This document shows, one piece after another, positions 1-64,000 of a stretch of 64,000 nt of DNA. Position numbers and translations under genes: made by a program. The stretch is taken from NCBI RefSeq assembly GCF_039535095.1, contig NZ_BAAAWN010000001.1, positions 1,240,001-1,304,000 on the forward strand, written 5' to 3'. The notes below the pieces were generated by a model. It searched no databases, had not been told where the DNA came from, and saw only the letters and a program-made list of their open reading frames with translations. Within the stretch, counting starts at the first letter, position 1; each line of letters begins with the position of its first letter. This DNA comes from Arthrobacter ramosus (GTDB lineage Bacteria; Actinomycetota; Actinomycetes; Actinomycetales; Micrococcaceae).

Positions 1-1
1 A

Positions 2-232
2 GAGCTCCGCGAAGCATGGGAGCGGTACGGCCCCGGTCATGGCATCGAGGAATTCCTTCCATCCGATCCTGAAGCTTGCGACGCGGCCCTGTTGTCCGGT
101 GCCGTGCTCTTCGAAGCTGCGCCGGAGTCTCCCTTGCGCCTCGCAATCGCAAAAATGGTCTGTGCACCTGTCCAGCAAAATGGCAAATCCTCTGTCATTT
201 ATTCCAGAGCAAGGCGTCGTCTAAAGCGTTAG
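2..232 (+). CDS. C-terminal fragment of an unidentified protein, cut by the window start
   Basis: The frame is open from the window edge to a TAG at 230-232 and gives 76 residues with the C/G-rich third positions expected of real genes here. It ends 57 bases before the glutamate dehydrogenase ATG, on the same strand. The stretch LLSGAVLFEAAPESPL followed by a basic tail (RARRRLKR) reminds me of the ends of actinobacterial MinD/CpaE-like ATPases, but no P-loop or other diagnostic motif lies inside the fragment, so that is only a weak guess. The overlapping small reading frames in this stretch look like shadows. Confidence 0.5.
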   Translation, partial: ELREAWERYGPGHGIEEFLPSDPEACDAALLSGAVLFEAAPESPLRLAIAKMVCAPVQQNGKSSVIYSRARRRLKR

Positions 233-289
233 GCTCGCCATGTGGGCTGCAAGGACGCAGCAATTGAGATGTGATGGAGGCGTTTGTCG

Positions 290-3200
290 ATGTCGTCAGG
301 ATCCAGCGTGGAGGATCGTTCTAAACCTGCAGTAGTCCGGGAAGGGTTCTTCGGGGACTACTACGAGCATCTCGCAGAGGAGGACGCCCGCGGATACGAT
401 GCCGAGCAATTGACCTCCAGGGCAGCGGCACACCGGGAAGCGGGGCAGAGCCGCAAGCCGGGCACTGCCAACGTCAGGATTGCCAACGAGGGTGATCGCA
501 GCATTCTGTACATCGTTACGGATGATATGCCGTTCCTGGTGGACTCGGTGAACGCCGAACTCGTTCGCCAGAACTGCGCCATCCGGCTCGTCATGCACCC
601 ACTCTTCGTGGTTTCTCGTGATCACGTCACTGGCGATCTGTCCGACATCGCCCGGGTGCCGTCGAACATCGGCATCTCAAGCGGTGACACCGCGGCGATG
701 CCGAACATCGCCCATCTGATCGCCCAAGGTGACAACGTCTCCCACATGGAGTCGTGGATCGCCGTCGAGGTTGACAGAGTGGCCGACGACTTCCAGAAGG
801 AACTCGTGGACGGAATCCACCGCGTCCTGAGCGACGTCCGCGCCGCCGTCGAAGACTGGCCCAAAATGCGCACGAAGGCGCTCGAGCTGGCATCGTCCCT
901 GGACAAGGTGGCCCACCCGGAAGACATCGCGGAGCTCAGGCAAGCGCAGGACCTGCTGCGTTGGTTGGACAACGGCAACTTCACGTTCCTGGGTTACAGG
1001 GAATACGACCTCATCACCGAGAACGGTGAAGACGTCCTTGAGTTGCGCGAAGCGAGCGGTTTGGGACTCTTGAGGGCGGGGGACCACCCGCACCAAATCC
1101 AGCACCTCACCGACGCCGGACGCCGGAAGGCGCGCGAGAAGCGCGCCTTGGTCATCACCAAAGCCAACTCGCGGTCCACCGTGCACCGCCCCGCGTACCT
1201 GGACTACATCGGTGTCAAGAGCTTCGATGTTGCCGGCAACGTCAACGGTGAGCGCCGCTTCATCGGCCTCTTCGCCACGAGCGCGTACACCGGTTCCGTC
1301 AAGAACATCCCCATCGTTCGGGAAAAGGTCGACGCAGTGCTCCGCTCGGCCGGGTTCCCGCAGGACTCCCACTCCGGCAAGGACCTCGTCGGTATTCTCG
1401 AGACCTACCCCCGTGATGAACTCTTCCAGATCGAGACCGAGGACCTGGCAGCAACGGCTTTGGGCATCCAGCGTCTGCAGGAACGGCGCCGCACGAAGCT
1501 CTTCCTGCGCCCGGATATCTACGGACGGTTCATGTCGGCACTGGTCTACTTGCCCCGTGACCGCTACACCACCAACGTCCGGCAACGAATTGAGCAGGAA
1601 CTCCGCGAGACCTTCGAGGCCGAGAGCATTGACTACGAGGCCCGGATCACGGAGTCCGCACTCTCGAGGGTGTTCTTCCGTATCCGGCTGCCGCGGGAGG
1701 CGGAGCTCCGCGACGTCGACACCGGTGAACTCGAAAAGCGGCTTGTCCGGGCTTCGCGGTCGTGGGCTGAAGGTATTGCAGAGGTGCTCCGCGAGAACAC
1801 CAGCGGGCTGGACGCCGAGCGACTGTCAGTCCTGTGGGCGGATGCGTTTCCCGCCGGATACCGTGTCGACTACGAAGTCGAGGACGCCCTCAAGGACATT
1901 GAGCGTTTCGAGAAGTATGCCGCCACAACCGACCGGAACGCCGTCGCCGTCCAGGCGGTCCCCGGAGTGCATGTCTACCTGCCCAACGGCGCCGGTGAGC
2001 TCCTCGAAGAGGATGCCCGCGTCAAGCTCTACCTTTTGGAACCGAAGAGCCTGAGCCAGATCCTGCCCTACTTCCACAATCTTGGCCTTGAGGTCCTCGA
2101 TGAGCGGCCTTTCGAGATTGAAACTGCCGACCACCGGGACTTCTTCCTCTATGACCTTGGCCTGAAGTACCCCGCCGGTGTCGATCCCGTGGCTACCGGC
2201 CAGCTCTTGGCGGACTCCTTCAGCGCCGCGGTGACAGGTGCGGTGGAATCCGATAGTTTCGACCGTCTCGTGCTCCGGGAAGGTATCCACTGGCGGCAGG
2301 TCGTCATGCTCCGCGCCTATGCGAAGTACATGCGGCAGATGGGGAACACGAACTCCTTCGAGTTCATTGCGGATACCCTTCTCGCCAACCCGGAGGTTGC
2401 CCGCGGCCTGATTGACCTCTTCGGGGCCCGCTTCGATCCTTCGTCGCCCGACGCCGCGCGTCCGGCCCGCCAGGAGAGCGCCCGCGCCACACTGGCTGAA
2501 GCAATTGACCAGGTGGCCACGCTCGACGCCGACCGCGTCCTGCGGACTTTCGTCAACCTCATTGAGTCGACCCTGCGCACGAACTACTTCCAAGGCAAGT
2601 CGTACGTCAGCTTCAAGCTCGATCCGACCACCATCGACGGCCTGCCGTTCCCGCGGCCCAAGTACGAGATCTGGGTGTACTCGCCACGCGTTGAAGGCGT
2701 GCACTTGCGCTTCGGCAAAGTGGCCCGTGGCGGCTTGCGGTGGTCGGACCGCCGTGAAGACTTCCGGACCGAGATCCTCGGGCTGGTCAAGGCGCAGACG
2801 GTCAAGAACGCTGTGATTGTGCCGACCGGTGCCAAGGGCGGATTCTTCGCGAAGCAACTTCCGGATCCCGCACTTGACCGCGCCGCGTGGATGGCGGAAG
2901 GCATCGAAAGCTACAAGACCTTCATCCGCGGCCTGCTCGATCTCACCGACAACCTCGTGACCACAGCCGACGGCGAGAAGATTGTGCCGCCATCGGACGT
3001 TGTCCGTCAGGATGACGACGATTCGTACCTGGTAGTGGCTGCGGACAAGGGCACGGCAACCTTCTCGGACACTGCGAACGGCCTGGCCGCCGAGTATGGA
3101 TTCTGGCTGGGGGACGCTTTCGCTTCCGGTGGCTCCGTAGGATACGACCACAAGGCCATGGCCATTACGGCCCGTGGTGCATGGGAGTCGGTCAAGCGCC

Positions 3201-5143
3201 ACTTCAGCGAGCTGGACCTTGACACCCAGACCGAGGAATTCACCGTGGTCGGCGTCGGCGACATGTCCGGCGACGTGTTCGGCAACGGAATGCTGCTCTC
3301 CAGGCACATCCGCCTGCTGGCCGCCTTCGACCACCGCCACATCTTCCTGGACCCGACGCCGGACGCGGCTTCGTCCTTCGGCGAGCGGCAGCGTCTCTTC
3401 GACCTTCCCCGCTCCTCGTGGGATGACTACGACCGCTCGCTCATCAGCGCAGGCGGCGGGGTCTTCCCCCGCCAAGCCAAGGTCATTCCGATCTCGCCGG
3501 AGGTCCGCAGGGCCCTCGGCCTGCCGGACGGAACGGTTCAGCTGAGTCCTCCCGACCTTCTGCGTGCAATACTCCTGGCTCCGGCCGATCTCCTCTACAA
3601 CGGCGGGATCGGAACGTACGTCAAGGCCAGCACCGAGTCCCACGCCGAGGTGGGGGACAAGGCAAACGACGTCATCCGCGTGAACGGGCGCGAGCTGCGC
3701 GTCAAGGTTGTCGGCGAAGGCGGCAACCTCGGAATGACGCAGCGCGGACGCATCGAGGCTGCACTGCAAGGTGTCATCCTCAACACCGATGCGATCGACA
3801 ACTCCGCCGGCGTGGATTGTTCCGACCATGAAGTCAACATCAAGATCTTCGTGGACCGGATGGTTGCCGCAGGGAAACTGGATGCTTCCGAGCGCACATC
3901 CTTCCTCGCCGACATGACCGACGAGGTCGGGCGCCTTGTGCTCGAAGACAACATCGATCAGAACATCCTGTTGCTCAACGACCGGACACGCGTCGCCGAA
4001 TGGAGCCCGAGCTACGAGCGCCTGATGGACTGGCTCGAGAAGTCCGCCGACCTCAAACGGGACCTTGAAGCGCTGCCGACCACCGACACCCTTCGTGAGC
4101 GGCTTGAACAGGGCCAGGGCCTGACGTCCCCGGAACTGTCCGTCCTCGCCGCGTACGCCAAGATCGAATTGGGCTCGGCATTGCGGGACAGTGATCTGGC
4201 GGATGATCCCTGGTTCCGTAAGACGATTCGCTCCTACTTCCCGAAGCAGCTCCGCGAACGGTTCGACGCCGAACTGGACACCCATCCCTTGCGTCGCGAG
4301 ATCATCGCAACCGTGGTGGCCAACGACATGATCAACCTGGGTGGCATCACCTTCGCCTTCCGCACCATGGAGGAGACCTCGGCTACCGAGGTCGCCGTCG
4401 CGAAGGCGTTCGTAGCCCTCCGTGAGATCTACGAACTCGACTCGATGGTGCGTGAGCTCAATGCCCTGCCTGCTTCGTTCCCCACGGAACACTGGAGCAC
4501 GGTGCACCTCGACATCCGGAGGCTTCTGGACCGGGCCGTTCGCTGGTTGCTCAGCCAGGGTAACGCCTCGAAGCCGATCTCGGAGATCGTCGCGGAATTC
4601 AAGCCGATGGTGGATCCGATGCGGGCCAGGGTGCTCGACTACTTGCGCGGCAGCGACAAAGAACGGGTCACCGGTTGGCTTGAAAAGGCGCGCTCTTGGG
4701 GCCTTCCCGACACGCTCGCCCATCGCTGGGCCGAGCTGTTCGAGAGTTTCGTACTCTTGGACATCGCCAAGATCACGCATAGCCGCGAGGCCCGTGTGGA
4801 AGAGGTCAGTCATGTCTATTACACGGTGTTCGACCGCTTCCACGTCGATTCGTTGCTGGAGCGAATTACGGCACTCCCGCGCGATGACCGCTGGCAGGCG
4901 CTTGCCCGCGCAGCCCTGCGCGACGACCTCTACTCGACCGTAGCGGACATGACGACGTCGGTGCTCGAATCGAGCGACGCCGGCCTCGACGCCGAGGCTC
5001 GTTTGCGGGCTTGGGAAGACCTCAACGCCGAGCAGTTGGGGCGCGCGAAGAGCATGTTCGACGAGGTCAACGCGCTGGAGGCCGACGACATGGCTTCTCT
5101 GTCGGTAGCATTGAGGCTCTTGAGGTCAATCGTTCGACGCTAG
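290..5143 (+). CDS. gdh: NAD-specific glutamate dehydrogenase, large (GDH-180) type
   Basis: This enzyme oxidatively deaminates L-glutamate to 2-oxoglutarate and ammonia with NAD+, in the cytoplasm. At about 1617 residues it has the length of the 180-kDa class and not of the 450-residue hexameric GDHs. The catalytic core is visible: KVARGGLRWSDRREDFR near residue 810, the lysine-bearing VPTGAKGGFF near 843, and VVGEGGNLGMTQRGR further on. Long N- and C-terminal regulatory regions flank it, as is typical of the class. A TTG lies at 284, but GGAGG at 276-280 is 9 bases from the ATG at 290 and only 3 from the TTG, so I prefer ATG 290. A sensor kinase gene follows 30 bases downstream on the same strand. 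Confidence 0.95.
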   Translation: MSSGSSVEDRSKPAVVREGFFGDYYEHLAEEDARGYDAEQLTSRAAAHREAGQSRKPGTANVRIANEGDRSILYIVTDDMPFLVDSVNAELVRQNCAIRLVMHPLFVVSRDHVTGDLSDIARVPSNIGISSGDTAAMPNIAHLIAQGDNVSHMESWIAVEVDRVADDFQKELVDGIHRVLSDVRAAVEDWPKMRTKALELASSLDKVAHPEDIAELRQAQDLLRWLDNGNFTFLGYREYDLITENGEDVLELREASGLGLLRAGDHPHQIQHLTDAGRRKAREKRALVITKANSRSTVHRPAYLDYIGVKSFDVAGNVNGERRFIGLFATSAYTGSVKNIPIVREKVDAVLRSAGFPQDSHSGKDLVGILETYPRDELFQIETEDLAATALGIQRLQERRRTKLFLRPDIYGRFMSALVYLPRDRYTTNVRQRIEQELRETFEAESIDYEARITESALSRVFFRIRLPREAELRDVDTGELEKRLVRASRSWAEGIAEVLRENTSGLDAERLSVLWADAFPAGYRVDYEVEDALKDIERFEKYAATTDRNAVAVQAVPGVHVYLPNGAGELLEEDARVKLYLLEPKSLSQILPYFHNLGLEVLDERPFEIETADHRDFFLYDLGLKYPAGVDPVATGQLLADSFSAAVTGAVESDSFDRLVLREGIHWRQVVMLRAYAKYMRQMGNTNSFEFIADTLLANPEVARGLIDLFGARFDPSSPDAARPARQESARATLAEAIDQVATLDADRVLRTFVNLIESTLRTNYFQGKSYVSFKLDPTTIDGLPFPRPKYEIWVYSPRVEGVHLRFGKVARGGLRWSDRREDFRTEILGLVKAQTVKNAVIVPTGAKGGFFAKQLPDPALDRAAWMAEGIESYKTFIRGLLDLTDNLVTTADGEKIVPPSDVVRQDDDDSYLVVAADKGTATFSDTANGLAAEYGFWLGDAFASGGSVGYDHKAMAITARGAWESVKRHFSELDLDTQTEEFTVVGVGDMSGDVFGNGMLLSRHIRLLAAFDHRHIFLDPTPDAASSFGERQRLFDLPRSSWDDYDRSLISAGGGVFPRQAKVIPISPEVRRALGLPDGTVQLSPPDLLRAILLAPADLLYNGGIGTYVKASTESHAEVGDKANDVIRVNGRELRVKVVGEGGNLGMTQRGRIEAALQGVILNTDAIDNSAGVDCSDHEVNIKIFVDRMVAAGKLDASERTSFLADMTDEVGRLVLEDNIDQNILLLNDRTRVAEWSPSYERLMDWLEKSADLKRDLEALPTTDTLRERLEQGQGLTSPELSVLAAYAKIELGSALRDSDLADDPWFRKTIRSYFPKQLRERFDAELDTHPLRREIIATVVANDMINLGGITFAFRTMEETSATEVAVAKAFVALREIYELDSMVRELNALPASFPTEHWSTVHLDIRRLLDRAVRWLLSQGNASKPISEIVAEFKPMVDPMRARVLDYLRGSDKERVTGWLEKARSWGLPDTLAHRWAELFESFVLLDIAKITHSREARVEEVSHVYYTVFDRFHVDSLLERITALPRDDRWQALARAALRDDLYSTVADMTTSVLESSDAGLDAEARLRAWEDLNAEQLGRAKSMFDEVNALEADDMASLSVALRLLRSIVRR

Positions 5144-5173
5144 GGACAAGCCCGGGCGTCATATGGAGGTGCA

Positions 5174-6643
5174 GTGGCAATCTTTACAGACCCCATCAGG
5201 GAGCACGCTGATTTCGGGCCTGGAGATGCTGAATGGCTGCACCTCCTGGTCGGCGACTGGCAAATGGTCGCCGACCTGGCGTTCGCGGACTTGGCCCTAT
5301 GGTTTCCGCATCCTGAGTTCGGTTATATCGCGCTTGCACACGTCCGGCCGTCGACGAGCCACACGGTGTTCCATGCGGACTTCGTCGGGGAAGGCATCCG
5401 CTCGGATCTGCAACCGATAGTCGACAAGGCGTGGTCCAGCCGTTCCATCGAACGCTCCAGTGAAACGAGCTGGAGCAGCGAGATGGCTCTTCGGGTTGAG
5501 GCGGTGCCCATGGTCAGGAACGGACGGACCCTTGCCGTCGTCACGTCGCATATGGACCTTTCCAGTTCACGGATGCCTTCCCGCCTGGAGCTCACGTACA
5601 GGCAATGCGCCTACGATCTGCTCCGGATGGGAACGCTGGGCCTCTGGCCGGACTTCGCGTCACCGACGGGTTCCCGCCGTGGCGCTCCCCGCGTGGGTGA
5701 CGGCCTGATCAGGCTCGACGCCGACGGCATCGTCCAGTACGCGAGTCCGAACGGCGTCTCCGCATTCCGCCGGCTCGGCGAGGTGGAAACCTTGGAAGGA
5801 CGGTCCCTCGCGGAAGTAACCGCAGGACTCCTCAAGGACCGGCGGATGGTGGACGAGACGTTGCCGCTTGTGGTTACCGGTCGGATGCCGTGGCGGAGCG
5901 AAATCGAGTCCCGCGGAGTCAGCTTGTCGTTGCGCGCGATTCCGTTGCGCGACGAAAAGCATCGCTTCGGTGCCTTGGTTTTGTGCCGCGACGTGTCCGA
6001 ACTGCGACGTCGCGAGCTCGAGCTGGTGACCAAGGACGCGACGATTCGTGAGATCCACCACCGCGTCAAGAACAACCTGCAGACGGTGGCGGCTTTGCTG
6101 CGCATGCAGTCGCGACGGATGGTCAGCGATGAGGCGAAGCAAGGCCTGGAACAGGCAATGCGGCGAGTGGCGACGATTGCGTTGGTTCACGAGACCCTTT
6201 CTCAAGGGCTCACGCAGAGCGTTGATTTCGATGAACTCATCGGACGTCAGTTCCGGCTCTCGGCAGAAGTAGCGTCCCCTTCGCAGCACGTCCGGACTGA
6301 GCGCGCCGGCCTGTTCGGCGAATTGCCGAGCGACTTCGCCACGCCCCTTGCGCTGGTCATCAATGAGCTCGTGACAAATGCCGTGGAGCACGGCCTTGAA
6401 GGACGGGCCGGAACGGTATGGCTGATGGCCGATCGTTCCACGGGGGAGCGCGGCGATGAACTCCTGACGGTGACCATCGCCGATGACGGCGTCGGACTGC
6501 CGGAGGGGTCGTACACAGAGGGTCTAGGCCTTCAGATTGTGCGGACACTCGTCACGAGCGAATTGGGTGGCAGCATCCAGTGGAGGCCGCGCGACGGCGG
6601 AGGCACCGCCGTCGAGATCGTCCTGAACCTGGTGCGAAGCTGA
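5174..6643 (+). CDS. pdtaS: Sensor histidine kinase, PdtaS type (HisKA_2/HWE-like)
   Basis: This is a cytoplasmic histidine kinase with no membrane segment. The N-terminal half (about residues 1-150) fits the GAF-like sensor of PdtaS. A PAS-like region follows (GDGLIRLDADGIVQYASPNG). The phosphoacceptor block is REIHHRVKNNLQTVAALLRM, with the HH pair at residues 295-296. The ATPase end has an N box (INELVTNAVEHGLEG), DDGVGLPEG and GLGLQIVRTL. In mycobacteria PdtaS phosphorylates the antitermination regulator PdtaR and its gene lies beside whiB1; the same order is seen here. The start is GTG 5174 with GGAGG at 5165-5169. A strong terminator follows the stop. Confidence 0.88.
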   Translation: MAIFTDPIREHADFGPGDAEWLHLLVGDWQMVADLAFADLALWFPHPEFGYIALAHVRPSTSHTVFHADFVGEGIRSDLQPIVDKAWSSRSIERSSETSWSSEMALRVEAVPMVRNGRTLAVVTSHMDLSSSRMPSRLELTYRQCAYDLLRMGTLGLWPDFASPTGSRRGAPRVGDGLIRLDADGIVQYASPNGVSAFRRLGEVETLEGRSLAEVTAGLLKDRRMVDETLPLVVTGRMPWRSEIESRGVSLSLRAIPLRDEKHRFGALVLCRDVSELRRRELELVTKDATIREIHHRVKNNLQTVAALLRMQSRRMVSDEAKQGLEQAMRRVATIALVHETLSQGLTQSVDFDELIGRQFRLSAEVASPSQHVRTERAGLFGELPSDFATPLALVINELVTNAVEHGLEGRAGTVWLMADRSTGERGDELLTVTIADDGVGLPEGSYTEGLGLQIVRTLVTSELGGSIQWRPRDGGGTAVEIVLNLVRS

Positions 6644-6685
6644 CGCCGGCCGCTGGCGGCGCGCTCTGTCGGTAACCGCGGTCAG

Positions 6686-6733
6686 ACATACGAAGATGGC
6701 CCGGACCTTTCGGTCCGGGCCATCTTCGTATGT
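6686..6733. terminator. Bidirectional terminator between pdtaS and whiB1
   Basis: A perfect 22-bp inverted repeat (6686-6707 and 6712-6733) surrounds a 4-base TTTC loop. It lies between two convergent genes, so it can end transcription of both. The right arm is followed by a T-rich stretch (tgttctcttt). Confidence 0.9.
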
Positions 6734-6774
6734 TCTCTTTGCCTCAGGCGCCGTGCTTTGTGGGCCCCAGATGC

Positions 6775-7023
6775 TTAGGAAGCGCGGCGGGCGCGGGCGG
6801 CGCGGCGCTTAAGTGCGCGTCGCTCGTCTTCGCTCATACCGCCCCAGACGCCAGCGTCCTGGCCCGATTCAAGGGCCCACTGAAGGCATGTGTCCACGAC
6901 GGGACAGCGACGGCAGACACTCTTCGCTTCCTCGATCTGGAGAAGCGCAGGGCCGGTGTTGCCTACTGGGAAGAAAAGCTCCGGGTCCTTGTCAAGGCAG
7001 GCTGCGCGGTTACGCCAATCCAT
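6775..7023 (-). CDS. whiB1: WhiB-family iron-sulfur regulator, WhiB1 type
   Basis: This 82-residue protein is a WhiB-family regulator that carries a [4Fe-4S] cluster and works with the primary sigma factor. The four cluster cysteines are C9, C37, C40 and C46 (C-x2-C-x5-C). The family turn GVWGGMSEDERR follows, then a basic tail (RRALKRRAARARRA). Size, cysteine spacing and position next to the pdtaS homologue match mycobacterial WhiB1, which is essential and NO-sensitive. The gene is convergent with pdtaS and has a long upstream region with a CRP-like site. Confidence 0.95.
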   Translation of the reverse strand: MDWRNRAACLDKDPELFFPVGNTGPALLQIEEAKSVCRRCPVVDTCLQWALESGQDAGVWGGMSEDERRALKRRAARARRAS

Positions 7024-7064
7024 GCTGATCAGTCACTCCATTCGTGAGTACTAGTTAAGCCTTT

Positions 7065-7080
7065 TGTGAAAATATTCACT
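7065..7080. promoter_or_regulatory. CRP/GlxR-like binding site upstream of whiB1
   Basis: TGTGAAAATATTCACT fits the cAMP-receptor-protein consensus TGTGA-N6-TCACA at 9 of 10 half-site positions. It lies 42 bases upstream of the whiB1 start. In Mycobacterium tuberculosis the whiB1 promoter is a known CRP target, so conserved control is a reasonable inference. Confidence 0.6.
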
Positions 7081-7251
7081 AGAGGCTTCATAGGAAAGGG
7101 GACCCATTGGGCCCCCTTGGTCGTCTGAGTCAAGCGTGTCATGTTAACGCCATGTAAACAAGGGGTTCTAGCGTTTGAAACCGTGAGCGATGCATCACAT
7201 TGGCCACCGGTCTACTCACAGGTATTCGACTATGTCCGGTATTGTGCCAGT

Positions 7252-7749
7252 GTGTCAAGACCCCCTCTGAACCCCAACCATGACCCCGCAGCGCCCGGCG
7301 ACGACGGCCACGGGACCGGCAGCGACAGCATCGGCCGGGCATCCGGCGGAGGACCGCGTCCTGCAGGAATCGTTGTTATTTCGATGGTGGTTGTGCTGGA
7401 AGCCCTCGCACTGTTGACCGCCGGGGCCCTGTATATATACGAGCTCGTGACCGGGGCTCCGGTGGCCTCATTCTGGGGAGCCGTGTTTACCCTCGGCCTT
7501 CTGCTGGCCTTTTCTGCATTGTTGTTTGCGGTGGGACACTTCCTGTTCCGTGGCTACCGTTGGACCCGGGCACCCGCGTTGGTTGCCCAGCTGTTCGCCC
7601 TGACGATCGGGTTTCCCACCATGACGGGAGGGCTGGTTCTCGCCGGTCTTGCCATGGTGGTGCCGGCTCTGGCCGGGATTGTCTTCTTGTTCGACAGGCG
7701 GGTCATTGCCTTTGCCTCCCGAACGGGCGGATCCCGCGCTGCACTCTAG
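7252..7749 (+). CDS. Small integral membrane protein of unknown function
   Basis: From GTG 7252 this gives 165 residues: a polar N-terminus of about 37 residues (VSRPPLNPNHDPAAPGDDGH), then four probable membrane helices (GIVVISMVVVLEALALL; WGAVFTLGLLLAFSALL; the ALVAQLFALTIGFP region; LAGLAMVVPALAGIVFLF) and a short basic tail. The frame is open back to 7141, but the upstream part is not protein-like and the GTG starts the conserved-looking proline-rich segment. No clear Shine-Dalgarno lies before it, so the mRNA could be leaderless. It is convergent with the large FtsK-type gene. I do not recognise a function. Confidence 0.65.
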   Translation: MSRPPLNPNHDPAAPGDDGHGTGSDSIGRASGGGPRPAGIVVISMVVVLEALALLTAGALYIYELVTGAPVASFWGAVFTLGLLLAFSALLFAVGHFLFRGYRWTRAPALVAQLFALTIGFPTMTGGLVLAGLAMVVPALAGIVFLFDRRVIAFASRTGGSRAAL

Positions 7750-7773
7750 CTGTTTTCACTCGGGTACGGCTTC

Positions 7774-10700
7774 CTAGTCCGGAGCAGCGACCTGGACGGA
7801 GCGTGTTCGTCCATGCTCGATGAGGACAGCACGACCCGGTGGTGGCGCCGGTTCGACGTCGACGCGGACGCCGAAGAATTCTCGAGCGGCAGGCGGCCCA
7901 TTGCCGAGGAGAATTCCGCTTCCGTGGTTTCGGGCCAGGGAAGCAAGGGGTGTCCGCTGCAGAAGGACAGGGCTGCCCGCAGTTGCCACCACTGAGAAAC
8001 CCATACCGGGAAGTTCAGCCAGGAGGCAGGCGGTTTCGCTGCTGAGGCGCTCGGCGTCGTCCACAAGGGGGATGACTTCTGCTCCCACGAGCCTGCGGCT
8101 TGCATCCCGGTGGAATTCGGCCCAAAAGGCATCAGGATCGGCCCCTTCGGGTGGTGTCCACCAATGATGGCCTGGATTGAGCACGGCCAATGCGGTGAGC
8201 AACGACGACTTGCCGGAACCGGGTGTGCCGAGGGCGAGGAGGACGGCTGGGCGCGGCAGCTTGATCCAAGCAGGTTCGTGTTCGTCCCCTCCAACCCCAA
8301 GGAGCACCGACCCCTGCGCACCAGCGCGGGAAACGGCAGTGGTTTCGGTTCGGCCATCCGCGGCGAGATCCGAAGCCCGGATGAATTGGGGCAAGGGATC
8401 CACCCGGAATGGGCGCAGTGCAGTCTCCGGGGGCACACAGTACGGCCAGGCCGCGCTTGGCGGGGTCGCCACGAGCTGCGCGACTGCGGTGTCAACATCA
8501 AGCAAGTTGCCACTCACGACTGCCCGGCCCTTCAGGGCCATCATTGTCGCGAACCGAGGCCACGCCAACCGCCCTTCTTCTGTGGTCCCAGTGGGAAAAT
8601 ATGCGCGGTTGGGGATTGACGCGAACATGCGCGAGGCGGTCAGTTCGCGGTCACCCGTGACAAGAACAGCCAGTCCTGCCTTCGGCCCATCGCGGACGAT
8701 CGAGTGGACAACGTCTTCGGCCCAGGCCAGCGGTCCGGCGCGCAATTCGGAGACCCAGGAACCCCAGCTTGAAATGACCAGCAGAAGGGGGACCTGCCCG
8801 GCGACGGTTCCCGGGGATTGCCGCGCCGACATCTCAGCTGCGAACCTCTCCAGGATGCGGACTGCCCTTCTGATGTCGTTGGGGGAGGCAACGGCCCCTA
8901 CGCGCCCCTGGGCTGCCACGTCGGTGAACGAACCGTCACCGTCGAGGACATAGAGATGGAGTTCATCGGCACTTCCTACAAGCTGCGCCGCCGCTGCCCG
9001 ACACGTATCTTCAACTCCGCTTCCAGGAGGGCCAACGAGCCCAAGATTCCCGTGGACGAGCGGAGTCCAGGACAGGCCGGCAACTCGTTGTTGTGTGGGC
9101 AAGTCTGCCAAGCCAAGGTAGGCTGTCGGCCCTGCCGGCGTTCCGCTTGCCGCGTGCTTGCCCGCCATTGCCGAGGTGCCGAGGGATTCGTGAAACGGGA
9201 TGGACTCGGGAAGCGGATGAGCAACAGGTCTCCGGGGCGGTGTACCCCCGAGGATGCCCCAAACCCGGTTGATTGCTTTGATCATCGGGCGGACGGCCTC
9301 TGCTGGCGTTGCAACCGCACCCCGGGTCTCTGCGTCTGCGGTTTCCGACCAACCGCTGAACCGGAGCGACCCCGCTGCCGGTCGGGCAATGGCTTTTGTG
9401 AGTGATGGGCCTTTTTCGCCGACCGAGAGGGTCGCTGACTGAAAGGGCTCGGGATCTTCCACTCCGCGAACCATGTAAGCGCGGCCAGGCAGGGACACCG
9501 GAATCGATGCCGCTGCCGGCGAGTTGATGACGTCCCGGGATTCCATTTCTGATTGGACGCGAAGAGCAATGCTGGTGGTGACGTTGGCCCGGATGTCCGC
9601 ACTCAGTGCACCCTGCGGACGTTGTGTTGCCATGATCAGGTGGATGCCCAGAGACCGGCCCAGGGTGGCGATCCGCATCAATTCGGCCAGGGCATCCGGG
9701 GCGTCTTCAATGAGCATCCGGAATTCGTCAATGACAAGTACCAGACGGGGCAGTGCGGGAAGTTGGCTTCTTCGTCCCGCCGCGCCCCCGCCCCCGGTTC
9801 CTCCGGCTGTGGCCCAATATGCGGGCAAATCAGGGACACCGGCCTTCGCAAGGATCGCTTCCCGCATCCGGACCTCGGCACGGAGGGAGGAGCGGGTGCG
9901 TTCGAGTTCGTGTTCACTGAGATCCGTAAGCATTCCGACGCATTGCGGTAGGTCGAGCAATGGCCCGAGGCCCGAACCGCCCTTGAAATCGACGAACAGG
10001 AAGTTGACCCTGTCCGGGCTATGGGTCAGCGAGATCGCGGAGACTATTGTGCGCAGAAGCTCTGACTTTCCCGATCCCGTAGTTCCAGCAACGAGGAGAT
10101 GCGGGCCGTCCGAAACCAGGTCCAGGGACCGGGGACCGTCGGCTCCTTGCCCAATGACTGCGGATAGCCCTCCGCGTACTGAGGAAGCGCTCCAGCGGGC
10201 CGCGATGCTTGAGGGCTCAGGGAGAAGCAGTTCGGCAAGCCCGCAGGTAGAGGGGACAAGGGGGGCCCTTTCAGTCGCCAGGCCAGGCACTCTTGCCAAT
10301 GAGCGACAGTAGCGGTCGAAGACCGGGTGCGGCACAAGGTCAGGGTCAAATTCAGTTTCTGAAAGACACGAGCGGAGGACTGAGCGTTTGTTCCAGAGCT
10401 CGATTGCGGAACCGCTTTCGTCCCCGCTCGCGGTGCGTTCGAAGACTCTCCAACCAGACTCGATCGCCGCCAGCCGGAGTGAGTCGACGGCGGGATGACG
10501 TTCGGGCCCCACCAGAAACAGTGCTCCCGGTCTATCCGCGGGCATGGAAAGAACAGCCGCGGCTGAAGAGGCGTCCGTGGTCAAGGTGACGCGGGGGAGG
10601 AACCGGGCGCTTGACGGCAAGAGGGCTATTGGTCCGTGTATCAGAACAGGGACGTTGGCTGCGCAGGGAAAAGCCGCCAGCTGCATGAGCAGGAATCTGA

Positions 10701-11913
10701 ACATTCCTTGCACCTTGGCTTCGGGTCCTGTGAGGGAAACGGCTTGGATCGAGGGATCCAGAACCACGGGAACGGGGCCCAACCGCGGTGGCTGAAAGCC
10801 CGGGTCCGCGGGATCGAGTGCAACCCGGGCGTTCTGCGGACTGATGCCGAGCCGGAGCCAGACATCGCGGCAGCCCGCCGTTCCTTGCGTTGTGACCGGG
10901 CCTTGCTCCGTGCCCGTGACTTGCTCCGTGCCGGGTCCCTGGGATGTGCCGGTGCCTTGGGTTGTGCTGGTTCTTGGCAGCGTCAACTGCATTCGCCCGC
11001 GTTCTCTTGAGAGGAAAACTGCTGAGTTGACGGCGTAGGCGAGCTCGGCGGCGGACGGTGAACACCGCCGTCGTCGGGCCCGGTCTTGTTCGACGGCCGC
11101 CGCGATCGCGGCAGCCAGAAGGCAGCGCTCCCGCCTTCCCGAAATTGCCGGGGCAAGGACCGCGATGGCAGAAATTGCGGTGAATCCGAGGAACATCCAC
11201 ATGCCAGTGGCCAGAGCCATTCCGACTCCCAGCAGGAACGGGAGCCCGGCCGTGAGGAGAAGTTGCGTGCGGCTGCCCGCATCGTGGCGCCGGGGGACCA
11301 GGATCGGCTGGGCGATGCCCAGCCCCGCTGCCCCGAGCGACTCCGCTCCGTATTCTCCGTCGCCGAAGACAATTGACATGACAGAGCCGCCACATCGGAT
11401 CCTCGAGGCGGTTGAGAGAGGGGCGGAGCGGACTTTGCGTCCGTCCACCACCGTTCCGTTCGCGCTCCCGTTGTCGGTTATGGTGACCGCTGTCTCGGAA
11501 ATCGTCAGGACAGCGTGGACCCGGGAAACATCAGGATCCGGGAGGCAGATATCGGCGTTGCTCCGGCCGATCCCGTAAGTGCCCCGTTCCAGCGGTATGA
11601 CCATGCCCGCGGCTGGTCCGGCGTGAACCAGCAAGGACAACGCTGCGGGACTGCGATCGCGATCACGGGTGTCTTGCGCCTCCGAATCGGACCCGTCTAC
11701 CAACACAGCTCCCGGCATGAGCGGCGCCGAGCCAACGGTGAGACCGCTGAGTGGCAGCCCATCGACTGCAAGTTTTCCGGTTGCGAACTCGGCCGCGACT
11801 GCAGCCTCGACCACGGCCCCAGGGGTGCCGTTGCAGGCGGCTATGGCCAGTTCGATGGGTTCGCCTTGCCGTAACGCCCGCGGGGCCCGGACGAGGGTGC
11901 AATGGAATGTCAC
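7774..11913 (-). CDS. FHA-domain FtsK/SpoIIIE-type ATPase (EssC/EccC-like)
   Basis: This 1379-residue protein has the layout of type VII secretion motor ATPases. An FHA domain lies near residues 85-165 (YGIGRSNADICLPDPDVSRVH, NGSANGTVVDG), followed by two membrane helices at about 215-260 and then three FtsK/SpoIIIE modules. Module 1 has an intact Walker A (AGTTGSGKSELL, about 610) and Walker B (LVLVIDEF, about 725). Module 2 has GPPGSGVED near 960, where the Walker lysine is lost. Module 3 has an intact GTPGSGKSSLL near 1230. The start is GTG 11913. No WXG100, EccB/D/E or mycosin gene is next to it, so the transported substrate is unknown. The gene is divergent from glf. Confidence 0.85.
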   Translation of the reverse strand: MTFHCTLVRAPRALRQGEPIELAIAACNGTPGAVVEAAVAAEFATGKLAVDGLPLSGLTVGSAPLMPGAVLVDGSDSEAQDTRDRDRSPAALSLLVHAGPAAGMVIPLERGTYGIGRSNADICLPDPDVSRVHAVLTISETAVTITDNGSANGTVVDGRKVRSAPLSTASRIRCGGSVMSIVFGDGEYGAESLGAAGLGIAQPILVPRRHDAGSRTQLLLTAGLPFLLGVGMALATGMWMFLGFTAISAIAVLAPAISGRRERCLLAAAIAAAVEQDRARRRRCSPSAAELAYAVNSAVFLSRERGRMQLTLPRTSTTQGTGTSQGPGTEQVTGTEQGPVTTQGTAGCRDVWLRLGISPQNARVALDPADPGFQPPRLGPVPVVLDPSIQAVSLTGPEAKVQGMFRFLLMQLAAFPCAANVPVLIHGPIALLPSSARFLPRVTLTTDASSAAAVLSMPADRPGALFLVGPERHPAVDSLRLAAIESGWRVFERTASGDESGSAIELWNKRSVLRSCLSETEFDPDLVPHPVFDRYCRSLARVPGLATERAPLVPSTCGLAELLLPEPSSIAARWSASSVRGGLSAVIGQGADGPRSLDLVSDGPHLLVAGTTGSGKSELLRTIVSAISLTHSPDRVNFLFVDFKGGSGLGPLLDLPQCVGMLTDLSEHELERTRSSLRAEVRMREAILAKAGVPDLPAYWATAGGTGGGGAAGRRSQLPALPRLVLVIDEFRMLIEDAPDALAELMRIATLGRSLGIHLIMATQRPQGALSADIRANVTTSIALRVQSEMESRDVINSPAAASIPVSLPGRAYMVRGVEDPEPFQSATLSVGEKGPSLTKAIARPAAGSLRFSGWSETADAETRGAVATPAEAVRPMIKAINRVWGILGGTPPRRPVAHPLPESIPFHESLGTSAMAGKHAASGTPAGPTAYLGLADLPTQQRVAGLSWTPLVHGNLGLVGPPGSGVEDTCRAAAAQLVGSADELHLYVLDGDGSFTDVAAQGRVGAVASPNDIRRAVRILERFAAEMSARQSPGTVAGQVPLLLVISSWGSWVSELRAGPLAWAEDVVHSIVRDGPKAGLAVLVTGDRELTASRMFASIPNRAYFPTGTTEEGRLAWPRFATMMALKGRAVVSGNLLDVDTAVAQLVATPPSAAWPYCVPPETALRPFRVDPLPQFIRASDLAADGRTETTAVSRAGAQGSVLLGVGGDEHEPAWIKLPRPAVLLALGTPGSGKSSLLTALAVLNPGHHWWTPPEGADPDAFWAEFHRDASRRLVGAEVIPLVDDAERLSSETACLLAELPGMGFSVVATAGSPVLLQRTPLASLARNHGSGILLGNGPPAAREFFGVRVDVEPAPPPGRAVLIEHGRTRSVQVAAPD

Positions 11914-12017
11914 TGTGTCCGCTCCTTCGGTTCGCGGGACTGCTGTTCTTCCACGATATTTGTGATGAGGACCGGGCGTTCCAGGGCAGTTGGCCTATGT
12001 GGAAAACGTTTCACTGA

Positions 12018-15292
<3,275 letters not shown>

Positions 15293-16162
15293 ATGACACA
15301 GCCCGTGACCGACTTGGTCCAACCGGGCCGCGGCCGCGGCATCGTCGACGTCTACAAACACAAGTTCCTGCTGCAGTTACTGGTACGCAAGGAGATCAAG
15401 ATCCGCTATCGCGGCTCCGTCTTGGGACTCCTCTGGTCCTATGTGAAGCCGCTGATGCAGTTCTTGATCTACTTCGTGGCTCTCGGAGTCTTCCTCGACA
15501 TGCAGCGCGGAACCCCCAACTACGCGATTTATCTCTTCGCGGGAATCGTGCTGGTCAATTTCTTCACGGAGTCGCTGGGCAATGCGACGCGCTCCATAGT
15601 GGACAACCGGGACCTTATCCGTAAGATCTACTTGCCCCGGGAGCTGTTCCCCGTCTCTACCGTGTGGGTTTCCGCAGCCCATTTGCTTCCCCAGGTAGTG
15701 GTCCTGCTCGGAGCCTGCCTGTTGACCGGATGGAGTCCCTCGATCTGGCAACTGCTGGCCGTCGTCGGAGCGTTTGTGCTGACAGCGATTCTTTCCACCG
15801 GCCTCGGCCTGCTTTTCGGTGCGGCCAACGTCTACTTCCGCGACTCCGAGAACATCGTGGACATGATCCTCATGATCGTCACGTGGGCCTCACCGGTACT
15901 TTACGTGTGGCCGATGGTGCAACGCGTCATGGGTCCCTGGTTCTTCTTGTACCAGCTGAATCCGGTGACAGTCGCCGTCGAAATCTTCCACTGGGCATTT
16001 TGGTCCCCGACACTGAGCGCTGCGCAATCCGGATCGATTTCCATGCCGCCGGACCTGATCACCGTCTGGTTCCCCTCCGCCTTTGGCGTCGCTGTACTCG
16101 TCCTCGTGATTGGCCAGCTCGTCTTCATGAAGTTGTCTGTCCACTTTGCCCAGGAGCTCTGA
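15293..16162 (+). CDS. wzm: ABC-2 polysaccharide export permease (Wzm-like)
   Basis: This is the membrane half of an ABC transporter that flips lipid-linked galactan, or a related polymer, across the membrane. The protein is 289 residues with about six membrane helices after a cytoplasmic N-terminus, and has the ABC-2 family signature LVRKEIKIRYRGSVLGLLWSY near residue 30. The ATG abuts the glfT2 stop with no spacer, and the wzt gene follows 1 base after its stop. The pairing with an ATPase of the Wzt/RfbE type directly downstream supports the assignment. Confidence 0.92.
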   Translation: MTQPVTDLVQPGRGRGIVDVYKHKFLLQLLVRKEIKIRYRGSVLGLLWSYVKPLMQFLIYFVALGVFLDMQRGTPNYAIYLFAGIVLVNFFTESLGNATRSIVDNRDLIRKIYLPRELFPVSTVWVSAAHLLPQVVVLLGACLLTGWSPSIWQLLAVVGAFVLTAILSTGLGLLFGAANVYFRDSENIVDMILMIVTWASPVLYVWPMVQRVMGPWFFLYQLNPVTVAVEIFHWAFWSPTLSAAQSGSISMPPDLITVWFPSAFGVAVLVLVIGQLVFMKLSVHFAQEL

Positions 16163-16163
16163 A

Positions 16164-16925
16164 ATGACTGTACCTGCGGGAGTGTCCGACAGGGTGGCCA
16201 TCACCTGCCGGAATTTGCGGAAGAAGTTTGTGCTCCGGCACACCCGCAGTATGAAGGAAGCAATTGTCTGGTTGCTGACCGGGCGCAAAGGGGACCTTTC
16301 CAAGAAGTTCGATGCGCTGAAGGACGTTTCGCTGGATGTCGAGCAAGGCGAAACCGTGGCGCTGCTCGGGCTTAACGGCTCAGGCAAGTCAACCCTCTTG
16401 AAGCTCATCTCAGGCGTGCTCCAGCCGGACGAGGGTACCGTGCATACACGGGGACGAGTGGCCGGCCTGATCGAAGTCGGCGCCGGTTTCCACCACGACC
16501 TCAGCGGGCGCGACAACGTGTACCTCAATGGGGCCATCCTTGGGATGAGCCAAAACCAGATCGATGAAATGTTCGACTCGATTGTGGAGTTCTCCGAAAT
16601 CGGAGAATTCATCGACACCGAGGTCAAGTTCTATTCCTCGGGCATGTACCTGAAGTTGGCTTTCTCGATCGCGGTCCACACGGACCCTGAGGTCTTCCTC
16701 ATCGACGAGATTTTGGCTGTGGGCGACGAACCGTTCCAACGCAAATGCATCACCAAGATCAACGAATTGGCCGCGGCCGGCAAGACACTGTTCGTCGTGA
16801 GCCACGACTTGGATCTTGTCGCGTCTGTGTGCAAGCGTGGTGTCCTCTTGGAACACGGCAAGATCATCATGGACGGCGAAGTTCATGACGTCGTTCGGGA
16901 ACTCCGGCGGAGGTCTGCAGACTAG
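16164..16925 (+). CDS. wzt: ABC polysaccharide export ATPase (Wzt-like)
   Basis: This is the ATP-binding partner of the preceding permease. Walker A is LLGLNGSGKSTLLKL, the signature loop is the export-type YSSGMYLKLAFSIAV, and Walker B is EVFLIDEILAVGDE; this form is characteristic of the Wzt/TagH branch. There is no C-terminal carbohydrate-binding extension (253 residues), as in the mycobacterial Rv3781 type. AGGAG at 16152-16156 lies 7 bases before ATG 16164, which I prefer over the in-frame upstream ATG at 16146 inside wzm. Confidence 0.92.
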   Translation: MTVPAGVSDRVAITCRNLRKKFVLRHTRSMKEAIVWLLTGRKGDLSKKFDALKDVSLDVEQGETVALLGLNGSGKSTLLKLISGVLQPDEGTVHTRGRVAGLIEVGAGFHHDLSGRDNVYLNGAILGMSQNQIDEMFDSIVEFSEIGEFIDTEVKFYSSGMYLKLAFSIAVHTDPEVFLIDEILAVGDEPFQRKCITKINELAAAGKTLFVVSHDLDLVASVCKRGVLLEHGKIIMDGEVHDVVRELRRRSAD

Positions 16926-17000
16926 CCACGGGGGGAGGTCGGCCGACTGGCTACGGCCCGGCCTGGACCAGCTGCGGACATCCGCCGACAGTGCGCCTTA

Positions 17001-18965
17001 TCAGCCGGCTCCGCAGGCCGTTATTTTGTAGACCTTTGCATTTCCCTGGCTGTCTACGAGTTGAACTCCCGGGTTTTGGTCCAGGTGAGTGAGGCCAGCC
17101 GGAGTGTGGTTTCCTCCATGGACTTCCAGCAATCCGAAGTCAAGGACGTAATAGGAATGCTGGCTCCTAACAGCCCTGCACACGGCGGGATCCTTTGAGA
17201 CAGTGTCCAGGTGGTCGTATATCTCTTGGAGATCAGGGGAAACATAGCTGAGGATATGGAGCTGCGCGGACTTGCGATCACCGAGGGCATATGAAAGAGC
17301 CGCTCCGGTGTAGGGGTTCCCGATCAAGATCGCATCTTGGGGGACGTCGTTGTGCAATCTTTGGAAGATTGCCAGCTCGTCGCTCGAGACCAAAGGGGAG
17401 TCCGCTGACAAGGTGTATTTTGATGCGGCTTGCTCAACTTCCTTGTTCACTCCGCCCACTTGCCCGACGAGGACGGCTAGGACGACGAGAACGGCAGCCA
17501 CGGCGCATTGAAGTGCATTCCGCAGACCGGACCGGTGGATCCCAAGGCCGCTTCCACGGAAAACCCGCTTGAACAGTTGCGATAGGTACGGATTATTGCA
17601 GATCCACTCCACGCCCACGGCAGAAAGCAAGACGGCGACAAGGGGCAACAGAGCTGCAATACGGTAGCTGTCGTTGTACCAGACACCTGTCAAAACACTC
17701 CGTACCCTGGAAATGGGGAAACCGGAAACAACCACAAACAGCACCGTGAAAATCAGGAAGACTCCTGCGAGCCACTTGTACCGAATCCTCCCCACTGCAG
17801 TCCAAAGGCCCAGCAGCGCCACCGGTGCCACTAGCCAAGCGGCAGGCAAGTCCAACGGAGAGAAAACAATGGCTTCGCCGAGGGCCTGCGGGACCGTATG
17901 GTACGGGCCCCAGAATGAAGCGTCCGAAGGTGGCCTGAGGACGACCCAAAGAATAAGGAAAACCAGGCAATAGCTGACCAGGGGGACCATCAACCTGGCC
18001 CTCCCGACACGGAGCAAACCCCGTCTCCGGAGCTTGAAGGCCTTCCACGCAAGGACACCGACCATCGGGGCCGTCCATGTCAGCCAGGCCATGAAGGTGG
18101 TTGGATGCGCCACAACGAGCCCTGCAAGGCTCAACAAGAGTGCCAGGATCGCCGATAGGTCCCGCGGAACCCAGGCCGGGGAAACCCTGGAAATTGCCGC
18201 GGCAAGGGCGATCGAACCCGGCAGGATGCTGATCGACAGCAGATTGGGGTACAGGACGCCGAAGTCCATCATCAGGAGCGGGAATGCGCCAAGCGAGGCG
18301 GATGCTACGCCGGCTGCCAGGGCAACCGCGGACGAACGGCCAATGGTCCATCTGGCCGCCAAGAGGCAGCCCAGAGGCCAAAACACTGCCGCGAGGACTA
18401 TGCTCGTGAGGTTCACGGCGACCGGTACGTCCAGCGCGAAGGTGGAGGCGACCAACGTCGCCACCGCGTTCCAGCCCGCGGGATAGAAGCCGCCGCCGGT
18501 CATGTCGCCGATCGTCAGGGACGAGGCATTCCCGGTATCAAGGGCGTACTTGACGGAGTTGAGATGAAAAACGGCGTCGTAGGTTTGCGAAAAATGCTCG
18601 GGCCCGCCGATGGCTTGCATGACCCTGGCGCCGATCACCACTAGTGCGAGAACACCGGCCACAAATGGTGCTGACCGCCGCCAAAGTCCCGGACTCGGCG
18701 TTTCCCCACGGCGGGGACGGGATCGGGAAACGAACCATGCCACCGCGCCGAGCGCGACGGCCACAATAGCGACCGGAAGCAGGGTGAACCGCACATGCAA
18801 AAAGGGGCTCAGCGTCGAAGCTATGACAATCACCCCTACCGACAGGGCAGGGGACAGCCCTAGCGCGTCAAATCCTCGATAGCGCAATCCCAGTGCCACA
18901 AGCAGTCCGGGTGAAATCAGCACTAAGGCAGCGCCGACTAACTGCGGAAGGACAGACCACCACAC
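17001..18965 (-). CDS. Large polytopic membrane protein, DUF6541 type
   Basis: The protein has 654 residues with a dozen or more hydrophobic segments from the N-terminus (LPQLVGAALVLISPGLLVA) to about residue 510, then a soluble C-terminal domain. The arrangement and the N-terminal sequence resemble DUF6541 proteins, which sit in actinobacterial envelope-glycan loci and look like GT-C glycosyltransferases; the enzymatic role is inference. The start is GTG 18965, 9 bases after the rmlA stop, so the two are probably co-transcribed. It converges on wzt, with no clear terminator in the 75 bases between. Confidence 0.75.
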   Translation of the reverse strand: MWWSVLPQLVGAALVLISPGLLVALGLRYRGFDALGLSPALSVGVIVIASTLSPFLHVRFTLLPVAIVAVALGAVAWFVSRSRPRRGETPSPGLWRRSAPFVAGVLALVVIGARVMQAIGGPEHFSQTYDAVFHLNSVKYALDTGNASSLTIGDMTGGGFYPAGWNAVATLVASTFALDVPVAVNLTSIVLAAVFWPLGCLLAARWTIGRSSAVALAAGVASASLGAFPLLMMDFGVLYPNLLSISILPGSIALAAAISRVSPAWVPRDLSAILALLLSLAGLVVAHPTTFMAWLTWTAPMVGVLAWKAFKLRRRGLLRVGRARLMVPLVSYCLVFLILWVVLRPPSDASFWGPYHTVPQALGEAIVFSPLDLPAAWLVAPVALLGLWTAVGRIRYKWLAGVFLIFTVLFVVVSGFPISRVRSVLTGVWYNDSYRIAALLPLVAVLLSAVGVEWICNNPYLSQLFKRVFRGSGLGIHRSGLRNALQCAVAAVLVVLAVLVGQVGGVNKEVEQAASKYTLSADSPLVSSDELAIFQRLHNDVPQDAILIGNPYTGAALSYALGDRKSAQLHILSYVSPDLQEIYDHLDTVSKDPAVCRAVRSQHSYYVLDFGLLEVHGGNHTPAGLTHLDQNPGVQLVDSQGNAKVYKITACGAG

Positions 18966-18974
18966 GGGCGGCGA

Positions 18975-19850
18975 CTAGTCTTCCAGCAGGCCGTGGAGGT
19001 ACGCTCCGTAACCACTCTTGATCAGCGGCTCGGCACGTGCGCGCAGCTCGTCGTCCGAAAGAAAACCTTGGCGCCAGGCGATTTCCTCGGGAGCCCCGAT
19101 CTTCAGGCCTTGGCGGTTCTCTACCGTGCGAATGAAATTCGACGCGTCGTTGAGGTCGTTGAAGGTACCGGTGTCGAGCCATGCCGTGCCCCGCGGAAGG
19201 ATCTCGACATGGAGCTTTTCGTTCTGAAGATATGTCCTGTTGATGTCCGTGATTTCGAGCTCGCCACGGGGTGAAGGCTTGAGGTTCTTCGCGATCTCCA
19301 CGACATCGTTGTCATAGAAATACAGGCCGGGAACGGCATAGTGAGATTTGGGGTGCTCCGGCTTTTCCTCCAAGGAAATGGCTTTGCCATCTTCGTTGAA
19401 TTCGACCACGCCGTAGGCTTTGGGATCTTTCACCCAGTAACCAAAGACGGCACCGCCGTCGATGTTTGCATGTTTCCGAAGCTGCGTTCCCATGCCCTGT
19501 CCGTAGAAGATATTGTCTCCCAGGACGAGGGCAACAGTTTCATTTCCGATATGTTCCTCACCCAGGATAAATGCTTGGGCGAGTCCATCGGGCGACGGCT
19601 GCTGGACATAGGAAATGTTCACGCCGAATTGGGAACCGTCGCCAAGCAGCCGTTGGAACTGTTCGGCGTCGTGGGGAGTGGTGATGACGAGAATGTCGCG
19701 AATGCCCGCCAAAATGAGCGTGGAGAGGGGGTAGTAGATCATCGGCTTGTCATAAACCGGGACCAGCTGCTTGCTGATGCCGTGAGTAATCGGATGGAGA
19801 CGAGATCCGGTGCCACCGGCAAGAATGATTCCACGCATGGTCCCCATCAT
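18975..19850 (-). CDS. rmlA: Glucose-1-phosphate thymidylyltransferase
   Basis: RmlA makes dTDP-glucose from dTTP and glucose-1-phosphate, the first step of dTDP-L-rhamnose synthesis. The nucleotidyltransferase signature [20 protein letters not shown] is at the N-terminus, followed by [17 protein letters not shown] and DNIFYGQG; the length (about 290) is normal. ATGs at 19850, 19847 and 19838 are all possible; AAGG followed by TAAGGG lies just before the first. It is the first gene of a two-gene unit with the DUF6541 gene and is separated from rmlB and rmlCD by glycosyltransferase genes on both strands. Confidence 0.95.
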
Positions 19851-19908
19851 CCCTTACCTTCGAGTCCGCGGCAAAACCAGCGACTGGCCAATGGCCCCCG
19901 CTCAGCTC

Positions 19909-20823
19909 CTAGCCGCGGTGCGCTCTTCCGCTCCGGCCACGGATGCCGTCGATGGTTCCCCTCAATGCGGACCGGAGCCGGGCAGCGCGGCCGGGTGCCA
20001 ATACTGTCACGAAAAGGAGGTGCCTCATGTCGAGCAACAAGCTGCCGGCAACCCATCCTGGATGTACCTTCGCGTATCGCCGGCCAACGAGAATCCGGTT
20101 TCGGAAGATGTAGTAATAGCGCCAGGAAGCAGCAATGCGGACTTTCAATGGACGATCCTGAAGCTTGATGTCCCTGCCCAGAATATTCGCATCTACCAAG
20201 GTTCCCAGCGAATGGTCGAATTCTGCGTCCGCAAGTACGGTCGGAAGTCCGGCATCAAGGGCGCGGAAGTAATATTCCGTGTCCACGAGGTCGATGAACA
20301 GGCCATCCCAGAAGTTGCCGATCGCGTCCAAGGTGGAAACCGGAATCAGCAGCCCGGATTGAATCGGTTCCCGTCCCAGCTGGATTCCGGATTTGGAACC
20401 GGCCTTCTTCACTGGATTGCCGTGGATGCGGGCCGGGGAAACGAGGCCCGGGGTTATACCTGCGGCCTCTGCGGACTTGGCAGCCTCCAGTAACCGGTGG
20501 ACGTATTCGGCGGTCAGGAGTGAATCCTGGTCGACGGTGATGATGTAGTCAACCGGCGTGGTACGCGCCAAATCTATCCCCGCGTTCAGCGCGGATGCGA
20601 TTCCGGAGTTTTCTTCGAGCCGCAGCACCATGGCGCCGGCCTTCGCCGCGTCCTCGAAGATCTGATCGAAACCGGGCCCGCCGCCGTCGTCGACTACGAC
20701 TACGGTGGTCAGTTGCCGTAGCAAAGAGGTGACGTTGCGGACCAGGTGCGACGTCGGACGATAGGCGGTGACGACCGCGGCTACGTGGTTTAGCCGCTTC
20801 GACGGTTCAATCTCGGGTGGCAC
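19909..20823 (-). CDS. GT2-family glycosyltransferase, rhamnosyltransferase-like
   Basis: This is a GT-A fold family 2 glycosyltransferase of about 304 residues. The N-terminal strand and nucleotide site are seen in VAAVVTAYRPTSHLVRNVTS and VVVVDDGGG, the metal motif is DQD in IITVDQDSLL, and a conserved FIDLVDTEYYFRALDAG block follows. The pattern is that of bacterial rhamnosyltransferases (RfbF-like), which fits the nearby dTDP-rhamnose genes. I chose GTG 20823 because AGGAAA lies 6 bases upstream; the longer frame to 20919 would run inside the preceding gene. It starts 10 bases after the stop of the next GT gene in the same minus-strand operon. Confidence 0.85.
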   Translation of the reverse strand: MPPEIEPSKRLNHVAAVVTAYRPTSHLVRNVTSLLRQLTTVVVVDDGGGPGFDQIFEDAAKAGAMVLRLEENSGIASALNAGIDLARTTPVDYIITVDQDSLLTAEYVHRLLEAAKSAEAAGITPGLVSPARIHGNPVKKAGSKSGIQLGREPIQSGLLIPVSTLDAIGNFWDGLFIDLVDTEYYFRALDAGLPTVLADAEFDHSLGTLVDANILGRDIKLQDRPLKVRIAASWRYYYIFRNRILVGRRYAKVHPGWVAGSLLLDMRHLLFVTVLAPGRAARLRSALRGTIDGIRGRSGRAHRG

Positions 20824-20833
20824 GTCGAATTTC

Positions 20834-21721
20834 CTAGTTTCCAAGAGTATGCCTAAGGAGGGACCCGACAGCTGCGGGGCTGCCATGCAACGCCGCGTTG
20901 GGCAGGAGCAGGAAAGCATGGGCCCGGGACGTCAGACGCAATGCCGCTGCCCTTGATGCATTTCGCCACCCCTTCTTCCTGCAGAGCTCGGCCGCAAGTT
21001 CGAAATAGCCGCGTTCCCCGGCAAAACGGGAGCCGTCCAGCAATTTGCTCGAAGAGGCACTGGCCGTGTGCCTGCGGTATGCGAAACATACCTCCGGCTC
21101 GATGAGCAGCTCAGCTCCTGCCAGGACCATGTCGATGATCAACCCAAGATCCTGGATGACGTGGAGGCCATCGCGAAAATCGAAGTTCTCGATCTTGTCC
21201 CGACGGAAAATCAGGGACGGCCAGTAGAGCCAGTCACCATGGAGCAGGCTGACTGCCAGTTTCTCGCCGCTGACCGCCCTGGGCCCGGATCCGCGAGGCT
21301 TGACCAGGTGTTGCTTGACAAGGTCCGCAATGGGCCGTGCGCTCTCCCCGGCCTCATTGATCACTTCCACGCCCGGCTGGATGATCCAGGCTTCTGGAAA
21401 ATCCCGGTGCGCGCGAAGTGCGACATCAACGAAGTTCGGCAGGAGAATGTCGTCGCAACCCATGACCACAAGCGTGTCCTGCGTTGCGCGGGAGACACAT
21501 GTGCGGAAGTTCGCCGTAATTCCTTCGTTGATTTCCTTGCGGACATAGGTAATGCGGGGATCGTTGATTTCTTCCAAGTATCGGCGGACCTCATCGCCTG
21601 GATAGGCGTCGTCCACTACGGTCAGGAGCCAATCGTCCGAATTCTGTGCCAGTACGCTGTCGACTGCCTGCCGCATGTAGTCAGGATCCCCCCAATAGGG
21701 GATGAAGATATCAAGGGCCAT
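20834..21721 (-). CDS. GT2-family glycosyltransferase
   Basis: This 295-residue protein starts directly with the GT-A domain (ALDIFIPYWGDPDYMRQAVDS), has VVDDAYPGDEVRRYLEE for nucleotide binding and CDD (VVMGCDDILLPNFV) as the DXD equivalent. The C-terminal part has the FAYRRHTASAS segment common in family 2 enzymes that act on cell-surface glycans. The sugar donor cannot be told from sequence. It lies 8 bases after the DUF2304 gene and 10 bases before the next GT gene, so all belong to one minus-strand operon. Confidence 0.85.
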   Translation of the reverse strand: MALDIFIPYWGDPDYMRQAVDSVLAQNSDDWLLTVVDDAYPGDEVRRYLEEINDPRITYVRKEINEGITANFRTCVSRATQDTLVVMGCDDILLPNFVDVALRAHRDFPEAWIIQPGVEVINEAGESARPIADLVKQHLVKPRGSGPRAVSGEKLAVSLLHGDWLYWPSLIFRRDKIENFDFRDGLHVIQDLGLIIDMVLAGAELLIEPEVCFAYRRHTASASSSKLLDGSRFAGERGYFELAAELCRKKGWRNASRAAALRLTSRAHAFLLLPNAALHGSPAAVGSLLRHTLGN

Positions 21722-21729
21722 TCGGTTCC

Positions 21730-22113
21730 TTACTTTGGGCCGGAAGGAGTGGATGCGTCGTCTTCCGGGGTCTCGGCAGCTTGGAGGCGCTCAAGGAGGG
21801 TGCGCATGATCGCAACTTCCTCAGCCAGTGTCCTGGTCTCATCCTCAACGACCGAGATTTCCCAGGAAAGGTGCAAACAGACTCCCAGTAGCAACAGGAT
21901 GCTGATGATGAAAAGCAAGTTCGACGGAAGCTGCACGCCAACGAGTTCGGCAACGATTGTCAGCAAGCTCGGGAACGCGGCAAGGACCAAGGTTCCAATG
22001 CCTACCACGAGCCAAAGTGCCGCGTACTTCTCACGGAGCTTTTTGCGCCGCAGCATTTCGAATACGATCCCCACGATCGCCAAAGCGAGGAGGAAGGCCG
22101 CCAGATTTCCCAT
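21730..22113 (-). CDS. DUF2304 small membrane protein
   Basis: This 127-residue protein has three hydrophobic helices (MGNLAAFLLALAIVGIVFE, YAALWLVVGIGTLVLAAF, LLFIISILLLLGVCLHLSW) and then a charged coiled-coil-like tail (EEVAIMRTLLERLQAAE). The layout fits DUF2304, a family encoded next to dolichyl-phosphate-mannose-synthase-like enzymes, as here. ATG 22113 follows AGGAGG by 7 bases and overlaps the previous stop (TAATG), giving translational coupling. A membrane anchor or partner role for the neighbouring glycosyltransferase is inferred from the pairing. Confidence 0.8.
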   Translation of the reverse strand: MGNLAAFLLALAIVGIVFEMLRRKKLREKYAALWLVVGIGTLVLAAFPSLLTIVAELVGVQLPSNLLFIISILLLLGVCLHLSWEISVVEDETRTLAEEVAIMRTLLERLQAAETPEDDASTPSGPK

Positions 22114-22868
22114 TAGGATGCCTCCTGGGCCCATGTTGTTGATGCGGATGGAATATCGGATCTCTTACGGGTAAGCGCGAAAAGGAGCGCGAAAGTGGAA
22201 CGGCCGAGATAGATCGCTGCCTTGGCAGGATTGTGGCTCGGAGTTCCGCCCTGGCGCGGGCGCATCGCCACGGGGATCTGGGTTACTTTGCAACCGGAAC
22301 GTATCGCCACGACAAGGGAGTCAATGGTGTCACCGAGGTACTCCGCGGGATAGTGGTCAAGATACTGGCTGATGGCGCGGTCATTGGCAGCACGAAATCC
22401 TGACGTCACATCCGTGAGACGCGTCTTTGCGAGGCCGGAGATGACTTTCGCGAGGAACTGCATTGCCCATTTCCGGGGGCCGCTCACCTTGTATTCGCCT
22501 TTGTCCGCGAATCGGGCGCCGATTGAGATGTCGGCGTGCTCCAGCCCGGCGAGCACCTCGCCGATGTTCCGTGGATCATGCTGCCCATCGGCGTCGACCT
22601 GGATCACACGGCCGTAGCCGAGGCGCTTCGCGTATTTGAAGCCGGCGCGCATAGCGCCACCGACGCCCAGGTTGAAGGGCAGGTTCAAAACTGTTGCTCC
22701 GGCTTCGGCTGCAACTTCCGCCGTGGCGTCGGTGGAGCCATCGTTGACGACCAGCACGTCGTAGGGGCATCCGACACCGAGGACTTCGCGGACGGTGTCG
22801 CCTACCGACTCGGCTTCATTCCACGCCGGCATGATGACCAGGATCCGCGTTGAGTCATGATTTTCCAT
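22113..22868 (-). CDS. GT2 glycosyltransferase, dolichyl-phosphate mannose synthase-like
   Basis: This 251-residue protein resembles polyprenyl-phosphate sugar synthases, which load one sugar from a nucleotide donor onto the lipid carrier for use outside the membrane. Motifs are VIMPAWNEAESVGDTVREVL, VVNDGSTDATAEVA, NLGVGGAMRAGF and DAD in IQVDADGQHDP. There are no C-terminal membrane helices, which the coupled DUF2304 protein may supply. The frame runs on to 23291, but ATG 22868 with AGGAG just upstream starts the recognisable domain (ENHDSTRILVIMPAWNE). Confidence 0.87.
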   Translation of the reverse strand: MENHDSTRILVIMPAWNEAESVGDTVREVLGVGCPYDVLVVNDGSTDATAEVAAEAGATVLNLPFNLGVGGAMRAGFKYAKRLGYGRVIQVDADGQHDPRNIGEVLAGLEHADISIGARFADKGEYKVSGPRKWAMQFLAKVISGLAKTRLTDVTSGFRAANDRAISQYLDHYPAEYLGDTIDSLVVAIRSGCKVTQIPVAMRPRQGGTPSHNPAKAAIYLGRSTFALLFALTRKRSDIPSASTTWAQEAS

Positions 22869-22882
22869 CGTTCTCCTATAAG

Positions 22883-23815
22883 TCATCGTGGCTGGATGCG
22901 GTTGAGGAGGTCCTGGCTGATGCGACCCTGCCGTCCGCGGCATGAATCGATGAGCCCCTCCCAAGCGGCGATAGCCAGGTACCGTCGACCGGGGCTGAAG
23001 GCGAAGCGGAGAAGCTGTGCTTTCGCGTCTTCCAGCAGGCGCCGAATCACCCAAACCGGGTTCCGGCGCCAGTACCTGCGGGCGAGAGTAGTGCCGTTTC
23101 GCATGATGTAGTACATCCGGAAAGGCGAGTAGTAGTTGAAAGACAAATCGTTGCCGCGGAGCCGTAATGGCCGCCCAAGCACCTTCGCAGGGAGGCGCGC
23201 CCCGAGCCTGTGCCCGACTTCGCAGCCTGCCCCGATGAGGATGCTGTAGCCGGCTGCCCGGACTCGCGCGGTGAACTCGGAATCCACGCAATCGATGAAG
23301 AAGCCCGACTCGAAGTTGCCGACGTCGGCCAAGGTGGTCATCGGGATGAAGAAACCCGATTGCATGGGATCGAATGCTTCTGAAAATCCGCGGGACATTC
23401 CGAGGACCGGTACCTGATGCCCGCTGAACGTCTCAGCGCTCACGAAGCCCACTTTCTGTCCTTCGGCCGTGGCGCTGTCATAAGTGGCCAGCGCATGTGA
23501 GACGTAATCCGGGACCGGCAGTGAGTCTTGGTCGAAAGTCAGCACGAAATCCGGGCGGCTGGTCGATTCCAGCTCTTCGAGTCCGCGGTTCAGGGCGGCC
23601 GCGATCCCGGAGTTGTTGTCCAGGCGCAGGATCTTCGTTCCGTTCCCGGCAAGGCGGTCGAAGATCAGCCCCGACGCCGGAGACGTACTGCAGTCATCGA
23701 CAACAATGAGCTCGTCAACTTGCGTTGCGATGGCTTCAGCGTTGGTGAGCAGCTCGTCGTCGGGGTTGAAAGCGGCGATCACCGCTGCGGTTCGTCTTTG
23801 TGGACTTTCAATCAC
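22883..23815 (-). CDS. GT2-family glycosyltransferase, rhamnosyltransferase-like
   Basis: This is a second rhamnosyltransferase-like enzyme of about 310 residues: AAVIAAFNPDDELLTNAEAI, LIVVDDCSTSP, NNSGIAAALNRGLEEL, DQD in VLTFDQDSLPVPDYV, and GFFIDCVDSEFTARVRAAG. Its blocks match those of the gene at 19909-20823, so the two are probably paralogues acting at successive linkages. GTG 23815 with AGGA 8 bases upstream is the likely start; a longer frame would overlap the flippase gene. It lies 10 bases after the flippase stop. Confidence 0.85.
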   Translation of the reverse strand: MIESPQRRTAAVIAAFNPDDELLTNAEAIATQVDELIVVDDCSTSPASGLIFDRLAGNGTKILRLDNNSGIAAALNRGLEELESTSRPDFVLTFDQDSLPVPDYVSHALATYDSATAEGQKVGFVSAETFSGHQVPVLGMSRGFSEAFDPMQSGFFIPMTTLADVGNFESGFFIDCVDSEFTARVRAAGYSILIGAGCEVGHRLGARLPAKVLGRPLRLRGNDLSFNYYSPFRMYYIMRNGTTLARRYWRRNPVWVIRRLLEDAKAQLLRFAFSPGRRYLAIAAWEGLIDSCRGRQGRISQDLLNRIQPR

Positions 23816-23825
23816 GGAGATGATC

Positions 23826-25064
23826 CTACCCGTCCACACTTACGGGGAGCGCCTTGGCAGGCAGCAGCCTTGACGCGGGGAGGAGAAGGCCGATGAAGAG
23901 CAACGCTTCGCTGATGGCCATTCCTAGTGCCACACCCGGAACATTTGAGCTTAAGCCGGCCACCACCATGAACGCGACTCCTGCAGCTGCCGAGAGTCCC
24001 GTCCATAGAAGGACAGTTCGTTGGCGTCCGGCCGGAATGAGGAGGTTCCTGATGAGGGGCGTTGAAGCCGAGAGGAAGAAAAAGGAAATCCCATAGAAGA
24101 CGGACGTCGCGGTGTCGGCTTTGTTCGCCTCGCTGAACAAGATGGCAGAAGCCCATGGACCCAGCAGGCCCAGGCCAAGCGCGCCGGCGGCTCCGAGCGC
24201 AAGGTGCGTCATCAGCGCAAGTGTGTGGCGCCGTCGGGAGTCCTCCGGGTTTCCTTCAAGCGTCCAGCTTTGAAAAGTGTTGCCGACGGCCACCACACTG
24301 AAAAGGCCAAAGCGGTAGATGCTGTCCGCGGAGGCAAATCCGGCCGTGGCCGTGGCCAATGGCACTGTCGCCGTGGCTATTGGGACCGGGGATGAGGCGT
24401 AGGCGCTTCCGGCAAAATTGATTGCCGCGGTTCCTGTTTCGGGAACGATCTCGCGGACGGCATTCCCCGGGTGCCTGGGGAACCATGTCCCGCCTTCTCC
24501 GAATCGAAGCTGGAATGCTATCGAGGCCACAACGGTGGCAAGGAGTGCGAGGACGCCGTAGATCCAAATCTGGCCGGTCGCAATAATGAATGGCACGCTG
24601 AGCAGTGCCGCGCAAAAACGGGGAAGAGTGTCATAGACGGCCAAAATCCGCGGTTGTCCTGTGCCGATACCGAACCAGGCCGGGGAAAAGCCGGTGAGGG
24701 CAGTGGCCCACGCCATGGTGATCGCGTCAAGGCGGTAACCGTCGTGCGCTACGAGGGCCACGATGATGCTCATGAGCGGAAAGACAACAAGCGCAATGAT
24801 GATGCGCGTTCGGATGCTTCTTGAATAAAGCGACGCGCGGGCCTGTGGTGAGGGGCTCCGGGCAATCGCCACCGGGCCTGAGATATTCCAACTCCACAGA
24901 ATGATCGTGGCGCCAAAAACTCCGATGGCCTGGCCGGATGTGATGCTTGACCAACCAGCCGGCCCTGCGACACGGGCAATGACAGGCAGCAGGAGGAAAG
25001 GCAGTACCAGTGCGAGAAGCGGAAGCAGCGTGAATCCAGCGAGTCGAAGCAACACGGGTTTCAT
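23826..25064 (-). CDS. Polysaccharide/lipid-linked oligosaccharide flippase-like membrane protein
   Basis: This 412-residue protein has about twelve hydrophobic segments spread over its whole length, starting FTLLPLLALVLPFLLLPVIARVAG. This is the topology and N-terminal pattern of Wzx-type MOP-superfamily transporters that move undecaprenyl-linked glycans outward. It heads a minus-strand run of genes that continues to 17001. The divergent gene at 25161 shares its upstream region. Assignment rests on topology and context, since the family has few fixed residues. Confidence 0.75.
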   Translation of the reverse strand: MKPVLLRLAGFTLLPLLALVLPFLLLPVIARVAGPAGWSSITSGQAIGVFGATIILWSWNISGPVAIARSPSPQARASLYSRSIRTRIIIALVVFPLMSIIVALVAHDGYRLDAITMAWATALTGFSPAWFGIGTGQPRILAVYDTLPRFCAALLSVPFIIATGQIWIYGVLALLATVVASIAFQLRFGEGGTWFPRHPGNAVREIVPETGTAAINFAGSAYASSPVPIATATVPLATATAGFASADSIYRFGLFSVVAVGNTFQSWTLEGNPEDSRRRHTLALMTHLALGAAGALGLGLLGPWASAILFSEANKADTATSVFYGISFFFLSASTPLIRNLLIPAGRQRTVLLWTGLSAAAGVAFMVVAGLSSNVPGVALGMAISEALLFIGLLLPASRLLPAKALPVSVDG

Positions 25065-25160
25065 TACTGGTAGGTCCTATTGCTCGACGGCGTGACCTTA
25101 CGATGATACGCGATGATGCCTGCCCGCTAACGCTCCGGTACCTCGCCTAGAGTGGAGGTC

Positions 25161-25916
25161 ATGAACGATTCGACGACGCCGGACGGACAGGCGATCCGGG
25201 TGAGTGTCTGCCTTGCGGCCTACAAGGGATCCCGCTTCATTGAGGAACAGATTGACTCGATTCTTCGGGATCTTGGTCCCGACGATGAACTGGTGGTCGT
25301 GGACGACGCGTCGCCCGATGACACCGCCGAGATCGTCAGGGGCATTCGGGACCCACGGATCCGCTTTGTGGGCGCATCAGTCAACAAGGGCTATGTCAGG
25401 ACGTTTGAACACGCCGTGGGAATGAGCCGGGGCGAATTCATCATGCTTTCCGATCAGGATGACGTATGGATTCCCGGGCGAGTGGAAATCATGCTGGATG
25501 CGCTGGCCGACCACAAGATCGTCGCCGGAAACTTTGACGTTCTCGGCGGTGGACCGAGACCTTGGATTCCAAGGCTCCGTTCTTCCGACTCGGGGAGGCA
25601 CCTGGCCAATCTGTTCGCGATCCTGATCGGGTACCGCGCCTACTACGGATGCGCCATGGGCATTCGCCGGGATGCGCTCAATTACTTCGTGCCGATTCCG
25701 TCTTATGTCAACGAATCGCATGACCTTTGGCTGGCCATTTGCGGAAATGTCGCACGGTCCATCCGCCATCTTGACGAATCGACTGTGCTCCGACGTCTGC
25801 ACGACGACAACCAGACACCCGCCGGGTGGCGTTCGCTCGTGAAAATCATCAAAGCACGGTTGATGATCGCCCGCCTGATGTTCGAAGCGGTGCGCCGGGT
25901 GCGTCCGGGGTCTTGA
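25161..25916 (+). CDS. GT2-family glycosyltransferase
   Basis: This GT2 enzyme has about 251 residues: VSVCLAAYKGSRFIEEQIDSI, VVVDDASPDDTAEIV, the metal motif in IMLSDQDDVWIPGRVE and NESHDLWLAICG near the acceptor site. The pattern is that of WcaA/LgtD-like transferases of surface glycans. ATG 25161 lies just after GGAGG (25154-25158), an unusually short spacer; GTG 25152 is an alternative that adds three residues. It is followed after 34 bases by rmlB. Confidence 0.85.
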   Translation: MNDSTTPDGQAIRVSVCLAAYKGSRFIEEQIDSILRDLGPDDELVVVDDASPDDTAEIVRGIRDPRIRFVGASVNKGYVRTFEHAVGMSRGEFIMLSDQDDVWIPGRVEIMLDALADHKIVAGNFDVLGGGPRPWIPRLRSSDSGRHLANLFAILIGYRAYYGCAMGIRRDALNYFVPIPSYVNESHDLWLAICGNVARSIRHLDESTVLRRLHDDNQTPAGWRSLVKIIKARLMIARLMFEAVRRVRPGS

Positions 25917-25941
25917 CGGCCCTGACGTTGGGGTTCGGTAG

Positions 25942-26949
<1,008 letters not shown>

Positions 26950-26952
26950 ACC

Positions 26953-28362
26953 ATGACGATCGAGTTTTCGAAGCCGCTGGCGGCCCGCGAAACGCCGATT
27001 CCCGGCGTCGTTCTTTATGAGCTGCCGGTTCACGGCGACAACCGCGGCTGGTTCAAGGAGAACTGGCAGCGGGAGAAAATGGTCGCCCTTGGACTGCCGG
27101 ACTTCCGTCCTGTCCAGAACAACATCTCGTTCAACGAGAAGGCCGGCACAACGCGCGGCATTCACGCAGAGCCTTGGGACAAGTTCATTTCGGTAGCGAC
27201 GGGCCGGATTTTCGGGGCCTGGGTCGACCTGCGTGAGGGTCCTTCTTTCGGGGCGGTCTTCACCGCGGAGCTTGATCCGAGCCAGGCCATCTTCATTCCG
27301 CGTGGAGTGGGCAATGCTTTCCAGACCCTCGAGGACAATACGGCCTACACGTACCTTGTCAACGATCACTGGTCGGCGGACGCACAGAGCCAGTACACCT
27401 TCCTGAACCTGGCCGACGAGACGGCCGCCATCGACTGGCCCGTGCCGTTGGACCAGGCTGAGCTGTCCGACAAGGACAAAGCACACCCGCGCCTCGCCGA
27501 GGTCGAGCCGATGCCGTCCCGCAAGACCCTTGTGGTGGGTGCCGACGGCCAGCTCGGCAAGGCATTGCGTGGACTGTACGACGGCGACCCTTCGATTGAG
27601 TTCGCGGCAAGAGCCGACTTTGACTTGTCAAAGGAAAAGTCGTTCGACGGACGGAACTGGAAGAACTATTCCACGATCATTAATGCGGCCGCCTACACCG
27701 CGGTTGACGCAGCCGAGAGCCCCGAAGGCAGGGAAGCCGCCTGGCAGGTAAATGTCTCAGCCGTTGCACGCCTCGCCAGGACCGCGATCGAACACGACCT
27801 GACGCTCGTTCACGTCTCGTCCGACTATGTCTTCGACGGGTCACGGGAATCGCACGACGAAAACGAGCCGTTCACCCCGCTTGGTGTATACGGTCAAACC
27901 AAAGCCGCGGGTGACGCCGTCGTCAGCGTGGTCCCGCGCCACTATATCGTGCGCACCAGTTGGGTGATTGGCGAAGGCAGCAACTTCGTCCGGACCATGG
28001 CTTCGCTCGCCGATCGCGGAATCAAGCCGAGCGTCGTCAATGACCAGATCGGGCGGCTCAGCTTCACGCAAGACATTGCTGCCGGGATCAGGCACCTGTT
28101 GGAGTCTCACGCGCCGTACGGCGCGTACAACCTCAGCAACGACGGTGAACCGCAGTCGTGGGCGGACATTGCAGGAGACGTCTACGAGCTCCGCGGTGCC
28201 TCGGGAGACGATGTCACCGGCGTGAGCACCGAGGAGTATTTTGCAGGCAAGGCCGCAGCCCCGCGGCCCCTGAAGAGCATCCTCGACTTGAGCAAGATCA
28301 AGGGCGCAGGGTTTGTTCCAGCGAGCAGTGGCGAGAGGCTGACGGCCTACCTTCGGGGCTAG
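26953..28362 (+). CDS. rmlCD: Bifunctional dTDP-4-dehydrorhamnose 3,5-epimerase / reductase (RmlC-RmlD fusion)
   Basis: The 469 residues hold two enzymes. Residues 1 to about 185 form an RmlC cupin with GTTRGIHAEPWDKFISVATG and WVDLREGPSFGAVF. From about 191 an RmlD-type NADPH reductase begins (KTLVVGADGQLGKALRGLYD), with INAAAYTAVDAAES, VHVSSDYVFDG and the YxxxK in GVYGQTKAAGD. Together they would complete dTDP-L-rhamnose. In the epimerase half the usual TDYYSPE block reads NDHWSADA, so the canonical catalytic tyrosine is not evident. Fused RmlC-RmlD proteins occur in other actinobacteria; substrate identity is inferred from rmlA and rmlB nearby. Confidence 0.88.
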   Translation: MTIEFSKPLAARETPIPGVVLYELPVHGDNRGWFKENWQREKMVALGLPDFRPVQNNISFNEKAGTTRGIHAEPWDKFISVATGRIFGAWVDLREGPSFGAVFTAELDPSQAIFIPRGVGNAFQTLEDNTAYTYLVNDHWSADAQSQYTFLNLADETAAIDWPVPLDQAELSDKDKAHPRLAEVEPMPSRKTLVVGADGQLGKALRGLYDGDPSIEFAARADFDLSKEKSFDGRNWKNYSTIINAAAYTAVDAAESPEGREAAWQVNVSAVARLARTAIEHDLTLVHVSSDYVFDGSRESHDENEPFTPLGVYGQTKAAGDAVVSVVPRHYIVRTSWVIGEGSNFVRTMASLADRGIKPSVVNDQIGRLSFTQDIAAGIRHLLESHAPYGAYNLSNDGEPQSWADIAGDVYELRGASGDDVTGVSTEEYFAGKAAAPRPLKSILDLSKIKGAGFVPASSGERLTAYLRG

Positions 28363-28382
28363 CACTCGGAAGCGCAGCTCGT

Positions 28383-28431
28383 CAACGCAAAAGGTCTGGC
28401 CAGGCAATGCCTGGCCAGACCTTTTGCGTTG
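28383..28431. terminator. Bidirectional terminator between rmlCD and the DUF2142 gene
   Basis: A perfect 24-bp inverted repeat (28383-28406 and 28408-28431) with one central base folds into a very stable hairpin. The arms contain AAAAGG/CCTTTT, so a T run follows the GC stem on both strands. It separates convergent genes. Confidence 0.9.
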
Positions 28432-28454
28432 GGTTTTGCTACCGGGAGTTGTCT

Positions 28455-30182
28455 TTACTCGACGCGCTGGCGTTCCGCGGATTCCCGGGTTGCTTGCCGG
28501 CCTGGCTGCCCGGCGGCGGCCGTCGCCGGGCGGCGAGCCGCCCAACGCAGCGCGCGGATCACCGGGACCGGGAGGAACGGCAGACCGGGGTAGAGGAAAC
28601 GGTACAGCTGGGCGGCCGCAACGACCAATGCAACGGCGAAGAGCAGTGTGAGGACTTCCCAGGAAAGGGGCGGCTGCCAATCCGGCTTGGTGAACATCAC
28701 CAGCCAGTTCGCGAAGTCCGGTATTCCCACGACGTACCGTCGCAGGATATACACGAAGCCGTACACATGGGCAGCGCAGGTTGCCCAAAGAAGAATCTTG
28801 GTGATCCTGCGGCCGATGAGATTCGCGGGGAACTTGCGGAACCGGAGCGCCAACCCGGCCGAAATGACAGCGATCGCGAACAACGGGAGGCTGTACCGTC
28901 CTTGCCAGATAAAACCGCTGCTGGTGACCAGTGCAGCCTGGACCAGGGCTGGAACGACCGCAAGCATTCCGATGGCTGCCCAAAAGCCCAATTGCAATCG
29001 AGCCGGACGCATCAGGAAGACCATCAGCAGCAGGGCAATGAGAAGCATGTTCCAGAACATCAGGACGGCTTGTGGCACCGGAGCATCAAGCCAGCCCGCG
29101 ACGCCGATGTACTGGTTGACGAAGTCGAACGACCTGTCCAGCATGGTGGCGAAGGCATTGGAGGGGCGGAGGCCTTCAACCGCATTGGAAATTCCGGCGG
29201 GTGCCTCGCCTGCCGAAGGAGGCGCCGTCAACATGATGAAGTTCCAAATGACACCCAGTGCCACTCCGATTGCGGACAATCCGGCGACAATGAGCAATAA
29301 CCGGTTGCGGAAGATAGCAACGATGTCGGCGCCCCGGAAGAAGAGGCAGGCCACAATCGCTCCGCAAAGGAGCCACAACAATGACACATTCCTGGTATTG
29401 GCCAAGGTCGCTGCCGATACTCCGACTGCCAGGATTCCCGGGCGGGCAAGATGAAGCTGCCTTGAGTTCTCAAGTACGGAGACCAGGCCGCAGAAGGCCG
29501 CCATCGACGCCGCGACTTCCAAGGAGTTCGGATTGACTCCGGTGGCCAGGAAGAAAACCATGGGCGTTGTTGCGACGGCGGCGGCAACCATGGGCCACTT
29601 GGGATGCCGCAGCCTGGATAATGCGGTGAATCCGGCCGCGTAGAAGGCGGCCGACATGAGACCGCTGACAATACGCATGGCAAAGATTGCGGGGGCCCCG
29701 GACATGAACAGGCTAGGGAGCCCGACGAACCAATAGTAGAAGGGGTTGTACAAGCCCGCCGAGGTCACGCCGATGGTGGTGTACGTGTCGCCAAGGGGGA
29801 TATCAGGCGCACAGCCCGCGGGCATTTCTTTGAGGAAGGCAAAACACCGCTGGGAATCGACGTTGGCGATGTAGGAGGGAACCTGCACGTGGATCCCGTT
29901 GCCATAGGACTCGCCGGGACCCGGGAAGAACTGCCCCCTCGCCACGGCTGCTGCCTTGATCGTGTGGGCAGGCTCATCGGGATACGCCATCAGGGGCGTG
30001 GCCAGGATCCAGAGCGTGATCAGCACTGAGAGCAACGCGAAAACGCGGATGAAGAAACCGAATCCGGCCTTGGTGGCGGGCGACACATTGCGGGCCCGGG
30101 ACCGCAACCGTCCTGCCGGAGGGAGAGCCTGTTTTCGAACGTCGGGACGAGCAGGCCCTTGAGCAGCTGGTTGGTCGATCAC
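28455..30182 (-). CDS. DUF2142 polytopic membrane protein
   Basis: This 575-residue protein has about 12 hydrophobic helices. The first outside loop begins LMAYPDEPAHTIKAAAVARG, the hallmark of DUF2142 (D-E-P near an H), a family with the GT-C topology of glycosyltransferases that use polyprenyl-phosphate sugars. Its place beside glycan genes and a DPM-synthase-like gene fits, but no acceptor can be named. The C-terminus ends in a basic proline/alanine-rich tail. The start overlaps the stop of the PstS-like gene by 4 bases, so the two are coupled. Confidence 0.82.
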   Translation of the reverse strand: MIDQPAAQGPARPDVRKQALPPAGRLRSRARNVSPATKAGFGFFIRVFALLSVLITLWILATPLMAYPDEPAHTIKAAAVARGQFFPGPGESYGNGIHVQVPSYIANVDSQRCFAFLKEMPAGCAPDIPLGDTYTTIGVTSAGLYNPFYYWFVGLPSLFMSGAPAIFAMRIVSGLMSAAFYAAGFTALSRLRHPKWPMVAAAVATTPMVFFLATGVNPNSLEVAASMAAFCGLVSVLENSRQLHLARPGILAVGVSAATLANTRNVSLLWLLCGAIVACLFFRGADIVAIFRNRLLLIVAGLSAIGVALGVIWNFIMLTAPPSAGEAPAGISNAVEGLRPSNAFATMLDRSFDFVNQYIGVAGWLDAPVPQAVLMFWNMLLIALLLMVFLMRPARLQLGFWAAIGMLAVVPALVQAALVTSSGFIWQGRYSLPLFAIAVISAGLALRFRKFPANLIGRRITKILLWATCAAHVYGFVYILRRYVVGIPDFANWLVMFTKPDWQPPLSWEVLTLLFAVALVVAAAQLYRFLYPGLPFLPVPVIRALRWAARRPATAAAGQPGRQATRESAERQRVE

Positions 30183-31243
30183 TGGTCGCTCCCGATCTTC
30201 TTAATCAGGCGTGAAGCATCCTGCAGGGACTGTTCACTCGGGGAGGCCACCCCGGCGAAATAGGTCGATGCGACCTGCCCATCGGGACCGACCACGAAGT
30301 CTGCCCAGGATTTCACGAGGGACGCAACCTCCCCGTTCTTATAGCTCGTACAAAATGCCTGGTAGTTCACGTTCCCCAATGCGTAGCCGTGGTCGGTTTT
30401 GCCCGGAAGGTGAAACTCGACTCCCGTGGCCACCGTTGTTGTGGTGCCATCCTGGACGGCCGCTGCCACTGAGTCCTTGGACATTCTGACGAAGCTGCCG
30501 CCGAACGACAGCAACGCTGTGTCAAACCTGGACCCGATGGACGCTGAGTCCATGAAAGCTATTGCGCCGGCGGTGCCGTCGACTTTCTTGGCGATGTCGC
30601 TGAAGTTCTTTACCTCTTGGCCGCCAGGTACCTTGGGCCATTTGTTGGTTACCCCGGAGGACCAACTGGGGGAGGACGCCAAGTAGCCCGTACTGGCCGA
30701 GGTCAGTGCTGAAGCTGTGCTCGCTGTCACGGGGACGATTGGCGCGTCCGGGAGCGTGGTTCCCGGATTGATCGCTGCGATCGCCTTGTCATCCCAACGT
30801 TTGATATCTCCGGTGAAGATCCCGGCGAGCACGTCTGGCGTGAGCTTGAGGCTCCGGATGCTTGGCATGTTAAAGACGACGCCGATAGAGGTCACCGAGG
30901 TCGGGACGCTGAAAGCCCCGCCGGGACCGCACTCGGCCTTGGTCGCTTCTTGTTGTGGAGCCGTCAAGGGGGCGTCGAGGGCCGCATAATAGGCTTGGCC
31001 CGTGGCCAAGGCTGTCAGCCCGACGTCAGAGCCGTCCGGGGAGTAGCTCAATGACGTGGCCGTGAAGGTCTTTTTCCAAGCGCTGGACCAGGCTCCGATC
31101 GGATCGCTCTGAATGGGACTTCCAATCGCAGTGAGCGCGCCGCGGATGTTTTGCTGTTTGGCTGGGGGACTGGCACAGGCGGCCAAGCTGATACCGAGAA
31201 GCAGGAGGCATCCTGCCGCTCGGTGAATCGACCGATGATGCAC
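30179..31243 (-). CDS. PstS-like substrate-binding lipoprotein
   Basis: This 354-residue protein has a lipoprotein signal (LLLLGISLAAC, lipid-anchored C23) and the PBP-like fold of phosphate-binding PstS proteins: ALTAIGSPIQSDPIGAWSSA, GVVFNMPSIRSLKLTPDVLAGIFTGDIKRWDDKAIAAINPG and the GYALGNVNYQAF block. There is no pstC, pstA or pstB here; instead the stop overlaps the start of the DUF2142 membrane gene. A scavenging or surface-glycan role is possible, but the ligand cannot be stated with certainty. Confidence 0.8.
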   Translation of the reverse strand: MHHRSIHRAAGCLLLLGISLAACASPPAKQQNIRGALTAIGSPIQSDPIGAWSSAWKKTFTATSLSYSPDGSDVGLTALATGQAYYAALDAPLTAPQQEATKAECGPGGAFSVPTSVTSIGVVFNMPSIRSLKLTPDVLAGIFTGDIKRWDDKAIAAINPGTTLPDAPIVPVTASTASALTSASTGYLASSPSWSSGVTNKWPKVPGGQEVKNFSDIAKKVDGTAGAIAFMDSASIGSRFDTALLSFGGSFVRMSKDSVAAAVQDGTTTTVATGVEFHLPGKTDHGYALGNVNYQAFCTSYKNGEVASLVKSWADFVVGPDGQVASTYFAGVASPSEQSLQDASRLIKKIGSDQ

Positions 31244-31383
31244 CGGGGGTCCTTTCGATTACGGGTATAGCTGAGACTTGCGTCTTGATAACCCTAACCG
31301 TTCAACCTGAGCGCCGTAGCCGGTTTCGGCTCGACGCCCGCTGGTTGAGGCGCGGTACACAGGTCCTGCTCCTTGCAAGAGAC

Positions 31384-32746
31384 TTAGTAATTCAGGGATT
31401 GGCAGCCTGCGAGCGAGTTGCCTGAGCTGTACTGTGCTATCCCGATGCCATAAGTACAAACTGTGTATCTGCCCCGTTGGGTGATAGGAACCAGGGTCGA
31501 GTAGCCGTGGTTTCCGGTGATGCCGAAAGCGTTGTTCACATCAGCCCTCGAAAGGTTCGCCGTGAAGGCATACCCTTGGCGGGTCCCGTCCGGATATGTA
31601 ATGTAGACGTGCACAGGATTGGACGAGCCCGGGACCGCCGGGTCGTATGTCCACCCCGTCGCCCTGATATTGGCCTGTCCTGACACCGATGCAACTCCGA
31701 CGGAGTCGAGATAGCCGGCCGGGACTGGCGTGCTGCCTACCTGGATGGACATGCATCCAAGTGCCGTGTTCCCGGTCGCGAGCGGGGCAACTGCGATGGC
31801 GTAAGCGCAGGCGGTGTAGGTGCCGGTGCCCTTTGTCGCGAGCGAGGCGCTGAAGCCGTGATTACCGGTTATGCCGAAGGCGTTGTTCAGATCAGGACGG
31901 GATTGATTTGCCGTGAACGCAGTGCCGACATTGCTTCCATCCGGTGCCTGGACGTAGACATGCACGGGGATGCTGGCCGCGGTGTTGGTGGGGTCGAACG
32001 CCCAGCCCGTCACAACGACGTTGGCCGCGCCAGGAGCCTGGGAGATTCGAATGGAGTCGTAATATCCCTTCGGCGGCGGGTTGGATCCGACAGTGATGTC
32101 TTTGCAGCCCAGCGCGGTGTTGTAGTACTGCCCAATGGCGTAGGTACATACGTGATAGGTGCCGGCCTTACTAAGGCTGATCGACTTGTCGAAGCCATGG
32201 TTCGAACCGTAGCCAGTAGCGCTTCCCACATCCGGCCTGGATGTGTTGGCCGTGATGCGGTAGCCCGTGGTCTGTCCGCTGGGGTCGGTGACGTAGGCGT
32301 CGGCGAACGAGGCTGTTTGAGGGTTGGCGCGGTCTACGGCCCAGCCCGTCAGGCGAAGGGAAACGTCGTCGGGAGCACGAACCTGTCCGAGGGTGTCGAA
32401 CGACCCAACTGGAGGTTCAACTCCATTTGCCTGAAAACTCTTGCAGCCAAGGTCAACGTTGCCGTTGACGCTGACTGCGCTCGCGCAAACCTTGTATGTA
32501 CCCGATGCGGTGATCTGGATGTTGTTGTCAAAACCGTGTGCCGGGCCATAACCGAAGGCTTGATCCACGTCTGGCCGATATGCGTTCGCCAGGAACGAGT
32601 ACCCGGTGGTCACGTTGCCCGGATCTGTGACCGAAATATTGACAGGAGTCGATACCCAGGGTCTGGAAAGGTCTACCGACCAGCCCGTGACCCTCAGGTA
32701 TGCCGAGGTGGTGTCCCGAACGAGGGACAGTGAATCGAATGAACCC
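31384..32746 (-). repeat. Region coding four diverged C-terminal repeats of the GH25 protein
   Basis: Four in-frame units of about 110-115 codons recur, recognisable at protein level (TGWxxD ... HGF ... C ... C) but well diverged in DNA. The last two are closest to each other (both contain NNAFGITGNHG). No long identical DNA blocks are seen, unlike the repeats in the neighbouring deacetylase gene. Confidence 0.8.
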
Positions 32747-33807
32747 CTGGCTGGACTTCCGGCGAACCTTTGGAGGGAAGCATAGTCGCCGTTCCAGACG
32801 TCCGAGTCGCCGCTGAAGGGACCGGTACTGCTGTACTGCCACATGCTGTAGTTAGCCCAACTGGACGGAAGAATTCCAGCGTCGTTCGACGGGCCGCCTG
32901 GGTATGCGGCGACCCAGAGGGGGTAGTCCCCGAATCCGGCAGGATCTCCGGTGCACTGCTTCCACCAACTCGTGTTGGTGTAGATCATCGGGAGCCTGCC
33001 GGTCAGGGAACGCATGGTGTTGCCGAAATTCTGTACCCACGACGTGAGTTGGGCGGGTGACATGTCGTAGCAGGTATTGCCCATGTAGACGCCGTTGATG
33101 GTCTGCCCTGCATACGGATTGAACTCAATGTCCAGGACGGGTGGCAAGGTTGCGCCGTCCGAGCTCCATCCGCCGCCGTTTTGCACGAAGTAGTTGGCCT
33201 GGTCCGAGCCTGAGGACCAGTTGGGAATCGCGAAGTGGTAGGCGCCGCGAATCATTCCGACCGCCCGTGAACCTTGGTACTGCGAACTATAGGAGGGGCT
33301 GGTGTAATAGTTACCCTCGCTGGCCTTGACGTAGGCGAATCGCGCTCCCATGTTCCACTGCTGCTGCCAGTCGACACCAGCCTGGTAGTAGCTGACATCA
33401 AGACCCTGAATGCCGAAGGTGGGCGTCCAGCTGCCCTGGGCAGTTAGCGCGCCCTGCACTCGTGGGGAGCGTTGGCCCATTTGCGCGCCCCCTGGTCCCG
33501 CAGCTGCGCGCATTCCGGCTTGGCGATCTGCGCTGCTTTGGGTCGTCGTGGTTGGCGACGGCGTTGCCGCCTGGCTTTTTGCCGCTGGCGGCGTTGGTGA
33601 AGGCGTGGAGCTTGCGGTCGGCAGCGGTGTCGCCGTCGTTTGGGGTGAAACCGCGGGAGACGACGTCGGGGAAGGAACCGGTGCGGCAACCGCCGTCGTT
33701 GCCGAGAGAAGCAAGACCGCCGCGCCGCACAAAGCTGTTAGCGCAAGGTCATGAACGCGGCGCACCCGGAAAGTGGAGGCAGGGGCTTTAAATTGAATGG
33801 TCTTCAT
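31384..33807 (-). CDS. Secreted GH25 muramidase with four C-terminal repeats
   Basis: This 807-residue protein begins with a signal peptide (basic N-terminus, then LALTALCGAAVLLLSATTAVAA), followed by a Pro/Thr/Ser linker to about residue 120. A glycoside hydrolase family 25 domain follows: GIQGLDVSYYQAGVDWQ with the first acidic residue, VKASEGNYY, and the catalytic PVLDIEF. From about 355 come four repeats of about 110 residues, each with a TGWxxD core, a RPDV/RPDL/RADV segment, a HGF/HGY turn and two cysteines; they probably bind the wall. The frame extends to 33861, but GGAG lies 7 bases before ATG 33807. It cleaves peptidoglycan glycan strands outside the cell. Confidence 0.9.
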   Translation of the reverse strand: MKTIQFKAPASTFRVRRVHDLALTALCGAAVLLLSATTAVAAPVPSPTSSPAVSPQTTATPLPTASSTPSPTPPAAKSQAATPSPTTTTQSSADRQAGMRAAAGPGGAQMGQRSPRVQGALTAQGSWTPTFGIQGLDVSYYQAGVDWQQQWNMGARFAYVKASEGNYYTSPSYSSQYQGSRAVGMIRGAYHFAIPNWSSGSDQANYFVQNGGGWSSDGATLPPVLDIEFNPYAGQTINGVYMGNTCYDMSPAQLTSWVQNFGNTMRSLTGRLPMIYTNTSWWKQCTGDPAGFGDYPLWVAAYPGGPSNDAGILPSSWANYSMWQYSSTGPFSGDSDVWNGDYASLQRFAGSPARGSFDSLSLVRDTTSAYLRVTGWSVDLSRPWVSTPVNISVTDPGNVTTGYSFLANAYRPDVDQAFGYGPAHGFDNNIQITASGTYKVCASAVSVNGNVDLGCKSFQANGVEPPVGSFDTLGQVRAPDDVSLRLTGWAVDRANPQTASFADAYVTDPSGQTTGYRITANTSRPDVGSATGYGSNHGFDKSISLSKAGTYHVCTYAIGQYYNTALGCKDITVGSNPPPKGYYDSIRISQAPGAANVVVTGWAFDPTNTAASIPVHVYVQAPDGSNVGTAFTANQSRPDLNNAFGITGNHGFSASLATKGTGTYTACAYAIAVAPLATGNTALGCMSIQVGSTPVPAGYLDSVGVASVSGQANIRATGWTYDPAVPGSSNPVHVYITYPDGTRQGYAFTANLSRADVNNAFGITGNHGYSTLVPITQRGRYTVCTYGIGIAQYSSGNSLAGCQSLNY

Positions 33808-34018
33808 TTCTTGGCTCCACACGAGATTGCCGGTTCCCGATGGAGCGGCACCCTGATTCATCCCACCGTTTCAAATCTGCGGCGGCAATTGGCTGTTGGC
33901 ACTTCTAATTCGAAGGCAACCATAACACTGATGTGCAAGGTGGTGCTAATGTGGTCAATGGGATTTGAGTGAGTGGTTCAGTGCGGTTCAGATACTTCCT
34001 ACCCGGCCGCAACTCTGC

Positions 34019-34067
34019 AAACACCGCCGCCCCGGCCTGCGTATTGCAGGCCGGGGCGGCGGTGTTT
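34019..34067. terminator. Terminator downstream of the deacetylase gene
   Basis: A 22-bp perfect inverted repeat (34019-34040 and 34046-34067) with a 5-base loop, GC-rich stem and A/T-rich ends (AAAC/GTTTT) lies 29 bases past the deacetylase stop. It isolates that gene from the GH25 gene on the same strand. Confidence 0.88.
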
Positions 34068-34095
34068 TCTACTTCGGTGCTGTGTATTCAGAAGT

Positions 34096-35181
34096 TCATG
34101 GCAGGAAGTACCCGGAGACGTCCGCGATGAGTTGTGCCGTGCCCGAGGATTGGCTGTAAAGCGTGACCTTTCCATCGGCACCCACAGGGACCGTGACCAG
34201 GTTGGGGACAATTTGATTAGTGGCGTAGTTCAAATTGGATGTGTTCGGCCGTGCGGTTCCGGAAGCGTATGCGGTGGCGAATCCGAACGACGTCGGATTG
34301 GCTACCGTGAGGTTGAAGGTGACTGCCGAGACCGTTGCGGGGATGCCGTTGACACCGCCGACCTGGAAGGACACTGTTCCGTTCGGTGCCACCGGTGTGC
34401 TGTTGCGGGTGTCGAGGAACCTGTTTGGCGCGATGGGTTGGAAGGTCCCCGATGCCGTTGCGGTGCCGGCCAGGTAGTACCCGGAGACGTCCGCGATGAG
34501 TTGGGTGGTTCCCGATGACTGGTTGTAGAGGGTGACTTTTCCGTCCGCGCCCACCGGCACGGTGACACTATTGGGGACGATCTGTCCGGTGGCGTAGTTC
34601 AGGTTTGAGGCGTTCGGGCGGGCGGTTCCGGACGCGTACGCCGTGACGAATCCGAACGACGTCGGGTTGGCCACGGTGAGGTTGAAGGTTACCGCCGAGA
34701 CCGTCGCCGGGATGCCGCCTACCCCGCCGACCTGGAAGGAGACCGTGCCGCCCGGTGCCACCGGTGTGCTGTTGCGGGTGTCAAGGAACCTGCTTGGCGC
34801 AAGCGCCTGGAACTCCCCGGGCGCCGATGCGGCAGCCGGGACGTAGTACCCGGAGACGTCCGCGATGAGTTGCGCGGTTCCCGATGACTGGTTGTAAAGG
34901 GTGACCTTCCCGTCCGACCCCACGGGAACCGTGACCAGGTTGGGGACGATTTGACCGGTGGCGTAGTTCAGGTTGGAGGCGTTCGGGCGGGCGGTTCCCG
35001 ATGCGTAGGCTGTGACGAATCCGAACGACGTCGGGTTGGCCACCGTGAGGTTGAAGGTCACCGCCGAGACCGTTGCCGGGATGCCGTTGACGCCGCCGAC
35101 TTGGAAGGAGACAGTGCCCCCGGGCGCCACCGGGGTGCTGTTGCGGGTGTCGAGCAGCCTGCTCGGTGTGATCGATTTGAA
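34096..35181 (-). repeat. Three nearly identical 369-bp tandem repeats inside the deacetylase gene
   Basis: The landmark CCGGAGACGTCCGCGATGAG recurs at 34112, 34481 and 34850, a period of exactly 369 bp (123 codons). Copies are near-identical at DNA level apart from scattered changes, mostly in the linker between units. Such homogenised repeats suggest recent duplication or gene conversion and may vary in number between strains. Confidence 0.92.
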
Positions 35182-36609
35182 CACACTGGCCACCGCAACC
35201 GAGTCGTACAGCGCGTAGTCATCCGTTATCAGGGTTCCATTGCTCAGCAGATTCAAGCCCATGCTGATTGCGCTCGCACCTGCCGGAACCGGCGGTGACG
35301 TCCAGGTGGCCTGGGTCCAGGCCGTGGCGGCGACAAAATTCGGACTTGCGGTCCAGTAGTTCCACGTGCCCAGCCCCGTTCGGTAGTACAGCTCGAATTG
35401 GGTCGGAGCCGTCGCCGTGTACCAAGCGGACATTTGATAGGAGTGACCGGGCGTAGCGCTCGGCGCACATTGGCCCAAGTCCAAAGTCGGCAGGAGCTTG
35501 GCATCGCCGTCAACGTAGCCGGAAATTACCATCTGTTCTGCGACGGTTCCCGTGTGACCCGGGGACACGCTGGTAAAGGTGTGGGTGTTGGTGCCGAATG
35601 AGCCAATTGCCCAGCAATACGGGAGGCCAGTGGCCACCGGACCGGCCGTTTCCAAACTCGGGTTCTGGATCAGGTTTCCGACCGTGATGGGTGGCGGGGC
35701 AGCCGGTCCATTGACGAGTGGCTTATCCACATCGAGCGCCGGATTTGCCGGGTCCGGAAATTGGGCGGCCATCACCTGACGCACCGTCTTGACGACGATC
35801 CTGCCTGCCGTTTGTTCCGTCGCCAGCCAATTCACGTAGGCCTGGAAATTGGCTGTCGTGACGGTCAACGGATCGGAGGTGGAGTCGAAATGATGGAAAG
35901 TCAACTGGACCCATCCGCCACCAGCCTCCGCTTGGGTCACGACGGCCTGCAGGTCAGTCAGTGCCCAAGTGTTGTCCACTTCGTCAGGCGCTTTGGTGAA
36001 GTAAAGGTCCGCGGTAGGAACCGGTAACGGTTCGGCCACTTCGGTCAACGTTGGAGCAGCTTTGCTCTTCAGGTCGCCGAGGCCGCGGGCGCTGTTGTAG
36101 CCGCAGGATGCGACTGTTTGTTCCACGGCTGGAGTAGCGGATGCAAAGGGGTAGGCGAAATTCGTGACCCGGAAGCCCATGTTGGTCAGGTTGACGCGGT
36201 CATTGCATATCTGGCGTGCCACCTCGTTCGCATCCATCTGGGCAAGATCGGGGTGCGTGACCGTATGCCCGGCAATTTCATTGCCTGCCGATTGGAGGGC
36301 GAGTGCCTGGGCGGTTGTCAGGTAAGTCGGCGCATTCAGATAGCCGGAGGGAAGGAAGAATGTTCCGAACATTCCTTTCGAGTTCAGGTAAGCCGCAGCA
36401 GCCACCTGATCGGCATTTGCATCGTCAAACGTCAAAGTGACCGTAAGAGGACCGGCAGCCTGGGCTGGCTGGGTCAGAAGGGCCGCATTGAAGAGCGTCG
36501 CTAAAAGAAGCGCGGCTGCCGCCATGGCAAACGCTTTTCGGTGGTTTTTTTGAGCTTCAAAGGAGGGCCTCCGCCCAATGCGGGAAGCCACCATGCACCC
36601 GTCTTGCAT
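34096..36609 (-). CDS. Secreted polysaccharide deacetylase (CE4/NodB) with three C-terminal repeats
   Basis: This protein of up to 837 residues has an N-terminal signal (KNHRKAFAMAAAALLLATLF ... PAQAAG), then a NodB domain: the metal/base aspartates in VTLTFDDANADQ and the metal histidines in HTVTHPDLAQ. A central region (about 330-475) looks like a carbohydrate-binding sandwich. Three repeats follow, each starting SRLLDTRNSTPVAPGG or similar and ending LIADVSGYY; these are DUF-like wall-associated repeats seen in Arthrobacter exoproteins. It probably removes acetyl groups from wall peptidoglycan or a glycan. ATG 36594 is an alternative start; neither has a convincing Shine-Dalgarno. Confidence 0.86.
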   Translation of the reverse strand: MQDGCMVASRIGRRPSFEAQKNHRKAFAMAAAALLLATLFNAALLTQPAQAAGPLTVTLTFDDANADQVAAAAYLNSKGMFGTFFLPSGYLNAPTYLTTAQALALQSAGNEIAGHTVTHPDLAQMDANEVARQICNDRVNLTNMGFRVTNFAYPFASATPAVEQTVASCGYNSARGLGDLKSKAAPTLTEVAEPLPVPTADLYFTKAPDEVDNTWALTDLQAVVTQAEAGGGWVQLTFHHFDSTSDPLTVTTANFQAYVNWLATEQTAGRIVVKTVRQVMAAQFPDPANPALDVDKPLVNGPAAPPPITVGNLIQNPSLETAGPVATGLPYCWAIGSFGTNTHTFTSVSPGHTGTVAEQMVISGYVDGDAKLLPTLDLGQCAPSATPGHSYQMSAWYTATAPTQFELYYRTGLGTWNYWTASPNFVAATAWTQATWTSPPVPAGASAISMGLNLLSNGTLITDDYALYDSVAVASVFKSITPSRLLDTRNSTPVAPGGTVSFQVGGVNGIPATVSAVTFNLTVANPTSFGFVTAYASGTARPNASNLNYATGQIVPNLVTVPVGSDGKVTLYNQSSGTAQLIADVSGYYVPAAASAPGEFQALAPSRFLDTRNSTPVAPGGTVSFQVGGVGGIPATVSAVTFNLTVANPTSFGFVTAYASGTARPNASNLNYATGQIVPNSVTVPVGADGKVTLYNQSSGTTQLIADVSGYYLAGTATASGTFQPIAPNRFLDTRNSTPVAPNGTVSFQVGGVNGIPATVSAVTFNLTVANPTSFGFATAYASGTARPNTSNLNYATNQIVPNLVTVPVGADGKVTLYSQSSGTAQLIADVSGYFLP

Positions 36610-37010
36610 CTCAAGTCCGTTCGTCGCGCCTGCAACATGACTGGTGCGACCTTCCGTGCAGTTTTCCCGCTAGCACAATTCGGGCGTTGCCAGTACTCAT
36701 CGTGGGCATTCATTTGTTATTAACCCGGTGGCGCGTCGATGGTGTAACAGCAATAGGCGCTTGGCCTATTTGGCCAATGGCGCGCGCCTGATTACTCGAC
36801 GCTACGAGCGGCCAATCAGGGTGTCAACACTCGTATTTAGTCACCGTCAACACTCGAGTAGTGGCCAAGCTCCGTCCCGGTTTCGTGCATGCTGTTGGCG
36901 GTTATCCACAACCACGCCAAATTGACTTGGCAGGGTGCTGCAACCTCCCCTAGCCTTAACCCTGTTGAAGGTTTCCGCAGCGCCTGGGCGCATGCTGCAT
37001 TGGGGGGAAC
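36610..37010. promoter_or_regulatory. Divergent intergenic region between the deacetylase and the tad operon
   Basis: No gene is seen in these 401 bases, which are less GC-rich than their surroundings. They must hold promoters for both divergent units. An 11-base direct repeat GTCAACACTCG occurs at 36823-36833 and 36846-36856 (23-bp period), and an inverted-looking TTGGCC...GGCCAA lies near 36760-36778. GGGGG lies 4-5 bases before the tadA ATG. Confidence 0.5.
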
Positions 37011-38234
37011 ATGGAGGCTTTGCGCATCGTCGAGGACGAAGTCCGGGAGCTGATTCGTCGGCGCGGACTGGATCCTTTGAGCCAGGCAGCCGAAGTGCAC
37101 CGCCTCGTCGAGGCCGCCGTGAATGACTACGATGAGCGGGCGCTTCTGGGCCCCTTGCCTCCTTTGGGGCATTTGGACACAGCGCGCAAGTACGTGTTCG
37201 ACGCCGTTGCTGGCTTCGGGCAGCTCCAGCCGCTTCTGGACGACCCCACCATCGAAGAGGTCTGGCTCAACGCGCCCAACGAGGTCTACGTTGCCCGGAA
37301 TGGCGAATCCGAACTTACCTCGATCAGCCTCACCGAGCAGCAGGTTCGCGACCTCGTTGAGCGGATGCTCAAGAGTTCCGGGCGCAGGCTGGACCTCTCC
37401 TCACCCTTTGTGGACGCCGCCCTGTCCGATGGCTCTCGGCTCCACGTCGTCATTCCCGACGTCACCCGCCGCCATTGGGCCGTGAATATCCGCAAATTCG
37501 TGGTCAAGGCGACCCGGCTTGAGCATCTAGTGGAGCTGGGGACGCTGACGGCCGGGTCGGCCGGATTCCTGGGAGCTGCGGTGGCCAGTGGATTGAACAT
37601 TCTCGTCTCAGGAGCCACCCAGGCAGGAAAGACCACAATGCTCAACTGCCTGGCGGCCAACATCGGCTCCCGGGAGCGGGTCATCACCGTCGAAGAGATC
37701 TTTGAACTCCATTTCCCGCTGCGTGACGTCGTTGGCCTCCAGTGCCGCCAGCCAAACCTCGAGGGTCAAGGCGAAATTCCCTTACGCCGGCTCGTCAAAG
37801 AGGCTCTTCGCATGCGGCCGGATCGTCTCGTGGTGGGCGAAGTCCGGGAAGCCGAAAGCCTGGACATGCTTATTGCGTTGAATTCGGGGTTGCCGGGCAT
37901 GTGTACCGTCCATGCGAACTCTGCCCATGATGCCGTGACCAAGATTTGCACCCTGCCGCTGCTGGCCGGCGGGAACATCTCAAGCGCGTTCGTCGTTCCT
38001 ACCGTGGCATCCTGCATCGACCTCGTGGTCCATTGCAGCCGCCACGCGGATGGACGCCGGCAAGTCACGGAGATCCTTTCGCTGGGGCGACGCGTGGAGA
38101 ACGGCATCATTGAGTCGTCCAAGGTATTCGCGATGCAGGACGGCAAACTCCAACCCACTTCGAATTCCATGCCGGCCGCCGAGAAATTCGCCCGGGCGGG
38201 TTTTGACGTCGCCGCGCTCCTGGAGCACTTCTGA
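37011..38234 (+). CDS. tadA: Tad pilus ATPase, CpaF/TadA type
   Basis: This is the cytoplasmic motor of the Flp/Tad pilus (secretion ATPase of the CpaF family). The 407-residue protein has the N-terminal CpaF domain (FGQLQPLLDDPTIEEVWLNAP), Walker A GATQAGKTT at residues 201-209, an Asp box (RVITVEEIFELH), and Walker B/His-box segments (RMRPDRLVVGEVREAESLDML, GMCTVHANSAHDA). The first residue of Walker A and the family length agree with other actinobacterial TadA proteins. It is the first gene of a tightly packed operon; its stop overlaps the tadB start (TGATG). Confidence 0.94.
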   Translation: MEALRIVEDEVRELIRRRGLDPLSQAAEVHRLVEAAVNDYDERALLGPLPPLGHLDTARKYVFDAVAGFGQLQPLLDDPTIEEVWLNAPNEVYVARNGESELTSISLTEQQVRDLVERMLKSSGRRLDLSSPFVDAALSDGSRLHVVIPDVTRRHWAVNIRKFVVKATRLEHLVELGTLTAGSAGFLGAAVASGLNILVSGATQAGKTTMLNCLAANIGSRERVITVEEIFELHFPLRDVVGLQCRQPNLEGQGEIPLRRLVKEALRMRPDRLVVGEVREAESLDMLIALNSGLPGMCTVHANSAHDAVTKICTLPLLAGGNISSAFVVPTVASCIDLVVHCSRHADGRRQVTEILSLGRRVENGIIESSKVFAMQDGKLQPTSNSMPAAEKFARAGFDVAALLEHF

Positions 38235-39088
38235 TGGCGCCGCTGCTGGGCGTTCTCTGCGGGTTGGGTGTTTTTCTCATCTGGTGGTCGGCCTGGGAAC
38301 CACAACCGCTTGCTGTCAAGGAGCCCAAACCGAAACGCCTTGAGTCTTTGTTGCTCACGGCCGGGATCGAAAAGGTGAGCGGCGGGGGATTCATCGCATC
38401 GTGCCTCGGATTGGGCCTTTTCGCCACACTGGTGATCTACATCATGACAGCGTCCTTTTCGATCGCGGCGTGCTTCGGCCTGTTCGGTGCCTGGCTTCCG
38501 TTTGCCGTTGTCAGCTGGCGGGCGCGGAAGCGGACCGCCATGCTCCGGGAGCTCTGGCCCGATGTGGTCGACCATTTGCGCTCGGCAATCCGCGCGGGAC
38601 TTTCATTGCCCGAGGCGCTTATCCAGCTCGGGGACAAGGGCCCCGAAGAGCTGCGGGCACTCTTCCGGGAGTTTGGTGCGGATTACCGTTCCGGCGGCCA
38701 TTTCGATTCGGCGTTGAGCAAGCTAAAGGAGCGCTTGGCCGACCCCGTTGCCGACCGGATCATTGAGGCGCTCAGGCTGACCCGCGACGTGGGCGGATCC
38801 GATCTCGGTCGGCTTCTGGGAACTCTCGCCGAGTTCCTTCGTGAGAGTGCGAGGACCCGCAGCGAACTCGAGGCACGGCAATCATGGACCATCAATGGGG
38901 CGCGCCTGGCTGTTGCCGCCCCATGGATCGTCCTGATGCTGCTGGCCAGCAGGCCGGAGGCTGTTGCCGCGTACAACTCGGCGGCCGGAGTCAGCGTTCT
39001 TGGAGGCGGATTGTTGGTCTCGGGCTTCTGTTACTGGGTCATGCTGCGCATCGCCGCCCTTCCTGAAGATGAAAGAGTGCTTCGATGA
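38234..39088 (+). CDS. tadB: Tad pilus inner-membrane protein TadB-like (type II secretion F fold)
   Basis: This 284-residue protein has an N-terminal helix, a helix pair around residues 55-100 (FATLVIYIMTASFSIAACFGLFGAWLPFAVVSW), a cytoplasmic T2SSF domain (WPDVVDHLRSAIRAGLSLPEALIQL, LRLTRDVGGSDLGRLLGTLAEFLRE), and C-terminal helices. It forms the membrane platform that TadA acts on. It shares one base with the tadA stop and four with the tadC start. Confidence 0.9.
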   Translation: MAPLLGVLCGLGVFLIWWSAWEPQPLAVKEPKPKRLESLLLTAGIEKVSGGGFIASCLGLGLFATLVIYIMTASFSIAACFGLFGAWLPFAVVSWRARKRTAMLRELWPDVVDHLRSAIRAGLSLPEALIQLGDKGPEELRALFREFGADYRSGGHFDSALSKLKERLADPVADRIIEALRLTRDVGGSDLGRLLGTLAEFLRESARTRSELEARQSWTINGARLAVAAPWIVLMLLASRPEAVAAYNSAAGVSVLGGGLLVSGFCYWVMLRIAALPEDERVLR

Positions 39089-40023
39089 CGGCGTTGACTG
39101 CGCTGGCTGTGTTCTGCGGGCTTCTTTTGGGAGCCGGATTGTGGCTCATCTTTATTCGCATGCCATTTATGCGGGCCACCCCGTTCGTGGAGCGCATCGA
39201 GCCGCAACTCAGGTCCCAGAACCTCGAATCGCGCCTGCTGTCCACAACCCCGGACATCGCACCGTTCGGCCCCTTGGAGCGCATTCTGCGGCCGGTGTTA
39301 CGGGACGCGCTCCGCTATCTGGCGAAATTCAACCTCGGTACCACCTCCCTCAACAAGAGGCTGGCAAAGGCCGGTTCTGGAAAGTCCGCGCTGGACTTCC
39401 GCGCGGAACAGTTGCTATGGGCGGCGGCGGGCTTTGCCACGGCGGTTGTCGTCGTGGTCGTGAGCGCGACCGGGGGACGGTTCAGTCCGGGGCCTGCGGT
39501 TGCCTCGGTCCTGGTTTGTGCACTGGGAGGGTTTCTTTTCCGCGACTACATGCTGGGGGTGCGGATCAAACGAAGGCAAAGGCGGATGCTGGCGGAATTC
39601 CCCAGCCTTGCCGAGTTGGTGGCCCTTGCGGTGGGTGCGGGGGAGAGCGCCAGCGGTGCCCTCGATCGGGTGTGCCGCACAGCCCGCGGCGAATTGGCGA
39701 AGGAATTTGCGTTGGTATTGGCCGCCACCCGGGCCGGGACGCCCCTGGTTGAAGCGCTGCACGAGTTTTCGGGACGAACCGAGCTTGGCCCGCTTGTTCG
39801 CTTCGTGGATGGAATTGTCGTCGCCGTCGAACGCGGTACTCCTTTGGCCGATGTTTTACGGGCCCAAGCTGGGGATGTGCGCGATTCAGCCAAACGGGAG
39901 CTGATGGAAGCGGCGGGCCGCAAGGAAATCGCCATGATGGTTCCGCTGGTTTTCGGCGTCCTGCCCCTCACCGTGATCTTCGCCGTCTATCCGGGCTTGG
40001 CCGCGCTGGAACTTGGCTTCTGA
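39085..40023 (+). CDS. tadC: Tad pilus inner-membrane protein TadC-like (type II secretion F fold)
   Basis: This second platform protein has 312 residues with the same overall plan as TadB: an N-terminal helix, a helix pair near residues 110-155, the T2SSF block (FPSLAELVALAVGAGESASGALDRV, LADVLRAQAGDVRDSAKRELME) and a C-terminal helix (MMVPLVFGVLPLTVIFAVYP). The start ATG overlaps the tadB stop (ATGA). In Tad systems the two F-fold proteins act as a heteromeric pair. Confidence 0.9.
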   Translation: MTALTALAVFCGLLLGAGLWLIFIRMPFMRATPFVERIEPQLRSQNLESRLLSTTPDIAPFGPLERILRPVLRDALRYLAKFNLGTTSLNKRLAKAGSGKSALDFRAEQLLWAAAGFATAVVVVVVSATGGRFSPGPAVASVLVCALGGFLFRDYMLGVRIKRRQRRMLAEFPSLAELVALAVGAGESASGALDRVCRTARGELAKEFALVLAATRAGTPLVEALHEFSGRTELGPLVRFVDGIVVAVERGTPLADVLRAQAGDVRDSAKRELMEAAGRKEIAMMVPLVFGVLPLTVIFAVYPGLAALELGF

Positions 40024-40118
40024 TGGCGGGCTCCGACAAGCCTTTCGACATCCATCGCATGGGCATCCGCCCTGCCAAAACAAAAAACTGCACGGATCAC
40101 AACGGATTCCGGCACAAC

Positions 40119-40148
40119 GAAATGGGGAAAAATGAAATGGGCAAAAAT
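40119..40148 (+). repeat. 15-bp tandem duplication at the flp start
   Basis: GAAATGGGGAAAAAT at 40119-40133 is followed at once by GAAATGGGCAAAAAT at 40134-40148 (one mismatch). The duplication supplies two A-flanked purine-rich patches and several ATGs, which makes the start of the downstream pilin gene ambiguous. Confidence 0.85.
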
Positions 40149-40410
40149 GAAGAAGCCCGGACGCCGAAGCCTGCCCGCTTCAGGACTTTTGCTGTGGCAG
40201 CTGTGGACGCTCCCTCCGTCCAGACCATCGCTGGGAACCGCGCCGAACGAAAGTTTGGTCCCCGACGACGATCATCCCGAACGCGGCGATGTACCCGGTT
40301 GGGTCATGATCACGCTGATGTCCGCCTTCCTCGTCGCTGGCCTGCTGGCGCTGGCCGGCCCGGCTCTTGAGGGACTCTTCAACCAGGCCATGAGCAAGGT
40401 CGGAAAGTAA
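40132..40410 (+). CDS. flp: Flp-type pilin
   Basis: This is a short pilin precursor of up to 92 residues. The C-terminal half has an acidic/GD segment, then one hydrophobic helix (VPGWVMITLMSAFLVAGLLALAGP) and a short amphipathic end (FNQAMSKVGK), the Flp layout. The N-terminal leader is unusually long and basic (KWAKMKKPGRRS) if translation starts at 40132, which has GGGG four bases upstream; other starts at or after 40147 are possible. It lies between tadC and the tadE-like genes, as expected for the major pilin. Confidence 0.75.
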   Translation: MKWAKMKKPGRRSLPASGLLLWQLWTLPPSRPSLGTAPNESLVPDDDHPERGDVPGWVMITLMSAFLVAGLLALAGPALEGLFNQAMSKVGK

Positions 40411-40414
40411 GTCC

Positions 40415-40837
40415 ATGCCGTTCCGCAGCCGGGGAGCGGAAGATGGCAGGAGAGTCAGTGCCAGCCGCGGCGATGAACAGGGCTCCGCCGTCGTGGATTT
40501 TGTGCTGGTCGGCGGTCTGTTGACGGTGTTCTTCCTCGCCATCATTCAACTCACCCTGGTGCTGCATGTGCGCAATACCCTCATTGATGCGGCCTCGTCG
40601 GGAGCCCGTTACGGCACTCTTGCCGACCGGACACCGGCCGATGCACGTGAGCGCACCGCAGAGCTGATCGGAACGGCGCTGAACGCGGACTTTGCCCGGG
40701 ACGTGTCGACGTCGGAGGCTAGTTTCCAGGGAATCCGCACCTTGGAAGTGACAGTCCGGGCACCGTTGCCCGTCATCGGGCTGATAGGACCCGGAGCGGC
40801 GCTGGAGGTGAGGGGGCATGCTGCGACTCCCGGCTGA
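40415..40837 (+). CDS. tadE: TadE-family minor pilin
   Basis: This 140-residue pseudopilin has the TadE motif DEQGSAVVDFVLVGGLLTVFF: a short basic leader, a conserved glycine, an acidic residue a few positions into the helix, then the membrane helix. A small periplasmic domain follows (ARYGTLADRTPADARERTAEL). It is separated from the pilin gene by 4 bases and its end overlaps the next gene by 20 bases. Confidence 0.88.
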   Translation: MPFRSRGAEDGRRVSASRGDEQGSAVVDFVLVGGLLTVFFLAIIQLTLVLHVRNTLIDAASSGARYGTLADRTPADARERTAELIGTALNADFARDVSTSEASFQGIRTLEVTVRAPLPVIGLIGPGAALEVRGHAATPG

Positions 40838-41336
40838 TCTTGGCCGTGCCGCGCTTGCCCGCTTCCGGGAGGCGGTCTGCCTGCCACCCGCCGAGGGTCG
40901 GAATTCCGCCGGCCCGCCGTGTGCCTCTGAGCGGGGAAGCGCAGTGGTCGAGTTCATCCTTCTGTCCCTCCTGCTCATGGTTCCCGTGGTCTATTTCATC
41001 GTCACAATTGGGCAAATCCAGGGCGGTTCCTTCGCCGTCGTGGGGGCAGCGGACCAAGCCGCCAAGGTCTATGTCATGCAGCAGGACACTTCCCAGGGGC
41101 GTGTCGCCGCTGAACAGGCTGCCCTTCTGACCCTTGCCGACTATGGCCATTCCGCGGAGCGGGCCTTTGTCGACGTCGCGTGCGACCGCGGCGATTGCCT
41201 GTCGGCCGGCGCTGCGGTCACAGTGACGGTCAAGCTCACGGTGCCGTTGCCCATGCTTCCCTTTGGAGACACCCTGAATCTGGACGCCGCGAATCTAAGT
41301 GCGTCGGCCACTCAAATCGTCGGGCGGTTCCGGTGA
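40818..41336 (+). CDS. TadE/TadF-like pseudopilin
   Basis: This 172-residue protein repeats the TadE plan: ASERGSAVVEFILLSLLLMVPVVYF as leader junction and helix, followed by an external domain with a cysteine pair (VACDRGDCLSAG). Tad loci commonly carry two such minor pilins. ATG 40818 lies inside the end of the tadE gene, and the stop overlaps the next start (GTGA), so translation is probably coupled through the operon. Confidence 0.85.
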   Translation: MLRLPADLGRAALARFREAVCLPPAEGRNSAGPPCASERGSAVVEFILLSLLLMVPVVYFIVTIGQIQGGSFAVVGAADQAAKVYVMQQDTSQGRVAAEQAALLTLADYGHSAERAFVDVACDRGDCLSAGAAVTVTVKLTVPLPMLPFGDTLNLDAANLSASATQIVGRFR

Positions 41337-41812
41337 AGGACTTTCCCGCGAAGAGGGACATGCTGCAGTCCCGTAAATCGGAGGGGGAAGACGGCCATTT
41401 GATGGTCTTGACCATCGGTTATGTCGTGATCGCGTTGTTGCTGGCAACGGTCGTTGCTGGGGCCTCCGCCATCTACATCGAACATAAGAAGCTCCTCTCC
41501 GTGGCGGACGGAGCTTCGATGGCAGCCGCGGACAGCTATGCCCTCGGCCAAGTAGACAACGGCGCTGAAACGCCATCGGCCGTCCTCAACAGCGAGCGGG
41601 TACGGAGCGTTACCGAGTCATACCTCAGCCAAAACGGCGCCCATTCCCGGTTCGATCAACTTGCCGTCGCACGGGGTACTGGAAGTCCGGACAGCACCAC
41701 GGCCGAAGTGGTGCTCAGCGCGGTTGCCCATCCGCCCGTGGTCAGCTTTCTGCTCCCCGACGGTGTTCCGATCGAAGCCCGTTCCACTGCGCGCTCCCGG
41801 CTGACCCGCTGA
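41333..41812 (+). CDS. TadG-like pilus assembly protein, short form
   Basis: From GTG 41333 this gives 159 residues: a charged leader ([20 protein letters not shown]) with a single N-terminal helix and an external domain that begins [21 protein letters not shown], a pattern typical of the Flp/TadG-like proteins of actinobacteria. It lacks the von Willebrand-like domain of full TadG. The frame is open from 41180, but the GTGA overlap with the previous stop marks the likely start. It is the last gene of the tad operon. Confidence 0.82.
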
Positions 41813-41880
41813 GTTCCAAGCGTCATACGTCCAGTGCCCGTGCCAAGGCCGCCCAATGGATGGCGTACTCTGGAACAACC

Positions 41881-42996
41881 ATGGCTCAGATTGACTTTCC
41901 CGCAGAAATCCGCGCGCTTCGCTCCACCTACCGCTCCATCGAACAGGTTTCCGATGTCGAGAAGCTCAGAGAAGAGATCGCAGAACTGAGCGAGCGGGCC
42001 GGCGAACCGAACCTCTGGGACGATCCAGCTGCCGCACAGGTGATTACGTCCAAGTTGTCCCACCGGCAGTCGGAACTTGAACGGTTGAACAGGTTGACGG
42101 GCCGCATCGACGACCTTGAGGTTCTTGTCGAGCTCGGCCAGGACGAGGACGACGACGCCTCCATGGTCGAAGCCGCCACGGAACTCGACTCCATTCGCAA
42201 GGCCCTCAAGGAACTTGAAGTGGTAACCCTGCTCTCGGGCGAATACGACGAACGCGAAGCGGTCGTCACGATTCGTGCGGGCGCCGGCGGTGTTGATGCG
42301 GCGGACTTCGCCGAAATGCTCATGCGCATGTACCTTCGCTGGGCCGAACGCCACGGCTACCCGACTACCGTGATGGACACCTCGTACGCCGAAGAGGCCG
42401 GCCTCAAATCAGCCACTTTCGAGGTCAAAGCGCCGTACGCGTTCGGTACCCTCAGTGTCGAAGCCGGGACGCACCGACTTGTCCGCATCAGCCCCTTCGA
42501 CAACCAGGGCCGCCGGCAAACGTCCTTTGCCGCGGTCGAAGTCATCCCGCTCATCGAGCAGACAGACTCGATCGACATTCCGGACAATGAGATCCGCGTC
42601 GATGTTTTCCGCTCTTCCGGCCCTGGAGGGCAGTCCGTCAACACAACGGACTCCGCAGTACGTTTGACCCATATCCCCTCAGGGATTGTCGTCTCCATGC
42701 AGAATGAGAAGTCCCAGCTGCAGAACCGCGCAGCCGCGATGCGCGTGCTCCAATCGAGGCTCCTCCTCCTGAAAAAGGAGCAGGAAGACGCTGAGAAGAA
42801 GGCATTCGCAGGTGACGTGAAGGCATCATGGGGGGACCAGATGCGTTCGTATGTGCTCAATCCGTACCAAATGGTCAAGGACTTGCGGACTGAACACGAA
42901 GTGGGCAACACGTCGGCGGTGTTCGACGGCGACATCGACGACTTCATCGACGCCGGCATTCGCTGGCGCACGGGCAACCGTAACGCCGAAGGATAA
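41881..42996 (+). CDS. prfB: Peptide chain release factor 2
   Basis: RF2 ends translation at UGA and UAA. The codon-recognition tripeptide SPF is at residues 204-206 ([12 protein letters not shown]) and the hydrolysis motif GGQ at 249-251 ([17 protein letters not shown]). Length (371) is normal. The gene reads straight through, without the autoregulatory +1 frameshift found in enterobacterial prfB. ATG 41881 begins [13 protein letters not shown], the usual actinobacterial N-terminus; an upstream in-frame ATG at 41860 adds seven unlikely residues. ftsE follows after 171 bases. Confidence 0.96.
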
Positions 42997-43042
42997 CGGC
43001 GACCGCGTTGATTGCCTGATTGGGCGACACACCGCTCCAAGC

Positions 43043-43073
43043 CCGCGATTCCATCGCGGAGCGTGCGTATAGT
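43043..43073 (+). promoter_or_regulatory. Small hairpin and possible -10 element before ftsE
   Basis: In the 171-base gap between prfB and ftsE a 7-bp stem (CCGCGAT/ATCGCGG, 43043-43059) could end prfB transcription weakly, and TATAGT at 43068-43073 resembles a -10 box for ftsE. No good -35 is seen at the right distance, so this is tentative. Confidence 0.3.
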
Positions 43074-43167
43074 CGAAGAGCCGGCGCTCAACTTCCCCCA
43101 ATGAAAGCCCGTGCGCTGGCGGTTGGACTGGTCGAACGTGGCATGTCCGGCGGGGTTCTGAAGAGTC

Positions 43168-43932
43168 ATGATCCGATTTGAGAATGTCACCAAGGTCTAC
43201 GACCCCAATGCCCGTCCGGCGCTGGATGCTGTCAACCTTGAGATTGACCGTGGAGAATTCACCTTCCTCGTCGGGGCCTCGGGCTCCGGCAAGTCGACGT
43301 TTCTTCGGCTCATTCTGAAGGAAGACCGGGCAACATCCGGTTCGGTCTACGTCGCAGGCCAGAACGTAGCCAACATTTCAAGCTGGCGGGTCCCCAAGCT
43401 GCGCCGCGGAATCGGCGTCGTTTTCCAGGACTTCCGCTTGTTGCCGCAGAAGAATGTCTTCGCCAACGTGGCCTTCGCCATGCAGGTAATCGGCAAGAGC
43501 CGCAGCATCATCCGCGAGACAGTTCCGGAAGTACTGAAGACTGTTGGGCTTGAAGGCAAGGAACGCCGCATGCCCCACGAGCTGTCCGGTGGTGAGCAGC
43601 AGCGCGTGGCCATCGCCCGCGCCGTCGTCAACCGCCCCGGCATCCTGCTGGCGGACGAACCCACCGGAAACCTGGACCCCATCACCTCGATGGGCATCAT
43701 GGGTGTGCTCGACAAGATCAACCAGAACGGCACCACTGTGGTCATGGCAACGCACGACGACGACATTGTGAACGAGATGCGCAAACGCGTGGTGGAGCTC
43801 CGGAACGGAGTCGTGGTCCGTGATGAGGCGAGGGCCCTCTACACCTCGATGATTCCGGTGGTGGGAGAGTCCCGGCGGATGAAGGACGCGAGCGATGCGG
43901 AAATCGACCGCGCACAGGGGGTCCAGCAGTGA
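43168..43932 (+). CDS. ftsE: Cell-division ABC ATPase FtsE
   Basis: FtsE is the ATPase of the FtsEX complex, which controls peptidoglycan hydrolysis at the septum. It has Walker [16 protein letters not shown], the Q-loop in [10 protein letters not shown], signature [14 protein letters not shown] and Walker [14 protein letters not shown]. After the conserved 220-residue domain there is a short C-terminal extension (residues about 225-254). The start of ftsX overlaps its stop (GTGA), the usual coupling of this pair. Confidence 0.96.
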
Positions 43933-44843
43933 GGCTCGCTTTTATCCTGGGCGAGATCGGCAGCGGCCTGCGCCGGAACCTGTCCATGGTGATTTCCGTC
44001 GTCCTGGTGACCTTTGTCTCCCTCACCTTTGTTGGCGCCGCCGGCATGCTGCAGATGCAGATCAACCAGATGAAGGGTTACTGGTACGACAAAGTCCAGG
44101 TCGCCATCTTCCTCTGCAACGATTCCTCGACGTCGACGGGATGTGCTTCGGGCGCGGTCACCAAAGAGCAGCAGGCCAACCTGGCCAAAATGCTCGATTC
44201 GCCGGCAGTCAAGCAGTACATCACCGATTACCAATTCGAATCACAGGCCGATGCGTTCAAGCACTTCAAGGAACAGTTCTCCAACTCTCCGATCGTTGAT
44301 TCGGTAACCCAGGACCAGCTTCCTTCGTCTTTCCGAATCAACATGAAGGACCCCCAGAAGTACCAGATCATCAGCGAGACATTCTCGTCCCAGGCCGGGG
44401 TGGAGACCGTAAGCGATCAACGCCAGGTCCTTGAACGGATCTTTGAGTGGATGAACGGCGCCTCTGTGGCGGCAATGGTGGTCGCGGGAGTCATGATCTT
44501 CTGTGCAGTCCTGCTCATCACCACAACCATCAGGTTGTCCGCGTTCAGCAGGCGGCGGGAGACAGGCATCATGCGTCTCGTTGGAGCGTCGAAGACCGTC
44601 ATCCAACTGCCGTTCATCCTCGAAGGCGTCATCGCCGCCGTGGTGGGTGCTGTACTGGCGTCCGGCACGCTCTGGTTGGTGGCCCAGTTCTGGCTTAATG
44701 GTGACTTGTCGAAGCAGTTCCTGAACACTCCGTTTATTTCCTCGGCCCAGGTACTCGTGATTGCTCCGGTCCTGATAGCGTTGGGCGGCGGCCTGGCCGG
44801 GATATCTTCACTCCTGACCCTCCGTCGATATCTCAAGGTCTAG
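43929..44843 (+). CDS. ftsX: Cell-division membrane protein FtsX
   Basis: FtsX is the four-helix membrane partner of FtsE. The 304-residue protein has a first helix ([20 protein letters not shown]), a large external loop (about 45-175) that in relatives binds a peptidoglycan hydrolase, and three C-terminal helices with [22 protein letters not shown] between. Two cysteines in the loop ([14 protein letters not shown]) could form a disulfide. The probable hydrolase partner is encoded 2 bases downstream. Confidence 0.95.
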
Positions 44844-44845
44844 CC

Positions 44846-46273
44846 ATGAAGAGCACTGATCCCGGGCGAACAGGACAGCCGATGACACGGAAGTACCAGG
44901 CTGCGCTGCAGCTGCGCAAAGTTAGTGGCCGTGCGAAGTTTGCCGGCTCCGTGCTGGCCATTGCACTCGCGGCGAGCCTTGGCACCGCGCCCGTGGCACA
45001 CGCTGACAACCTCGATGACCAGCAGGCCGCCCTCAACGCCGAATCGGCGCGCGTGCAGCAGTCGTTGGAATTCGTTGACGCCAACATCGCCAAGGCGGCC
45101 GGCGACCTGGTGGTCTACCAAGGACAGCTTCCCGGAGCGCAACAAGCACTACTCGAAGCCCAGGGCAAGGTTGCCACAGCGGTGAAGGAAGCTGATGCCC
45201 TGGCGGCCCGCGTGGACCTTGCGCAGCAGAGTAAAGCCCAGATCACCCAGCAGTTGGAAAACGACAAGCAAAAGATCACCGACACCAAGAAGCTCATCGG
45301 CCAGATCGCGGCGCAGGCATATAAATCCGGTGGCGTTCCCACGAACGTTGCTTTGCTGTTCGGGGCGAACGACGGCGGCAACCTCACGGAAACCATGGAC
45401 CTCGCCAACCAGGCGATGCGCAGCCAGAACGCCACGATGACGAAGTTGACGCAGCAGAGCGCCACGAACGTGAACTCCCAAGCCCGGCTCACCGCCGTCG
45501 AACAGGAAATCCGCGATCTCAAGGCGAAAGCGGACGCGGCACTTGAGCGTGAGAAGGCAGCCCGCGATGATGCCGCTGCCAAGAAGGCGGAGGTCGACAA
45601 GCTCATCTCCGACACCACCCGTCTCAACAGCCAGCTTCAAGCAGCCAAGCCCGGGATCCAAGCCCAGCTCCAACAAGTGAAGGCGAATCAGGACGCGGTC
45701 GCTGCGGAAATCTCGGAGCGCGACCGCAAACTGCGCGAAGCATGGTTGGCCGAACAGCAACGACTCGCCGCAGCCGCTGCGGCAGCCGCCCAGGCGCAAA
45801 ACCAGGCAGCCCCGCAACCTTTTGTCCCACCAGCGAGCAACCCGCGCTCCAACTTCGGCCTGATCCACCCGGTACCTGCGAACATTCCGATCACGTCGGG
45901 CTTCGGTTGGCGTGCGACGCCGCCTGGAACCATCGATTTCTACGGCCAGGGCGGCTACATGCACACGGGCATCGACTTCGGTGCCCCCTGTGGAACGCCC
46001 GTATACGCAGCCGCTGCCGGCACAGTATTTTCAGCGGGCTGGGGCAACGATGGCGGTGGCAACCGTGTCAAGATATCGCACGGAGTCATCAACGGTGATT
46101 CCCTGACCACGGTTTACTACCACAACACCAGCGTGGTGGTTTCTTCCGGACAGCAGGTGAGTCAAGGTCAGCTCATTGCATATTCAGGTACCACGGGTAA
46201 CTCCACGGGTTGCCACGTGCATTTTGAAACCTGGGTGAATGGGCAGGCTGTTGACCCGATGAACCTTTTGTAG
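44846..46273 (+). CDS. Secreted coiled-coil M23 (LytM) peptidase, probable FtsEX partner
   Basis: This protein of up to 475 residues has a signal peptide (AGSVLAIALAASLGTAPVAHA), a long coiled coil (about 60-305, heptad-rich with DLKAKADAALEREKAARDD), an Ala/Gln/Pro linker, and a LytM domain with zinc ligands H373 and D377 (HTGID) and catalytic H457 and H459 (HVHFE). The plan matches EnvC and the PcsB/RipC logic, in which FtsX activates a coiled-coil hydrolase; placement directly after ftsX supports this. All four metallopeptidase residues are intact, so it may itself be active. ATG 44882 is an alternative start. Confidence 0.9.
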   Translation: MKSTDPGRTGQPMTRKYQAALQLRKVSGRAKFAGSVLAIALAASLGTAPVAHADNLDDQQAALNAESARVQQSLEFVDANIAKAAGDLVVYQGQLPGAQQALLEAQGKVATAVKEADALAARVDLAQQSKAQITQQLENDKQKITDTKKLIGQIAAQAYKSGGVPTNVALLFGANDGGNLTETMDLANQAMRSQNATMTKLTQQSATNVNSQARLTAVEQEIRDLKAKADAALEREKAARDDAAAKKAEVDKLISDTTRLNSQLQAAKPGIQAQLQQVKANQDAVAAEISERDRKLREAWLAEQQRLAAAAAAAAQAQNQAAPQPFVPPASNPRSNFGLIHPVPANIPITSGFGWRATPPGTIDFYGQGGYMHTGIDFGAPCGTPVYAAAAGTVFSAGWGNDGGGNRVKISHGVINGDSLTTVYYHNTSVVVSSGQQVSQGQLIAYSGTTGNSTGCHVHFETWVNGQAVDPMNLL

Positions 46274-46337
46274 CCCACACGACAGGGTTCTGCTGGCGTA
46301 GACTAGTGTGATTCTTCGACAACCAAGGAGTTCTACC

Positions 46338-46808
46338 GTGCCCAAGGAAAGTGGCCGTAAGGTAGTGGCCACCAATCGCAAGGCTCGGCACGACTACCAC
46401 ATATTGGATACCTATGAGGCCGGCATTGCGCTCATGGGAACCGAAGTAAAGTCCCTGCGTGAAGGCCATGCATCGATGGTCGATGGTTTCTGTACTTTCT
46501 ACAATGACGAGTTGTGGATGGAGGGGATCCACATCCCTGAATACAACCAGGGGAGCTGGACCAACCACGCTGCGCGCCGCCGTCGGAAGCTCTTGCTTCA
46601 TCGCGAGGAACTCAACAAAATCTCCGGCAAGATGCGCGAGACCGGGCTGACCGTAGTCCCGCTGCAGCTGTACTTCCTGGACGGACGCGCCAAGGTCGAG
46701 ATTGCTTTGGCTCGAGGCAAGAAGGACTACGACAAGCGGCAGACCTTGCGCGAGCAACAGGACAAGCGTGAATCGCTGCGTGAACTGCGTGAGCGCAACC
46801 GCCGCTGA
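46338..46808 (+). CDS. smpB: tmRNA-binding protein SmpB
   Basis: SmpB binds tmRNA and brings it to stalled ribosomes for trans-translation. The 156-residue protein has the family core [54 protein letters not shown] and a basic C-terminal tail ([20 protein letters not shown]). GTG 46338 follows AAGGAG (46325-46330) by 7 bases and is preferred over the in-frame start at 46308. Its RNA partner gene, ssrA, lies 153 bases downstream. Confidence 0.97.
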
Positions 46809-46961
46809 CTTCCGCGGAAGGGGCCGCCAGGTGGGTCGCCAGCCAAAGCGTGTCCCGGAATGTTCGGGTGCCGCGATGCGTTATGATGATTAACCCGGCA
46901 GGTTTTTTTGGGTGATCGCTTTCGAGGGATCGTCGTGCCGCGGGGATTGATAACAAAATAC

Positions 46962-47327
46962 GGGGATGATCGGTTTCGACGATGTTAGTCGCGACAGGTG
47001 AAGCGGGCCGAGGATGCAGAATTATCTCGTAAACGCTGTCTGCAAACCAATAAGTGCCAATTCTAAGCGCACTGACTTCGCTCTTGCTGCCTAAGCAGTA
47101 AGACAGTCCGTCAGCCCGAGGTTGCTATTGCCCCGGATCCTGGCGTCATTTAGATAGCCACTGCTGCTTGCCTTCGTCATCGAGGCAAACGGGACTCTTA
47201 GATGACTGGGCCCGGATCAGCTACTTGTTCGCAGGATAGCTGGGGCCGAGAAAATCCGACGCGAACTGCGCCCGGAGAAGCCCTGACAACACGACATCGG
47301 ACGGGGGTTCAATTCCCCCCATCTCCA
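46962..47327 (+). ncRNA. ssrA: Transfer-messenger RNA
   Basis: The 5' end GGGGATGATCGGTTTCGACG is a typical tmRNA start, and its first bases pair with the 3' CATCTCC. The T-arm GGGGGTTCAATTCCCCC is complete at 47303-47319. The tag frame runs from GCC at 47056 to TAA at 47092-47094 and encodes ANSKRTDFALAA. The terminal CCA is not fully encoded (A then C then TT), so it is added after transcription. It lies directly after smpB. Confidence 0.97.
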
Positions 47328-47366
47328 CTTTGGGTAGTTCACCCTTTTCCCCACCCCGGGATCACC

Positions 47367-47400
47367 AAACTCCTCGCCAACTACGGTTGGCGGGGAGTTT
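47367..47400 (+). terminator. ssrA terminator
   Basis: A 15-bp stem (47367-47381 and 47386-47400, one T-G wobble) with a TACG tetraloop is followed by TTGTGTTT. It lies 40 bases after the tmRNA 3' end, where a terminator is expected. Confidence 0.85.
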
Positions 47401-47534
47401 TGTGTTTCTGGAGGGTTGGGCTACGCCCTCCTAGAGCCTGTCCGTGGCCTTTTCAGCGAACGGCGTCGCGTTGCCGGCAGTCTTGCAGCAGTAGGACTGG
47501 TCCTCGAGGCAAGGAGGAGTCCTTCGTGGCGGAA

Positions 47535-49304
47535 TTACTCGTTGTTCTTAGGTCCGGGATCTGCCTCTGCAGACTGTTGTATGAGGTCTTTGAGTTTCGC
47601 TCGACGGGCTGCTCTGGTTTTCGGCGGTTTTTTCCCGAACTCCCACGGTTCTTCCTTTTGGGGATCGGCCCAGGGGTCTTGCTCGTTTCGATTGAAGTGC
47701 CAGTCGCGGAGAATGAGTATGTTGGTGGCCGTGAGACCGAAGGCCAACAGGATTGTGTTTTTGGTGAGTTCGAAGACATGGGTGTAACCGCGCTTGAAGC
47801 CCGCGCGGTGGTGTTTGATCTCTGCGTTGACGGATTCAATTGCCGTGCGCCTGGCGTAGCTCTTGGCCCAGGCGGTGGTTCCAAAGAGGGGCCATTGCCG
47901 TTCCCGTGCTTGATTCTCGGGGCCCAGGGTCAGGGTTTTGGAGCAGGCGCAGCCGGGCGCGCAGGAGGTCAGCGGGAGAGCGTGCGGTCCACGCTGTGAT
48001 TTCTTGTTGTTCTTGCATCTGAGGGTACCGCTCAGCGCGGGTCCCTTGAAGCGTTGGGTTCCGGTTATCGGGTCTATCTTGCTGCTTGGACGGAAGGCGT
48101 ACGCCAGCCGTCTGTCGTGGAGCGCCTGGTTGGCTTTCCGCTGGGGCTCAGGCGTGTGAAAGTCGACACCCGGCAGTTCCCGCTGGATTTTCGGGAGGGC
48201 GTCAACGAACAAGCCTCCGTCTATTGACACGGTCCTCGTAAAGGCCGAGGGGTGTTGGCCGCGTTGTTGTTCGGTCAGGTCCAGCACTTGCGCTATCCCT
48301 CTCTGGATAAGGGGCAACTGCCAGTATTTTGCGAGGTGCAGTGAGTAGCCGCGATCGGCGAGGAGCACCTTAATCGGCGGACGTGAGGGGTCTGATTTGC
48401 TTCTCGCCTCGATGAACGAGTCGATGGCCTTCAGTCCGGCTTCGGTTGTTGTGTCGCTTCCGGCTCGTGCTATTGCGCTGCTTCGGATCAGATGCGGTAT
48501 GACGGTTTTATCTTTCGATACGTTTGTGAGTAGATGGATGTCGTATCCCCAAAAGGTTCGACCCGGTTGGTTGTCCGAGGCCGTGCGGTATCCTTCGCGT
48601 GCATCTGGGTCTTTTGTGTAGCGTGTTTTGTTTCCGGGTTGCAGGCCTCGCGGGAAGCCCCTAGGACGTTGGCTTTCGTGCACGCTGTCCTCTTCGTCGG
48701 GATTCTTCGTGCCGGGATTTTGATCTTCGGTTTCCAGTCTCTCTGTGAACCGAAGCTTCGCCCAGGATTCATAGGCAGTGCTGTCGATAGCGAGGTGGGT
48801 CGTGTCGGGAGGGTGGGGGTTGCATGAAGCGTCCAGAAGTTGGTTGAGGAATGTGTGCGCATTCAGGTCCGGGTGTGGGCAGTTCGTGGGACAGGGTAGG
48901 ACTTCGCCCGTTTCTTTGTCGATGGTCGGGTGGGTGTGGGCGCAGTGCTGCACGTCGTCGAACAGGCGGACAATGCGGGTGAAGTCTGAGTGAACCTTTC
49001 TGTATGTGGATTCTTTTTTCAGTCCTAGCTCCCATTTCATGCTTGGACTCATCTGGAGAACCTCGTTACTCACTTTGGTGAGGTGCATGTCGTCTTTCGG
49101 GTGAAGGAGCGCGTAGTAAAGGGTTCCGACGAGAAATGCTTCCACAGGTAATTCAGCAGGTCGGCCCGGCCTGTTTTCTTCGAGTGCGTGTCTGAGCATG
49201 GCGAGGAGCGGAAGCCGATGAACGACTGCCATAGCGCGAAGGAACGCCTGTCTTGGTGATAGGGCTGGGGAACCGTGGAAGTTGCTGACGTCCATGACGG
49301 TCAC
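47535..49304 (-). CDS. DDE transposase-like protein
   Basis: From GTG 49304 this is 589 residues. The three acidic positions of an RNase-H-like transposase are seen: D174 (HLAIDSTAYES), D317 (VLLADRGYS) and E490 (RRTAIESVNAEIKHH). A cysteine cluster lies between D317 and E490 (TSCAPGCACSKTL), and another Cys/His-rich stretch near residue 130 (CPTNCPHPD). The order and the R-x3-E-x6-K end recall IS1182/IS5-type transposases, but the protein is long and the exact family is not clear. The start overlaps the stop of the recombinase-like gene (GTGA); ATG 49295 is an alternative. The frame appears intact. Confidence 0.75.
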   Translation of the reverse strand: MTVMDVSNFHGSPALSPRQAFLRAMAVVHRLPLLAMLRHALEENRPGRPAELPVEAFLVGTLYYALLHPKDDMHLTKVSNEVLQMSPSMKWELGLKKESTYRKVHSDFTRIVRLFDDVQHCAHTHPTIDKETGEVLPCPTNCPHPDLNAHTFLNQLLDASCNPHPPDTTHLAIDSTAYESWAKLRFTERLETEDQNPGTKNPDEEDSVHESQRPRGFPRGLQPGNKTRYTKDPDAREGYRTASDNQPGRTFWGYDIHLLTNVSKDKTVIPHLIRSSAIARAGSDTTTEAGLKAIDSFIEARSKSDPSRPPIKVLLADRGYSLHLAKYWQLPLIQRGIAQVLDLTEQQRGQHPSAFTRTVSIDGGLFVDALPKIQRELPGVDFHTPEPQRKANQALHDRRLAYAFRPSSKIDPITGTQRFKGPALSGTLRCKNNKKSQRGPHALPLTSCAPGCACSKTLTLGPENQARERQWPLFGTTAWAKSYARRTAIESVNAEIKHHRAGFKRGYTHVFELTKNTILLAFGLTATNILILRDWHFNRNEQDPWADPQKEEPWEFGKKPPKTRAARRAKLKDLIQQSAEADPGPKNNE

Positions 49305-50251
49305 GTGGGGTACTGGGCCACGGACCGATACCACAGGACCGGGGCCCTCTCCGGGATGTAGGGGATGAGGTCGGTTAAGGATTTGGTGGTGAGGATGCCC
49401 GCCATGGCTGTGAATTCGGAGAGGCTTACCGGAATGGCGAGCATGTGCTGCATCCATGTGGTGCGCAGCCTCGTCGTAACCGGATTTCCGATGCGCCCGG
49501 GGTATTCGACTTTGGAGAGGAGGTGGTTGAATCGGTCATTCGAGCCGTTGCCAGTAGCGCCGATCAGCGGCTCGCCAGGGTGCTGGGCCGCGATCTCCTG
49601 AAGGGGGAGGAAGTACCGTTCGCTTATTGGTATTTGGCGTGGCCGTTCGCCAGCCAGGACAAGGACATTAGTGCTTGCGACGGTTCGGAAGCTAGACGAA
49701 GTGACGTTCAGATACTCGTCGGCGAAAAGGCCGGCCCCGAGCCCGAGACACAGATGCGCAGTGGACGTTCGTCGCCGATTCGAAGTGCGCTGCTGGTCTG
49801 CGATCCGGAAGAACTCGCTGATCTGGTGTTCGGTGTATGGCACCGCGAGCTTCTTGATTGGGAATTTCCTTGGCGGGGGCGACCAGGGGGCCTGCTTAGT
49901 CACATTTGATCCGATCCGGCTTAAGAATCCCCTCCGGGTTGCCCGGGAATGCGGGGCAAGATGATCGGTTCCGACCTCGATATAGTGTTCGACCTGAAGC
50001 GGTGTGAACATCTCCTCAGCGTCCAACGGGAGGCCTTCAAGAAACTGAAAGGCCACGAAATACGCGGTGTGGCTCATATCATTCATAACCGAGGCGGGTG
50101 CCTGCGATCCGCCCGTCAATACGGTGTGTTGGACGAACGACCGGATTTCCGGCCAGACGCGCGCTGGTGCAGACCCTGCTTGGGGCCGGTAAGACTCCAC
50201 CACCTCTGCGCCAGTCCATCTCAACTTGCCGCCGACCATCACCGGCTTCAT
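49301..50251 (-). CDS. Tyrosine recombinase-like protein with a degenerate active site
   Basis: The 316 residues have the order of a phage-type integrase: an N-terminal SAM-like DNA-binding part (about 30-130) and a C-terminal part with LCLGLGAGLFADEYLNVTSSS in the place of the first-arginine motif, RQIPISERYFLPL, TRLRTTWMQHMLAI for the HxxR motif, AMAGILTTKSLTDLIPYI for the GH...Y motif. The first arginine, the HxxR histidine and the GH histidine look replaced (F, T or R, and I), while one arginine and the tyrosine remain. Activity is thus uncertain; the family call is from pattern only. The mRNA seems leaderless. Confidence 0.55.
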   Translation of the reverse strand: MKPVMVGGKLRWTGAEVVESYRPQAGSAPARVWPEIRSFVQHTVLTGGSQAPASVMNDMSHTAYFVAFQFLEGLPLDAEEMFTPLQVEHYIEVGTDHLAPHSRATRRGFLSRIGSNVTKQAPWSPPPRKFPIKKLAVPYTEHQISEFFRIADQQRTSNRRRTSTAHLCLGLGAGLFADEYLNVTSSSFRTVASTNVLVLAGERPRQIPISERYFLPLQEIAAQHPGEPLIGATGNGSNDRFNHLLSKVEYPGRIGNPVTTRLRTTWMQHMLAIPVSLSEFTAMAGILTTKSLTDLIPYIPERAPVLWYRSVAQYPT

Positions 50252-50258
50252 GCCAAAA

Positions 50259-50288
50259 ATTATACGCCTAGATACTATTTGATGTCAT
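50259..50288 (-). promoter_or_regulatory. Consensus promoter of the recombinase/transposase pair
   Basis: On the minus strand ATGACA (50288-50283), an 18-base spacer and a perfect TATAAT (50264-50259) precede the ATG at 50251 by 7 bases. Transcription would start at or next to the A of the ATG, giving a leaderless mRNA. Confidence 0.75.
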
Positions 50289-50448
50289 TTGACGCAATCC
50301 AGCCCTGTGTGTAGCGTTTGACTACTTAGAGTGTGCTGAGTATTGTTTTGACACAAACGACGTTTCCGTCCGACGGTCTCGCTGATGCGGCGCGGCCGCC
50401 CCCGTGTCGGATGACCCGGAGCCGTCAGCGGAGAGCTAGCTTGGCAAA

Positions 50449-50700
50449 ATGGACCACATGACACCCTCGCAGCCCCGCTTCATGAAACTCCATGATGTAG
50501 CTGAGGAGCTGAACATCAGCCAAGCACAGGCCTATGGGTTGGTCCGGAGCGGGAAACTCCCCGCCATTCAAGTCGGCGGCCGCAACCAGTGGAGGGTTGA
50601 ACGTGTGAAGTTTGAGGAGTTCATCGCGCGTATGTATGAACTTACCGGCGATCACGTGAGCGAGCTCGCTGAACATAGGGAACCTCCCCTGGCCGAGTAG
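50449..50700 (+). CDS. Small excisionase/MerR-like helix-turn-helix protein
   Basis: This 83-residue protein is one winged helix-turn-helix domain of the excisionase type: FMKLHDVAEELNISQAQAYGLVRSGKLPAIQVGGRNQWRV (helix-turn-helix then wing), followed by a short helical tail. Such proteins act as recombination directionality factors or small repressors, and close relatives also occur as ordinary chromosomal regulators in actinobacteria. It is divergent from the recombinase-like gene across 197 bases. ATG 50458 is an alternative start. Confidence 0.75.
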   Translation: MDHMTPSQPRFMKLHDVAEELNISQAQAYGLVRSGKLPAIQVGGRNQWRVERVKFEEFIARMYELTGDHVSELAEHREPPLAE

Positions 50701-50854
50701 AGTCCAGGCAGTTTCCGGGGAGCTCCTCGTGGCGGACGAACCTTAAATGCACCATTGCTAGACAACGGCAAAGCGCTGTTGCGGTGGTGCGCGTCCTGAC
50801 TGGACGCGCCGGGAGCATCGGTGCCAATGCAAGATCGTAGCCAGCCCAGCTATC

Positions 50855-51271
50855 GTGGTGGTTATGGCCATGGCTGACGAACACCGGCTCAGTTCACGCA
50901 AGACGGCTGCGATCATGAGGCGGGAACTCGCTGGCGGTGACCCGGACTTCGCCTTCCGGGTCATGACCTCGGCATTGGCTGACTTCCGTCACACGCATCC
51001 GGCAAACCGTCCGGATTTTCTGGTGCCCCCCGAGTCCACCGGGTCGAAGCGGTGGGACACTCTGCTTGCAGCGGTCGTTGGGCGCGAGTGCGACCGTCTC
51101 GGAATTCCCCGGCCTCCCTGGACGAAGCCGGAACCTCTGGCAGAGGAATGGGTCGTCACGACCCTGGCGGCACCGTCCGAGCAATGGATCGCCAGAATCA
51201 GAGCCGGGACGCCGGAGGAGTTCTCGCGCCTGGGCCTGTGGGTCCATGCTCGCGACCTGGAAACCTTGTAA
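50855..51271 (+). CDS. Orphan protein of unknown function, possible antitoxin-like
   Basis: Starts at GTG 50855, ATG 50864 or ATG 50870 give about 133-138 residues (ADEHRLSSRKTAAIMRRELAG ... EEFSRLGLWVHARDLETL). It has an N-terminal helical region and a C-terminal segment whose last residues recall the small proteins that precede DUF6036-type nucleotidyltransferases in putative toxin-antitoxin pairs. No such partner follows. After its stop the same frame stays open and protein-like to about 51364 (ERTAERIASGAFNWED), which hints at decay by a premature stop. I do not assign a function. Confidence 0.5.
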   Translation: MVVMAMADEHRLSSRKTAAIMRRELAGGDPDFAFRVMTSALADFRHTHPANRPDFLVPPESTGSKRWDTLLAAVVGRECDRLGIPRPPWTKPEPLAEEWVVTTLAAPSEQWIARIRAGTPEEFSRLGLWVHARDLETL

Positions 51272-51533
51272 CCAGCCCACCGGCCCTTCCGCGAGAGGAC
51301 GGCGGAGCGCATCGCCTCCGGCGCCTTCAACTGGGAGGACCCGGGTTCCGTCAGCCGAATCTAGCCGTGGTCGAAACCGGGTCCGACCAGGCTGCCGATT
51401 GGTATATGTGGGCACGTTCGTCCACGGAGTTGGGTCAGATAACTCGCCATATCGCTGATCTGAATCCGTGAGGAGTGTTCGACCAACCAGCGGCGTTCCG
51501 GAACCAAGGAAGTGGGACACTCTCCGACGGGCA
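51272..51533. other. Probable gene debris between the island end and the catabolic locus
   Basis: No convincing gene is present. Protein-like fragments occur in two frames: one continues the previous ORF past its stop to a TAG at 51362-51364, and another ends with ADWYMWARSSTELGQITRH and a TGA at 51469-51471. This suggests remnants of one or more inactivated genes. Confidence 0.35.
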
Positions 51534-52532
51534 CTAACTGGTCATGATGGGTCCCGCAACCTGCTTAGCCATCGATGTCTCACGGGATCGACTCGCTGGG
51601 CGTTCACTTGGAGCTCGTCGGGGACTCAAGTGGATCCCGGCGATCATGCACCTAACTGAACCCCCCGCCAGTTCAATGGTTGGAACATCGATCGGGAGGA
51701 GACGGCAGCTGCGCAAGATGACTTCCTTCTGTGCGGTCGTCAAGCTATTGAGGGCACGGCGAGATAGAGCCAGGATCCGGCCCTCGGGCCCCTGCAATTC
51801 GATGGCGTTTCCTGCAAATTCCGAGACTTGGCGAAGGCTCAGTCCGATGACCGCCCGCCCGCCGCTACTGAGACGTTGGGCGACTTCAGTGCGGCGAGCT
51901 TTCGATCGAATCATGTCCAACCCGACCATGGCGAACTCGGTCGCTACACACATCATGACATTGGTGTGGTAGACGGCAACTCCGGCCCCATCTGCGGCGT
52001 CGAAGGTCATGGGCTCATAGCCAAAGTTCGTGCAGAACCGCTCCAAAGCAACCGGGTCGGCCCGGTTGGACCTGGCCGTGTATGCGACCCGGTCCGTATG
52101 GTCCAGGACCATGGCTCCGGTGCCTTCAAGGAAGACATCATCCATTTCCAAACCTGAGTAATCAATGACGTCCTGGACCCGGTAGTGGGTCTTGAGGAAG
52201 TCGAGGATATCGGTTCGGCGCTCGGTCCGTCGGTTCGGCGTGTACATCGGAAACACGCCGATGTGCCCACCGGTATGAGTTGACAGCCAGTTGTTGGGAA
52301 ACACGCTGTCGGGTCGGGTGTGATCGAGATCTTCGAACAGGTGCACCCTAATGCCTGCAAGCTCTAGCGCCTGGGCAACGGCAGTCACCTCGTCGTAAGC
52401 AGCTGCTGCGATCCTGTCCGGATCCCGAACTGCCGCGCTGGCTTGGAAAGCATTGTCCGCTGCTGTCTCCGGGTTCGGTGCGAAACGATGCGGCCGGATG
52501 AGTACGACTGCAGAGGGGGCCTGGACGGACAT
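51534..52532 (-). CDS. ctlX: Amidinotransferase-fold hydrolase, citrulline hydrolase CtlX-like
   Basis: This 332-residue enzyme belongs to the guanidino-group-modifying superfamily (DDAH/arginine deiminase fold). Residues of the catalytic set are visible: an acidic FLEGTGAMVLDH segment, H189 (VYHTNVMM) and C295 (GGSVRCMIAG). PDSVFPNNWLSTH near residue 75 is the substrate-binding block of the CtlX branch, where the product is ornithine plus ammonia and CO2 from citrulline. A 30-residue basic tail follows the core and looks non-conserved. It begins 8 bases after the ornithine cyclodeaminase stop, so the two are co-transcribed: citrulline to ornithine to proline. Confidence 0.85.
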   Translation of the reverse strand: MSVQAPSAVVLIRPHRFAPNPETAADNAFQASAAVRDPDRIAAAAYDEVTAVAQALELAGIRVHLFEDLDHTRPDSVFPNNWLSTHTGGHIGVFPMYTPNRRTERRTDILDFLKTHYRVQDVIDYSGLEMDDVFLEGTGAMVLDHTDRVAYTARSNRADPVALERFCTNFGYEPMTFDAADGAGVAVYHTNVMMCVATEFAMVGLDMIRSKARRTEVAQRLSSGGRAVIGLSLRQVSEFAGNAIELQGPEGRILALSRRALNSLTTAQKEVILRSCRLLPIDVPTIELAGGSVRCMIAGIHLSPRRAPSERPASRSRETSMAKQVAGPIMTS

Positions 52533-52540
52533 GGTGAGAC

Positions 52541-53572
52541 TCAGGATCCGAGCGGGGAGAGTGCGCCGACGAGGCCGAAGAGGTCTTTCGGGTCATCCGG
52601 GTTCGCGACCAGGTCGATGGTTTCGAAGTATTCCGATCCTTCGATGGAGTCACGTACGTAGCGCAGTGCGGAGAAGTCTTCGATGGCGAAGCCGACGGAG
52701 TCAAAGATGGTGATCTGCCCGGCAGATGTCCGGCCCGGTGCCGTGTTGTTCAGGACCTGCCAGAACTCGGTGACGGGGAAGTCGGCTGGCATTTGCTGGA
52801 TCTCGCCTTCGATGCGGGTTTGGGGTGCAAATTCAACGAAGACGTCTCCCATTCTGAGGATTTCGGCGTCGAGTTCTGTCTTCCCGGGGCAGTCTCCGCC
52901 GATGGCGTTGATGTGGACGCCGGGCGTGATCATGTCTGCCGTCAGGACGGTCGCGTTCGTCTTGTCAGCCGTGCAGGTAGTGATGACATCCGCGCCCTCC
53001 ACGACATCGGCCGCGGAGGATGCGACTGTGATGTCGAAGCCGAGGGGCGCCATGTTGCGGAGGAACTTATCGATCGCTGCGCGGTCCGTGTCCCAAACCC
53101 TGAGTGTGTCGATGCCAAGCGCGGCCCTGAACGCAAGTGCTTGGAATTCGGACTGGCTGCCCGTTCCGATCATGCCCATGACCCGGGAATCGGGTTGTGC
53201 CAGCTTCTTCGCAACCATGGCGGAGGTCGCAGCGGTCCTCAGTGCCGTCAGCACGGTCATCTCGGTGAGGAAAGTGGGGTATCCGTTGTGGACGTCCGCC
53301 AGGACACCGAAGGCCGTAACGGTCTGGTATCCCCGGGCGGGGTTAGAGGGGTGCCCGTTGACGTACTTGAAGCCATAGGTTTCATGGTCGCTGGTGGGCA
53401 TGAGCTCGATGACGCCGAAGGGAGTGTGACTGGCCACCCTGGGTGTTTTGTCAAAGGATGGCCAGCGTCGGAAATCATCCTCGAGATAGTCAATCAGATC
53501 GGCCATGATCCGTTCAGGGCCGCGGGCGGCAGTCCATCGGATCATGTTGCGGACATCAACGAAGCGCGTCAT
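52541..53572 (-). CDS. ocd: Ornithine cyclodeaminase
   Basis: This enzyme of the ornithine cyclodeaminase/mu-crystallin family converts L-ornithine to L-proline and ammonia with bound NAD. The 343-residue protein has GFKYVNGHPSNPARG (substrate lysine region), LRTAATSAMVAKKL, the NAD-binding MGMIGTGSQSEFQA with glycines at 136 and 138, and NAIGGDCPGKTEL, which is the true-OCD form of the catalytic aspartate block. This last motif argues against an alanine dehydrogenase or ketimine reductase. It is separated from the FAD enzyme upstream by a strong hairpin, so its expression may be partly independent. Confidence 0.92.
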   Translation of the reverse strand: MTRFVDVRNMIRWTAARGPERIMADLIDYLEDDFRRWPSFDKTPRVASHTPFGVIELMPTSDHETYGFKYVNGHPSNPARGYQTVTAFGVLADVHNGYPTFLTEMTVLTALRTAATSAMVAKKLAQPDSRVMGMIGTGSQSEFQALAFRAALGIDTLRVWDTDRAAIDKFLRNMAPLGFDITVASSAADVVEGADVITTCTADKTNATVLTADMITPGVHINAIGGDCPGKTELDAEILRMGDVFVEFAPQTRIEGEIQQMPADFPVTEFWQVLNNTAPGRTSAGQITIFDSVGFAIEDFSALRYVRDSIEGSEYFETIDLVANPDDPKDLFGLVGALSPLGS

Positions 53573-53723
53573 GGCGTCTCCTTTTTTCGGTGGTCATGAA
53601 GGGCGGTCAAGGGACAGGTTCCTTTGAGAAATTCGGGACGAGGCCGGTCAGTCAGAGGGAGCAGGACCAGCTCTCTTTTGGGCCAGACCTCGGTGTCATC
53701 CGATTAGACCGAAATGGGGAACT

Positions 53724-53766
53724 GTTGCCGTGTGTCCGGCCCACCCGGGGCCGGCCACACGGCAAC
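53724..53766 (-). terminator. Hairpin between the FAD oxidoreductase and ocd
   Basis: An 18-bp inverted repeat with a single mismatch (53724-53741 and 53749-53766, 7-base loop) lies 17 bases after the oxidoreductase stop and about 150 bases before ocd on the same strand. It lacks a T run, so it may act as a partial terminator or mRNA-stabilising stem inside the cluster. Confidence 0.7.
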
Positions 53767-53782
53767 GGTTATCCGTCTGTTG

Positions 53783-54952
53783 CTAGTGGGCAACGATGCG
53801 CTCTGCCTCAAGCGCATGCGGGTCAAAGGTCGGAGTCTGGTTTGTGTCGGAACCGATGACGCGGGAAGGACGGAAGTCTTCGAGGAGCTTCGGGGCCTTG
53901 CCGCCGGTAATTTCCTCGGCCGCTAGACGTCCGGTTACAGCCCCCAGTGTCACACCGCTGTGCATCGTGGTGACGTACAGGCCCGGCTTTCCATCCCAGA
54001 AACCGACAACAGGCAGTCCGTCGAAGGGGTAGGGGCGGTGGGCGATCTGGACTCGTTCTGCCTTGAGCGCGGCGGGATCGACGTCGAGGATGCCGGCTCC
54101 GGCCTGTTCGAACAATGTGCGGATGGCTGAATCAGGGACTGTCCACGTGTCGAGGTCGATCTGATCATCAATAGCGGACGATCGCACCAGGATGCGGCCG
54201 CTGGTGTCCGGACGGACGCTCAGGCCGGGCAGGTGAAGGATGGTAGTTAGCTTTGACGCGCCGGGCGATGTCGTCACCGTAACACCCGGCTCGCCTTCGG
54301 TGCTTACATCGATACCCTGGGAGTCCAGGATCCCGCCGATGCCGGCGCCTGCTGCAACAACGACGACGTCGCTTTCAAGCCTCTCCCCGCCCTCGAGGAC
54401 GACGCCCTTGACGGTGTCACCGTCGGCCAAAAGTTCCGCGACCTTGGTCGAATGGCGCACTGTTGCACCGTACGCGGTCGCTGCCGTGAGGAGGTCGTGG
54501 ATGAGCAACGGGACGGTGATCTGGCCTTCGCTTGGGAAGAAGGCAGCGACCTTGTATTCATTACGGATTCGGATGACCGGATCGATGCGCTGGAGTTCGC
54601 CGGGTGAGAGAGGGATGGCCGCGTAGCCATAAGACTCGAGGCGGGCGACTCGCTGCAGGAGCTCTTGCGCGTCCGCGTCTGTACCGGCGACATCGAGGTT
54701 GCCGTTGATGTCAAGCCATGAAGAGCTTCGCAGCTCCCGGGCGACGACGTTCCATTCGGCCATCGAGATGACGTTCAGATCGTGGTAGCTCCGTTCTTCC
54801 TTTGTGTTGGAGTTCAGCCAAGCGAAGCTGGCCGCGCTGGCAGCTTCTCCCGGAATTCCTTTGTCGATGATTGTGACGTCGACACCGCGTTTTGCGAGTT
54901 GGTACGTGACGGACGCGCCCAGCACGCCTGCGCCGATGACGATTGCTTTCAT
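53783..54952 (-). CDS. DadA-like FAD-dependent amino-acid oxidoreductase
   Basis: This 389-residue flavoprotein belongs to the DAO superfamily. It starts with the FAD motif KAIVIGAGVLGASVTYQLAKRG and the acidic end of the second strand (VTIIDKG), has ASFAWLNSNTKEERSYH and a C-terminal FAD-contact block HSGVTLGAVTGRLAAEEI. The closest pattern is D-amino-acid dehydrogenase DadA; opine oxidase subunits and sarcosine-oxidase-like enzymes share this fold. ATG 54952 follows AGGAG by 8 bases; the frame upstream to 54982 is not needed. In this cluster it may oxidise a secondary or D-amine to release an amino acid and a keto acid. Confidence 0.85.
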   Translation of the reverse strand: MKAIVIGAGVLGASVTYQLAKRGVDVTIIDKGIPGEAASAASFAWLNSNTKEERSYHDLNVISMAEWNVVARELRSSSWLDINGNLDVAGTDADAQELLQRVARLESYGYAAIPLSPGELQRIDPVIRIRNEYKVAAFFPSEGQITVPLLIHDLLTAATAYGATVRHSTKVAELLADGDTVKGVVLEGGERLESDVVVVAAGAGIGGILDSQGIDVSTEGEPGVTVTTSPGASKLTTILHLPGLSVRPDTSGRILVRSSAIDDQIDLDTWTVPDSAIRTLFEQAGAGILDVDPAALKAERVQIAHRPYPFDGLPVVGFWDGKPGLYVTTMHSGVTLGAVTGRLAAEEITGGKAPKLLEDFRPSRVIGSDTNQTPTFDPHALEAERIVAH

Positions 54953-55074
54953 TGCGGATTCTCCTGTTCGATTCGCCTTCACCGTTTTTGGGCACGGCGT
55001 GGTTTGGAATTGTGTGACCCCGAGCGGAGCGCGGGAGTTCAGTGGTACCTGGGTCTTCGCCCAGCTGAGGTTTC

Positions 55075-56421
55075 TTAGACGTTGAGAGGGGGGACTTCTG
55101 CCTTGGAGTAGGCGACGTCGCCGTCGATCATGACCAAGGCGATATCGGCGAGGCTCCGCCGGGAGGAAACGACGAGGTCGGCTGCGAAACCGGCCTTCAG
55201 GAACCCGCGATCCGCGCCGATGCGGGGCAACGCTTTTGCCACGTTTCCCGTAGCAAAGGACACTGCCTTTTCCACCGGTGCAAGCCCGACCTGGACGATC
55301 CCGGCGACCAATTCCCAGATTCCATCCCAGTGCCCTGCAGCGTAGTCTGTGGCAATGATGTCAACGAGATCCTCCTGAATCATGGCGATCATGTGATCCG
55401 GTGTGGTCTGCAGCTCACGGCGGCCCCAGGCGTCGAAGGTGTCGATTTCCACGTGTCCGCCGTGTTCCCGGATAAGCCGGGCGTTGGCAAGGGACTCCTC
55501 GACGGAGTAGGTGTCGTGGTTCGTGTGACCCCCAATGAAGAGCGGGCCAGCTATTTTGGCGGCCTCACGGGCAGCTTCGTCCGAGGCGGCGGCGTTGTGA
55601 ACGAGAGTAGGCAGCCCCAGCTCGACGGCGAGCTGAGCCGAGCGGACCAGCCCGTCGAGTGAAACCTGCATGGACGGGAGGACCGAGCCTTCGATGAGCG
55701 AGATTGTCTCGTCTTCGGAAAGCTTCTGGAGCCCGTATTCCCCGAGCAGCTCTGCGACGCGCTCACGGTCAGGGTTTCCAGGCCGGATGTGACGGCCGAG
55801 CACTGCGTACTTTAACTCCATGGCTTGAGCCGGGCTGATCCGCACCCCGATGGCCTTCTCCACCGCCGCAGGAATGTACAGGTAGTCCTGGCCACCGCCG
55901 CCAAGGGTCATGCCGGCGCCCACCTCGCCGATGACGACGGCACCGCGATCGCGCATCGTGCCGGCTGTCATGGCCCGGTGTGCTGCAGTCAGACCGGAAC
56001 CGTCGGCAGCATCGGCCGCTTCGAACATCGGATCGAAATGAACTGTGGAGGACTCGACCTTCACCGGCTGGGCTGAACGGACTTCTGCTGTCTCCTCCGG
56101 AAGTTTGAACCCGTCGAGGTCGACAACAGTCGTATGCCCTTGGACCAAGTGGCGCCGGAGGTTGCCAAGGGCCTCGCTTAGCGGAACGCCTGGGGTTCCG
56201 CTGGCGAAGCGGGGCCCGGGCGCGGCAGCATGCGCGTGGGCGTTGATCGCACCGGGGACGACGGTGCGTCCGTCGAGATCTAGAACAGTGTCTCTTGGCC
56301 CGCCGCTCAGGTCCTCGGGCGTTACCGCAGCAATTACACTCCCTTCGATAGCTATCGACCCGGCAAATGGCCGTGTCCGCCCATCCCCGTTGACGATTTG
56401 GCAGTTTCTGAGGACGAGCAT
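55075..56421 (-). CDS. Amidohydrolase-superfamily metal-dependent hydrolase
   Basis: This 448-residue protein has the composite layout of cytosine-deaminase/imidazolonepropionase-like amidohydrolases: a small beta-sandwich (LRNCQIVNGDGRT, LDLDGRTVVPGAINAHAHA with H62 and H64), a TIM barrel with EVGAGMTLGGGG, LVHNAAASDEAA, GGHTNHDTYSVEE as likely metal-ligand loops, and TDYAAGHWDG with the catalytic aspartate. The end returns to the sandwich (GADRGFLKAGFAADLVV). The substrate is unknown; family members deaminate or open C-N bonds in cyclic amides, formimino or guanidino compounds. Its promoter carries the repeat operator. Confidence 0.82.
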   Translation of the reverse strand: MLVLRNCQIVNGDGRTRPFAGSIAIEGSVIAAVTPEDLSGGPRDTVLDLDGRTVVPGAINAHAHAAAPGPRFASGTPGVPLSEALGNLRRHLVQGHTTVVDLDGFKLPEETAEVRSAQPVKVESSTVHFDPMFEAADAADGSGLTAAHRAMTAGTMRDRGAVVIGEVGAGMTLGGGGQDYLYIPAAVEKAIGVRISPAQAMELKYAVLGRHIRPGNPDRERVAELLGEYGLQKLSEDETISLIEGSVLPSMQVSLDGLVRSAQLAVELGLPTLVHNAAASDEAAREAAKIAGPLFIGGHTNHDTYSVEESLANARLIREHGGHVEIDTFDAWGRRELQTTPDHMIAMIQEDLVDIIATDYAAGHWDGIWELVAGIVQVGLAPVEKAVSFATGNVAKALPRIGADRGFLKAGFAADLVVSSRRSLADIALVMIDGDVAYSKAEVPPLNV

Positions 56422-56467
56422 GAGGTCTCTCTTTCAGTTTCGCGACGGCGAGCAGGTGATATCGACC

Positions 56468-56496
56468 AGTATGATGTAACTAATTACATTTCGCAA
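56468..56496 (-). promoter_or_regulatory. Promoter of the amidohydrolase unit
   Basis: On the minus strand TTGCGA (56496-56491), a spacer of exactly 17 bases and CATACT (56473-56468) form a good sigma-70-type promoter, 47 bases before the ATG. The spacer is almost entirely the 16-bp operator at 56474-56489. Confidence 0.7.
56474..56489. promoter_or_regulatory. Operator copy 1 (amidohydrolase promoter)
   Basis: ATGTAACTAATTACAT is a near-perfect palindrome (ATGTAA-n4-TTACAT). It is the exact reverse complement of the copy upstream of the importer genes. Placed between -35 and -10, it would block RNA polymerase when bound. Confidence 0.8.
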
Positions 56497-56736
56497 GATT
56501 CCGCTCTCTACGATGCTCTTAGAGGGCGTGTTTTAGCCCTAGATCTAGTCGAAATTGCACCTTGGTCGAGCAGCATGCATCGGCGGGACCGGATCGCTGT
56601 GGGGTGGCGCGCGGAAGGGGGCATGGGCGCCCTCTGGAGGTGATGGAGCGGGGCCCTGGGTCTGTGATCGACCGTGGTCATCGGTGATGAATGATGCGCC
56701 GACCCCCTCGCATCAGGGGAAGCTATTGCTCAGGAC
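56497..56736. other. Intergenic region downstream of lacI-type gene
   Basis: No gene is seen. Next to the regulator's stop a 7-bp stem (TGATGCG at 56692-56698 and CGCATCA at 56709-56715) could be a weak terminator. The rest, including an ATG-rich segment near 56570-56640, shows no convincing coding or regulatory signal. Confidence 0.3.
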
Positions 56737-57732
56737 TTAGCGGAGCTCTCCGCAGGAGGCGCGGCTTATGAGCTCGGGTTCGAAGGTCAGTTGGGCGGAC
56801 ACTCGGGGGTTCTCGACAATGAGCTTGGCGGCCTCTTGTCCCATCTGGTGTGAGGGTTGGGTGACCACCGTGATGCCGAGGTTCTGGGCCCAGGCGAAGT
56901 CGTCCATGGTCAGAAATCCGATGTCTTCCGGAATTGAGAGTCCGCGGTCGATAAGTGCTGTGTGAACGGCGAGGGTGTAACGGCCGGAGAGGCAAACCAT
57001 CGCCTCCATTGAAGGGTTGGCGTCCAGCAAGGAAGTCACAGCGTCGGTGACTTCCGGGGTGGTGACGTCGTCGTCGAGGATCGCGATCGCGTCATCGTTC
57101 AGTAGTGCGTTGTCCTTGCCGAGTCCCTTGCGTAGGCCCTCGATACGGCCAATTTGGGACGGTACCGCGCCGGAGGCGATCACGCCGATTGTCCGCCGTC
57201 CGCAGGACAGGATGTGCTCGGCCATCATTCGCCCGGCCGTGACGTTGTCCAGGGAGACGGAGTGCAGCCCGGGTGGTGGGTCCTGCAGGGTCCGCGCTAC
57301 GACCACACAGGGCGTTCCGCCGGCAGCCATTCTGCGCACTCTTTCGTCAACCGAGGCGCCGCTAGTGACGATCAAGCCCCGTACACGCTGTTCATCCATT
57401 GCCTGGACCTGCGCGACCTCCCGACCTGTGTGGCGGAAGGTGTTGGAAAACATGACGAGGCTGCCGTTGGCGGCCGCGACATCGTCGATTCCCCTCATGA
57501 GGTCGAGGTAGAACGGGCTGCGAAGATCGTCGATGAGCACGCCGATGGTGCTGGAGCGTCCGGCGAAGATGCTCTTTGTGAGGGCGTTCGGGGTGTACTC
57601 AAGTCTGGCTGCTGCGTCCCGGACCCGCGTTGCCGTCACTTCCTTGACTGCGAGGCCGTTCAGCACCCGCGACACCGTCGCTATTGACACGTTGGCGGCT
57701 GCGGCGACGTCGCCGATGGTCGTTCGTTTCAC
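56737..57732 (-). CDS. LacI-family transcriptional regulator
   Basis: The 331-residue protein has the LacI N-terminal DNA-binding domain (TIGDVAAAANVSIATVSRVLNG, hinge region YTPNALTKSI) and the periplasmic-binding-like effector domain (STIGVLIDDLRSPFYLDLMRGID, GIGF-type segments, DIGFLTMDDFAWAQ). GTG 57732 follows AAGGA by 7 bases and begins KRTTIGD, the expected start; the frame upstream to 57906 runs through its promoter. It lies between the amidohydrolase/FAD enzyme genes and the divergent importer operon and probably represses both. The inducer would be the imported compound or a product. Confidence 0.93.
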   Translation of the reverse strand: MKRTTIGDVAAAANVSIATVSRVLNGLAVKEVTATRVRDAAARLEYTPNALTKSIFAGRSSTIGVLIDDLRSPFYLDLMRGIDDVAAANGSLVMFSNTFRHTGREVAQVQAMDEQRVRGLIVTSGASVDERVRRMAAGGTPCVVVARTLQDPPPGLHSVSLDNVTAGRMMAEHILSCGRRTIGVIASGAVPSQIGRIEGLRKGLGKDNALLNDDAIAILDDDVTTPEVTDAVTSLLDANPSMEAMVCLSGRYTLAVHTALIDRGLSIPEDIGFLTMDDFAWAQNLGITVVTQPSHQMGQEAAKLIVENPRVSAQLTFEPELISRASCGELR

Positions 57733-57863
57733 AGTTTGTTCCTTACCGTGGATCAGCCAAGGGTTCAGACGCAGCCCAACACCGCGAGGAACTGGCGCGA
57801 TCGCCAGAGCCCGAAGAAGAAGGCTTCCGCGGCTTCGTTTGATACTGGCCACGCCCACCTTCA

Positions 57864-57879
57864 ATGTAACTGGTTGCAC
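57864..57879. promoter_or_regulatory. Operator copy 2 (upstream of the regulator gene), weaker
   Basis: ATGTAACTGGTTGCAC matches copy 1 at 12 of 16 positions, with the left half-site complete. It lies 132 bases before the regulator start, consistent with weak autoregulation. Confidence 0.55.
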
Positions 57880-58107
57880 GATAAGCGCCTGCGTCAGAAG
57901 GGTCAAGGGGTTCCCGCACGATGGCGCGGAAAGCCGAAACCCGAGCCGCGCAGAGCCAGCCCAACAGGTTCAATCTTAGCTCGTCCGGGCTCTGATTGCC
58001 TCGTGATGTAGGCGTTGTCACCTCTGCAATCGTGTAGAGCCATACGAGAATGACGTACCCATCAGAGTTAGATCTTGACCGAAGATGCGTCGGTATGCTC
58101 TCCTTGA

Positions 58108-58123
58108 ATGTAATTAGTTACAT
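58108..58123. promoter_or_regulatory. Operator copy 3 (importer operon)
   Basis: ATGTAATTAGTTACAT is the exact reverse complement of copy 1. It lies 9 bases after a possible -10 (TATGCT), so it would cover the transcription start of the importer operon. Confidence 0.8.
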
Positions 58124-58387
58124 AGATCACCTCAAGACCTTGAAAGTAAATCTATGTTGAACACTCGAAGGGCTTCCCGTGAATGTCAGCAACAACCCGG
58201 ATTGATGACACAGAAGGTGAAGTGAGGGCAAACCGGTAGTTCGGCAATGATGCCGGCCTCGCAGGAACGTCCTCGGAACACCCACCCAATATCTCCTCAT
58301 CGGCACGCGACACCAACGGCGATGCCTGACCAGAGGTTCACGAAAACTTGAAATTATCCGCATTCCGCAGCTCAAGAGGAGCAAATC

Positions 58388-59401
58388 ATGTCGGTTGACG
58401 AACAGTCCATCCCGGTTCGGGGCGACGGCGCATTTGCGCACCCGAACGTTTCCGCAAAGAATGACGTACGCCGCTGGCGCACATCCCTCGCCGTTGCTGC
58501 TGTCGCAGTCTCCATCAGTCTTGCGGGCTGCACCGCGGATCCCGGTACGGCCAGCAGCAGCGCCAGCCCGTCCGCTAAGAGCACGGGAATCCCGACCCAG
58601 CAGTTTGATCAGACACTGCACGACAAGCTGCCGGCGAAAATCCTTAACGCCGGCAAAATCGTCGCCGTCAACTCGGGGTCCTACCCTCCATACGCGATCA
58701 TCAACGGCACCGGTGAGCCAGACGGACTCCTCGGTGATGTGGACAAGGCTGTCAGCGAGATCCTCGGCGTAAAGGTCGAGCAAAACACAGTCGCAGGTCT
58801 GGCCTCAATGCTTTCCGGAATGCAGGCCGGGCGCTACGACGTCGCCTTGGACCCGAACGGCGACTACGTCGACCGCCAAGACAAGGCGACGTTTGTCGAT
58901 TACATCAAGGAGCACGTGCTCTTTGCTGTACTAAAGGGAAACCCGAAGCAGATCAACGACATGGACGGGACCTGCGGAACTCGAATCGGTGTCCTGGCAG
59001 GCGGTTCTGCTGAGCGGGTCATGAAGGCTCAATCGGACAAGTGTGTGGCGGCCGGCAAGCCTGCGGTTGAGGTGCAGTCCTACCAGGACAGCCCACAGTC
59101 AATCCTTGCCGTTCAGTCCGGCCGCGCTGACGCAGTGTTCGGCGGCCAGGGGCCGCTGACCTACTACGTCAAGGAGACCGGGGGCAAGCTCCAATTGGCC
59201 GCCGAAGGAAAGGACAACGTACTCGGGGCCACGTTCCAGGGCGCAGTGGTTCCGAAGGATTCTCCGCTCGCCGGGGTGCTGCTCGGCGCATTCCAGAAGA
59301 TGTATGCCAACGGCACCTACGATGCCATCCTCGCCAAGTGGGGGCTGGAGGCCAACAAGTTGGACAAGCCCGGTATCAATGGAGGAGGCGTTAAGCCATG
59401 A
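58388..59401 (+). CDS. Amino-acid ABC importer, substrate-binding lipoprotein
   Basis: This 337-residue lipoprotein (lipobox LAGC, C48) is of the polar amino-acid/SBP_bac_3 family: NAGKIVAVNSGSYPPYAIINGTGEPDGLLGDVDKAV, the Asp in ALDPNGDYVDRQ, and GGSAERVMKAQ. This family includes binding proteins for arginine, ornithine, octopine and nopaline. Unusually for a lipoprotein, a polar stretch of about 28 residues precedes the signal helix; AGAGGAG 6 bases before ATG 58388 supports this start. A Ser/Ala-rich linker follows the cysteine. It delivers ligand to the permease encoded next. Confidence 0.92.
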   Translation: MSVDEQSIPVRGDGAFAHPNVSAKNDVRRWRTSLAVAAVAVSISLAGCTADPGTASSSASPSAKSTGIPTQQFDQTLHDKLPAKILNAGKIVAVNSGSYPPYAIINGTGEPDGLLGDVDKAVSEILGVKVEQNTVAGLASMLSGMQAGRYDVALDPNGDYVDRQDKATFVDYIKEHVLFAVLKGNPKQINDMDGTCGTRIGVLAGGSAERVMKAQSDKCVAAGKPAVEVQSYQDSPQSILAVQSGRADAVFGGQGPLTYYVKETGGKLQLAAEGKDNVLGATFQGAVVPKDSPLAGVLLGAFQKMYANGTYDAILAKWGLEANKLDKPGINGGGVKP

Positions 59402-60366
59402 CGACCATAGGAGATAAACGTATCGTGGTCGCCATGGAACCTGAACTGGACGTCCAAAACGCAGCACGCCGTAAGCACCTGTGGCGCTGGATTTCGGCTG
59501 CCGTCGTCCTGGTCCTTGTGATCGACGGCGTCCGGATCCTAGTAACCACGGATACCTTCGCATGGCCCGTCGTTGCGAGCTACCTGCGCGCGGACTCCAT
59601 CATCCGTGGCCTCGGCCTGACCCTGATGTTGGCCGTCGTCGCCATGGTGATCGGCGTCGTGCTCGGTGTGCTGCTGGCCTTGGGCCGGCTGTCACCTAAC
59701 CCTGTGCTGCGGAGTATCTCGGGCGCCTACGTCTGGTTCTTCCGGGGAACACCCACACTCGTGCAGCTGATCTTCCTTTACAACCTTTCTGCGCTCTTCC
59801 CGCAGCTCAACTTCGGTATTCCGTTTGGCGGCCCGATCTTCGCATCCTTCTCGACGAACTCGCTCATCACGCCTCTTCTCGCCGCTATCCTGGGCCTCGG
59901 GCTGAATGAGGGTGCATACATGTCCGAGATCGTCCGGGGCGGTCTGCTCTCCGTGGATTCAGGACAGCGCGACGCCGCACACGCCCTTGGCATGACGAAC
60001 TCGCGGATCATGAGACGGATCGTCCTGCCGCAGGCCATGCGCTTCATCGTCCCGCCGACCGGGAACCAGGTCATCAGTATGGTGAAGGCCACCGCACTCG
60101 TGAGCGTCATCGCATTGTCGGACCTGCTCTACGCGGCTCAGGCCATCTACAACCGGACATTCGAAACCATTCCGCTGCTCATTGTGGTGTGCATCTGGTA
60201 CCTGGCCGTGACATCCGTGTTGTACGTCATTCAGTCGTTCATCGAGCGGCACTACAGCCGAGGCGAACGAAATCAAAGGACCAGTTTCTGGGACTTCCTG
60301 CGTATCCGTCCGAGAGCAACGACTCCGCCCATCGTACACACTGTGACAGAGGGACCGACAGCATGA
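59398..60366 (+). CDS. Amino-acid ABC importer, permease
   Basis: This 322-residue permease is of the HisM/GlnP class, with an N-terminal extra helix ([17 protein letters not shown]), five core helices and the EAA loop that binds the ATPase ([24 protein letters not shown]). [15 protein letters not shown] is a family hallmark. Only one permease gene is present, so a homodimer is likely. It overlaps the binding-protein gene and the ATPase gene by four bases each (ATGA both times). Confidence 0.93.
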
Positions 60367-61172
60367 GCACCTCGACGGAATCTCCAACGCCCCGTCTCGA
60401 CGCTACTGGCATAGCGCCTATTCTGCGGGCCCGCGGCGTGCGCAAGAGCTTCAAGCATCTTGAGGTGCTGCGCGGCATCGACCTCGACGTTTCACAGGGT
60501 GAGACTGTCGCCATTCTCGGTCCATCCGGGTCCGGTAAGTCGACATTCCTCCGCTGCGTGAACCTGCTCGAGCCTATAAATGGTGGCCGCATCCTGGTTG
60601 ACGGCCGTGATGTCGGATACGACGTCCGAGGCGGCAGACTGAACGAAGTCTCACCCAACGAGCTCGCTCGTCGTCGTCGCGACATCGGCATGGTGTTCCA
60701 GCACTTCAACCTGTTCCCGCACATGACCGCGCTCGAGAACATCATCGAAGCCCCGATCGGGGTAAAGGGGGAGCGCCGAGCTGATGCAGTTAAACATGCC
60801 AGGTCACTTCTTGCCCAGGTCGGTCTTGAAGGAAGGGAAGATGTCTACCCCCGGCAACTGTCAGGCGGTCAACAGCAGCGTGTAGCAATAGCACGTGCTC
60901 TGGCAATGCGACCGAAACTGATGCTGTTCGACGAGCCAACCTCCGCCCTGGACCCCGAATTGGTCGGCGAAGTCCTCGCGACAATGAAGCAACTGGCTGA
61001 AGGCGGGCTCACCATGGTCGTCGTTACCCACGAGATCAGTTTCGCCCGGGAGGCCGCTGACCGCGTCATCTTCATGGACGGCGGCGTCGTCGTCGAACAC
61101 GGAACTCCACAACAAGTGCTCGATGTGCCGCAGCATGAACGGACCCGTGCCTTCCTGTCCCGTTTTCTCTGA
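60363..61172 (+). CDS. Amino-acid ABC importer, ATPase
   Basis: This 269-residue ATPase is of the polar amino-acid importer type: Walker [19 protein letters not shown]-loop [14 protein letters not shown], signature [14 protein letters not shown], Walker [15 protein letters not shown] and H-loop VVTHE. A 28-residue N-terminal extension precedes the domain. ATG 60363 overlaps the permease stop and is preferred to the open frame upstream. Confidence 0.95.
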
Positions 61173-61187
61173 AGCTCGTCCGGCCCG

Positions 61188-61220
61188 AGCCGGTACAAGG
61201 GCACCTGCCCTGTGCCGGCT
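61188..61220 (+). terminator. Possible terminator after the importer operon
   Basis: AGCCGGTACAAGGGCA and TGCCCTGTGCCGGCT can pair with one wobble and one bulge. It lies 15 bases after the ATPase stop but has no T run, so it may be a weak or partial terminator. Confidence 0.4.
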
Positions 61221-61471
61221 TGCGGCCCCGATTGCCGCTAACTGAATGTCGCCGGAGGGGCCAAAGACGACGGTCCCCAGACGACCATTGGTCGTGATCG
61301 GTTCTGGCGTCTTCGCGAACACCACCCGGGCGGCCAGGGTCGGCGACCATGCTGACCTCTTGGACCGGTCGATTCGACCTTGCCGGGCTCCTGACCTAAG
61401 CCTGTGCAAGCACTTCTTATTCGATATCCCCCCGGACGGAATGCTGTGACGAGAACTCGTGGAAGAAACTC
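61221..61471. other. Intergenic region before the small-protein genes
   Basis: I see no gene, operator copy or clear promoter here. It separates the importer genes from the downstream small-protein/opine-dehydrogenase-like genes, which could still be read through. Confidence 0.3.
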
Positions 61472-61777
61472 ATGCAGAAGAAAAAGAAGAAGACATCCGA
61501 GCCCCTCGGTGGGGGCTTCACTGCTCAAGACTGGACCGGATTGCTGCCGGGACAGCGTGTATGGGTTCGGTCAAGTGACGGGGCGTCCTTCGCCGCTGTT
61601 GTCGAGACGAAGACGAGCAGTTCCAACGCAGTGTGGATCGTGCGCGATGACAACCTGAACACCAGGCAGGTCTTCATCCATATCGAAGGCATCCAGTTAC
61701 TGCCGATCGAGCACGATGACGATCCACGAGCCCAGAGCAGCGAAACCCATGAAAGAAACATATCCAATGGAATCTAG
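61472..61777 (+). CDS. Small hypothetical protein with SH3-like beta barrel pattern
   Basis: This 101-residue protein starts with a lysine run (MQKKKKKTSEP), then alternating beta-strand sequence (LPGQRVWVRSSDGASFAAVVETKTSSSNAVWIVRD) that looks like a small barrel, and an acidic tail. GGAAG lies 8 bases before the ATG. I do not recognise a family. The end overlaps the next small gene by 11 bases. The position between the importer and the octopine-dehydrogenase-like gene suggests a shared function, but this is only context. Confidence 0.5.
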   Translation: MQKKKKKTSEPLGGGFTAQDWTGLLPGQRVWVRSSDGASFAAVVETKTSSSNAVWIVRDDNLNTRQVFIHIEGIQLLPIEHDDDPRAQSSETHERNISNGI

Positions 61778-61976
61778 CTCCCAGTCGGTACACATCACGG
61801 TGTCCGACGCTGCACTTGTCGACGAATTCCTGACCGAGGCCGTAGAAAGCCTTATGAAGAACGCGGCCGCCAATAACTGCGGCATTCTCGTGACACGACA
61901 CAGCCAGGAAATCTATACCGCCGACGTGAATCCACATGTGCCTTTCGGCATCACCCGCGAGATCAGTCGGCTGTAG
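61767..61976 (+). CDS. Small hypothetical protein
   Basis: Starting at ATG 61767 this gives 69 residues (ESSSQSVHITVSDAALVDEFL ... GITREISRL); ATG 61749 is an alternative with six more residues. It looks like a small alpha/beta protein with SLMKNAAANNCGILVTRHSQEIYTAD in the middle. No family was recognised. It overlaps the preceding small gene and lies 89 bases before the octopine-dehydrogenase-like gene on the same strand. Confidence 0.5.
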   Translation: MESSSQSVHITVSDAALVDEFLTEAVESLMKNAAANNCGILVTRHSQEIYTADVNPHVPFGITREISRL

Positions 61977-62065
61977 ACCTCGGCGGACGTGCTCCGGCCC
62001 GTTCGCTCCTGTCCGGAGTGTTGCTGTCTTACACCCCAGCTTCATTTCTTAGAGAAAGAGACCCG

Positions 62066-63088
62066 ATGGCTAACATCGTAATCAGATCCGACGAGGCCAA
62101 TGCCGCTGCGACAGCGCTGACATTGGCCGCGAGAAACCACTCCGTCTGCCTCCTCACACTCGCTCTCGCGCCGGGGGAGCACGATTTCAGCTATTTCGGG
62201 GAGCGACGCACACTTCCGCTCCGCAGGGTGGAGGAACTGGACCCATCGGCGCCGAGGGTGGGCATTGTCTTCGCCGAGGGAGAAGACATAAAAGCCGGCA
62301 TCAGAAGTGTCGTGGGTTCAACGTCCCCAGATCTGCTGGTCATCATCGGCGGGGGCATCACAGCGGCTGTCGAATCCACGGAAGCGGCACAGAGTCTCGG
62401 TTTCGACGTTTGCAGGATTCTTCTGGCGGGGGCCTTCCTTGTCGGGGGCAATGCCTCCGCGGTCAGGTCTGAGAAGCAAGGGGTATTGGCGGGCTTCCTG
62501 GCTCCGGGAACGCCGGCGCCAGTGGTGGAGCTGGCTGAATCAACGTTTCCGCAGATTTCCATCGGCGACGCCTTCAGCGTGGCACTTTCGAGCGTCAACG
62601 CGCTCTTCCACCTTCCTCCGATGATCCTGAACGCCATGAGCGTCGAGAGGGCCGACGACGTCCGATTCTATGTCGAAGGGTTCGGCGACAGCGTCTCCAG
62701 GCTCCTGCTTGAGCTCGACGCAGATCGTCTCCGACTCGGTGCCGCGCTAGGCCGCGTCCTCGTGCCCATCGAGGAACTCAATGACAGATACAGTGGCGAT
62801 GCTGACAAACACGGAACGACTCTCAGGGAAAAGGTCAACTCCCCGCTTTCCACCCAGTCCATCAAACTGCCCTCCAGCTTCCACCACCGGTTCCTGGCGC
62901 ACGAATTACGGTCCACGTTCGCGCCGATGTCCGAACTGGCCGACGCACTGGGCGTTGATGTACCTACGATCAGGTCAGTCGTTAGACTCGGCGAAATCCT
63001 GCTGGGTTCCGAACTCGGGCCTGAGGCGCGGGCCGCGGCGGGCAAGTTCCTGGGCTTGATCGACGCGAAAGCGGATTCGGCCCGCTAA
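62066..63088 (+). CDS. Octopine/opine dehydrogenase-family protein lacking the Rossmann glycine motif
   Basis: The 340-residue protein has the C-terminal domain of the octopine/nopaline dehydrogenase family: NALFHLPPMILNAMSVE near residue 177 with the catalytic-type histidine H181, FYVEGFGDSVSRLLLELDADRLRLGAALG, and HHRFLAHELRSTFAPMSELADALGVDVPTI, as in enzymes that join amino and keto acids. The N-terminal part follows the Rossmann-domain pattern, but the GxGxxG turn is replaced by IVIRSDEANAAATAL, with no glycines. Cofactor binding may thus be lost or altered. ATG 62066 is chosen as the start; the frame reaches back to 62018. It follows the small-protein genes. Confidence 0.7.
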   Translation: MANIVIRSDEANAAATALTLAARNHSVCLLTLALAPGEHDFSYFGERRTLPLRRVEELDPSAPRVGIVFAEGEDIKAGIRSVVGSTSPDLLVIIGGGITAAVESTEAAQSLGFDVCRILLAGAFLVGGNASAVRSEKQGVLAGFLAPGTPAPVVELAESTFPQISIGDAFSVALSSVNALFHLPPMILNAMSVERADDVRFYVEGFGDSVSRLLLELDADRLRLGAALGRVLVPIEELNDRYSGDADKHGTTLREKVNSPLSTQSIKLPSSFHHRFLAHELRSTFAPMSELADALGVDVPTIRSVVRLGEILLGSELGPEARAAAGKFLGLIDAKADSAR

Positions 63089-63418
63089 CTGGCGGATCGG
63101 CGGCGACTCACGACAGGCCAAGACCGGCGCCGGCGGCCGGTTCATCATGGGGGTGCACTCCTCGTAAGCCGCCGGGTCATCAGTGATGGCCGGGGCGAGC
63201 GCTATGTCTCATCTTTGATCCGATCTATCCCCGAAGTTGCGGGCACGGGAGGGCTCGATGGAATAGTTGACGGACAGCTTCTTAGTCGACCCCGGTCAAA
63301 TAGCCACCTCTGGATCGCCGAGCGACAGGTCGGCGCCATGCCCCGGATCCGCGGGAGAGCGAAGATGCTCGGTGATTGGTTTGTGTTGGCGAGGCTTCCC
63401 CAAAGATAGGATCCAAAC
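63089..63418. other. Intergenic region before the protease gene
   Basis: There is no convincing gene in these 330 bases; the short frames on both strands have no domain-like sequence. A GC-rich imperfect repeat (ggcgccggcggccgg, about 63127-63141) is present near the left end. I see no recognisable promoter. Confidence 0.3.
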
Positions 63419-64000
63419 ATGATTCAACAGTTGCCAACGCGATTCTCGCCGTATTCTCTTAAGAGTGTTCGGATTCAAGTCCTGGATATCAACGGCACAA
63501 CCGTGCTTCAAGCTTCGGGTTTCCTCGTGTCGCACCACGGCAGCATGTGGTTGGTGACAAACGACCACGTTGTATCTGGATTCAACTTCGAAAGCCGACG
63601 GCCCCGGGAACGCGATCGAATATGGCTCGATTGGGCAGAGAACGGCAGTAGCCGTCCCAACAGGATTCGTGTGCATCTGCCGACGCCAGACGCTGAAGCG
63701 CCGGAAGCGTTGTTCGAAGAATTGAGTCCTGCCCGCATTGATATGGATCTCTACGATGCGAGCAAGAACGAGCTCTGGAAATCGGTCAAGAGTCCTCCAA
63801 CCAACGGGAGCCTATTAGCTGATGTGGTGGGCATTGAGATTCCGAAGGAAGAGCAAGAACGGCTTCCGTTGGCTGACTATTGCTATTTCTGGAACGGCGA
63901 GCACCCATACTTCGAAGTCACTGACCGTGTCTGGGTTGTCGGCTATCCGGCCTCCGTGGGCAAACACGTTCCAACAACCCCTATCTGGACAAGTGGTTCC
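63419..64000 (+). CDS. Trypsin-like serine peptidase domain protein, cut by the window end
   Basis: ATG 63419, with AGGA 7 bases upstream, opens a frame that is uninterrupted to the last base (194 codons). The strand-loop ASGFLVSHHGSMWLVTNDHVV holds the catalytic-type histidine of chymotrypsin-fold peptidases (TNxHVV). The acidic LLADVVGIEI segment could carry the aspartate, and WVVGYPASVGKHVPTTPIW fits the following strand. The nucleophilic serine would lie beyond the window. No signal peptide precedes the domain, so it may act in the cytoplasm, as do protease modules of some defence proteins. GC content is lower than in the neighbouring genes, suggesting possible transfer. Confidence 0.75.
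   Translation, partial: MIQQLPTRFSPYSLKSVRIQVLDINGTTVLQASGFLVSHHGSMWLVTNDHVVSGFNFESRRPRERDRIWLDWAENGSSRPNRIRVHLPTPDAEAPEALFEELSPARIDMDLYDASKNELWKSVKSPPTNGSLLADVVGIEIPKEEQERLPLADYCYFWNGEHPYFEVTDRVWVVGYPASVGKHVPTTPIWTSGS

Follow-up and report, generated by a model that had tools for sequence, protein, structure and literature searches.

In a 64,000-nucleotide stretch of the Arthrobacter ramosus genome (the window), an ABC importer, an amidohydrolase and an FAD oxidoreductase share a predicted LacI-type operator, and this core of an 11.5-kb cluster looks like one regulon. The preferred reading, held with slightly less than even confidence, is that of a LacI-controlled catabolic cassette of the general opine/Amadori type, horizontally acquired on mobile DNA. 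The substrate is best read as an N-substituted, perhaps cyclised, amino acid, for which an origin in citrulline or ornithine is plausible. The features, with window coordinates, are as follows.

46962..47328, + strand: tmRNA gene ssrA (ARAGORN; Rfam RF00023, 157.8 bits), left edge of the island
47330 to about 104150 (window scale): genomic island of about 57 kb, running past the window end; in-window part 47330..64000
47535..49457, − strand: transposase-like protein at the left end of the island (DDE_Tnp_1_6 weak, below cut-off)
50449..50700, + strand: small helix-turn-helix protein, excisionase-like (Pfam HTH_17, 41.9 bits)
51534..52532, − strand: CtlX, putative citrullinase (NCBIfam NF046062, 404.8 bits; cut-off 334)
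52541..53572, − strand: ornithine cyclodeaminase (OCD), P0002 (NCBIfam NF005762, 550 bits; cut-off 350)
53720..53770, − strand: strong hairpin, possible terminator, between oxidoreductase and OCD (23-nt arms, 91% complementary; −43.5 kcal/mol, z −4.43)
53783..54982, − strand: DAO-family FAD oxidoreductase, P0003 (Pfam DAO, 162.8 bits)
55075..56421, − strand: enamidase-like amidohydrolase, P0004 (Pfam Amidohydro_1, 37.3 bits; cut-off 25)
56474..56490: putative LacI-type operator, first exact palindrome, 53 bp ahead of the amidohydrolase gene
56737..57732, − strand: LacI-family regulator (Pfam LacI, Peripla_BP_1); ORF opens at 57906, likely start 57732
57864..57879: weaker operator copy with 3 mismatches, upstream of the regulator gene
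58107..58123: putative operator, second exact palindrome, upstream of the importer
58388..59401, + strand: solute-binding lipoprotein of family 3, P0006 (Pfam SBP_bac_3, 66.6 bits)
59398..60366, + strand: the one polar amino-acid ABC permease (Pfam BPD_transp_1; HEQRo_perm_3TM)
60363..61172, + strand: polar amino-acid ABC ATPase (Pfam ABC_tran, 124.6 bits); ORF opens at 60189, likely start 60363
61173..61260, + strand: strong hairpin, possible terminator, after the ATPase (−51.1 kcal/mol, z −4.46)
61472..61777, + strand: small ORF, doubtful gene (no Pfam, NCBIfam or plasmid-collection match)
About 61749..61976, + strand: small ORF, doubtful gene (no Pfam match); ORF opens at 61716
62066..63088, + strand: octopine-dehydrogenase-like protein (Pfam Octopine_DH, 94.5 bits; cut-off 30); ORF opens at 62018, likely start 62066

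The likely starts of the LacI regulator, the ATPase and the octopine-dehydrogenase-like protein were judged by eye from the translations, and tblastn or manual reading was used for the ATPase and for parts of L008, L026 and G180. All genes named in the original prediction (CtlX, OCD, FAD oxidoreductase, amidohydrolase, LacI, importer and octopine-dehydrogenase-like protein) are present according to Pfam and NCBIfam matches. Its two small unknown proteins exist as ORFs, but their status as genes is doubtful: Pfam recognises neither, tblastn at 0.01 found no match to either in the Paeniglutamicibacter locus described below, and they may not be genes. Opposite-strand ORFs were taken as chance and set aside.

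The catabolic cluster sits inside an island of about 57 kb inserted at ssrA, as the DNA that follows ssrA in six relatives aligns to A. ramosus at 104159-110353 on the window scale. The tmRNA is the sole Rfam match in the window stretch, and six related loci gave none. The island carries mixed cargo.

Evidence for a regulon came from the intergenic regions. The same 17-nt palindrome (ATGTAACTAATTACAT plus one base) precedes both the amidohydrolase-oxidoreductase unit and the binding protein-permease-ATPase unit, and the longest word common to the two regions in 1000 randomised pairs was 13. Elsewhere in the 5.25-Mb genome, no sequence comes within two mismatches of the 16-nt operator pattern. 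Near copies of the palindrome stand before the DAO-family gene and before the amidohydrolase gene of Nonomuraea zeae, each differing from the window operator in 2 of 14 positions under the pattern TGWAACTARTTWCA, which, like its site count, was set post hoc from the Nonomuraea intergenic sequences; one background site of TGWAACTARTTWCA, within one mismatch, falls inside the A. ramosus island itself (L055). The operator common to importer, amidohydrolase and oxidoreductase upholds the earlier proposal of opine-like catabolism in part. No operator copy was found in the region before CtlX-OCD. Because strong hairpins lie between the oxidoreductase and OCD-CtlX and again after the ATPase, the 11.5 kb probably comprise more than one operon.

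The amidohydrolase and the oxidoreductase are associated across relatives. In three of four close loci a DAO homologue (32-35% identity) adjoins the amidohydrolase (59-69%), and in the fourth, Nonomuraea, the two are one gene (LacI) apart. By equal contig size, an indirect proxy that considers only the longest contig per cluster, 18 of 52 amidohydrolases matched contigs of 71 close oxidoreductases (from the best 120 of 609 homologues), against 1 of 52 for 49 distant decoys. Further examples of the pair occur in several genera of actinobacteria and in a few bins of other bacteria. Searches for the amidohydrolase over 395 and 396 genomes scored at most four candidates per genome and may have missed some. 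The four close amidohydrolase loci (L009 being only 6.6 kb long) yielded no CtlX, OCD, octopine-dehydrogenase-like protein or homologous importer, and one of them, L010, has a TRAP transporter instead of the ABC importer; this speaks against the preferred reading. The refutation test set by the original prediction, joint retention in relatives, gave a mixed outcome: amidohydrolase and oxidoreductase stay together there, and the complete set was observed in this genome alone. In the tree, P0003 and 12 homologues form a 13-row clade with 100/100 support, outside which the DAOs of close amidohydrolase loci fall (shown for two). The best PDB profile match of P0004 is enamidase 2vun, over positions 5-170 only plus a weak C-terminal piece. 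Enamidase binds its binuclear metal through HxH, Glu, His, His and Asp; in P0004 the metal ligands H62, H64, E166, H275, H299 and D359 are invariant in 26 sequences. No NCBIfam model came near its cut-off among the 25 listed of the 36 families that P0004 matched, and the searches turned up no high-identity homologue of either enzyme with a known substrate. Nine Micrococcaceae have amidohydrolases of 35-40% identity, which in the two loci read have other genes as neighbours.

CtlX carries FPNN at 78 and HTN at 189, and in citrullinase the Asn residues of FPNN and HTN replace FTRD and HLD; the paper that describes CtlX citrullinase itself terms it putative (PMC9007349). The protein is a predicted, putative citrullinase that would convert citrulline into ornithine. 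Of the arginine, citrulline or ornithine origin proposed for the substrate, CtlX points to citrulline or ornithine rather than arginine, and the CtlX-OCD pair, before which no operator copy was found, lends that proposal no clear support. OCD had been counted as evidence for an opine pathway; it is present, but OCD of this kind is so common (527 plasmid records matched) that its presence in the cluster tells little, and a second copy, 84% identical, lies elsewhere in the A. ramosus genome. OCDs beside 37% identical amidohydrolases on Agrobacterium and Pelagibacterium plasmids were dropped as support, blastp against P0002 giving no match at 1e-3.

The Pfam Octopine_DH match (PF02317) covers only the helical domain (residues 184-326). 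NAD(P) opine dehydrogenases carry a GxGxxG/A Rossmann motif (PMC10787698), but in the family of the window protein 25 of 26 members lack it within their first 70 residues, and the single match lies off the N-terminal turn. The motif is present in three of four distant PF02317 proteins (the fourth was read on the wrong ORF) and in the L026 protein. His198 aligns with the His of the Arthrobacter enzyme 1bg6, while the position of the Asp, which together with that His presumably forms the catalytic dyad, is mostly Glu in this family. The window protein has thus lost the motif and kept the aligned His. No match to the protein was found in the plasmid collection at 1e-10 or in 10 genomes of the genus of G151.

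A real possibility, though a lesser one than an even chance, is that the island holds neighbouring independent cassettes, in which the LacI regulon would serve a compound unrelated to arginine metabolism, CtlX-OCD would use citrulline and the octopine-dehydrogenase-like protein would be a third passenger. CtlX-OCD is indeed a portable, free-standing pair: among seven further ctlX loci sampled in the family, six have OCD next to ctlX, and the amidohydrolase and the octopine-dehydrogenase-like protein are absent from all seven (17-20 kb read each). In none of the 4 loci that carry the amidohydrolase and DAO was CtlX-OCD found, the hairpins flank the regulon on both sides, and the cargo of the island is mixed. 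Against this, a homologous importer, a DAO and an octopine-dehydrogenase-like protein lie in a row on one strand in Paeniglutamicibacter, and contig sizes of 10945 and 6379 recur among the homologues of amidohydrolase, DAO and octopine dehydrogenase; a 2489-bp contig common to the amidohydrolase and octopine-dehydrogenase lists was discounted (different sources, short contig). Further, G141, which its kinship label places in the same genus, has a homologous importer transcribed divergently from CtlX-OCD, and a DAO (31% identity) ends beside ctlX in G012.

The reading of a single opine/Amadori-type cassette would fit the computed results (shared operator, amidohydrolase-oxidoreductase association, importer-DAO-octopine-dehydrogenase row in one other genus, citrullinase residues and ssrA insertion) through a series of steps that we infer. 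The importer would take up an N-substituted amino acid, the amidohydrolase may open its amide or lactam ring, and the flavoenzyme would oxidise a C-N bond to an imine, which would break down to an amino acid plus an oxo compound. Should citrulline or ornithine be released in this way, CtlX and OCD would lead it to ornithine and proline. The octopine-dehydrogenase-like protein, working without NAD(P), could act on the imine or on the substrate itself. A bolder version, judged improbable, is that cyclised N-substituted amino acids (lactam opines, or glycated arginine of the hydroimidazolone type) would be broken down by the pair along a new oxidative route, with the octopine-dehydrogenase fold recruited without a dinucleotide cofactor, for instance as a lyase or imine hydrolase completing what the oxidase begins; among titles of the lactam-opine and hydroimidazolone literature, no work on such enzymes was found.

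A soc-like Amadori system, in which the oxidoreductase would be an amadoriase acting on a glycated (fructosyl) amino acid, is very unlikely, even though the layout resembles that of the soc region of Agrobacterium pAtC58 (santhopine, or deoxyfructosyl-glutamine). Both combine a LacI regulator, a family-3-type binding protein, permease/ATPase components and a DAO flavoenzyme (identities: DAO 31%, LacI 30%, ATPase 48%, permease 34%; socA-D presumptively assigned to individual genes from gene order). Moreover, santhopine is reported to be degraded by Arthrobacter strains that carry soc genes and were isolated from tobacco roots (PMC8262997). However, the soc DAO is a long branch outside the 100/100 clade of the window, joining the wider half at an uncertain place with weak support, and the soc binding protein has no match to P0006 at 1e-5. 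A SocC-type Gfo/Idh/MocA protein is annotated in L065, whereas Pfam recognises none among the ten main proteins of the window, where the permease and ATPase are separate and an extra amidohydrolase is found, to which the Amadori pathway offers no evident place. The soc region of pAtC58 adjoins repABC. Degradation of a nitrogen heterocycle, such as an imidazolone or lactam, rather than an opine is just as doubtful: the other PDB profile matches of P0004 (8-oxoguanine deaminase, imidazolonepropionase, hydantoinases) beside enamidase, and amidohydrolase relatives beside fumarase and methylaspartate ammonia-lyase genes in some anaerobes, speak for it, but the importer belongs to the polar amino-acid class and those relatives, only 35-40% identical, may act differently.

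The cassette of the preferred reading would place opine-like catabolism outside the agrobacteria. It offers a defined regulon, a candidate operator and a little-studied enzyme pair that lends itself to testing, and for which the listed NCBIfam models include none above cut-off. Should a lactam opine or a glycated amino acid prove to be the substrate, soil and plant-associated actinobacteria would share in a food source that is mostly discussed in connection with agrobacteria. Relatives of octopine dehydrogenase that lack the cofactor motif pose the question of an opine dehydrogenase fold without NAD(P).

Compared with known systems, the importer has its closest relatives read on rhizobial-type plasmids (binding protein 49-54%, permease 53-62%, ATPase 59-71% identity). 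All six regions read have an amide-hydrolysing enzyme nearby, but this is an M20 aminoacylase or an annotated amidase, unlike the amidohydrolase here, and a DAO is absent from them, which speaks against the preferred reading. In support of the opine proposal, importers of this class stand with a DAO in soc, with a DAO and the octopine-dehydrogenase-like protein in Paeniglutamicibacter, and with CtlX-OCD in G141. With ctlX-ocd citrulline utilisation the cluster shares the adjacent genes and the diagnostic residues, the pair here adjoining a LacI catabolic regulon on an island. The Arthrobacter NAD-dependent opine dehydrogenase 1bg6 is like the window protein in its helical domain and aligned catalytic His, and differs in the glycine-rich nucleotide-binding turn, which the window protein has replaced. 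The flavin enzyme for octopine and nopaline is heteromeric, and OCD is part of the agrobacterial pathways for both. Among the main ORFs at 47.5-64 kb Pfam recognised no alpha or gamma subunit, though a very small ORF could escape, and on this point the opine proposal lacks support. The beta subunit of flavin opine dehydrogenase is reported to have an Arg-X-Trp FMN motif, and in Pseudomonas putida the flavin opine dehydrogenase genes are also flanked by one whose product resembles NAD(P)H opine synthases (PMC4575208). R-x-W is absent from P0003, a three-residue motif being a weak test. The cluster differs from the occ, noc and OdhB-C-A systems in that CtlX replaces arginase and the regulator is of LacI type. 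It shares with them an ABC transporter and a DAO-superfamily flavoenzyme, and with occ and noc an OCD in the cluster (NF005762 above cut-off); soc and occ/noc/odh are its closest known systems.

The genes on which the original prediction was built were each recovered in the window (ORFs, Pfam, NCBIfam). The amidohydrolase gave a modest match to Pfam Amidohydro_1 (37.3 bits; cut-off 25) and nothing near the cut-off among the NCBIfam matches listed (25 of 36 families). When a profile of 26 homologues was compared with solved structures, the enamidase 2vun was the best match, over positions 5-170, and residues H62, H64, E166, H275, H299 and D359 were invariant in the alignment of homologues. The protein is rare. 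In three overlapping genome sets, it was found only in its own genome at 1e-20 (149 family genomes) and at 1e-80 (396 order genomes), and at 1e-60 it had matches in 10 of 395 family genomes, nine of them 35-40% identical.

Relatives of the amidohydrolase are encoded at 20 loci on named genome contigs, four of them at 59-69% identity (Nonomuraea, a Candidatus Dormiibacterota bin and two bins titled only bacterium). A homologue of the DAO-family FAD oxidoreductase (32-35%) adjoins the gene in three of these close loci and lies one gene off in Nonomuraea; all four loci also have a LacI gene (28-38%) within 6 kb. The two oxidoreductases from these loci that were placed in a tree fell outside the DAO clade of the window. 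A protein search at closer range carries the same message. Among the matches listed, 52 amidohydrolases (at least 54% identity) and 71 oxidoreductases (at least 52%) had 18 equal-sized contigs in common, including Glutamicibacter creatinolyticus, two Agromyces and a Leifsonia, against one for a control of 49 more distant oxidoreductases compared with the same amidohydrolases. This suggests that the amidohydrolase and the oxidoreductase are associated beyond the window.

Other neighbourhoods were also recorded. In two bins (L009, L010), an MmgE/PrpD-type protein and a second amidohydrolase come after the oxidoreductase-amidohydrolase pair, and in L010 a TRAP transporter precedes the pair. In Nonomuraea, two tandem genes for small multidrug-resistance-family transporters (L008:6852-7558), with SugE as the best match, below cut-off, end next to the oxidoreductase gene. 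On the Arthrobacter sp. Hiyo8 plasmid pHiyo8-1 (L063:11723-12847), an oxidoreductase homologue is broken over several frames, annotated as hypothetical proteins. Agrobacterium and Pelagibacterium plasmids (L037, L038) have in common a block that encodes a response regulator, an amidohydrolase (36-37%), an MmgE/PrpD protein and a protein annotated as ornithine cyclodeaminase (OCD) and unlike that of the window; the block adjoins acyl-homoserine-lactone genes. In Lutispora, Formimonas, a Synergistales bin and Cuneatibacter (L012, L013, L017, L024), a 35-39% amidohydrolase lies beside fumarase alpha/beta, methylaspartate ammonia-lyase and an Fe-S protein (by domain search in L013, by eye in the other three), perhaps an uncharacterised anaerobic ring-opening pathway.

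The palindrome ATGTAACTAATTACAT is located at 56474, 53 bp upstream of the amidohydrolase gene, and its reverse complement at 58108, upstream of the binding protein gene. The match between both intergenic copies extends to 17 nt; when the pair of regions was randomised 1000 times, the common words reached 13 at most. Allowing up to three mismatches, the window contains three sites where 0.05 were expected (100 shuffles), the third and weaker copy lying upstream of the LacI gene. Allowing two, the pattern occurs only at the two intergenic places in the whole genome (5.25 Mb, a single contig), where the reversed control pattern had no site. Near copies are present in Nonomuraea zeae between the DAO and LacI genes and between LacI and the amidohydrolase gene. 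A joint pattern, drawn up after seeing both loci, had exact matches only in these two in 1.31 Mb examined. Together, the palindromes, their rarity and the Nonomuraea copies indicate that importer, amidohydrolase and oxidoreductase are most likely under joint LacI control.

The octopine-dehydrogenase-like protein was found at 1e-40 in only two of 395 family genomes, its own and that of a Paeniglutamicibacter. There, one strand encodes in a row a GntR regulator, a binding protein (31%), a permease (41%), an ATPase (52%), a DAO (30%) and the octopine-dehydrogenase-like protein (68%). The expectation that this protein and the amidohydrolase keep their neighbours in other genomes was borne out for the DAO near the amidohydrolase and for importer plus DAO in Paeniglutamicibacter, and in the latter genome not for amidohydrolase, CtlX and OCD, which were absent from the 32 kb read around the locus. 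Among the matches listed, equal-sized contigs of 10945 and 6379 appear in the amidohydrolase, DAO and octopine-dehydrogenase lists alike, and one of 16316 in the last two. The class has been described by a GxGxxG/A motif and a His-Asp dyad, and in that 2024 study, in the part consulted, candidates without the cofactor-binding consensus were excluded (PMC10787698). In the family of the window protein, a stretch such as IRSDEANAAATA replaces the glycine-rich turn; the motif is absent from the first 70 residues of 25 of 26 members, and in the one other member it matches away from the turn. In the alignment, the catalytic His corresponds to the one in 1bg6. One further locus among the 20 with an amidohydrolase relative, in a Bacillota bin (L026, 40%), encodes an ordinary octopine dehydrogenase with the glycine motif next to the amidohydrolase.

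CtlX scored above the curated NCBIfam cut-off and carries both Asn-bearing motifs that set it apart from guanidine-acting enzymes; the function of CtlX is termed putative in the portion of the source consulted (PMC9007349). At 1e-60 it was found in 8 of 149 family genomes, its own included, and OCD adjoins ctlX in six of the seven others. In one genome of the same genus, CtlX-OCD and importer genes of the class seen here (binding protein 29%, permease 49%, ATPase 56%) are divergently oriented; in another genome (G012), a DAO gene ends beside ctlX. The OCD of the window matches 527 plasmid records, and a strong hairpin separates its gene from that of the oxidoreductase. CtlX-OCD is thus a portable module, which may or may not serve the pathway of the cluster. 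A second OCD, 84% identical, is encoded at G000:C1:89488-90516 (L054) of the same genome, outside the island described below.

The binding protein matches 482 records in the plasmid collection, where the closest relatives of the importer, in the six regions read, are alphaproteobacterial (binding protein 49-54%, permease 53-62%, ATPase 59-71%). An M20-type gene lies directly 3′ of the importer in five of them (two by Pfam, the rest by record annotation), and an annotated amidase just upstream in the sixth. Although the six regions contain no DAO, these neighbours favour an amide-bonded substrate.

At ssrA (46962-47328), 60 of the 61 genomes sampled had a match; comparison with the six most similar over this stretch delimited the following feature.

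Window 46962-64000 and on to G000:C1 ~1344150: genomic island of ~57 kb, with the ssrA 3′ end as its insertion point.

The DNA directly 3′ of ssrA in these relatives is located here at 104160 (two genomes) or ~110300 (four), in window numbering extended past 64000, and CCACTTT is common to the right junction and the ssrA end. The cluster is thus cargo of the island. The close amidohydrolase is absent from all six relatives, five of which encode a 37-39% relative. Other island genes look mixed when read by eye; a trypsin-like peptidase-domain protein (weak Pfam match, below cut-off) lies 3′ of the cluster, from 63419 onward. Three relatives (G759:C5:68277-68302, G382:C27:121320-121348, G364:C2:958089-958114) carry short copies (26-29 nt) of the 3′ end of ssrA at a distance of some 5 to 56 kb from the gene, which suggests a role of ssrA as integration site throughout the genus.

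The opine-like catabolic system originally predicted is thus supported in part. The cluster is best read as a mobile catabolic unit of the opine/Amadori kind that is under regulation and contains a little-known pair of enzymes and an altered relative of the opine dehydrogenases; the citrulline family as source of the substrate is plausible at best. In agropinic-acid catabolism, an importer and an FAD oxidase go together with a hydrolase that opens a lactam and belongs to another family. Flavin opine dehydrogenases are heteromeric, according to the part of PMC4575208 consulted, whereas no partner subunits were recognised in the cluster. On pAtC58, socR and socABCD are placed next to repABC in the section consulted of PMC4231840, and the plasmid record shows beside repABC a LacI regulator, a binding protein, permease/ATPase, a Gfo/Idh/MocA gene and a DAO. 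This DAO is 31% identical to the oxidoreductase of the window; in the tree it is not part of the clade of the window enzyme and forms a long branch whose position is uncertain.
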